Shown here piece by piece: positions 1 through 29,529 of a stretch of 29,529 nt of DNA. A program made the position numbers and the translations under genes. The DNA is taken from the IMG/VR virus record IMGVR_UViG_3300044576_000022, positions 1 through 29,529 of that record; one strand, given 5' to 3'. This DNA comes from a virus. A model generated the notes under the pieces. It searched no databases and was not told where the DNA came from. It saw only the letters and a program-made list of their open reading frames with translations. The stretch's first letter is position 1; each line of letters opens with the position of its first letter.

Positions 1-57
1 ACGGAAGAGTTGGAACTTTCCAAAGTCCCCAACATCTGCTACATACTTGTCTTGCAC
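1..57 (-). CDS. N-terminal fragment of a hypothetical protein, cut by the window edge
   Basis: The reverse strand from a GTG at 57 stays open to the window edge and reads VQDKYVADVGDFGKFQLFR (first residue Met if GTG starts). This resembles the conserved opening 'DLYVGDIGDFGKYGLLR' found in a group of bacterial hypothetical proteins of unknown function; that resemblance is from memory. It begins two bases after the stop of the DUF6172-like gene, so it would be the third gene of a leftward operon with the helicase. Only 19 residues are visible, the start is GTG and the ribosome site (AGAAG) is weak. The reading frame is likely real but function cannot be stated. Confidence 0.5.
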   Translation of the reverse strand, partial: MQDKYVADVGDFGKFQLFR

Positions 58-59
58 GA

Positions 60-371
60 TTAATTTTCTTCTGATTCTTCTTCTATTTTAAGAGGTTTTG
101 TTACAGCTTTTGCCATGACTTCTACATATACTTCTTTTACACCTGTCGCTTTTACTGTATCTAACGCTTTAATGAGTTCTTCATATACGACCTCTTTTGC
201 ATCATCTGCTGTAGCCCCTACTTTACAGTCAAAGTCCCAGTACATCGTTGCTTTGTCAGGTAAGTCTTTCTTCTTTTCACGTTTTACATATTTTCTAATA
301 TCATTTTTAACCGCTTCAAGTACGCGGTCTTCATGCTTTTTTTCATCTGTGAGTTTAAATACTTTTTTCAT
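60..371 (-). CDS. DUF6172-like small conserved protein
   Basis: A 103-residue protein opening [20 protein letters not shown], with a basic block KYVKREKKKDLP and the segment YWDFDCKVG. This pattern matches the DUF6172 family of small proteins as I recall it; no function is known. The C-terminus is acidic (EEESEEN). Its ATG overlaps the helicase stop codon by one base (TAATG), and an AGGAG ribosome site lies inside the end of the helicase gene, so the two are very probably translationally coupled. The family assignment is from recall of the motif, not a search. Confidence 0.7.
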   Translation of the reverse strand: MKKVFKLTDEKKHEDRVLEAVKNDIRKYVKREKKKDLPDKATMYWDFDCKVGATADDAKEVVYEELIKALDTVKATGVKEVYVEVMAKAVTKPLKIEEESEEN

Positions 372-1807
372 TATCTTCTCCTGTTGTTATTTTTGTTTTG
401 TCTATTATCTCTTTTGTTTAACTTATCCAGTTTTTCTTGTAGGTTTGAACCTATTTTTTCTGCATGTGGATTTTTAGGTCTCTTTTTTCTGCTGTTTTGT
501 GTTTTATTTTCTTCAGTAGCTGAGCCTGTTGAAGGCTTGTTTTTTACTGGTTTTTTATTTCTATTGTTATTTCTACCACCATTAGCATTTGCATTACGAT
601 TACGTTGTCCACCACCACGTTTCTGACCACCGCCTCTTCCATTTTGTATAGGTTCAGCTTGTATGCTAGGGTCTGGTCTAAAAGCTTCTATGTCTACTTT
701 TTTGATGCTTGACTTCGTAAACTTTTCTATATTTCTAAGAAGTTCATGCTCATCTACACACACCAAAGAGACTGCTTCGCCTGTCATCCCTGCTCTACCT
801 GTACGTCCTATGCGGTGTACGTAGTCTTCTGGTACGTTAGGGAGTTCGAAGTTCACTACATGTGGAAGCTGATCGATGTCTATACCACGTGCCGCTATGT
901 CTGTGGCTACAAGCACACGTATATTTCCTGCTTTAAAGTCTGCAAGGGCTTTGGTACGTGCGCCTTGAGATTTATTGCCATGAATGGCTGCAGCTTTGAT
1001 ACCAGCAATCTCTTCTAACTGTTTGGTAAGTTTGTTTGCCCCATGTTTTGTACGGGTAAAAACAAGCACCTGTTTCCAGTCTCCAGCTTTGATGAGCTGA
1101 GAGAGTAGCTCACGTTTACGGCTTTTGTCTACATGGTGTACCACTTGGCTTATCTGTCCTGAGGTTGAGTTCTCTCGTGCCACTTCTACCAGTACAGGGT
1201 CTTTGAGAAATCCTGAGGCAAGTTGCTTAATCTCTTTTGAGAATGTCGCTGAGAAAAGTAACGTCTGTCTATTTTTAGGCATCATTGCCATGAGTTTTTT
1301 GATATCATGGATGAAACCCATATCTAGCATACGGTCTGCTTCGTCTAACACCAAAGTCTCTATGGCTGAAAAATCTATGCCGTCTTGAGAAGCAATATCC
1401 AGTAATCTACCTGGTGTTGCTATGACAATGTCTACACCCTTTTTAATAGCAGCAAACTGAGGATTAATACCCACCCCACCAAATATGACCATCGAGCGAT
1501 ACGACATATATTTTCCATAGGTCTTAATACTGTCTGCTACTTGCGCTGCGAGTTCACGTGTAGGAGTAAGTACCAAAACACGGATTTGTTTCTTTTTCAT
1601 CTGAGGTTTTGTCTGTGAAAGACGCTCTAAAAGTGGAAGGGTAAAACCTGCTGTTTTTCCTGTACCTGTTTGTGCAGCTGCAAGTACGTCTCTACCTTCT
1701 ATCACTAAAGGTATCGCCTTTGCTTGTATAGGTGTAGGCGTGGTATAGCCCTGCTCTTTGACTGCTTTAAGTAATGACTCATTGAGTCCTAATTCTGTAA
1801 ATTTCAT
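371..1807 (-). CDS. rhlE: ATP-dependent RNA helicase, DEAD-box, RhlE-like
   Basis: A 478-residue DEAD-box RNA helicase acting on structured RNA in the cytoplasm (ribosome assembly, mRNA decay or cold adaptation in this family). All core motifs are present in order: Q-motif region ([11 protein letters not shown]), motif I AQTGTGKT (45-52), Ia [12 protein letters not shown], motif II DEAD (155-158), motif III SAT (186-188), then in the second RecA domain RGIDI and HRIGRTGR. After about residue 390 it has a low-complexity basic Asn/Arg/Lys tail typical of RhlE-type enzymes and used for RNA binding. I place the start at ATG 1807 (MKFTELGL) rather than the upstream ATG at 1840, because an AGGAAC ribosome site precedes 1807 and the family begins at this point. 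First gene of a leftward operon; host gene, not phage. Confidence 0.93.
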
Positions 1808-1920
1808 GATGTTCCTAGTAACCGAGCCTTGAACATCCATAAACGATGTCGCATTTGTCGGTCTTAGGCTGAGTAAAGTAATTTTAACTTATGTATGACC
1901 GATGTACATATATTACGCGA

Positions 1921-1926
1921 ATTATA
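1921..1926 (-). promoter_or_regulatory. Candidate -10 box of the helicase operon
   Basis: The reverse strand reads TATAAT here, about 115 bases upstream of the helicase start. It lies back to back with the tRNA -10 box at 1939-1944, so the two divergent promoters overlap. No good -35 is seen, which is normal for the Campylobacterota vegetative sigma factor. Confidence 0.45.
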
Positions 1927-1938
1927 GCGTAATTTTTG

Positions 1939-1944
1939 TATAAT
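1939..1944 (+). promoter_or_regulatory. Candidate -10 box of tRNA-Arg
   Basis: A perfect TATAAT lies 29 bases before the tRNA 5' end, preceded by a T-rich run. The position suits a short-leader tRNA transcript. Confidence 0.55.
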
Positions 1945-1973
1945 GCGATTTCTATTTCTAGATTTAGAAATAT

Positions 1974-2049
1974 GTCCTCATCGCTTAACTGGATAAAGCA
2001 GTGCCCTCCTAAGGCGTAGCTCATGGTTCGAGTCCATGTGGGGATACCA
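1974..2049 (+). tRNA. tRNA-Arg (anticodon CCU)
   Basis: A 76-nt cloverleaf folds by eye. The acceptor GTCCTCA pairs with TGGGGAT (two G-U wobbles). The D arm has a GCT/AGC stem. The anticodon stem GTGCC/GGCGT encloses the loop CTCCTAA with anticodon CCT, and the T arm is CATGG-TTCGAGT-CCATG. Discriminator A and a genome-encoded CCA follow. Anticodon CCU reads AGG, a rare arginine codon, and tRNA-Arg(CCU) is a common phage integration target. The phage lysis genes begin about 140 bases downstream. Confidence 0.95.
2024..2049 (+). other. Putative left attachment site (tRNA 3' end)
   Basis: Inference: tyrosine integrases usually recombine within the T-arm and acceptor end of a tRNA and rebuild the gene. 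Host genes lie left of this tRNA and phage genes lie right of it, with nothing else in between. I found no second copy of this sequence in the window, so the matching right end must lie beyond 29529 and the exact core cannot be fixed. Confidence 0.4.
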
Positions 2050-2190
2050 ATAAATAGCCACAAAGCACGTCCACAGCGTTGTTTGAGAGAAATTTAAAAT
2101 CATTACTCAAACTTAAATTAAACTTAGTGTCAGTCGAAAATCGGCACTTTATGGGAATATCTACCGACACTTCTGTGACAGTTGTTACAC

Positions 2191-2490
2191 TTATTTTGTT
2201 GAGAATTTCTTATTAAATTCTATATTTTGCTTCTCATAAAAGTTTATGATGCGTATTCTTTTTTTACTTACTTTGCTTGCCTCTTCCATTTCTCTTTTTG
2301 AAACAAGATAATGTAGTGCATCTACAGATTTTATATCTTTTATTTCATAGGGTTTAATCTTGTATAGAGTTCTTAGCTTAGGTACTTTGCTTTTCACATA
2401 AACCGTTTTAATCTCTGGCTTACATTGACCACAACCACTAAAAAATAAGCTTGTCACTAACAGAAGTAAAGTTATCATCTTCAATCGCAT
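2191..2490 (-). CDS. Outer-membrane spanin lipoprotein (Rz1-like o-spanin)
   Basis: A 99-residue lipoprotein precursor. The N-terminus is Met-Arg-Leu-Lys followed by a leucine-rich hydrophobic stretch and the lipobox LFFSGC (lipidated Cys at residue 20), then a Lys-rich hydrophilic body (KTVYVKSKVPKLRTLYKIKP). The start at ATG 2490 has an AAGGG ribosome site; a TTG two codons earlier is possible. It overlaps the C-terminal codons of the membrane-anchored gene 2438-2728 in another frame, the arrangement typical of Rz/Rz1. The pair is expected to fuse inner and outer membranes at the last step of lysis. At about 80 mature residues it is longer than lambda Rz1. The call rests on topology and overlap, not on family similarity. 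Confidence 0.75.
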   Translation of the reverse strand: MRLKMITLLLLVTSLFFSGCGQCKPEIKTVYVKSKVPKLRTLYKIKPYEIKDIKSVDALHYLVSKREMEEASKVSKKRIRIINFYEKQNIEFNKKFSTK

Positions 2491-2728
2491 CACCAAACCC
2501 TTTCATTTCGCCCTCGAAATTTGTTACATTTTTATCATCAAGGCACATAACTAATTCAAGTTCTAATGCACTATTTTTAATGTACTCTGCCCTAAGTTCT
2601 TTTGCAAGGTCTTTCTTTTCCTGCTTCAACTCTTTCAACGGTGCATAGTGATAGTTATACCAAACACCACCAAGAATAGCTAATACAATTCCAATAATGC
2701 CAAACTTTAAATATAACCCAGAGAACAT
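2438..2728 (-). CDS. Inner-membrane spanin (Rz-like i-spanin)
   Basis: A 96-residue protein with one N-terminal membrane segment (LKFGIIGIVLAILGGVWYNY). A charged helix predicted as coiled coil follows (LKELKQEKKDLAKELRAEYIKNSALELELV), then a soluble tail. This is the Rz-type i-spanin layout: N-in membrane anchor and periplasmic coiled coil. The ATG at 2728 overlaps the stop of the preceding 49-aa gene (TGATG), and a GGA ribosome site lies 8 bases upstream. Its last 53 bases overlap the o-spanin start in another frame. Together they form the two-component spanin of the lysis cassette. Confidence 0.75.
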   Translation of the reverse strand: MFSGLYLKFGIIGIVLAILGGVWYNYHYAPLKELKQEKKDLAKELRAEYIKNSALELELVMCLDDKNVTNFEGEMKGFGDAIEDDNFTSVSDKLIF

Positions 2729-2877
2729 CACTTAATTCCAATAATTGATAAGATACATAGGTATAATGATACACCTATGATAGTAGCATATATAAGATGT
2801 CTCTTACTGTCCTTATCCAGTATCTCTATTTCTGTGTTTCCCTTATGAAGTTTAATTTTACGGTCTGTTATTCGCAT
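2728..2877 (-). CDS. Small membrane protein of the lysis cassette
   Basis: A 49-residue protein. The first ~28 residues are charged (MRITDRKIKLHKGNTEIEI...) and are followed by a single C-terminal membrane segment (LIYATIIGVSLYLCILSIIGI). It starts 20 bases inside the end of the holin-like gene, with an AGGGG ribosome site 4 bases before the tandem ATG at 2880/2877, and its stop overlaps the i-spanin start. The tight overlaps on both sides argue that it is translated. An antiholin, second holin or lysis regulator is possible from position alone; I do not recognise the family. Confidence 0.65.
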   Translation of the reverse strand: MRITDRKIKLHKGNTEIEILDKDSKRHLIYATIIGVSLYLCILSIIGIK

Positions 2878-3229
2878 CATCAACCCCTAAGTATTTTTTT
2901 GCTTGTTTTTTCATACCCTCTGGCAAGATATTTATAATCATAGATAAAATATCTACAGATATGATTGTACTAAATGCATACAAAGCTATTGCAATTTTGC
3001 TGTCAAGCTCTATCTTTAGCTGAAACATCTTGCCAAGTACCATATTTAATATCTCAATTATCATAGGCACAAAGTATAGTGCTACTACCAAAGTAGATAA
3101 GATTATAGTGATAATAATCCTGTGGCTTTTCTTTTCTCCGAACCAATACTGGATAAACATTCCTATCATCACTGCCCAAAGTTCTTTAGTATGATGAAAA
3201 AATGTTTGCACCTTTACGATATACTCCAT
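2858..3229 (-). CDS. Putative holin (multi-span membrane protein)
   Basis: A 123-residue protein with three to four hydrophobic segments: around ELWAVMIGMFIQYWF, IIITIILSTLVVALYFVPMIIEIL and IAIALYAFSTIISVDILSMIINIL. A short charged C-terminus follows (KKQAKKYLGVDD). Size, topology and place just upstream of the spanin genes suit a phage holin. The start ATG 3229 has an AGGAATAGGT ribosome site. No endolysin is adjacent; the muralytic enzyme must be elsewhere or be part of a virion protein. Other small phage membrane proteins would look similar. Confidence 0.6.
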   Translation of the reverse strand: MEYIVKVQTFFHHTKELWAVMIGMFIQYWFGEKKSHRIIITIILSTLVVALYFVPMIIEILNMVLGKMFQLKIELDSKIAIALYAFSTIISVDILSMIINILPEGMKKQAKKYLGVDDANNRP

Positions 3230-3259
3230 ACCTATTCCTAATGTTTTTCCAAAGTCTAT

Positions 3260-3268
3260 CTTATATCA
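3260..3268 (-). promoter_or_regulatory. Candidate extended -10 promoter of the lysis cassette
   Basis: The reverse strand reads TGATATAAG, an extended -10 (TG-n-TATAAG), about 30 bases upstream of the holin-like start and within the only sizeable gap near the lysis genes. The GCGACA motif (3290-3295) lies about 22 bases upstream of it. Confidence 0.4.
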
Positions 3269-3289
3269 GAAATAAAATGACTATTATTT

Positions 3290-3295
3290 TGTCGC
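3290..3295 (-). promoter_or_regulatory. GCGACA motif, lysis-cassette copy
   Basis: The reverse strand reads TAGCGACAAAATAATAGTC, starting at the stop codon of the large ejection-type gene. The GCGACA part and the ATAGT that follows also occur in the gap at 13768-13773; the GCGACAA part occurs in the two longer elements at 13080-13108 and 22167-22195. Confidence 0.35.
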
Positions 3296-6200
3296 TAAAA
3301 CCATTTTTGCTTACTCTCTTTTTGCTTTCTATGCTTTTTAACCTGCCTAGAATTAAAGGTAAGTGAGTTCACACCTGCTTGTCTTACTATCTCCTGTATT
3401 AAAGAACGTGGCACAACATCTTTAGATATTTTCCTGTTCTTATCATCTCTCACAAGACTTTCTATTAGTTCTATACCACTTCTCACTTGACCCGGTAAAG
3501 GAGTTAAAGAACTTGCATATTTGAGTCTGTCATAATACTGTTGTGCCTTTGGCTTATTTTCATAAGTAATCGGTCTGCCGTTATACAACTTTGTACCAGA
3601 GATAAGACTTACAAGTGTTTGTGGGAGTCCATTTGTTGCTGTCTCTTGTGCCATTTGTAAAGGGTGCAATAACTGCATAAAAGGGTTTATTCTATCCATT
3701 TTAATAGTCGTAATATTGTCTCCATCTTTCCAAATAGGCACTCTTGCCATATGTGCATCGTCTGGCAACTCATCAGAGTAAGGGTCAGTAATGCCTGTTA
3801 GCATACCAGATAGGATATAGGTGCTTCCAATCGCTGTAGCGATACTTGCAGAACCTCTTGCACTACTTGCTAATCTTAACATTTTTGGTAGCGTGTAGTA
3901 AGTCCAAGATATAAATGGAGTAATCCCACTATCTCTTAGTGTTCTCCAAGCAGGAGCCATAGGCTTAGAATAGTCTGGCATAATCGCTAATGCACCCTCT
4001 CTTGCTTTTACTACATCCCACCCTGCTTCTCTAAGGTGTGTGAACATAGCAAGTTTACTCATACCATCGCCATCTTGATATTTTTTTGTAAGGTAATCAT
4101 CAGTTCTTTCTAATACAGATTTTTTACCTACAGATGGTGCGTCTCCCTCTCCTATCTTTATATCTTCAAGCCTACTTGTATTTAAGAGTCCTTGCTCTTC
4201 TGCTTCCATATAATACTTCATATCTTTTTTCAAATTAGATAATTCGGCTCTTTCTGCTGTTGAGAGCGTGCCTATAATTTCCTTATCCATAAGCTCTGTT
4301 AGTCTGGGTGCTTTATTCATCTGTATAATAGATTTTATTATGCCCCCCGCAACCTCTTTGCCTTTCATCCCAGATGCGTGCATCAAGAATGGGTTAGCAA
4401 ATGCGTTGTTTACATGGGTAGGTAAATTCCATACAGTCAAAGCCTTTTTAACCCTGCTAAGGTACTTCATCCATAAGGCTTTAGCTTCTGCTGTAATATC
4501 GCCTTGTCTTTGCATAATGGAGTCTGCCAATGCACCAATATCATCTGCAATATCTTTTCTTACCCATTGACCCGATAATGCACCAAACTGTGGCATATTG
4601 TCAAGCTTTACAAAGCCCTCTGCGTGTAGTGCTTCTTTTGTTGCTAACTTAGCTTCACCTTTTGTTACTATCGCACCCTCTAATTTTGCTACCTCTTGCA
4701 ACATCCTCCCATGTTCTACCATTTGAGCCATTTTCATAAAAGTTTCTGGAACAGTGATAGATGCGTCCACTATCTCACCCATCTCTATCCGTTCTGCTTT
4801 AGTCCAATCTCTTTCAAGTGTTACCTTGCCAGCAATTACGCTCTTTTCTATTCCACCATCTTTCTTTGGCTTCCCTATAAGAGACTCGTCAAGTTCACCA
4901 GATGCTACACGCCTATCATATTCTTTTTGAGATATTGTCTCTGACTTACCCCTTGCTTTCATAATAGGCAATGTTGTTTTGTCTCCCAGCAATCCCTTAG
5001 CAAGATTGATTTCATCTTCTGCAAAATGTTTTTTATACAATCGTCTTAGGTAGTTATCACCCCAAGCATCAATATCTTTTTCATCAAATACATCAAGTTT
5101 CTTCATCTCATCTTGCATATCTTTGATAGTCTGTCTTATATTATTTCCAATCTGTCTGACCTGTTCTGATACAGATGATGGGTGAACATCTCCTACGATA
5201 TACTCTTGCAAGTCTTTTCTCATCTGCTCTGGGAGTTTACCAAGTATTCTACCCATTCGTTCAGCTTGTCTTGCCATTTTATGCTTACCTGCTGTAGCGT
5301 TTGCTCTTATCTTGTGGTATTCTCCAGAGAATGAGTCAAGGAATGATGCTTTAAGACTACTCTTTAATCCTTGCGATAAGTCCATAAACTCCTTAGCATC
5401 GTGTTTATTTAGTATTCTTTCAAGATGTTCTACCCCTTTGTCTATCTTTACTTTCTCTTCTGGTACTCTACTCTCCATCTTATTTCGTGAAAAATCAAGC
5501 GTTGCATCGTCTGGGTGAATACCTGTAGAGTCAAAGTCTCCAAGCCGTCCATCAAGTTCTGCCATAAATGCACTATTGTATGCTTCGTCACCGTGTTCTG
5601 CACCCATTGTAGATGTATTCTCATAGTGTGGGATAACATCTCTCTCTTCTGGTGTAAGATTTTTACGTGCCTGTACTTCTCTTGCTTCTATCTCACCTGC
5701 TATTTTCTTATAGCCCTCGTATGCTTCTTTGGTCTTATTGTTTTTTAGAAAATCCAAATCATCTTTATAGCGTACTGCATCAAGCTGTGATAAATTACCT
5801 TGTCTTTCAAGTCCATCTATCTTACCATTGACTTTGAGTAGCATATCATCAAAGTTACCACCACCTGCAAAGCCCTCTTTATTCTGCACCCAATGCTGTA
5901 TTTCGTGAATAATAGAACTTCCAAGTTCATCCTTGTTTTTAAACTTGTTTGATATGGTTATGGTACTGTCTCCGTCAAATGATGCGTGAGCTTCCATATT
6001 TTTATCAAATTTCACTACAACGTCTCTAAGTTGTGGGTAGTTATCAAATAATTCATCGTGCTTGATTAGATTTTCAAGTGTTGTATGACCCTTTTGTGTT
6101 AAGTCAATTACACCATCTTTTTTAATATCCATCTTACTATCATCTATCTCAAAGCGTTCCTGTCCGTCATACTTTCCTGCATGAGTAGTCTTGCCCTCAA

Positions 6201-7767
6201 AACCTTTAGCTTTCTTACCTGCAAATACTCCAAGTTGTACGCCCTCTGTAGGCATTTTATCGCCCACCTTGACCTCGTTATCCATTACCCAACTTTGAAC
6301 CTTTTTAAAGGCTTCTGGGTTAGTCCTGCGTAACATTTTAAGTCCAGTGACTCCAAGAGTTCCTGCTACCATACCTTGTATAAATCTGTCTGCCATTTGA
6401 GAGGATAAATCTTTGTTTGGGTCATAGCTACCATCAAACAATCCACTCCCTGCATTGACTGTACCTGCACCAAACCCACCTGCAAGGTTATGTCCTGCAT
6501 TAGCAAATATGGCATTGCCTGTTTCCGAGTCTATCAAGTCACCATTTTCATCTATGTATGTATCTTGCATAGGCACTTCTTTGGTATTCCAATTAGGGTC
6601 ATTCTCCAATCTGTCAATATCTAAGCGTAATTTCTCTTCAATCTCTGGGGTTATTTTTCCACTATCAATCTTCTTTACATCTGCCTTACTTAATTCAAAG
6701 CCTTGATGATAGTTAGTTTCACCTTTTGCACCTGCTCTTGCATATGTTCCGTCTGGGTTCATCCAAGATGCAGAACCTACACCGACTCTATCATTGTATG
6801 TCTGTGATGCGTATCTGTCTCTTGCTAAGTCAATGGCTTCTTTTGCACGTGGGTGTTCAAATATGTTATCTACACCATCATTAGGAGTATTAACATTTGC
6901 ATTACTCTTTTCTCTAATTAGCTCTGGCTGTGGCTTAGTAACCTCTTTATAATCTGATACAATTTTATCTGCCTGTGCCTTAGAAAACCCAGCCCTCTCT
7001 GGGTCGTTGATTAGTATATCTATAGCACCATCTGCATCTGATTTACCATCACCCACCATATGTTCAACATCTTTTATGGCATTTGTAACTTTTCCTTTGG
7101 TGAGTCCTGCAATTACACCATTTAGTACAGATACAATACCTGTACTCATTACATCTTCATGTGACTTTTGCTCATCTGTGATGCTTGTGTTTCCATAGTT
7201 CTTAGCCTTAGATGTTGCAAAACCAACACCTGCACCTGCTACCATAGACTTCCCAACTCTTGCTAACTTGCTACCTTTAGATACAAGCCCTGTACCAGAT
7301 AAGTTCATTGGGTCTGCAATAAGTTCACCTGCAATATGTGCTATTTTATTATCTTCCGTTTCAATCTCATTTTGCTTTCTCTTGTCATCCCAATACTTAG
7401 CATTATCTTCAAAAAAAGATGTTTGATATTCTTTAGGTAATATGGCTTTACTAAGTTTCCCAAGCCCCTTATTAATAGATGCACCATACTCATCCATATT
7501 GTGAGTAAAGCCTTTCCCAAATGCAACTACATCACTCCAAGATACTGGTAATACTGTAGCTAAAGCATCATCTGCTTTATGATATTCTTTTTTGTTTGCC
7601 TCTGCTTCTGCTATTTGAGATTTAGATAATCCGTTGCGTGGGTCGTTTGGTTGGAGTTTTGGCTTTTGGAAAAGACTAGGTTGCTTAAATAGGCTTTCTC
7701 TTTTTGGTTCTTCTTGTGATGGTTGCTTAAATAGGCTTTCTCTACCTTGTTCCATTATTATCACCAT
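3295..7767 (-). CDS. Giant virion/ejection polyvalent protein with zincin-type metallopeptidase motif
   Basis: About 1490 residues. The N-terminus carries a short repeat (RESLFKQPS twice) and Pro/Gln-rich sequence. A glycine- and alanine-rich helical region follows (KSMVAGAGVGFATSK). In the middle is SSIIHEIQHWVQNKEGF, with HEIQH at about residues 621-625, followed ~70 residues on by AGEIEAREVQARKN. This is the signature of the metallopeptidase-like/LPD23-type domains of phage 'large polyvalent proteins', with HExxH binding zinc and Glu as catalytic base. The C-terminal half (NLPTHVNNAFANPF... ITPFISWTYYTLPKMLRLA) resembles the C-terminal domain of such proteins, perhaps LPD38. Such proteins travel in the virion and enter the host with the DNA. 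I chose ATG 7767 because GGAAAG precedes it; ATG 7785 or 7755 are alternatives. It overlaps the upstream gene by 26 bases. Peptidase activity and exact domain names are inference. Confidence 0.75.
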   Translation of the reverse strand: MVIIMEQGRESLFKQPSQEEPKRESLFKQPSLFQKPKLQPNDPRNGLSKSQIAEAEANKKEYHKADDALATVLPVSWSDVVAFGKGFTHNMDEYGASINKGLGKLSKAILPKEYQTSFFEDNAKYWDDKRKQNEIETEDNKIAHIAGELIADPMNLSGTGLVSKGSKLARVGKSMVAGAGVGFATSKAKNYGNTSITDEQKSHEDVMSTGIVSVLNGVIAGLTKGKVTNAIKDVEHMVGDGKSDADGAIDILINDPERAGFSKAQADKIVSDYKEVTKPQPELIREKSNANVNTPNDGVDNIFEHPRAKEAIDLARDRYASQTYNDRVGVGSASWMNPDGTYARAGAKGETNYHQGFELSKADVKKIDSGKITPEIEEKLRLDIDRLENDPNWNTKEVPMQDTYIDENGDLIDSETGNAIFANAGHNLAGGFGAGTVNAGSGLFDGSYDPNKDLSSQMADRFIQGMVAGTLGVTGLKMLRRTNPEAFKKVQSWVMDNEVKVGDKMPTEGVQLGVFAGKKAKGFEGKTTHAGKYDGQERFEIDDSKMDIKKDGVIDLTQKGHTTLENLIKHDELFDNYPQLRDVVVKFDKNMEAHASFDGDSTITISNKFKNKDELGSSIIHEIQHWVQNKEGFAGGGNFDDMLLKVNGKIDGLERQGNLSQLDAVRYKDDLDFLKNNKTKEAYEGYKKIAGEIEAREVQARKNLTPEERDVIPHYENTSTMGAEHGDEAYNSAFMAELDGRLGDFDSTGIHPDDATLDFSRNKMESRVPEEKVKIDKGVEHLERILNKHDAKEFMDLSQGLKSSLKASFLDSFSGEYHKIRANATAGKHKMARQAERMGRILGKLPEQMRKDLQEYIVGDVHPSSVSEQVRQIGNNIRQTIKDMQDEMKKLDVFDEKDIDAWGDNYLRRLYKKHFAEDEINLAKGLLGDKTTLPIMKARGKSETISQKEYDRRVASGELDESLIGKPKKDGGIEKSVIAGKVTLERDWTKAERIEMGEIVDASITVPETFMKMAQMVEHGRMLQEVAKLEGAIVTKGEAKLATKEALHAEGFVKLDNMPQFGALSGQWVRKDIADDIGALADSIMQRQGDITAEAKALWMKYLSRVKKALTVWNLPTHVNNAFANPFLMHASGMKGKEVAGGIIKSIIQMNKAPRLTELMDKEIIGTLSTAERAELSNLKKDMKYYMEAEEQGLLNTSRLEDIKIGEGDAPSVGKKSVLERTDDYLTKKYQDGDGMSKLAMFTHLREAGWDVVKAREGALAIMPDYSKPMAPAWRTLRDSGITPFISWTYYTLPKMLRLASSARGSASIATAIGSTYILSGMLTGITDPYSDELPDDAHMARVPIWKDGDNITTIKMDRINPFMQLLHPLQMAQETATNGLPQTLVSLISGTKLYNGRPITYENKPKAQQYYDRLKYASSLTPLPGQVRSGIELIESLVRDDKNRKISKDVVPRSLIQEIVRQAGVNSLTFNSRQVKKHRKQKESKQKWF

Positions 7768-8815
7768 ATCTTTCCAATATTGCATCTATTGAAGCTACTG
7801 AACCGTTTGGTAGCTTTACGCTCTTTCCATCATCACTTATACGCATATCAGCCCTATCTATTCCCTCTCCCTTTGCTAACCTGTCTAACACTGCCCCATT
7901 TATACTAGGTACTCCCTGCTTAGGTTGCTGTTGTGTTGGTGCGTTTGCAGGTTGTTGCTGTATTGGTGCATAATCATCATCAAAAACTTCACTTATAAAG
8001 TCAATAGGGTGCATCAAACTACCGTTATCAACTTTCTTGAAGCTAGGGACTACACCAGTGTTTATATACATCTGTCGTGCTGTTTCAAGATTATGTGAAC
8101 CAATTTCATCTGCAACTTCCTTACTAAGCATAGCCTTAAAAGAGTTCCCATCTGGCACTCTTTTCGCCCTAAATAGTTGCTCTTGCATAGAATTATTTTG
8201 ATTATTGTTTTGTTCATTTAATAGTCTATCCCTAGCTATAGAATTACGCTCTTTACCAATATCTCCCAAAGTATGATAATACTCTGACTGCGTTGTATTC
8301 CTATCTTTTGCAATACCAAGTGCATCGGCTTGCGCAGATGCTTCTAAATCTTGCCCTCTTCTATCTGTTGTATCACGCATCCTTGCAATGTTTGCCCTTG
8401 ATACTGTAGCTCTGTTTTGTGAGTCTCCACTTATCAATGAGCCAAGCACACCCTGCAATACTCTTTGATGCTGTGACGCTAACTTTGCATTGTTCCTTGC
8501 ACCTACTACACCAAGTGCCTCATTAAAGCCCTCGTTTGTAAGCAAAGAGTGTTCTATTTTTGGTGTTCTGTATGTAGGTGTGTTAGATAGTGAGTTAATG
8601 ATAGGATTAATCTGTTTCCCATAACCACCGTCACCACCATATTGAGACTGCCACCCTTTATTACCTTGCATTACTCCTTGACTTTCCTGCACTCTTGACT
8701 TTCCAAGTTTATAACTATTGTCAGTAATATTATTCTGTGCTGTAGGAGACTTTGGTACTGCCGTTTGCATCTGTCTTTTTTTTGCTGTAGCGTTTAACTT
8801 ATCCATAAAACTCAT
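7742..8815 (-). CDS. Putative internal virion protein
   Basis: About 357 residues with no recognised family. It is hydrophilic, alanine/asparagine/glutamine-rich, with a long helical middle (RANIARMRDTTDRRGQDLEASAQADALGIAKDRN) and two short Gln/Pro linkers (IQQQPANAPTQQQPKQG) before a compact C-terminal segment. This composition and the place just upstream of the giant ejection-type protein fit a podoviral internal or ejection protein. I start at ATG 8815 (MSFMDKLN), which has a GAGGA ribosome site 7 bases upstream, instead of the ATG at 8869 that lies deep inside the preceding gene. Function inferred from position only. Confidence 0.6.
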   Translation of the reverse strand: MSFMDKLNATAKKRQMQTAVPKSPTAQNNITDNSYKLGKSRVQESQGVMQGNKGWQSQYGGDGGYGKQINPIINSLSNTPTYRTPKIEHSLLTNEGFNEALGVVGARNNAKLASQHQRVLQGVLGSLISGDSQNRATVSRANIARMRDTTDRRGQDLEASAQADALGIAKDRNTTQSEYYHTLGDIGKERNSIARDRLLNEQNNNQNNSMQEQLFRAKRVPDGNSFKAMLSKEVADEIGSHNLETARQMYINTGVVPSFKKVDNGSLMHPIDFISEVFDDDYAPIQQQPANAPTQQQPKQGVPSINGAVLDRLAKGEGIDRADMRISDDGKSVKLPNGSVASIDAILERYGDNNGTR

Positions 8816-8819
8816 ATCT

Positions 8820-10202
8820 TTATCCTCTAAATATAAATCCACTAAATTGAAGTACAGTTTTGTACCCATTGTTTAGATTACTAATTGTTTTTAGCCCTAT
8901 TGCATATGGCATAAAACCTCTAATTCCATCAGTCCTTTTTGTAGTCCAGACTCTACCACTGCATCCATACAGATACTTAATAGCCTCTCCTGTGAGTTGA
9001 CTCCACTTTTTAAAGTCAAACGTATGGTAGAATGTTTCTGTACCGTCACTATGCACAACTTTACAAAAATCACCATACATATCGCTGTTTGGATAGACTA
9101 TCTCATCTGTATTTGTATGCTTTGGCATCCTGTTTAAAACAAATAAAGACTGCTTAATCATATTGTATTTTAGTGTTTTGAGAGGAGTATGTAACCAGTT
9201 ATCTGTCGCATAGTCATATTTTATTCTTTTTCCAAATTTCCATATCGGCTTGTCTTTTATAGATAATTTCCATCCATACTTAGTGTTCTTATAGGCATAA
9301 GAGCTTGTATCATCTCTTAAAAAATAGTACGTTTTATCTATCTTTGTACCAAACTTATATTGCGTAGGATTGCTTGCATATAATCCACCAAGAACCTTAC
9401 AATAGCTACCAGAGAATATATCTTTTGTAACATCCTTGATAGTCAAATCATTCTGAAATATCGTAGTCTCTGTATTGAACATATCCTCTATCGCTATACA
9501 TCCATCATCACCAAGTGCTGTAAAGTATCTTCCGTATCCATTTAGTGTATGCACTGTTCCGTCAAGCTTAAAGCTTACATATGTGCCAGAGTAGAAGTAC
9601 AGTATGTAGGCACCATTTACATATCCCACATAATTACTCGCTGTTGTGTCAAGCCCAGCAGGAAGTTGTCCTAAATCTTTAATGGTATAGTCATTCAAAC
9701 TAAAAAATACTGCAATTTTAGATATGACTGCACCAGTAGCATCTTTCACTGTCTTGAACCCAAACAACCCAGCATTTAACGTATCGTAATAGATGTCTGT
9801 TGCAGAATATGATACTGTTGAAGAGGATGATATGTTAGGCATATCTGTATTGTTAATCCCTACCCACTCTACATATACATAATGCTTCTTTGGAGAATAT
9901 ACTATCTTTGGCTTTGGCGTATCACTCTTTACTTTTGCAGGTAGCCATCCAAGTTCTTTCATTCTGTTTATGCCTACATCATTCATAGAGATGTCATATG
10001 CCTGTGGGCTAATATCGCCCTTAATCAAACTTAGATTGGTAAGTTTATCGCCTGTAACATTGTATCTGCTCATAGGTGACTTGAATGTCTTTACATCATT
10101 CATAACACCCATAGCAAAGGTACCGTTACACAACTCCTTTGTAAGTAAGTCACTGTCCTTATAGTTAGGACGTGGATATGGTATTGAATTATCCGTTTGC
10201 AT
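8820..10202 (-). CDS. Hypothetical tail/virion protein
   Basis: A 460-residue protein of unknown family, rich in Tyr, Thr and Lys and apparently mostly beta-structured (repeated patterns such as YVGYVNGAYILYFYSGTYVSFKLDGTVHTLNGYGRYF), like a beta-propeller or receptor-binding tail protein. The N-terminus (SIPYPRPNYKDSDLLTKELCNGTFAMGVMNDVKTFKS) looks like a short attachment segment. Its ATG lies 14 bases inside the end of the preceding gene, so translation is probably coupled. By position a tail or tail-tip component; no catalytic motif seen. Confidence 0.6.
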   Translation of the reverse strand: MQTDNSIPYPRPNYKDSDLLTKELCNGTFAMGVMNDVKTFKSPMSRYNVTGDKLTNLSLIKGDISPQAYDISMNDVGINRMKELGWLPAKVKSDTPKPKIVYSPKKHYVYVEWVGINNTDMPNISSSSTVSYSATDIYYDTLNAGLFGFKTVKDATGAVISKIAVFFSLNDYTIKDLGQLPAGLDTTASNYVGYVNGAYILYFYSGTYVSFKLDGTVHTLNGYGRYFTALGDDGCIAIEDMFNTETTIFQNDLTIKDVTKDIFSGSYCKVLGGLYASNPTQYKFGTKIDKTYYFLRDDTSSYAYKNTKYGWKLSIKDKPIWKFGKRIKYDYATDNWLHTPLKTLKYNMIKQSLFVLNRMPKHTNTDEIVYPNSDMYGDFCKVVHSDGTETFYHTFDFKKWSQLTGEAIKYLYGCSGRVWTTKRTDGIRGFMPYAIGLKTISNLNNGYKTVLQFSGFIFRG

Positions 10203-11454
10203 CTGCTATTTTTGTATTGCTTACTACATACCAGTCATATCCAGTATAAATCATCTTGATAATTGTCATAGTTATACCAGTGGTAGCACTTGTAGAACCA
10301 AGCCCCACCGTCTTATCTCCAATAATTGATACTGTAGGGTCAAAGGTAATAGCATTATTTCCTATTGATACAAGCATAAATGTATAAGTTGTACCCCACC
10401 AAGCATCTACCTGTACGCCACCGTCATTGAATTTAGTAAAATGCAATTCTGCATTTGCTGTAGGATACAGATACATAATGTTTGCAGACGATAAATCAAG
10501 GTTCATTATTCCACTGCTTGCATTATCGAAGAATACATTATCCATAAATACATTAGCCCCTGCTACACCTGCTGTAGGTGGAGGAGTAAGCACAAGCCCC
10601 GTACCTGTTGCATCTACTTTTAGATATTGCCCTGCTGTGAGTGTTGCAGGCGTATCTGTGAGTGCTGTAAATGTGGTAGCTCCTGTAGATGTTCCACCAG
10701 CAGGAGGTGCTATAAACTCTACACCGTTCTCTGTGGGATTAACGGCTACAACCTTGCCTGCCATACCAGTATATGATGCAGGAGTATCACTGAGTGCTGT
10801 AAATAATGTATCTTTACAAGGAGTTCCTGCCACACCCTGAGCACCATCGCTACCAACAAATTTAATAGCAGGAGTCCAAGTATTTGTATCTATTCTCTTA
10901 AAACTTATAAAAATGTCACCTGTTGTAAAGCTACTGTGCCAATTTGTTCCATCTGCACTAAATCTGACATAAGTCTGAGCACCCTGACTCACCACACCTG
11001 CAATCAAATCTGTAAGGTACTGTCTGTATGCTTGTATGTAGGTATTTATGATTGAGTCTGCACGCTGATTGTAGTCACCGTATTCTCTCCAAAGCAACGC
11101 CAATGCCTTAAATACGACTGCATATGCAAGTCCATCATCAATATCCAATGCTATTCCTGCGATAGGCTCTGTCGGCACCCTAATAAAATAGTCCGTTGAG
11201 ACTCTTTTAAGTTCGCTTGCTGTACTGCCAGTTGTCTCTATAAGACTTACAGGTGTAGCTTTTAGTGCTACATCTTTGAGTGCCATATCTAAAGCAAACA
11301 ATTTATCTGTTGGGTCTACAATATCAAGTGGATGTGGTATCCTGACTGTAGCACCTGTTGCATCTACTTTTGTTGAGTCTGGTGACTGATTATAGTCTGC
11401 CAGAGTATTTCCTATTATCTGTGAAATTTTTGCTATAGCGTTATCTACTGTCAT
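10189..11454 (-). CDS. Tail protein with adaptor-like N-terminus and two tail-fibre-type repeats
   Basis: A 421-residue protein. Residues ~1-155 form a helical region ending LDIDDGLAYAVVFKALALLWREYGDYNQRADSIINTYIQAYRQYL, which resembles the end of the adaptor-like gene 20769-21176 and of short-tailed phage head-tail adaptors in general. The second half has two copies of a tail-fibre repeat: FTALSDTPASYTGMAGKVVAV and FTALTDTPATLTAGQYLKVD, with VGSDGAQGVAG before them, then a beta-rich end. Repeats of the 'LTDTPxxYxGxxGKxLxV' kind are common in phage tail fibres. A GGA ribosome site precedes ATG 11454. A tail or connector component is likely; the two-part architecture is what I can see, and the precise role is unknown. 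Confidence 0.65.
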   Translation of the reverse strand: MTVDNAIAKISQIIGNTLADYNQSPDSTKVDATGATVRIPHPLDIVDPTDKLFALDMALKDVALKATPVSLIETTGSTASELKRVSTDYFIRVPTEPIAGIALDIDDGLAYAVVFKALALLWREYGDYNQRADSIINTYIQAYRQYLTDLIAGVVSQGAQTYVRFSADGTNWHSSFTTGDIFISFKRIDTNTWTPAIKFVGSDGAQGVAGTPCKDTLFTALSDTPASYTGMAGKVVAVNPTENGVEFIAPPAGGTSTGATTFTALTDTPATLTAGQYLKVDATGTGLVLTPPPTAGVAGANVFMDNVFFDNASSGIMNLDLSSANIMYLYPTANAELHFTKFNDGGVQVDAWWGTTYTFMLVSIGNNAITFDPTVSIIGDKTVGLGSTSATTGITMTIIKMIYTGYDWYVVSNTKIADANG

Positions 11455-11465
11455 ATTTTTATCCT

Positions 11466-12452
11466 TTAAATTGATGAAGCCTGAATAGTGGCTACTTTAA
11501 GTGCTGTTTCATTTTTTCTTGCCTCTATACGTTCGTTTACTACAAGACTTTGTGCTACTGTTTGTGCCTGCATCTGTCTATAATAAACATCTGCATACCT
11601 CAAGTCTATCTCTGCACCTTGTAAGCGTACCTTTTCTTTTTCCACGGCTGTCTGCTCTATGATAAGTTTTGCTTTTTCTGTCTCTGTTGCTGTCTGTGCA
11701 ACCATAAGTGGTATCTTCTCTGCCTCAACGAGTACCTGTTTAGCCATAAGCCCAACTTTCTCACGTTCAGTCTCTATCTGCACTTCCATAAGCCCAACTT
11801 TTTTAGCTTCTACTGTAGCTTGTGCTTTCATCAGTGGCACTTTCTCTTTTTCCACATTCACCTGCTCACCCATTAGAGATATTTTCTTCTCTTCAAGTAG
11901 TGCCTGCTGTGTTTTTATTGCTATATCCTGCGTCATCAAATCAAGCTTTTTGGTCTCTACAGATAGCTGTTGCCCTTTAATAAGCAGGTCTGCATCTTTA
12001 ATTGCAACCTCTTTTTGATTAATAGCAACCTGTGACGGGATAAGCTGTTCAACCTCTATTTTTGCTTTTGCTATTTTTGTTGCAACCTCATTACTGCGTG
12101 CCTTATCTTCTGCCTGCATAGATGCAATTTTTTGTGTATCTACTGCTACCTCACTTGCACCCTTATTCTGTGCAATAGCAAGTTCACCCTGCATATTAAG
12201 TATTTTTTGGTCATTTACAACGCCATCAAGAGCCATTTGTGCAGATGCTGTAATGGCTTGTGTGACTGCTGTAGTAGTTACATCCGTAACAAACTTTGCA
12301 TAAATATTTGCACGCTCATTATCTGTGATACTTGTATTTGTTTCGAGGTATGTTTTTAGCTGAGTCTCTGCTTGTGCAAGTACAGATGTGGGGTCTGTAC
12401 TTACTGCTTTCATCGTCTCTTTTATCGCGTTTACATAAAAAACCAAATCCAT
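11466..12452 (-). CDS. Coiled-coil virion protein with 14-residue repeats
   Basis: A 328-residue, almost entirely helical protein. From about residue 160 to 280 it is built of a near-perfect 14-residue unit with consensus xQxxVExEKVxLMx. The Leu-Met pair recurs at Met 173, 194, 208, 222, 236 and 250, and degenerate forms follow at ~264 and ~278: one step of 21, then steps of 14. Fourteen is two heptads, so this should be a long regular coiled coil. The end (VYYRQMQAQTVAQSLVVNERIEARKN) is also helical. The ATG overlaps the previous stop (TAATG) and follows AAGGA. A phage tail rod, fibre shaft or internal protein is likely; no family recognised. Confidence 0.65.
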   Translation of the reverse strand: MDLVFYVNAIKETMKAVSTDPTSVLAQAETQLKTYLETNTSITDNERANIYAKFVTDVTTTAVTQAITASAQMALDGVVNDQKILNMQGELAIAQNKGASEVAVDTQKIASMQAEDKARSNEVATKIAKAKIEVEQLIPSQVAINQKEVAIKDADLLIKGQQLSVETKKLDLMTQDIAIKTQQALLEEKKISLMGEQVNVEKEKVPLMKAQATVEAKKVGLMEVQIETEREKVGLMAKQVLVEAEKIPLMVAQTATETEKAKLIIEQTAVEKEKVRLQGAEIDLRYADVYYRQMQAQTVAQSLVVNERIEARKNETALKVATIQASSI

Positions 12453-13057
12453 TAAAGTTCCTTTATTGTTACATTTGGCATAACTGCATCGAGCGTCACA
12501 GAGCCAAGTGATTGCATAGGTAGAGTCACACTAGGGATTGGTACGTTATCCATAGTTATGTTTCCATATGTAGAATTAAGAACACTGCTCCCCATAGTGA
12601 TTTCATAGTTCATTTTCAATAGATTTTTATTGACTATGAAGTCCTTGTTTAAGCAATGCACAATAGCCGTATCAATAGGTAGCGTTGTGTAATAAAAATC
12701 ACCAACAACATTATGCAGATTTCCTGTGTCTAAAACAGTTCCATTTGCATCATAAGCTGTATATGCAACTGTATAGTTTGGCTTGTATCCAATACAAAAT
12801 GCAGGAAGAGGGCTTCCAATCTTCTTAACTACTTTTTGTGTACCAACTGTAGCCATAAGGTACCCATCAAGTTGTGGTGCTACGCCAGTATATCCATCAA
12901 ACTTTCCAAATAATGAATGCGTGTATGGTATAGTAGTTACTGTACCGCTTAAAATATCAAGCCCATACATAGCTACTGTATCGCCATTTGGATTGTTGGC
13001 ATACAAGGTAAACTCTCTACCTCTTGTTAAGTTTGTTGTGTCAATTCTTACTATCAT
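12452..13057 (-). CDS. Hypothetical virion protein, first gene after late element A
   Basis: A 201-residue, beta-rich protein (MIVRIDTTNLTRGREFTLYANN...) with no recognised family. It is the first gene after the conserved element and hairpin at 13080-13127. Unlike nearly all its neighbours it has no visible Shine-Dalgarno sequence before the ATG: the 15 bases upstream are TTCTTAATATACTAC-like. If the TATAAT-like box in the element is used, the leader would be only about 17 bases. Its stop overlaps the start of the coiled-coil gene by one base. Structural role inferred from position. Confidence 0.6.
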   Translation of the reverse strand: MIVRIDTTNLTRGREFTLYANNPNGDTVAMYGLDILSGTVTTIPYTHSLFGKFDGYTGVAPQLDGYLMATVGTQKVVKKIGSPLPAFCIGYKPNYTVAYTAYDANGTVLDTGNLHNVVGDFYYTTLPIDTAIVHCLNKDFIVNKNLLKMNYEITMGSSVLNSTYGNITMDNVPIPSVTLPMQSLGSVTLDAVMPNVTIKEL

Positions 13058-13079
13058 AGTAGTATATTAAGAAGATAAA

Positions 13080-13108
13080 GATTATAGATATAGTCTTTAT
13101 TGTCGCAC
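13080..13108 (-). promoter_or_regulatory. Conserved late element, copy A
   Basis: A 29-nt reverse-strand sequence shared with 22167-22195 at about 26 of 29 positions. It contains the blocks GTGCGACAA and AAAGACTATATCTA, identical in both copies and one base apart. In copy A the 3' part also reads TATAAT (13081-13086). Its GTGCGA end is the distal arm of an adjoining hairpin. It lies in the 75-base gap before the gene starting at 13057, oriented to drive that gene. Candidate phage late promoter or processing site. Confidence 0.6.
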
Positions 13109-13127
13109 AAAGTAATACTCTGTGCGA
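13103..13127. other. Hairpin joined to late element A
   Basis: TCGCACA (13103-13109) pairs with TGTGCGA (13121-13127). After one mismatch AGT pairs with ACT around a three-base loop, giving an 11-step stem. It starts five bases after the stop of the upstream gene. No T-run follows on the reverse strand, so it is not a standard intrinsic terminator. Confidence 0.6.
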
Positions 13128-13132
13128 TTTAG

Positions 13133-13699
13133 TTAGTACGCCACTGCCACTGTTGTTACAGGTGCATTTGGGTCAATAGCTACAGTCGTTGTGTTATCCA
13201 CAACTTTTACTCTTTGTTCAACCAAAATACCGTGTATGCTACTCTCAATAGCTACAAGATACTCTCCTACTGTTGGGATAGATATTGTACCAGTTGCATA
13301 TTCACCAGTATTTCCAACCTGTGTGATTGTAGCACCAGACGCTACCCCTGCTCTAAGTGGTGTCTTTAGGTATGCTACACCACTAACAACACTTTGAACA
13401 TAGGCATATAGCCCTGTTGCATATTGCACAGTATCTCCTGCTACGATAGTAGATGTTGCAGGGTCAATCTGTAGCACTCTGTCTCCTACCGATGCGGGTG
13501 CGGTAGTCGTTGCTATATGCTCTGAACCAGTTGCAATAGCTACCACTGCTTCTGTAGCACCACCAGCTACTGCTACTTTTGTTCCAAGTGCATTTACGTC
13601 AGCATAATAGACAGAGAAGTCTGCCGATGATGCACCAAACAATGTTTTTTTTGTAGAGAGGACTACATTAAAATTCTCTCCAATGTTACGTGTATTCAT
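13133..13699 (-). CDS. Hypothetical virion protein, beta-rich
   Basis: A 188-residue protein rich in Ala, Val and Thr. The middle (VGDRVLQIDPATSTIVAGDTVQY... GVAYLKTPLRAGVASGATI) looks like a small beta-barrel module that recurs in phage structural proteins, and the end (GTISIPTVGEYLVAIESSIHGILVEQRVKVVD) resembles an immunoglobulin-like beta sandwich. ATG 13699 has AAGGAATA upstream. It sits alone between the GCGACA site at 13768 and late element A, so it may be its own transcription unit. Decoration, connector or tail protein by position; family not recognised. Confidence 0.6.
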   Translation of the reverse strand: MNTRNIGENFNVVLSTKKTLFGASSADFSVYYADVNALGTKVAVAGGATEAVVAIATGSEHIATTTAPASVGDRVLQIDPATSTIVAGDTVQYATGLYAYVQSVVSGVAYLKTPLRAGVASGATITQVGNTGEYATGTISIPTVGEYLVAIESSIHGILVEQRVKVVDNTTTVAIDPNAPVTTVAVAY

Positions 13700-13767
13700 A
13701 TTTTATTCCTTATATTTTTTTTACACATCAATGTTACCAATATTTAAACTCCAAGTAACTATAAAAG

Positions 13768-13773
13768 TGTCGC
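13768..13773 (-). promoter_or_regulatory. GCGACA motif, copy between tail genes
   Basis: The reverse strand reads TAGCGACACTTTTATAGTTA from the stop codon of the gene 13773-14909. It shares TAGCGACA, then ATAGT at a similar spacing, with the site at 3290-3295. It lies in the ~70-base gap before the gene starting at 13699. Confidence 0.35.
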
Positions 13774-14909
13774 TATAAAACAACTGCTGTTTTATGCCCT
13801 GCTCCATACCCAAAGTAATAGCCATTTACGTTAAAAGTTTCCATTTCAGAGCTTCTATTTGCATCCATAACCACTTCTTTTGTCATATCAGTATTATAGA
13901 TATGCTTAATAAGTGGTAGCCCATCAAGTGTTGTGATATTTAATGGCGTTAGTAAACCATTTGCATCTACCTGCTCTAGCCCATTTTGCGTTTCAATATA
14001 ATGTATCTCATTGTTAATAGCATTAGATGGAACAATAATAGGAACATTCATTATTACAGTATCTCCATTATCAACAACGTATCCAGTATTCCCAACACCA
14101 GCCCACCCCGTCTTGTGGTCTGTTCTCTTTAATGTGATATAGGCATAGTGTTCAGGGGAGAACATAGCACTATAATCTACTTTTGTCGGAGGTGCTGTAG
14201 GAGATGTGCTAGGTACCTGCTCATACATAGTGATATTTCTTGTTCTCACCATTTTTCTTACAATCGTGCCATATCCAGTGATTGGCACTTTTGTACCACC
14301 AAGGATTGCATAAAGTGTTACCCCAAGCGTTACTATCTGTGTTGTACCAATCATATCAACGATAGCATAAGGTAGCCCAGTCACAGAGCTTAAAGTAACT
14401 ACATTATCATTTTTTGCACCCTCAAACACAGCCACAATATCCTTTGCTTTTCCAGCAGAGTCCTCAAATAGCGGGATAAGAGAGCCTCCAACGCCAGCAA
14501 TTCTGTAGTGATTTATTATGGCAGGCACTACGTAAATGTCATTTTTTGTAACTCTTACACAGCTTTTTGATTTTTCCAAAACAATAACTGTGCCATATGT
14601 AGAAGACACACTAGCTTCAAGGCACGTTCCATTATCGTATCGTATTTTAAGCGTATTTCCACCAGCTATTTCCATAATCTTAGGATTACCGATGCCCGCT
14701 TTCTGCTTACTTGCAATATCTGCTGTTATTTTAGTAGCTGTTCCACTAGGCACAAATCCACCAGAGGCAGTTATGTCATATTTGTAAGAGGTTAATGCTC
14801 CATTATTTAATATAAATATTTCATCTGTGCTTTCGGTAGATAGGTGTACTATCTGCTCCCCCGTGAGTGTTAACCCACGGGTACCTAATCTCATTCCTGT
14901 ATTGTTCAT
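13773..14909 (-). CDS. Hypothetical tail/virion protein
   Basis: A 378-residue, predominantly beta-structured protein (MNNTGMRLGTRGLTLTGEQIVHLSTE...) with Gly- and Thr-rich strands and no motif I can assign. There is no signal peptide or membrane segment. The short Pro-rich stretch PSTSPTAPPTKVDYSAMF near residue 235 suggests a linker between two domains. An AAAGG site precedes ATG 14909, ten bases after the stop of the upstream gene. Part of the tail gene block; role unknown. Confidence 0.6.
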   Translation of the reverse strand: MNNTGMRLGTRGLTLTGEQIVHLSTESTDEIFILNNGALTSYKYDITASGGFVPSGTATKITADIASKQKAGIGNPKIMEIAGGNTLKIRYDNGTCLEASVSSTYGTVIVLEKSKSCVRVTKNDIYVVPAIINHYRIAGVGGSLIPLFEDSAGKAKDIVAVFEGAKNDNVVTLSSVTGLPYAIVDMIGTTQIVTLGVTLYAILGGTKVPITGYGTIVRKMVRTRNITMYEQVPSTSPTAPPTKVDYSAMFSPEHYAYITLKRTDHKTGWAGVGNTGYVVDNGDTVIMNVPIIVPSNAINNEIHYIETQNGLEQVDANGLLTPLNITTLDGLPLIKHIYNTDMTKEVVMDANRSSEMETFNVNGYYFGYGAGHKTAVVL

Positions 14910-14918
14910 TATAAGCCT

Positions 14919-15347
14919 TTAATATAATCGTGGTGCAGGACTTATTACATCTTCGCACCCATATCCATTTTGTGTGATAGTTGTAGCCTTAACCTCTTCA
15001 ACATTGCAAGTAGTAGCCTCTTCATAAGTAATGGCAACACTCCAATTATTAAATCCTATAAGCGATGTATTTCTAGTTATAGTGCTTACGGGATATGCGT
15101 TCCATCGTTTCCATTTAAAAGGTGATAGAGGCACAAGTTTATTAGCATTTGTCTCACCAGTAATAGGCAGAATTACACCATTGATTGGTGGATTAGACAT
15201 ATTAAAACTAATAACTGCATTGCCAAGCCCTATGTTGTTAACAGTAGTTGAGTTTTGGTATCGTGGTCTTACAGTAAACTTGTTTAGTGTAGGACTCCAA
15301 TTTAATACGTGGTCTCCAAAATTTATTAGCCTAATTGGTGGTGGCAT
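14919..15347 (-). CDS. Hypothetical virion protein
   Basis: A 142-residue protein opening MPPPIRLINFGDHVLNWSPTLNKFTVRP, with beta-strand-like alternation through the middle and two cysteines in the C-terminal part (TTCNVEE, YGCEDV). No family recognised. It starts directly after the stop of the 868-residue gene, with an AAGGAG ribosome site that overlaps that gene's last codons, so the two are coupled. Likely a tail component. Confidence 0.6.
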   Translation of the reverse strand: MPPPIRLINFGDHVLNWSPTLNKFTVRPRYQNSTTVNNIGLGNAVISFNMSNPPINGVILPITGETNANKLVPLSPFKWKRWNAYPVSTITRNTSLIGFNNWSVAITYEEATTCNVEEVKATTITQNGYGCEDVISPAPRLY

Positions 15348-15348
15348 C

Positions 15349-17955
15349 TTATACTCCTTTGTGGCTAAACATTCCGTCTAGCGTTAATGTACTGAATTGT
15401 GATGTGATGTCATTATTGTTTGCATCAAGTACCTTATATGTAACATCTACAGAACCATCTGCATTTTTTGCAAAGTTGTATTTCACTAACATACCACTAT
15501 TTGGCGTGACTGGATATGCTACAGAATTTCCAGCAGGAACATTTGATGTAGAATATCCACCTACTCCTGATATAGAGTCCACACCATTTATTATAGTCTG
15601 TGTAGTGAGTTCCCCAGTCCTTAAATTAAATGACCTCTTAGTATAGTTCACTGGGTCATTAGGTGCTATTTCTAGTCCAGTTATCTCGTCCGTATGAGAC
15701 ATAAATAATATCGGTGATGTGTTTGTAACATTAAGTGTACTCGGGTCTATTCTAACGGCTGTAAGTCCGCCTAATGTATCTCTAATGTTTAATGAATTTG
15801 TTAAAAATTGCTCCATAGCAAGAGTATCTACTTTCGTAGTTATTCCATTTACGCCAAGATATACATTTAAGATAGGGCTTCCAGAGCTAGTTTGTGACGC
15901 AATAAGTGTATCAACTCCACTAGCAATACTAATAAGTTTTTTATACATAGAAATATCAGTGTTTGCAAATAATCCGTCATATGCAATACAGAAGATAGAG
16001 CCTGCAAACCTATTTTCTGTTTTATCTATAGGTATAGTAGGTGTTCCAAATCTAAAGCTACGCTTGTATCCATCTACAAGACTATCTATAATATTTTGAA
16101 ACAATGCTATATCCTCTACTCTAACAGAGTAGCTAGATGATACTACTATTGGTACTCCTGCATCAGCCCAAGACATTACTTTATCTCTGGCGTAAGGCAA
16201 CGGTGTACCATTTACAAGTATATACCTAAGACCTAACATACACTGACCAGTAGGGTCTGCATCAGAAGCAAATATACCACCTGCTCCTATCGATGCAAAG
16301 TCACACAGTAACAGCTTATCATTAGGCACAGTAGCGACTGATATGCTAAGTCTATGTAGTGACGCATACATATCGTTACCTGCTAGTGTATTATAATTCA
16401 CTATCCCAGCGGATACCAACTTTTTTATATTTCCACCAAAATGGTCTACTCCACCAAGAGCCAGAGAATTTATTGTGCAAGAGTTGCCAAGTATCACATT
16501 TGTGCCAACATAAATATTATTAAATCCATAAGAATAGTACATATCTACAAAATCAAATGTTGTAAAGATAACTTTTTTAATTTTAGAGAATAGTGCTGTA
16601 CCAACGATAGATAAAGCCTTTGTCTCATCTGAATAAACACTCACTATCGGGGTAAGCTCACCATTAGCAAAAGTAAAGTCATACGCGTATAGTTCTTGTA
16701 GGGTAGGTATAATAAAATACTGCTCTACATATTTTTGTCCGCTTGCACGTACAACACCAGATAGTATCTCTTTTGGGAGTGGTATATCTGCATTGATTGT
16801 ATTAAATTCAAATAGTGGTGTTGAGGAGGCACCACTAGCCATTACTGTAGTATTTAGGGTTACATATTTTTTTGCAATGCCAAGAATATCACCACTAATT
16901 GTATCTGTCGGACTATCTATATTAAAATATGAGTCGAACGAACCATACAATACCCTGCGACCAAGTATAGAAACATCAAAATATGTAGATGTTCTTGTGC
17001 TGGTTAGTGTAGTGTATCTAAGATATACATCTGCTAGTAACTCACCAATGAGAGTTGGTACAGCAGATGGTGAAGATAGCAAGAAGTTATAAGGCTCACC
17101 CGTTGACCCGCTACGCATTATAGATACAGACGCACCAAAATCTGTAGTAATAGTTGTTATTTTACTATTAAAAAACTCATCTGGCGTAAGTTGTTTGAAT
17201 AAACAGTACGATATTGATGTCATATTTGGCAACATTTTTAATAGTGGAACTCTAACATCTTCACCATCAGAAGCACACAATTTGTTTATCGTCTGAATAC
17301 CATTAGCATCTTCTATCATTTCAAACTCTTTTGATGCTGTGCTTAGTGAATATTTTTGCGTACCAGTAGATACAAATGTTTTGCTTTTCGCATCCTGTGT
17401 TGCATTATAGACACTCATTATAGATGTGCCTTGATTTAAAAACTTTAAAATATCTGCTTTTTGTATGGTAGATATTACAGTGATTATATCAGCAATATTT
17501 ATAGATGCTGTTGGTTTCGCTATAAGGTATATCTCCTTGATGTCATTAGCTAACGCATCTATGGTCTTTGTACCGTTTGCATAGTCAAGTAGTGCCTTGT
17601 AATAATTTGGCTTAACTCCAAGATTTAGTGGGTCTTTTAAGATAGATAGGTCTGAACTATATTTCGGGATAGCGACGGTATAATCTCCATTATGATAGTT
17701 TATATACCTAACCATCAGATTAGAGAGTACATCTACATCAGCGTGATTATTCGTAAACTCTATAGAAAATGAACTGAAAGGTTGTGTATCGCTCCAAAAT
17801 ATATTATTACCTACCAGACTCACAAGTTCTTCAAGGTAAACATTTCCTATGGTTATTTTGCTACCAGAGACAGTAGCTGTTATCTCTGGGAACTTGTCAA
17901 TCACCGCCTGAGAAAAGACTACTGTTCCATTTGGTTGTATCGTAATAGATGCCAT
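15349..17955 (-). CDS. Large hypothetical tail protein (868 aa)
   Basis: An 868-residue protein, the second largest in the phage. It opens MASITIQPNGTVVFSQAVIDKFPEITATVSGSKITIGNVYLEELVSLVG, and long stretches alternate beta-strands with Ser/Thr/Asn-rich loops (for example NIYVGTNVILGNSCTINSLALGG), compatible with a beta-helix or multi-domain tail spike or hub. I see no enzyme motif, transmembrane segment or coiled coil. ATG 17955 has an AAGG site and follows the previous stop by three bases. Size and place suggest a main tail or host-contact protein, but this is inference. Confidence 0.6.
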   Translation of the reverse strand: MASITIQPNGTVVFSQAVIDKFPEITATVSGSKITIGNVYLEELVSLVGNNIFWSDTQPFSSFSIEFTNNHADVDVLSNLMVRYINYHNGDYTVAIPKYSSDLSILKDPLNLGVKPNYYKALLDYANGTKTIDALANDIKEIYLIAKPTASINIADIITVISTIQKADILKFLNQGTSIMSVYNATQDAKSKTFVSTGTQKYSLSTASKEFEMIEDANGIQTINKLCASDGEDVRVPLLKMLPNMTSISYCLFKQLTPDEFFNSKITTITTDFGASVSIMRSGSTGEPYNFLLSSPSAVPTLIGELLADVYLRYTTLTSTRTSTYFDVSILGRRVLYGSFDSYFNIDSPTDTISGDILGIAKKYVTLNTTVMASGASSTPLFEFNTINADIPLPKEILSGVVRASGQKYVEQYFIIPTLQELYAYDFTFANGELTPIVSVYSDETKALSIVGTALFSKIKKVIFTTFDFVDMYYSYGFNNIYVGTNVILGNSCTINSLALGGVDHFGGNIKKLVSAGIVNYNTLAGNDMYASLHRLSISVATVPNDKLLLCDFASIGAGGIFASDADPTGQCMLGLRYILVNGTPLPYARDKVMSWADAGVPIVVSSSYSVRVEDIALFQNIIDSLVDGYKRSFRFGTPTIPIDKTENRFAGSIFCIAYDGLFANTDISMYKKLISIASGVDTLIASQTSSGSPILNVYLGVNGITTKVDTLAMEQFLTNSLNIRDTLGGLTAVRIDPSTLNVTNTSPILFMSHTDEITGLEIAPNDPVNYTKRSFNLRTGELTTQTIINGVDSISGVGGYSTSNVPAGNSVAYPVTPNSGMLVKYNFAKNADGSVDVTYKVLDANNNDITSQFSTLTLDGMFSHKGV

Positions 17956-17958
17956 TAA

Positions 17959-18492
17959 TTATACCTTGTTTAATACAATATTGTATGACGTTCCTACAAG
18001 CTGTTGTGGTATAGAAACACTAAATGTTGTTGCATCAATTTGTGTAACTGTTGCATTACTAACCGCTCCACCTGTACTATCTACAATTTTTGCTGTCATA
18101 TTTATATTTGTTAGTAACTGAACCTGACTTACAAAAGCAGGGTCACTTATAATTCCTTGTATGTCTGTTAGCTGTTTTACTTTAGCCACAAAAGCAGGGT
18201 CGTTTACAATACTCTGTATATCAAGCACCTGCTGTTGAGGTTGCTGTGATGCACCACTAAATTCTATAAATCCGCTTTTGCTTCCTATGAGTATTTTGTT
18301 ACTCTCCTGCACATATACTACTGCTAAATCATTTGCACCGATGCTATTGATAACATCTGCTCTTAGCTGTGCTTCTGGTATTGTGCCACTTGACACAAAA
18401 TTTTTTATATGGTGATTTCCAAGAGGTAGTGGGAGTAAACTCCCATCTACATATCCAACAGAAACGTAACCATCACTTACATATTTTGTCAT
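17959..18492 (-). CDS. Hypothetical tail protein with a 19-residue tandem repeat
   Basis: A 177-residue protein. The N-terminus (YVSDGYVSVGYVDGSLLPLPLGNHHIKNF) is beta-like. After a Gln/Pro linker (ASQQPQQQ) comes a tandem duplication of about 19 residues: DIQSIVNDPAFVAKVKQLT then DIQGIISDPAFVSQVQLLT. The C-terminal domain is beta-rich (SNATVTQIDATTFSVSIPQQLVGTSYNIVLNKV). AGGA precedes ATG 18492. The layout (head domain, short helical repeats, beta tail) is compatible with a fibre-type component; no family recognised. Confidence 0.6.
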   Translation of the reverse strand: MTKYVSDGYVSVGYVDGSLLPLPLGNHHIKNFVSSGTIPEAQLRADVINSIGANDLAVVYVQESNKILIGSKSGFIEFSGASQQPQQQVLDIQSIVNDPAFVAKVKQLTDIQGIISDPAFVSQVQLLTNINMTAKIVDSTGGAVSNATVTQIDATTFSVSIPQQLVGTSYNIVLNKV

Positions 18493-18500
18493 GGCTAATC

Positions 18501-19052
18501 CTAAATTACAGTTGTACCTGTAGTACCTGTTGGTGGTGGTGTAGTACCTGTTGGTGGTGGTGGCGGTGGTGGCGGTGGTGGCGGCACAAAGTCCAGTACT
18601 TCAACTGTAACAGTGTTTCCAATCGTGTGTGATGCTGTCATTATAAATAAATCTGTAGCAAGTACTGTAGGTGCTGTAGGTGTTGAAGATGCACTTGTAT
18701 ATGTATAGTTATATCCATATCTTGATGCCATATCATTCCATACTGTATATGATGATATTCTTACTCTTCCATTGGCTGTATCCTCATATAAGGTTATGAC
18801 TTTACCTGCTAGTTCTGGTGGGATGCTCCACGCTAGGTACTTCTTGTCTGCAACGACTGATAGCGTTAGCGGGAAAGATAGTGGTGTAGCATTAAATATT
18901 GCTGATATTTCAGCACCATAAAATCTATCAGATAGTAGCACTGCGTGTAGCACATTCTCTAAGTTCTTATCCAATTCATCGTGTGTAAGCTCTGCACCCT
19001 TGTCTGCTCTTGTAACAAGACCAAAACTTGTGTTTAGTGTTTTATCAAGCAT
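18501..19052 (-). CDS. Hypothetical tail protein with polyproline C-terminus
   Basis: About 183 residues. A globular first part (NTSFGLVTRADKGAELTHDELDKNLENVLHAVLLSDRFYG) is followed by beta-like sequence. The tail has eleven consecutive prolines, then TGTTPPPTGTTGTTVI. The proline run is coded by an imperfect 9-bp tandem unit (CCG CCA CCA), so it could change length by slippage, and eleven prolines should need elongation factor P for smooth translation. I prefer ATG 19052, with AAGGA 7 bases upstream, over ATG 19058, which sits too close to it. It overlaps the end of the 61-aa gene. The 'DELDKNL' segment resembles N-termini of small phage fibre proteins. Confidence 0.6.
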   Translation of the reverse strand: MLDKTLNTSFGLVTRADKGAELTHDELDKNLENVLHAVLLSDRFYGAEISAIFNATPLSFPLTLSVVADKKYLAWSIPPELAGKVITLYEDTANGRVRISSYTVWNDMASRYGYNYTYTSASSTPTAPTVLATDLFIMTASHTIGNTVTVEVLDFVPPPPPPPPPPPTGTTPPPTGTTGTTVI

Positions 19053-19230
19053 TTCCATTTCCTTTCGTTAAGTCTAAAATTATGGTGCCATTTGCATCAT
19101 ATAACTTACCATCATAGTGCGTAAGTGTTTTTTTTGTTACATCATCAAAACATTGTTGACCATTTTGAAGAGGCATATCCCTGTCGGTAACTTTACCATT
19201 GTATAGTAACACCGTTCTTTCCTGTTTCAT
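19045..19230 (-). CDS. Small hypothetical phage protein (61 aa)
   Basis: A 61-residue protein (MKQERTVLLYNGKVTDRDMPLQNGQQCFDDVTKKTLTHYDGKLYDANGTIILDL). It has two short strand-turn units (LLYNGKVTDRD, HYDGKLYDANG), like the small beta modules used in tail fibres. AAGGA lies 8 bases before the ATG. It ends inside the start of the next gene. No family recognised; translation supported by the ribosome site and operon packing. Confidence 0.6.
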   Translation of the reverse strand: MKQERTVLLYNGKVTDRDMPLQNGQQCFDDVTKKTLTHYDGKLYDANGTIILDLTKGNGNA

Positions 19231-19241
19231 TTTTTAAATCC

Positions 19242-19661
19242 TTATATTACTACTGCATCTACTATAGTAGGTGCTGTTTCCAAAGCACTAACTCGTAAAG
19301 TTAGGTCACTATTTACTGTATTTACAGACGCTATTGAATTAGTGTTAGCTTGTATCTTTGCGTCAATACCTACAGGGTCTATCATCATATACTCTATTCT
19401 ACCTGTTGTTGCAGGTAACATACTATATTTTGTTGCACATGGTGTAGAGTAAATCCTCCATAATTGACCACTGTTTGTTGCGTGTCCTGTTACAAAATAT
19501 ACATCTGCAAAGAAATAATCAATAAAGTTACCGTTAGCATCTTTATTTGTAGCTACATTCTGAAATGTATTGTCTAACCAATTTATAGCAAACTGCATTG
19601 CTGTTTCAAAATTTGCTGTAGAATTTGGTCTAACAAGAACCTCTTTTTTGTATAAAGCCAT
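19242..19661 (-). CDS. Hypothetical tail-associated protein
   Basis: A 139-residue protein. The first ~90 residues are mixed alpha/beta (MALYKKEVLVRPNSTANFETAMQFAINWLDNTF). The end is a short coiled-coil segment (IDAKIQANTNSIASVNTVNSDLTLRVSALE) of the 'NTxSIxxxNxxxxxLxxRVxALE' style seen in trimeric fibre shafts. The last residues are DAVVI. AAGGAAAA precedes ATG 19661. Probably a small fibre or chaperone-like tail component. Confidence 0.6.
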   Translation of the reverse strand: MALYKKEVLVRPNSTANFETAMQFAINWLDNTFQNVATNKDANGNFIDYFFADVYFVTGHATNSGQLWRIYSTPCATKYSMLPATTGRIEYMMIDPVGIDAKIQANTNSIASVNTVNSDLTLRVSALETAPTIVDAVVI

Positions 19662-19683
19662 TGTTTTCCTTTTTATGTGTTGT

Positions 19684-19707
19684 TGGTGATGTATAACTAC
19701 ATCACCA
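19684..19707. other. Perfect hairpin between tail genes
   Basis: TGGTGATGT and ACATCACCA form a nine-base-pair stem around ATAACT. It lies in the 73-base gap between the fibre-like gene and the 139-aa gene. It has no following T-run in either direction; an RNA-processing, stabilising or attenuating structure is possible. Confidence 0.55.
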
Positions 19708-19734
19708 TTGGAAGTTATCTTAGAGAGGCGTTAC

Positions 19735-20679
19735 TTAGATAACTGCCCCTGTACCTGCTGGAGATGTTGGTATAGTACCTCCTGCTGGTGGTGGTGGTGG
19801 AGTTGTACCTCCTGCACAAGCACCAGTACCATTAAGTACATCTGTAATAGTAGCTCCTCCGAAACCACAATCCATAGCACTTCTGAACATTGACGCGAGT
19901 GCAACGGCATCAATGGCTACAATATCTGACTTAGTTACAAATGTAGCATCTGCATAAGCTTTTGCTGTAGCTACTGCTCCTGCTGATGCCACCTCTGCTG
20001 TGTGAGCCACAGACCCAACTACCGTATTTGCTCCGTTGAGCGTTGCAATAGATGCCGTATTTGCGTCAATCCCTGCCTGTAGTCCAGATACTGCTGTATT
20101 ACTTGCTGACTTGTCTGCAATACGTGCATCATCTACTGCCTTGATAGCCGTATCAAGTTTGTTATCTGCATCCTGTAGAGAAGTTGCTGTAGCGATATAG
20201 TTTGCCCCACTGTTTGCCAAGTAGGTACCATCTGCTTGTAGCCCTGCTCCTGCTTGTGTTGCATCAAGTTCTGCTTGCAATGCTGTATCTGCGTTGGTAC
20301 GTGCAACGGTCTCTGCATCAAGTGCTGTCTGTAGTGCTGTCTCTGCATTTACTGCTCTTGTCTGCTCTTGTCCTACTGCGTATGCCACAGAGCCTACTGT
20401 ACTTGCATTTCCATTTAATGTACCAACAGCACTTTCAAGATTTACAATTCTTGCTAAATGGTCTGAAAGTTGTGTGATGATATTCTGACCTACATCAAAC
20501 TGTGCCGTATTTGGATTTGCATCAAGGATGCCCTGAATTGTACCAATCGCACTCTGTAGTGCTGTTAGGTCAATATTTGTTGCTCCTACTACTGTAGAAA
20601 TCTCCTGCTTAATCTTATTTCCTACTTCAAAACCCCAGTGTTTACTGATGAGTTCCAATAACGCTTTAGTATCGTTCAT
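19735..20679 (-). CDS. Tail-fibre-like coiled-coil protein
   Basis: A 314-residue protein rich in Ala, Thr and Asp. The N-terminal ~45 residues are helical (NDTKALLELISKHWGFEVGNKIKQEI). A long region of trimeric-shaft-type repeats follows: AVNAETALQTALDAETVARTNADTALQAELDATQ and SASNTAVSGLQAGIDANTASIATLNGANTVVG. Such repeats (RxxAExALxxxxxxE) are characteristic of phage tail fibres and bacterial adhesin stalks. The C-terminus is proline/glycine-rich (TPPPPPAGGTIPTSPAGTGAVI), with two preceding cysteines (MDCGFGG, GTGACAGG). AAGGAATA precedes ATG 20679. Likely a fibre or fibre-connecting protein. Confidence 0.65.
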   Translation of the reverse strand: MNDTKALLELISKHWGFEVGNKIKQEISTVVGATNIDLTALQSAIGTIQGILDANPNTAQFDVGQNIITQLSDHLARIVNLESAVGTLNGNASTVGSVAYAVGQEQTRAVNAETALQTALDAETVARTNADTALQAELDATQAGAGLQADGTYLANSGANYIATATSLQDADNKLDTAIKAVDDARIADKSASNTAVSGLQAGIDANTASIATLNGANTVVGSVAHTAEVASAGAVATAKAYADATFVTKSDIVAIDAVALASMFRSAMDCGFGGATITDVLNGTGACAGGTTPPPPPAGGTIPTSPAGTGAVI

Positions 20680-20719
20680 TAATTATTCCTTGTTGGTATT
20701 TGTAGCGATAAACGCTCAT

Positions 20720-20760
20720 ATACCCCACCTTTTTATGGAGGAGACTTTGGTGGGGGGTAT
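20720..20760. other. GC-rich hairpin between head and tail blocks
   Basis: ATACCCCACC (20720-20729) pairs with GGTGGGGGGTAT (20749-20760, two extra G) across a ~19-base loop. It lies in the gap between the adaptor-like gene and the fibre-like gene. The reverse strand has no T-run after it, so a simple terminator is doubtful. It may end or punctuate the capsid transcript or protect its 3' end. Confidence 0.5.
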
Positions 20761-20768
20761 CAACATAA

Positions 20769-21176
20769 TCACAGTATATTTGATGTGTATATACTTACTT
20801 GCTTATTTGCTTTTGCTTCATAATTATCTTTATATTTATTGCTTAGGTACGAACATATAAAGAATGTTACTGCCAAGCCAAGTTCATTATCTATTGGCAT
20901 TTCAACAGCATCTACTATAGTGGTAGGTATTACAGGACTCTTGACATAATATTGCACTATCTTTGTATTAAGTGCGTCTATGCGTACCTCTTCTGATGGC
21001 AGAAGTCTCAGCACATCTGTCTCAGTACCTGTATATTCAACTTTCATAGATGTAGGCACGCAAAGCATACCTATCTCTAACATTGCCATTTTAAAATGGG
21101 TATGAGAGACTAAAGCGTTACCATTGTCTCCTCTAAGAAACTCTGCTACGAACTCCTTAGCCTCTCCGTATGTCAT
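20769..21176 (-). CDS. Putative head-tail adaptor
   Basis: A 135-residue protein (MTYGEAKEFVAEFLRGDNGNALVSHTHFKMAMLEIG...) directly after the capsid gene, with its ATG overlapping the capsid stop (TAATG). The end, MPIDNELGLAVTFFICSYLSNKYKDNYEAKANKQVSIYTSN, is the helical pattern of small head-completion/adaptor proteins that bind under the portal in short-tailed phages: acidic D-N-E followed by a hydrophobic helix, then a charged helix. Size and position also fit. A start 7 codons upstream is possible but unneeded. The match is by pattern and context. Confidence 0.6.
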   Translation of the reverse strand: MTYGEAKEFVAEFLRGDNGNALVSHTHFKMAMLEIGMLCVPTSMKVEYTGTETDVLRLLPSEEVRIDALNTKIVQYYVKSPVIPTTIVDAVEMPIDNELGLAVTFFICSYLSNKYKDNYEAKANKQVSIYTSNIL

Positions 21177-22120
21177 TACTGTAAACCTGTACCACAAGCA
21201 AAGTAGTCTGGTGTTCTAACTTCAAGTGTTGCAGAAGTGTAGTATCTACCAAACTTAGCTGTCTTAGATGTTGGTGGCTCTTCAAATGTAGTAGGTATTT
21301 TGAACATGATTTTAGCTTCATCAAGTTTACCTGCAAGGACTGTATTTTGTAGCTTAGGGTCTGCAAATAGTCTATGCATTTTCACTTTCACTGTTCCAAA
21401 ATCTGTTTCAAGTTCATAAAGTGTTGGGTCAAACTTTTTCTCATTTTTGAGTTGTCTAAAGTATTGAGTACCTGCAAATCTATTAATCGCTTTTTTAAGT
21501 AAAGGACTGACTACCAAAGAGAAGCTTTCATCTTCTAATCCACCCTTTTCCCAGATTGGCTGTAGAATTTCACTCAGAATATCATATGTGAAGTTTGTAT
21601 TTGTTGCAACTCCACCTGCTGTAGCTGGTGCTATTGTGTAGTCTTTTTTGTTTGTAGGTTCAATATAGTTGAAAATACCTGCCATTTTTGCAGGTGTTGT
21701 AGGGCTTCCAACAGTATATGGGTCAAAAACAGAAGCATTATGTAGCCCAAGTAGTGCATATTCAATATCTTTTGTATGCTCTTTTCCTACTTTTGCTGTT
21801 CTGTACGCCCACTCTTTTGTACCATATTTTGCATTTTGCATCTCTTCATTAGAAATACCATAATCGTTTTTGATGATTTGCACAACATTATCTCTCATAT
21901 ATTTTGTGTCTGTGGTATTTTCTTGAATATCTGTTATTTCAAGATTTGAGTTTGCACCTGCATTTTGGTATCTATCCAAAATCCAAGAGTGTTTAGGTGC
22001 AGATACGCTACCTCTACCAAACCACTCCAAGAAAGGTGTCTTATGCACACCCTGTAGGATGATAGCATCAAGTATTGACGGTTTCTGATTGACTGTATTT
22101 CCATACGATAGTAAAGCCAT
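21176..22120 (-). CDS. Major capsid protein, SU10/DUF5309-like
   Basis: A 314-residue protein, the main shell subunit. The N-terminus (TVNQKPSILDAIILQGVHKTPFLEWFGRGSVSAPKHSWILDRYQN) and the elements IKNDYGISNEEMQNAKYGTKEWAYRTAKVGKEHTKDIEYALL and RLFADPKLQNTVLAGKLDEAKIMF match, as I recall them, the SU10-type capsid family (DUF5309, HK97 fold). That family is best known from the short-tailed coliphages SU10 and phiEco32. Length is within its usual range, and no prohead-protease gene is adjacent. AAGGAAAA precedes ATG 22120. It is the first gene after late element B and is followed with a one-base overlap by the adaptor, so high late expression is expected. Confidence 0.85.
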   Translation of the reverse strand: MALLSYGNTVNQKPSILDAIILQGVHKTPFLEWFGRGSVSAPKHSWILDRYQNAGANSNLEITDIQENTTDTKYMRDNVVQIIKNDYGISNEEMQNAKYGTKEWAYRTAKVGKEHTKDIEYALLGLHNASVFDPYTVGSPTTPAKMAGIFNYIEPTNKKDYTIAPATAGGVATNTNFTYDILSEILQPIWEKGGLEDESFSLVVSPLLKKAINRFAGTQYFRQLKNEKKFDPTLYELETDFGTVKVKMHRLFADPKLQNTVLAGKLDEAKIMFKIPTTFEEPPTSKTAKFGRYYTSATLEVRTPDYFACGTGLQ

Positions 22121-22166
22121 TTTATTTTCCTTATTTTAGTTTATAAGGGTATTTTTGCTTATTACC

Positions 22167-22195
22167 GAATGTAGATATAGTCTTTTTTGTCGCAC
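22167..22195 (-). promoter_or_regulatory. Conserved late element, copy B
   Basis: Reverse-strand partner of copy A (13080-13108): GTGCGACAA, one variable base, AAAGACTATATCTA, then CATTC where copy A has TAATC. It lies between the scaffold-like gene and the capsid gene, pointing at the capsid gene, with about 45 bases of leader. It overlaps the arm of the hairpin at 22192-22213. Candidate promoter or processing site for the capsid transcript. Confidence 0.6.
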
Positions 22196-22213
22196 CTTAC
22201 TGTCGCAAGGTGC
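22192..22213. other. Hairpin joined to late element B
   Basis: GCACCTT (22192-22198) pairs with AAGGTGC (22207-22213) over an eight-base loop. TGTCGCA occurs twice (22188-22194 and 22201-22207), once in the element and once across the loop. On the plus strand the hairpin is followed by ATATTTTTT; on the reverse (coding) strand by GACAAAAAAG, so it is not a terminator for the scaffold-like gene. Confidence 0.6.
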
Positions 22214-22220
22214 ATATTTT

Positions 22221-22739
22221 TTAATTTCCTAGTATGAATTTCCCAAGATTATAATCGTCTGCCTCACCTTTTCCTACCATCTCATCAAGATTTTCTCCTT
22301 GACCTCCTCCACTCTCACCATCTGTAAGATTGTCTGGCTTCTCTTTTGGTTGGATAAGTGCCTGTGCTGAACGGTATGCCATATCCATCCCCTCTTGTGT
22401 AGTTCGCATAGAGTCTGCAAAAGCAGGATTAATTTTTGCCACCTTTTCAATCTCTTTCTCCACAAGCTCATATGGGATGTCTGGGTACTTTGAACTCATA
22501 GACTCTTTAACTCTGTCTGCTTGCATAGCTTTTATCTGCTCCTGCATTTCAGATACTCCAAGCAATTCTTTTGCCTGTGCCACATCATCTTCTGGTGGTG
22601 TGGCAGGTGCAGGTTGTTGTTGCACCTGTTGTGGTTCTTGCTGTGCAGGTGCTTGTGTTTCTACTGGGGCAGGTTGCTCTTGTTGTGCTTGCAATTCTGC
22701 ATACATCTCTGGTGTCATTTGTGGGGCTTGATTTTCCAT
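22221..22739 (-). CDS. Putative capsid scaffolding protein
   Basis: A 172-residue acidic protein directly upstream of the capsid gene, the usual place of a scaffold. The first ~50 residues are Gln/Pro/Ala-rich and disordered (QQEQPAPVETQAPAQQEPQQ). The middle is helical (DDVAQAKELLGVSEMQEQIKAMQADRVKESM ... YELVEKEIEKVAKINPAFADSMRTTQEGMDMAYRSAQALI), and the end is Gly/Asp-rich. The charged helical and low-complexity layout is typical of scaffolds. A strong GAGGAGG ribosome site precedes ATG 22739, consistent with high expression. The call rests on composition and position. Confidence 0.65.
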   Translation of the reverse strand: MENQAPQMTPEMYAELQAQQEQPAPVETQAPAQQEPQQVQQQPAPATPPEDDVAQAKELLGVSEMQEQIKAMQADRVKESMSSKYPDIPYELVEKEIEKVAKINPAFADSMRTTQEGMDMAYRSAQALIQPKEKPDNLTDGESGGGQGENLDEMVGKGEADDYNLGKFILGN

Positions 22740-22740
22740 A

Positions 22741-23187
22741 CTATACCTCCTCTTCTACGTTGTACCAATCTTTTGCCATTACATCAACAATAGATGGTTG
22801 GTAAGGTGATGCGTGGGTGCCATTTGATAGTGATGGTAACGTGTGTCCTCTCTCTATAAACACATAGTGTTCAGATAGCTCATCACACCACTCTCTACGT
22901 GCAAATTTTCCACCCCTTTCTGCCACTGCAAAGGCTTCTAAAATATTCATATCATCGTGACCCTCTGTATTAGCTTCCTCTTCTGCAATTCTCAATGCTT
23001 CTGCTTTAGCTTCATCTTCTTTAATCGCATCCACCATTGCTTTAAGTGCTTTATACTCTGCCGTATCTCCTTTTGCATTATCTCCAAGTGCATCTAGTTT
23101 TGCGACTGCTTCTTTTAGCTCGTTGTTGTCTGCATACCCGTTTATAGCCATTGCCGATGCGATTAATTCTTTTACTACTGGTGTCAT
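22741..23187 (-). CDS. Protein with C-terminal DUF2829/Tad2-like domain
   Basis: 148 residues from ATG 23187 (AAGGAA upstream; an ATG at 23250 has no good site). Residues 1-79 are a Lys/Glu/Ala-rich helical region (ELKEAVAKLDALGDNAKG ... EDEAKAEALRIAEEEAN). Residues 80-148 begin with an internal Met: MNILEAFAVAERGGKFARREW ... PYQPSIVDVMAKDWYNVEE. This matches the DUF2829 pattern: MNFxEAxxxxxxGxxxxRxxW at the start and a late 'xDxxAxDW'. That family includes Tad2, which sequesters the cyclic ADP-ribose signal of Thoeris defence. Position between portal and scaffold genes is unusual for an anti-defence gene, so a structural role or a free C-terminal product from the internal Met 80 are both possible. 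Family call from recall; function unproven. Confidence 0.6.
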   Translation of the reverse strand: MTPVVKELIASAMAINGYADNNELKEAVAKLDALGDNAKGDTAEYKALKAMVDAIKEDEAKAEALRIAEEEANTEGHDDMNILEAFAVAERGGKFARREWCDELSEHYVFIERGHTLPSLSNGTHASPYQPSIVDVMAKDWYNVEEEV

Positions 23188-23226
23188 ATTTATTTCCTTA
23201 TTAAAATTATATTTTTGGTTAAGCTC

Positions 23227-23232
23227 ATTATA
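23227..23232 (-). promoter_or_regulatory. Candidate -10 box before the DUF2829-like gene
   Basis: The reverse strand reads TACTATAATG in the gap after the portal-linked gene, about 40 bases before ATG 23187. No clear -35. It could drive the DUF2829-like and scaffold-like genes. Confidence 0.4.
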
Positions 23233-23252
23233 GTAAGAACACAGAGCCATTT

Positions 23253-23573
23253 CTAATCATCCATTTCAGTAATTTCTTCTAAATTTTCTTCATACTCTAA
23301 CTCTCCTTGCATTGTATTTATTAGTGCGTCAGTAAGGTTCATAGCCCAAGCTACACCTTTCATCTGTTCAAGTTTATGTACCCTTTCAGAGTCTGATAAC
23401 TTATCATCAAGCGATAGCTTAAAAAGCTTGTTGTACTGCTCCTGCATCTCCGTTTGGAAGATATTGAACCCCCTGCTGTTGCACATTTCCTCCAAATCCT
23501 GCTTCATCTGCTTCGCTGTAATTTCCTGCTTCGTATTGTTCATCGTCTGCATCTCCGTCTGGTCGCTGTTCAT
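23253..23573 (-). CDS. Small protein overlapping the portal C-terminus out of frame
   Basis: Up to 106 residues, helical and charged (KQMKQDLEEMCNSRGFNIFQTEMQEQYNKLFKLSLDDKLSDSERVHKLEQMKGVAWAMNLTDALINTMQGELEYEENLEEI). From ATG 23573, which has GGAG 7 bases upstream, it overlaps the last 155 bases of the portal gene in another frame. Later starts at 23507, 23486 and 23447 are possible but have poorer ribosome sites. The part beyond the portal stop (from 23418) is clearly gene-like. The overlapped portal end is acidic low-complexity sequence, which makes a double-coded stretch plausible. Small helical genes after the portal are common in phages; the function here is unknown. Confidence 0.6.
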   Translation of the reverse strand: MNSDQTEMQTMNNTKQEITAKQMKQDLEEMCNSRGFNIFQTEMQEQYNKLFKLSLDDKLSDSERVHKLEQMKGVAWAMNLTDALINTMQGELEYEENLEEITEMDD

Positions 23574-25092
23574 CTGTTTCTCCTTTTAGTGTTGGGATGA
23601 TATTTTTAAGTCTTAAAGCCTTTAGCTTCTCCTCGAATAGCTTGTCTAATACGCTTAGGTATCTCTTAGCTCCCTCTATATCCTGCATCTCCACATGGGT
23701 CTTAGCATTTTGCATAGCTGAACCCTCTGCTTGAGTGATGTTATTTAGTAATATTTCACCATTTACTGCACCAACTCCTGCATTGATAGATACAAAGAAT
23801 TTGATATTTTTTGTTCTGTCAACTCCATACAGAAGTGGCGTGGTATCATATTTATAGATGAGTCTTACCATGCGTCTTATGGCAGGTTCAAAAAAGCTTT
23901 CATTCATAGCACGGATAATATCTCCCACTACTACATTTCCCTCTTCCGATAAGATACTCATACCTGTAGCTGTCTGATACTTGCTTCCGTTATCCACTAT
24001 TCCCTGTGATGCTTTTGTTACACCACTCACCTCTTGCATCTCTGTATCAAGTCTATCTGTATGAAATATTGATACATCCACTCTAGGGATAGGCACCTGC
24101 TCTACTTCACTAAGATTTGATACAGTCACCTTTTTTCTACCACTTGCTAAATCACTCTCATTAAGCCCAGAGGTCTTAGTTGCCATATATTGTGGATTAA
24201 AAGTCTTGTCTATAGCGTCTATCTGCTGGTTCCGTATAATGGTGTACTCTTCTTGTAGTGGTATCATTGACTCTATGAAACTTGCACCATACGCCTCTAC
24301 TACATTTGTTTCATTTATCCCTACAAACTGTGGGTCAATATTTCCTATAATAAAGGGTAGTCCGTCTTTAAGGACTTCATCTGTTCTAATAAATGTCTGG
24401 TCTGGTAATACTGTGGATACAAGCCATTTTCCATTCTGGTATCTATACACATCATGCACTTCTACTCTTGATGCGTCTCCAATATCAACTGTAGATACTT
24501 TGGTGCCAAGCTCTGTTTGTCCTACATAATTTTTCCACTTGAACTTACGCCCAAACTGTGAGCGTAATCTACCTACTGTTGTGAATACTCTGTTTACACA
24601 ATATTGAATATCAAATACACTGGTTGCATTTGGGTCTATAAATAGGTCTCTTATCTTTACCCTATTTATAGACAAATGTTTGCCACTCCAATATATCTTT
24701 ACAATAGGCGTACCATATACAAGTGCATCTATGACAGATGGTTTGAAGCGTGTGTAAAGATTGATACGCTTAGTCGTCCAATTATCCAGTGCTTTTTGTA
24801 ATTTTTCTACATCTTCAAAGCCCTCATCTGTTGGATACTCTGGTACCAACTTAGCAAATTCATCATTTTCAAAGTACGTTTTCATAATAGAAATCATCAC
24901 TTTTCTAACTTTTGCCTTGATAACTTTAGGCGTTATATGGCTTTTTCGTCTTGATTTTAGGCTTTTAACCACAGATGGGTGCAATACATTATTGTATCCT
25001 GCCTCTAACTCTTCAAATGAGTATCTGTATAAGTCATACCCTTTTTTAGCTTCTGATATTAAAAGCAACACTCTCTCTTGATTTTTATTCAT
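23419..25092 (-). CDS. Portal protein
   Basis: A portal protein of 557 residues forms the dodecameric DNA channel at one capsid vertex. Recognisable elements: RFKPSVIDALVYGTPIVKIYW (the 'G-T-x-x-x-K' strand), the DLFIDPNATSVFDIQYCVNRVFTT segment typical of podoviral portals, VVEAYGASFIESMIPLQEEYTIIRNQQIDAIDKTFNPQ (long helix), SGVTKASQG...YQTATGMSILSEEGN and a late helix (AMQNAKTHVEMQDIEGAKRYL). The C-terminus is acidic and Gln/Gly-rich. It follows the terminase block and precedes scaffold and capsid genes, the standard order. I use ATG 25092 (AAGGA with proper spacing); ATG 25101 is the alternative. Overlaps the HTH gene by 8 bases. Confidence 0.85.
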   Translation of the reverse strand: MNKNQERVLLLISEAKKGYDLYRYSFEELEAGYNNVLHPSVVKSLKSRRKSHITPKVIKAKVRKVMISIMKTYFENDEFAKLVPEYPTDEGFEDVEKLQKALDNWTTKRINLYTRFKPSVIDALVYGTPIVKIYWSGKHLSINRVKIRDLFIDPNATSVFDIQYCVNRVFTTVGRLRSQFGRKFKWKNYVGQTELGTKVSTVDIGDASRVEVHDVYRYQNGKWLVSTVLPDQTFIRTDEVLKDGLPFIIGNIDPQFVGINETNVVEAYGASFIESMIPLQEEYTIIRNQQIDAIDKTFNPQYMATKTSGLNESDLASGRKKVTVSNLSEVEQVPIPRVDVSIFHTDRLDTEMQEVSGVTKASQGIVDNGSKYQTATGMSILSEEGNVVVGDIIRAMNESFFEPAIRRMVRLIYKYDTTPLLYGVDRTKNIKFFVSINAGVGAVNGEILLNNITQAEGSAMQNAKTHVEMQDIEGAKRYLSVLDKLFEEKLKALRLKNIIPTLKGETDEQRPDGDADDEQYEAGNYSEADEAGFGGNVQQQGVQYLPNGDAGAVQQAF

Positions 25093-25555
25093 CTGTATCA
25101 TCCTTTATTCTTTTTTTAATTCTCTGTATTCTTCGTCTATTAAAGCCTGTTGCCATCTCTATCTGACGTGTACTCCAATCTGCCTTTAGTAAATCCTCTA
25201 TGATAAGGTACTCCGTCATTTGTACTGTTACTTTGTACTCACACGCATAGTCATCTCCCTTTCTAAGTAACAGTATTGGGTCTCCAAATAACATCTCTGC
25301 TCTTCTAAATAATTTGGGTATCTTTGTTTTAGAAAATCCATTAACTCTATAAAGAGGCATATTAAGTGCTTTTGATATTTGTTCATTTGTAAACCCTGCA
25401 TCTTTGAAAGTTTGAACAAATAATTTTGCAACATCACGCTCTTTAATAGAGAACTCTACTGAGCCTATTTTTTTTACAATCTGATGAAGTATAAAGATAT
25501 GATTATCTACAATATCCCTTACACGCCATCTATTTATCTCGCTACTACTTACCAC
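25085..25555 (-). CDS. Helix-turn-helix DNA-binding protein between terminase and portal
   Basis: A 156-residue protein with a GTG start preceded by GGAGGT inside the terminase gene end. Two helix-turn-helix-like segments are visible: GFTNEQISKALNMPLYRVNGFSK (about residues 53-75) and WSTRQIEMATGFNRRRIQRIKKRIK near the C-terminus, the latter strongly basic. This is the pattern of resolvase- or sigma-type HTH units. Its place in the packaging operon suggests a DNA-packaging helper, or a late-gene regulator that might act on the conserved late elements. No family recognised; function is inference. Confidence 0.65.
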   Translation of the reverse strand: MVSSSEINRWRVRDIVDNHIFILHQIVKKIGSVEFSIKERDVAKLFVQTFKDAGFTNEQISKALNMPLYRVNGFSKTKIPKLFRRAEMLFGDPILLLRKGDDYACEYKVTVQMTEYLIIEDLLKADWSTRQIEMATGFNRRRIQRIKKRIKDDTDE

Positions 25556-26940
25556 GTACCACCTCCATAGTTGTATGCACTTAGCTCACTATCTACAGAT
25601 ACTCCTATTTGGGCATCATTATCCTCTTCCTCTATATAAATCATTCTCTCACAAGTTAATGCAAGTGCATCAGATTTATCTGGTGAACGTCCAAGCTCTT
25701 TTTTAATTTCATCTTTCTCTACAAGCTGTAGCTTACCAGTAGAAGAGATTTTGTATTTCTGTGCCATAAGCTCACCGATAAGCTCATCATCATCTGGCAT
25801 CTTTCCATCTGCCAAAATCTCTTTAAGCGTGTAGTACCATTCTGCTCTTTTGTTATGATATTTTTTACTGTCGCTTGCTTGATTTGAACCCTTAACCCCT
25901 ACTACAATGTCTAATCCCTTATCAAAACACACAGCAGATAATGATGAGCCTATACCAACAGCATCTGCAAATATGACTGACGGCTTTCTATGAGAGTTGT
26001 TATATTCAAAGATTAACCACCCTGCAATATCTGGTAGGGTTAATCCACTTCTTGCTGTAATCTCATAAAACTCTTTACCTCTACGCTTAACAAGTACAGT
26101 CTTATCATCTCCAAAGTCTGCAATATCAATACCCCAAACTTCTCCACCACTATTATCGAATACTGTAGCTTGTGACGCATCCTCTACCTCCTGCAAAGAG
26201 AACACGGCATTTGATGATTGTTTAGGGAACTCGCCTTTAACACGCACTCTATAAACATCACTATCTTCACCGTACTGTCTCTTTTTCTCTTCTACCCACT
26301 TCTTAGATACGTTCTCTGTCTCTTCTGCATTGAACTGATAACAATTCCATTGCCAACGGTTCTTATGGTGAGAGTCATAGAAATACCCCTCTACCCTTGT
26401 AGGGTTGGCTGTCATAATGACTAAGGTGTTATCCCCAGTCATTGCACCCTCTGCCACTTCAAAGATAACTTGTGGAATACCAGATGCTTCATCGATAATA
26501 AACGCTAAGTTGGTAGCGTGAAATCCTTGTAGTGCTTCTGGTTGGTCTTTACGTGCTGTACGTGGTACTGCAAAACTACCATTAGCATAGTCAATCTTTT
26601 CAGTCTTTACCTCTACTTCATTCTTTAATTGGTCTGGCATCTTGTCTCGCCACTTTTTAATCTCTGGCATAAGCAAGTCATAGAGTTGGTGTCCTGTAGG
26701 TGCTGTCATTGGTATCTTTGCATCTTCCTTAAAAATGCCCCACCATAGGACTATCCAAGATAATAAAGCCGTTTTACCTGTACCATGCCCTGACCGTATA
26801 GAAATCTTAGTAGCACCATTATCAATATCACGTATGACTTGTAGCTGTTGCTTTGACGGCTTAGATTTAAGCATTACCTTGATAAACACTTCAAGGCTTT
26901 TAGCAGATGCTTTAACTAAGAGTAGGTCTTGTTTAGTCAT
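25549..26940 (-). CDS. terL: Terminase large subunit (ATPase and nuclease)
   Basis: A 463-residue packaging motor that cuts concatemeric DNA and drives it into the prohead through the portal. ATPase: Walker A SGHGTGKT (50-57), Walker B LAFIIDEAS with D150 and E151, coupling motif IMTANPT (~175-181). Nuclease (RNase H-like): WGIDIADFGDDKT (D272), SVIFADAVGIGSS (D326) and SPDKSDALAL (D424), the expected metal ligands. Length is typical. I start at ATG 26940, which overlaps the stop region of the 46-aa gene; an in-frame ATG at 26976 lies deeper inside that gene. The catalytic residues look intact, so the gene should be functional. Confidence 0.93.
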   Translation of the reverse strand: MTKQDLLLVKASAKSLEVFIKVMLKSKPSKQQLQVIRDIDNGATKISIRSGHGTGKTALLSWIVLWWGIFKEDAKIPMTAPTGHQLYDLLMPEIKKWRDKMPDQLKNEVEVKTEKIDYANGSFAVPRTARKDQPEALQGFHATNLAFIIDEASGIPQVIFEVAEGAMTGDNTLVIMTANPTRVEGYFYDSHHKNRWQWNCYQFNAEETENVSKKWVEEKKRQYGEDSDVYRVRVKGEFPKQSSNAVFSLQEVEDASQATVFDNSGGEVWGIDIADFGDDKTVLVKRRGKEFYEITARSGLTLPDIAGWLIFEYNNSHRKPSVIFADAVGIGSSLSAVCFDKGLDIVVGVKGSNQASDSKKYHNKRAEWYYTLKEILADGKMPDDDELIGELMAQKYKISSTGKLQLVEKDEIKKELGRSPDKSDALALTCERMIYIEEEDNDAQIGVSVDSELSAYNYGGGTW

Positions 26941-27073
26941 TTGTGTACCACTCTTTATTTGGCATCTTTCCTGCAAGATATTCTGCTACTTTAGCCACAG
27001 AAAACGCTATCGTGACTACACTCAATAATATTGCTTCCACTATAAATACAAAGGGCAATAATAATTTCCTCAT
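26933..27073 (-). CDS. Small membrane protein in the packaging operon (46 aa)
   Basis: A 46-residue protein, MRKLLLPFVFIVEAILLSVV followed by TIAFSVAKVAEYLAGKMPNK and EWYTND. It has one long hydrophobic segment (residues 4-26) and a short charged tail. Its ATG overlaps the previous stop (ATGA), with AAGGA 9 bases upstream, and its stop overlaps the terminase start. The tight packing on both sides and the membrane segment argue for a real gene. Function unknown; possibilities include a small superinfection-exclusion or lysis-related protein. Confidence 0.65.
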   Translation of the reverse strand: MRKLLLPFVFIVEAILLSVVTIAFSVAKVAEYLAGKMPNKEWYTND

Positions 27074-27216
27074 TTCAACAATTCCTTTTGTATTCTTATT
27101 TCAGTTCTTATTGCATCGCAATCGTTTTTTCTAACGGCTTTTTCCATGCGTTCAATGGATAGCCTTAATTTGTGTCTTATTACTACAATCTCTGAAAATG
27201 CATCACTTAGCTTCAT
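27070..27216 (-). CDS. Small helical protein in the packaging operon (48 aa)
   Basis: A 48-residue protein, MKLSDAFSEIVVIRHKLRLS then IERMEKAVRKNDCDAIRTEIRIQKELLK, predicted as one or two charged amphipathic helices. ATG 27216 overlaps the previous stop (ATGA) with GGGAG 7 bases upstream, so I reject the start at 27294, which lies well inside the preceding gene. No family recognised. Confidence 0.65.
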   Translation of the reverse strand: MKLSDAFSEIVVIRHKLRLSIERMEKAVRKNDCDAIRTEIRIQKELLK

Positions 27217-27482
27217 TTTTTTTGCTCCCATTTGTTGCATCCAAAGTCCATAGGTGGACAAGATACTACATTCATTCCTGCATCGTTGGCACAACAGTCA
27301 ATGTAGTTAAATTGGTCGTGTGGATTATTTTGTGGCATTACAATCTTATAGTGCTCACAGTTCCCACAAGTCCTTGACTCAAAATCGTCAAATATCAAAT
27401 CTACCAAATCATCTCCATCTGGCTCATCGTGTAGCATCATTCTCTGCTCTTTTACATAAGTCTTATACTGTTCTCTATTCAT
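27213..27482 (-). CDS. Cysteine-rich putative zinc-binding protein (89 aa)
   Basis: An 89-residue protein with an acidic first half (DEPDGDDLVDLIFDDFES) and a cysteine cluster in the second: TCGNCEHY, then DCCAND, VSCPP and FGCNKWE. The CxxC ... C ... FGCxxWE pattern recurs in small phage and prophage proteins and probably binds zinc. ATG 27482 lies just before the end of the small terminase gene with GGAGG six bases upstream. Function unknown; possibly a nucleic-acid or protein-binding accessory of the packaging module. Confidence 0.65.
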   Translation of the reverse strand: MNREQYKTYVKEQRMMLHDEPDGDDLVDLIFDDFESRTCGNCEHYKIVMPQNNPHDQFNYIDCCANDAGMNVVSCPPMDFGCNKWEQKK

Positions 27483-28053
27483 TCTGTGCCTCCATAGCAT
27501 CTACTTCAATTACATCTTTATCATCTGGCTTACTAAGTAAGTTCTTTATGAACACATCTACCTCTTCATCTCCAATAGCAGAACTTGCTAACTGTTCAGA
27601 GATAGATAGATTTACATTCACATCAATCTTCTTAGTTAGCATCCCTGTGAACTTCAAAGATGTTTCAATGGCTTTCAGCTTATCGTTCAACTGTATCTGC
27701 ACCACTGCACCTGTCTCTGGGTCGTACTTAATACTTTTGATAGCATCAAGGTACTCTGGCTCAATATCATCTTTGATAACACCAGTCCGTAAATCTACAA
27801 AGTCTGCCAACGTAGCATTTTGTATATTCATAAGCTTCTTTAGTGACGCAGAAGAGCTAAGCTCCATTTCCTTAACAGCGTTATCCACAATCTTCTTAAA
27901 CTCTTTCATTGCCATAGGCTTACGCATAATCTCATCGTGACGCTTGCGTGGTGTGTACGCACCGAAAATTTTTGAGAGGCATTTCCGCTCATCGTGGCAC
28001 TGTGCAAAACAATGTAGGTATCTTAGTTCGTGGTCGCTAAGGTAGTTAGACAT
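27475..28053 (-). CDS. terS: Putative terminase small subunit
   Basis: A 192-residue protein. The N-terminal part (MSNYLSDHELRYLHCFAQCHDERKCLSKIFGAYTPRKRHDEIMRKP) looks like a helix-turn-helix region. A helical middle follows (MAMKEFKKIVDNAVKEMELSSSASLKKLMNIQNATLADFVDLRTGVIKD), then an acidic C-terminus. DNA-binding N-terminus, helical oligomerisation core and place as first gene of the packaging operon fit a small terminase that recognises the packaging site. 'TLADFVDLRTGVIKDD' is close to a segment seen in several small terminases. I start at ATG 28053 (AAGGA 8 bases upstream) rather than 28089. Evidence is moderate: pattern plus context. Confidence 0.65.
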   Translation of the reverse strand: MSNYLSDHELRYLHCFAQCHDERKCLSKIFGAYTPRKRHDEIMRKPMAMKEFKKIVDNAVKEMELSSSASLKKLMNIQNATLADFVDLRTGVIKDDIEPEYLDAIKSIKYDPETGAVVQIQLNDKLKAIETSLKFTGMLTKKIDVNVNLSISEQLASSAIGDEEVDVFIKNLLSKPDDKDVIEVDAMEAQNE

Positions 28054-28165
28054 TAGTATATTCCTTAGTGTTATTAATGTATTGCTCATCAGTGCAAAGT
28101 CGAATTGGTGATGAAAAAGTGGTTTGAGTCAGTGTGGGGTGTATATAACATCTCGCACTGAAATT

Positions 28166-28180
28166 TAGGGGGTGGGGGTC
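28166..28180 (+). repeat. G-tract inverted repeat, left copy
   Basis: TAGGGGGTGGGGGTC. The reverse complement of 28715-28730 reads TAGGGGGTCGGGGGTC: the same sequence with one extra C. The two copies are 534 bases apart and bracket the CTTAAC cluster. Confidence 0.65.
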
Positions 28181-28424
28181 GGTCAATGTTGTCGTATAGT
28201 GTGGTATCGTGTAGCCTTGTGACTGCCAACCGTGTAAGGTGTTCGAGGTACACGCCCAATACAAGGGCAATACAGCAGGACTGTAGGCTAATTGACACAG
28301 AACCACCACGCCAACGCTAACAACTAAGCCGATAAGCCCACGTTTTACCCTCTTATACGTGCAGGAAGTGGAGAACTTACTCACAAACGCCCCACGCCAC
28401 AACCACCAAACCCCACCTAAAGCC

Positions 28425-28561
28425 CTTAACGCTAATCTCTTAACACTCTTAAAGCAATCCTTATCAAATGTAATAATGCTACAATCCTTAACACTCTTCA
28501 AGATGTTCTTAACAGATAGCAAACGATAACAACCCTTAACACTTAACAGCAGACTCTTAAC
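28425..28561. repeat. CTTAAC (GTTAAG) repeat cluster
   Basis: CTTAAC occurs at 28425, 28439, 28487, 28508, 28535, 28542 and 28556; ATTAAC follows at 28586 and 28626. CTTAACACTCTT is exact at 28439 and 28487, and CTTAACACTT at 28535 is close to it. All copies have the same orientation. This looks like an array of binding sites. Confidence 0.6.
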
Positions 28562-28671
28562 AAATCTCATAAGCTCATAAGAGTAATTAACACTAAGCTT
28601 TCTAAGTTCTGCTACTTGATGCAAGATTAACCCCTTTAAATCTTATTAATTATTTAATATCTTCCGCCATC

Positions 28672-28706
28672 GCTATAAAGACTCTAAAGTCTTAAAAGCT
28701 ATAAAG
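28672..28706. repeat. GCTATAAAG direct repeat flanking a small hairpin
   Basis: GCTATAAAG at 28672-28680 and 28698-28706, 26 bases apart. Between them AAGACT (28678-28683) pairs with AGTCTT (28688-28693) over a four-base loop. No T-run, so not a clear terminator. Confidence 0.45.
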
Positions 28707-28714
28707 CTAAGTAA

Positions 28715-28730
28715 GACCCCCGACCCCCTA
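28715..28730 (-). repeat. G-tract inverted repeat, right copy
   Basis: GACCCCCGACCCCCTA on the plus strand, inverse of 28166-28180 apart from one inserted base. The reverse strand carries two runs of five G. Confidence 0.65.
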
Positions 28731-28783
28731 TAACAAATCCATACTAAAATTATATCTTAATAGTTCATTTGTGCATCTTATAT

Positions 28784-28802
28784 ACGTGCGTAACACGTGC
28801 GT
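28784..28802. promoter_or_regulatory. Tandem ACGTGCGT operator-like repeat
   Basis: ACGTGCGT at 28784-28791 and again at 28795-28802, start to start 11 bases, one turn of the helix; CACGTG lies at the junction. Placed about 190 bases upstream of the first rightward gene. Likely a repressor or activator site; the protein is not in the window. Confidence 0.45.
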
Positions 28803-28933
28803 GATACTATATAACGCTAAATAATCCTTATGAGTATTAAGCCTTTAAATCCCTGCATAACGCTATTTGATGCGAATTTTAACAAATTTCACTAAAATAC
28901 AAGTAATTTAATATTAATTTAAGTTTACTATGT

Positions 28934-28939
28934 CATAAT
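28934..28939 (+). promoter_or_regulatory. Candidate extended -10 box of the rightward operon
   Basis: TGTCATAAT (extended -10, TG-n-CATAAT) lies about 50 bases before ATG 28989, after a strongly AT-rich stretch with periodic T-tracts. Would give a ~43-base leader. Confidence 0.45.
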
Positions 28940-28988
28940 TGCACTACAAGACAATACAGTCTTAAACTTTTAGCCATTGGAGGCACAC

Positions 28989-29096
28989 ATGAGAACAAAA
29001 CAACTAAAAGTTCTTATAGAACTGGGAGTCAAGACGGCAGAACAAGCAGGACGGATATATAATCTTTATAAGGTTTTAAATCATGAAAAAGCTTAA
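28989..29096 (+). CDS. Small phage protein (35 aa)
   Basis: MRTKQLKVLIELGVKTAEQA followed by GRIYNLYKVLNHEKA. A basic helical peptide with an ideal ribosome site (TTGGAGG, 5 bases from the ATG), the best in the rightward cluster, so translation is likely. The segment VKTAEQAGRIYNLYKV has a helix-turn-helix feel but is too short to classify. First gene of the rightward operon; its end overlaps the next start by 14 bases. Confidence 0.55.
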   Translation: MRTKQLKVLIELGVKTAEQAGRIYNLYKVLNHEKA

Positions 29097-29175
29097 ACGA
29101 TACACAAAAATAACCCTACTTTGGTTATGGCAGGTTAGAGGAATTTTGATAGCATTTGCTATTCTTAATATTTGA
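29083..29175 (+). CDS. Tiny membrane peptide (30 aa)
   Basis: MKKLKRYTKITLLWLWQVRG followed by ILIAFAILNI. A basic N-terminus and one hydrophobic stretch fit a single-span membrane peptide. It starts inside the end of the 35-aa gene with AAGG about 11 bases upstream, so coupling is likely. No family recognised; at this size the call is tentative. Confidence 0.4.
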   Translation: MKKLKRYTKITLLWLWQVRGILIAFAILNI

Positions 29176-29214
29176 ACATTAGTACAATTAAACAAAATAG
29201 GATATAATGAGATT

Positions 29215-29400
29215 ATGAAGCGAGAAACATTAAAAGAGATTGGAAAGTATCATCTTGATATTTCCAAAATTTTAGCAGGTTTGTCTATTGTTTCACCTAT
29301 AATAAAAGACGAGAGCGTATCATTATATGCTTTCGGTTTTGTAGGTGTTGTAGTAGTCATTGGTTTTATATTTATAAATAAAGGGGCTAAAGATGAATGA
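29215..29400 (+). CDS. Small membrane protein, two spans (61 aa)
   Basis: A 61-residue protein: a charged N-terminus (MKRETLKEIGKYHLDISK), a first hydrophobic stretch (ILAGLSIVSPII), a short acidic loop (KDESVS) and a second span (LYAFGFVGVVVVIGFIFI) ending NKGAKDE. The ribosome site is poor (GAG). A TATAAT at 29203-29208 would start transcription almost on the ATG, so either it is not a promoter or the transcript is leaderless. Unknown function; small two-span proteins of this kind are frequent in phage early regions. Confidence 0.55.
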   Translation: MKRETLKEIGKYHLDISKILAGLSIVSPIIKDESVSLYAFGFVGVVVVIGFIFINKGAKDE

Positions 29401-29497
29401 AGCTATCATTACAGTCGCAAGTATGACTATTATCTTAGGGTTGGTTGCGTTGGCTATTGATTATTATCAAAATAAACACAAACACAACACCCATTAA
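29393..29497 (+). CDS. Small single-span membrane protein (34 aa)
   Basis: MNEAIITVASMTIILGLVAL followed by AIDYYQNKHKHNTH. One membrane segment near the N-terminus and a His/Lys-rich tail. AGGGG lies 6-7 bases before the ATG, and the start overlaps the previous stop by 8 bases, so it is coupled to the 61-aa gene. No family recognised. Confidence 0.5.
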   Translation: MNEAIITVASMTIILGLVALAIDYYQNKHKHNTH

Positions 29498-29499
29498 GC

Positions 29500-29518
29500 A
29501 CCTCTCAAAGAGAGAGGT
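29500..29518. other. Hairpin after the rightward small genes
   Basis: ACCTCTC pairs with GAGAGGT over AAAGA, three bases after the stop of the 34-aa gene. It is followed by TAAAAGCCC, not a T-run, so an intrinsic terminator is doubtful; the window ends here. Confidence 0.4.
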
Positions 29519-29529
29519 TAAAAGCCCAC

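Follow-up and report, generated by a model that had tools for sequence, protein, structure and literature searches.

The analysed stretch of viral DNA (29,529 nt, hereafter the window) carries two near-identical sequences on its reverse strand, at positions 13080–13108 (site A) and 22167–22195 (site B), which agree at 26 of 29 bases (90%). The sequence GACAANAAAGACTATATCTA, with up to three mismatches allowed, occurs only twice in the whole window against 0.01 occurrences expected, and the 14-nt core AAAGACTATATCTA likewise occurs twice, once per copy. Both copies lie within short gaps between genes of the same strand (75 and 100 nt), bearing out the original prediction, which had placed a match of about 26/29 in two intergenic gaps 9 kb apart. 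It had also named structural genes as the targets of both copies, and this held for one of them. The gene behind site B (21176–22120, reverse strand) encodes the major capsid protein (PHROG 1328, E = 1e-53), whose best matches in the phage collection were distant, at 23–38% identity: a Campylobacter Minhovirus, Helicobacter pullorum prophages and Pseudomonas phages including Bruynoghevirus. The gene behind site A (12452–13057, reverse strand) is no proven tail gene; it encodes a 201-aa protein whose orthologous group spans 12 phage records, the window among them, and which gave no match in PHROG and Pfam searches. Rfam returned no family at sites A and B, the sole convincing match in the window being a tRNA.

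Each site resolves into the same parts, all on the reverse strand. At site B, GCGACA (22188–22193) is the conserved upstream element of a predicted capsid-gene promoter and recurs as [CT]GACA, at a fixed distance from the −10, in 12 relatives. It is followed by AAAGACTATATCTA at 22172–22185, which covers the −35 position, and by the −10-like hexamer AAAAAT at 22151–22156, located 31 nt past GCGACA and 30 nt before the ATG, as in most relatives. Transcription is predicted to start near 22144. Site A comprises GCGACA (13101–13106), also present in the relatives G001, G002 and G013, the same AAAGACTATATCTA at 13085–13098, and a −10 hexamer, TAATAT (13064–13069), exactly 6 nt before the ATG at 13057.

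Relatives were gathered through capsid, portal and terminase searches; several of the phage records are fragments, and gene starts come from mechanical ORF calling. The part that persists across them is neither the hairpin described below nor AAAGACTATATCTA; it is GCGACA, at minimum GACA, just past the end of the upstream gene, then 31–32 nt, then a −10-like hexamer. An unbiased 6-mer test on 149 same-strand gaps from 19 phage records found CGACAA in 18 gaps (2.2 expected) and GCGACA in 14 (1.8 expected), both among the most enriched 6-mers, the rest of the top being Shine-Dalgarno (SD) sequences. In a small host sample (three MAGs, 90 gaps) the motif was not clearly enriched (CGACAA in 4, ~2.3 expected), and its interpretation as a host-wide element was rejected on that basis.

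The spacing between the element and the −10 was evaluated with an independent E. coli −10 matrix, so the −10 sites reported here are predictions under that matrix. Across 31 [CT]GACA sites picked by rule, the score peaked at an offset of 31–32 nt (z = 7.6), with all other non-adjacent offsets at or below 3.6 z. After reduction to 22 sites, mostly with one phage per clade and with the GACA picked blind to the −10, the peak had a z of 8.8 and was reached by none of 1000 shuffles. The pattern nAnnnT stood at the expected offset in 21 of these 22 sites versus a mean of 4.2 at other offsets, and 15 of the 22 had TT at the −35 position (the hexamer 17 nt before the −10). At most capsid genes the −10 lies ~30 nt from the ATG. 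When a model was trained on the capsid sites alone, held-out sites upstream of genes made up 8 of its top 20 hits versus a base rate of 7%.

Ordinary host sigma70 promoters, with GCGACA contacted by RNA polymerase or a host factor and a phage activator unneeded, would account for the TT at the −35 position, which has the normal 17-nt spacing to the −10, and for the good −10 hexamers of several relatives (CATAAT, TATAGT, TATGAT). We consider this rather improbable, however, since GCGACA is no AT-rich UP element, the host gaps show no clear enrichment of it, most of the −35 hexamers are poor, as are many of the −10 hexamers (AAAAAT and CAAAAT among these), and two relatives, G008 and G007, swap whole promoter sets together. 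A promoter class that depends on a phage activator fits the shared upstream element, its fixed distance to the −10, its position before several late modules and its restriction to phage rather than host gaps, as judged from the small sample of 90 gaps in three MAGs.

In total, the window has four sites: before the capsid gene (22193), a 188-aa gene (13773), the 201-aa gene (13106) and a 123-aa gene (3295), all on the reverse strand. At the third site, GCGACA (13768–13773) lies directly at the upstream stop codon (TAGCGACA), and the −10 hexamer TAACAT (13731–13736) follows 31 nt past it. The 188-aa gene behind it (13133–13699, reverse strand) has orthologues in 11 relatives that are 42–69% identical, and its product had no match in the phage collection. 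The fourth site consists of GCGACA at 3290–3295 and the −10 hexamer TAGACT at 3253–3258, again 31 nt past the element. Eight relatives (G001, G002, C49a, C49b, G009, G010, G011 and G005) have most of the same sites at orthologous positions, and site A was seen in the window, G001, G002 and G013 only. In the last of these, a phage fetched afterwards, sites A and B are present together with the p3295-end site, spaced at 32 nt, and its 188-aa gene has GGACA-N32-TAACAT. An additional GACA promoter is predicted in C49a (21637) and C49b (25159) (L043, L044/L045), two prophages from one MAG contig, close to the beginning of the gene orthologous to window gene 7742–8869. The Campylobacteraceae MAG contig JALWKO010000049.1 (L011, L012) carries two related prophages whose capsid protein is 70–75% identical to that of the window.

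The 14-nt core, which had been put forward as the conserved unit, proved to be specific to this phage: AAAGACTATATCTA is missing at the corresponding gaps of close relatives, and AAAGACTATATCTA with its GCGACAAN flank had no exact match in IMG/VR (viral_contigs). The 16 nt after GACA are more alike between sites within one phage than between phages (permutation p = 0.0002, a value that base composition may inflate), and such within-phage sharing stands out in the window, G005 (14/16) and G013 (13/16), each with a core of its own. By these comparisons, the 14-nt core is the phage-specific half of the site, in a pattern that also exists in G005 and G013. A mere recent copy, or gene conversion between the two gaps, could likewise produce a 29-nt identity with a core common only to this phage's two sites. 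This is quite unlikely given that the hairpin stems outside the element differ, that G005 and G013 share their own cores in the same way, and that the −10 spacing is kept at both sites.

Hairpins abut or overlap the GACA at both copies. The hairpin of site B (22192–22213, reverse strand) pairs GCACCTT (22213–22207) with AAGGTGC (22198–22192; shuffle p = 0.007), its loop being overlapped by a second GCGACA at 22206–22201, and that of site A (13103–13127, reverse strand) pairs TCGCACAGAG (13127–13118) with CTTTGTGCGA (13112–13103; shuffle p = 0.003). The 3′ arms end in GTGC just before or across GACA and, as originally described, the stems differ between the two sites. Hairpins of this kind were found at the capsid site in five phages (the window, G001, L004, G002 and G013) and at site A in four, seven of the nine having a shuffle p ≤ 0.013; elsewhere, nearly every site or phage tested was without a significant hairpin. 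The selection on structure plus sequence that had been proposed holds within a clade. Judged by this distribution, the hairpins are a clade-specific addition at the capsid and A sites. An obligatory role in the promoter was rejected, since two of the four window sites (those of the 188-aa and 123-aa genes) lack the hairpin, as do most relatives in which GACA-N31-(−10) is conserved.

The same absence weighs against an RNA element, such as a terminator or a processing or mRNA-stabilising hairpin, with a conserved flank and no promoter. Such an element would explain why five phages have changed-stem hairpins directly next to GACA at A and B and why hairpins occur in other operon gaps too, but no U-tract follows the hairpin and the fixed spacing to the −10 is left unexplained, which makes it a very unlikely reading. 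The hairpin may have a 3′-end role alongside the promoter. Strong hairpins without GCGACA are found in the gaps at 20680–20768 and 19662–19734 (for example ATACCCCCCACC..GGTGGGGTAT); these hairpins of other late-operon gaps are probably mRNA 3′ structures.

The promoters of phage N4 are single-stranded hairpins used by a virion RNA polymerase, and the hairpin is obligatory at every one of them. The original prediction had raised this type because a hairpin lies beside a conserved core before late genes, and an inverted repeat beside the promoter is indeed common to both systems. In the window, however, the hairpin is dispensable and wrongly placed, ~40 nt upstream of the −10, and hairpin loops are mostly 4–10 nt. 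No virion RNA polymerase was found in this incomplete window, where the largest protein (1496 aa, 3295–7785) has no Pfam match. The four-site set does not appear to consist of N4 hairpin promoters, and this reading, already largely refuted, is scarcely credible.

In two lineages, a different element stands in place of GCGACA at two or three of the corresponding positions. In G008, CTTTTAAAC-N11-(−10), or a one-base variant of it, occupies the capsid, 188-aa and p3295-end positions; the capsid position of G003 has TTTTTAAAC-N11-(−10), and the sequence upstream of the capsid gene in L014 is that of G008. G007 has a third element of its own at the capsid and 188-aa positions. The clade of G003 and L014 is nested among GACA phages in the capsid tree, indicating that the replacement there is derived. 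Although the swap lineages are few, amounting to about two independent swaps, replacement everywhere at once points to a single virus-made activator protein.

The most likely candidate for the activator is a fast-evolving 156-aa double-HTH protein encoded at 25085–25555 (reverse strand), between the terminase large subunit and the portal. It is 17–50% identical to its counterparts in relatives, compared with 37–91% for the terminase and portal matches. Pfam HTH_23 matches 11 of the 15 family members, and the AlphaFold2 (AF2) model shows two tandem helix-strand-HTH modules (mean pLDDT 86.5). Fold searches of PDB and BFVD with this model gave only local HTH similarity, with nothing at E ≤ 0.001, and NCBIfam matches to the family were weak and mixed. 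The Arg of a G-x-x-x-R motif in the recognition helix of the C-terminal HTH, a position chosen after the alignment was seen, occurs in all 14 (C)GACA phages, G013 among them, and in none of the 3 replacement phages, in which Gly (G003), Tyr (L014) or Glu (G007) takes its place. Only one family member matches a late activator PHROG (E = 0.0037).

Alternatively, the trans-acting factor could be another phage protein, an early regulator or sigma factor, leaving the 25085–25555 product as a packaging or structural DNA-binding protein. Five family members weakly match a terminase small subunit PHROG, and the early region of G002 contains Rha-like and other HTH regulators, both of which lend this alternative some weight. 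It nevertheless appears unlikely, because the phage already has a separate Terminase_2 small subunit, the recognition-helix Arg tracks the promoter type, and neither a sigma factor nor a polymerase was found among 10 mostly early G002 proteins.

Together, these results suggest that the two copies are probably the upstream halves of two late promoters, among four in this prophage, that are driven by a phage-encoded activator. Of the functions originally put forward, a phage-specific late promoter or activator site is thus the one that is well supported, by GCGACA and a −10 separated by 31/32 nt before late genes of many relatives. In each promoter, GCGACA would lie at approximately −49 to −44 and a phage-specific stretch would cover the −35; the −10, often a poor one, would follow 31–32 nt after GCGACA. 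A phage DNA-binding protein, most likely the 25085–25555 product, would bind GCGACA and the phage-specific stretch next to the −35 and thereby allow host RNA polymerase to start at the late promoters. The candidate gene is located with the packaging genes, before the first element, so that packaging genes would be expressed first, followed by capsid, tail and end-module genes. The hairpins at the capsid and A sites probably form the 3′ end or an insulator of read-through RNA. The element, its spacing and positions, the swap and the covariation are seen directly in the sequences, and from them the transcription start, the identity of the activator, the expression order and the role of the hairpins are inferred.

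This mechanism is proposed by analogy with Mu C and P2 Ogr, which the system most resembles in its likely mode of operation. The Mu late promoters (lys, I, P and mom) use host RNA polymerase, have non-consensus −10 and −35 elements and carry the C site just upstream of the −35 (PMC4461284). The window shares with them four predicted late promoters, a putative activator site upstream of the −35 and weak promoter elements, and differs in its GCGACA motif and its tandem double-HTH candidate, for which PHROGs, Pfam and NCBIfam gave no clear homology. P2 uses four late promoters for its late operons and one phage activator, Ogr (PMC3931495). Here, too, there are four predicted late promoters and one candidate phage activator; unlike the TGT-N12-ACA sites of P2 and its zinc-finger Ogr, however, the element is a single asymmetric GCGACA and the candidate an HTH_23-like protein whose sequence lacks CX2CX22CX4C. 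The system is outside the Ogr family and has no clear homology to Mu C or P2 Ogr.

At the capsid gene, CCTTAT in the leader pairs with ATAAGG of the SD sequence (22129–22148, reverse strand), the 5′ arm lying at or before the predicted start. The predicted unpaired probability of the SD is 0.20 in read-through RNA versus 0.49 in de novo RNA. In the window, G001, G002, G003, L014 and G007, and by eye in G013, the predicted partner of the SD is an arm at the transcription start or further upstream. No such hiding was seen in C49b, L007–L009 and G005, and it was rejected as a general feature because only about half of the capsid leaders show it. In that half, the capsid ribosome site would be paired in read-through RNA and less so in RNA from the late promoter. 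In T4, genes e, soc, 49 and I-TevI show translational timing in which the SD is paired in a long early RNA, and gene e RNA made from late promoters, which lacks the 5′ portion of the structure, is translated (PMC3014915). The predicted pairing of the SD with an upstream arm resembles that in gene e; here it concerns the capsid gene, in about half of the phages. At site A, the −10 is exactly 6 nt from the ATG with no SD in the window, G001, G002 and G013, from which a leaderless mRNA is predicted.

The literature searched yielded no late-promoter system for Campylobacterota prophages. We tentatively propose, as a possibility slightly less likely than not, that these sites represent a new activator-controlled late-promoter family of Campylobacterota phages, in which a fast-evolving tandem-HTH activator and all its promoters switch together, transcription start is coupled to translation (late-only SD exposure and leaderless site A), and hairpin insulators occur in one clade. 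The analysis provides a predicted regulon map and a candidate activator for the late genes of Campylobacterota prophages. It also yields a natural series of matched activator–promoter variants (GCGACA, GTGACA, TTTTAAAC and TTGAAAC types), in which a regulator and all of its sites can be studied as they change specificity together.

Within the head-gene cluster, the product of 22741–23250 (reverse strand) contains a Tad2-like (Thoeris anti-defence) Pfam domain (E = 4.6e-7). One end of the prophage carries a tRNA-Arg (CCT) at 1974–2049 (forward strand), beside a DEAD-box helicase gene (371–1840). The phage-end sequence TTCCCATAAAGTGCCGATTTTCGACTGACACT is common to the window and G001, where it lies near the integrase, and is therefore likely to be an att junction at the prophage end.
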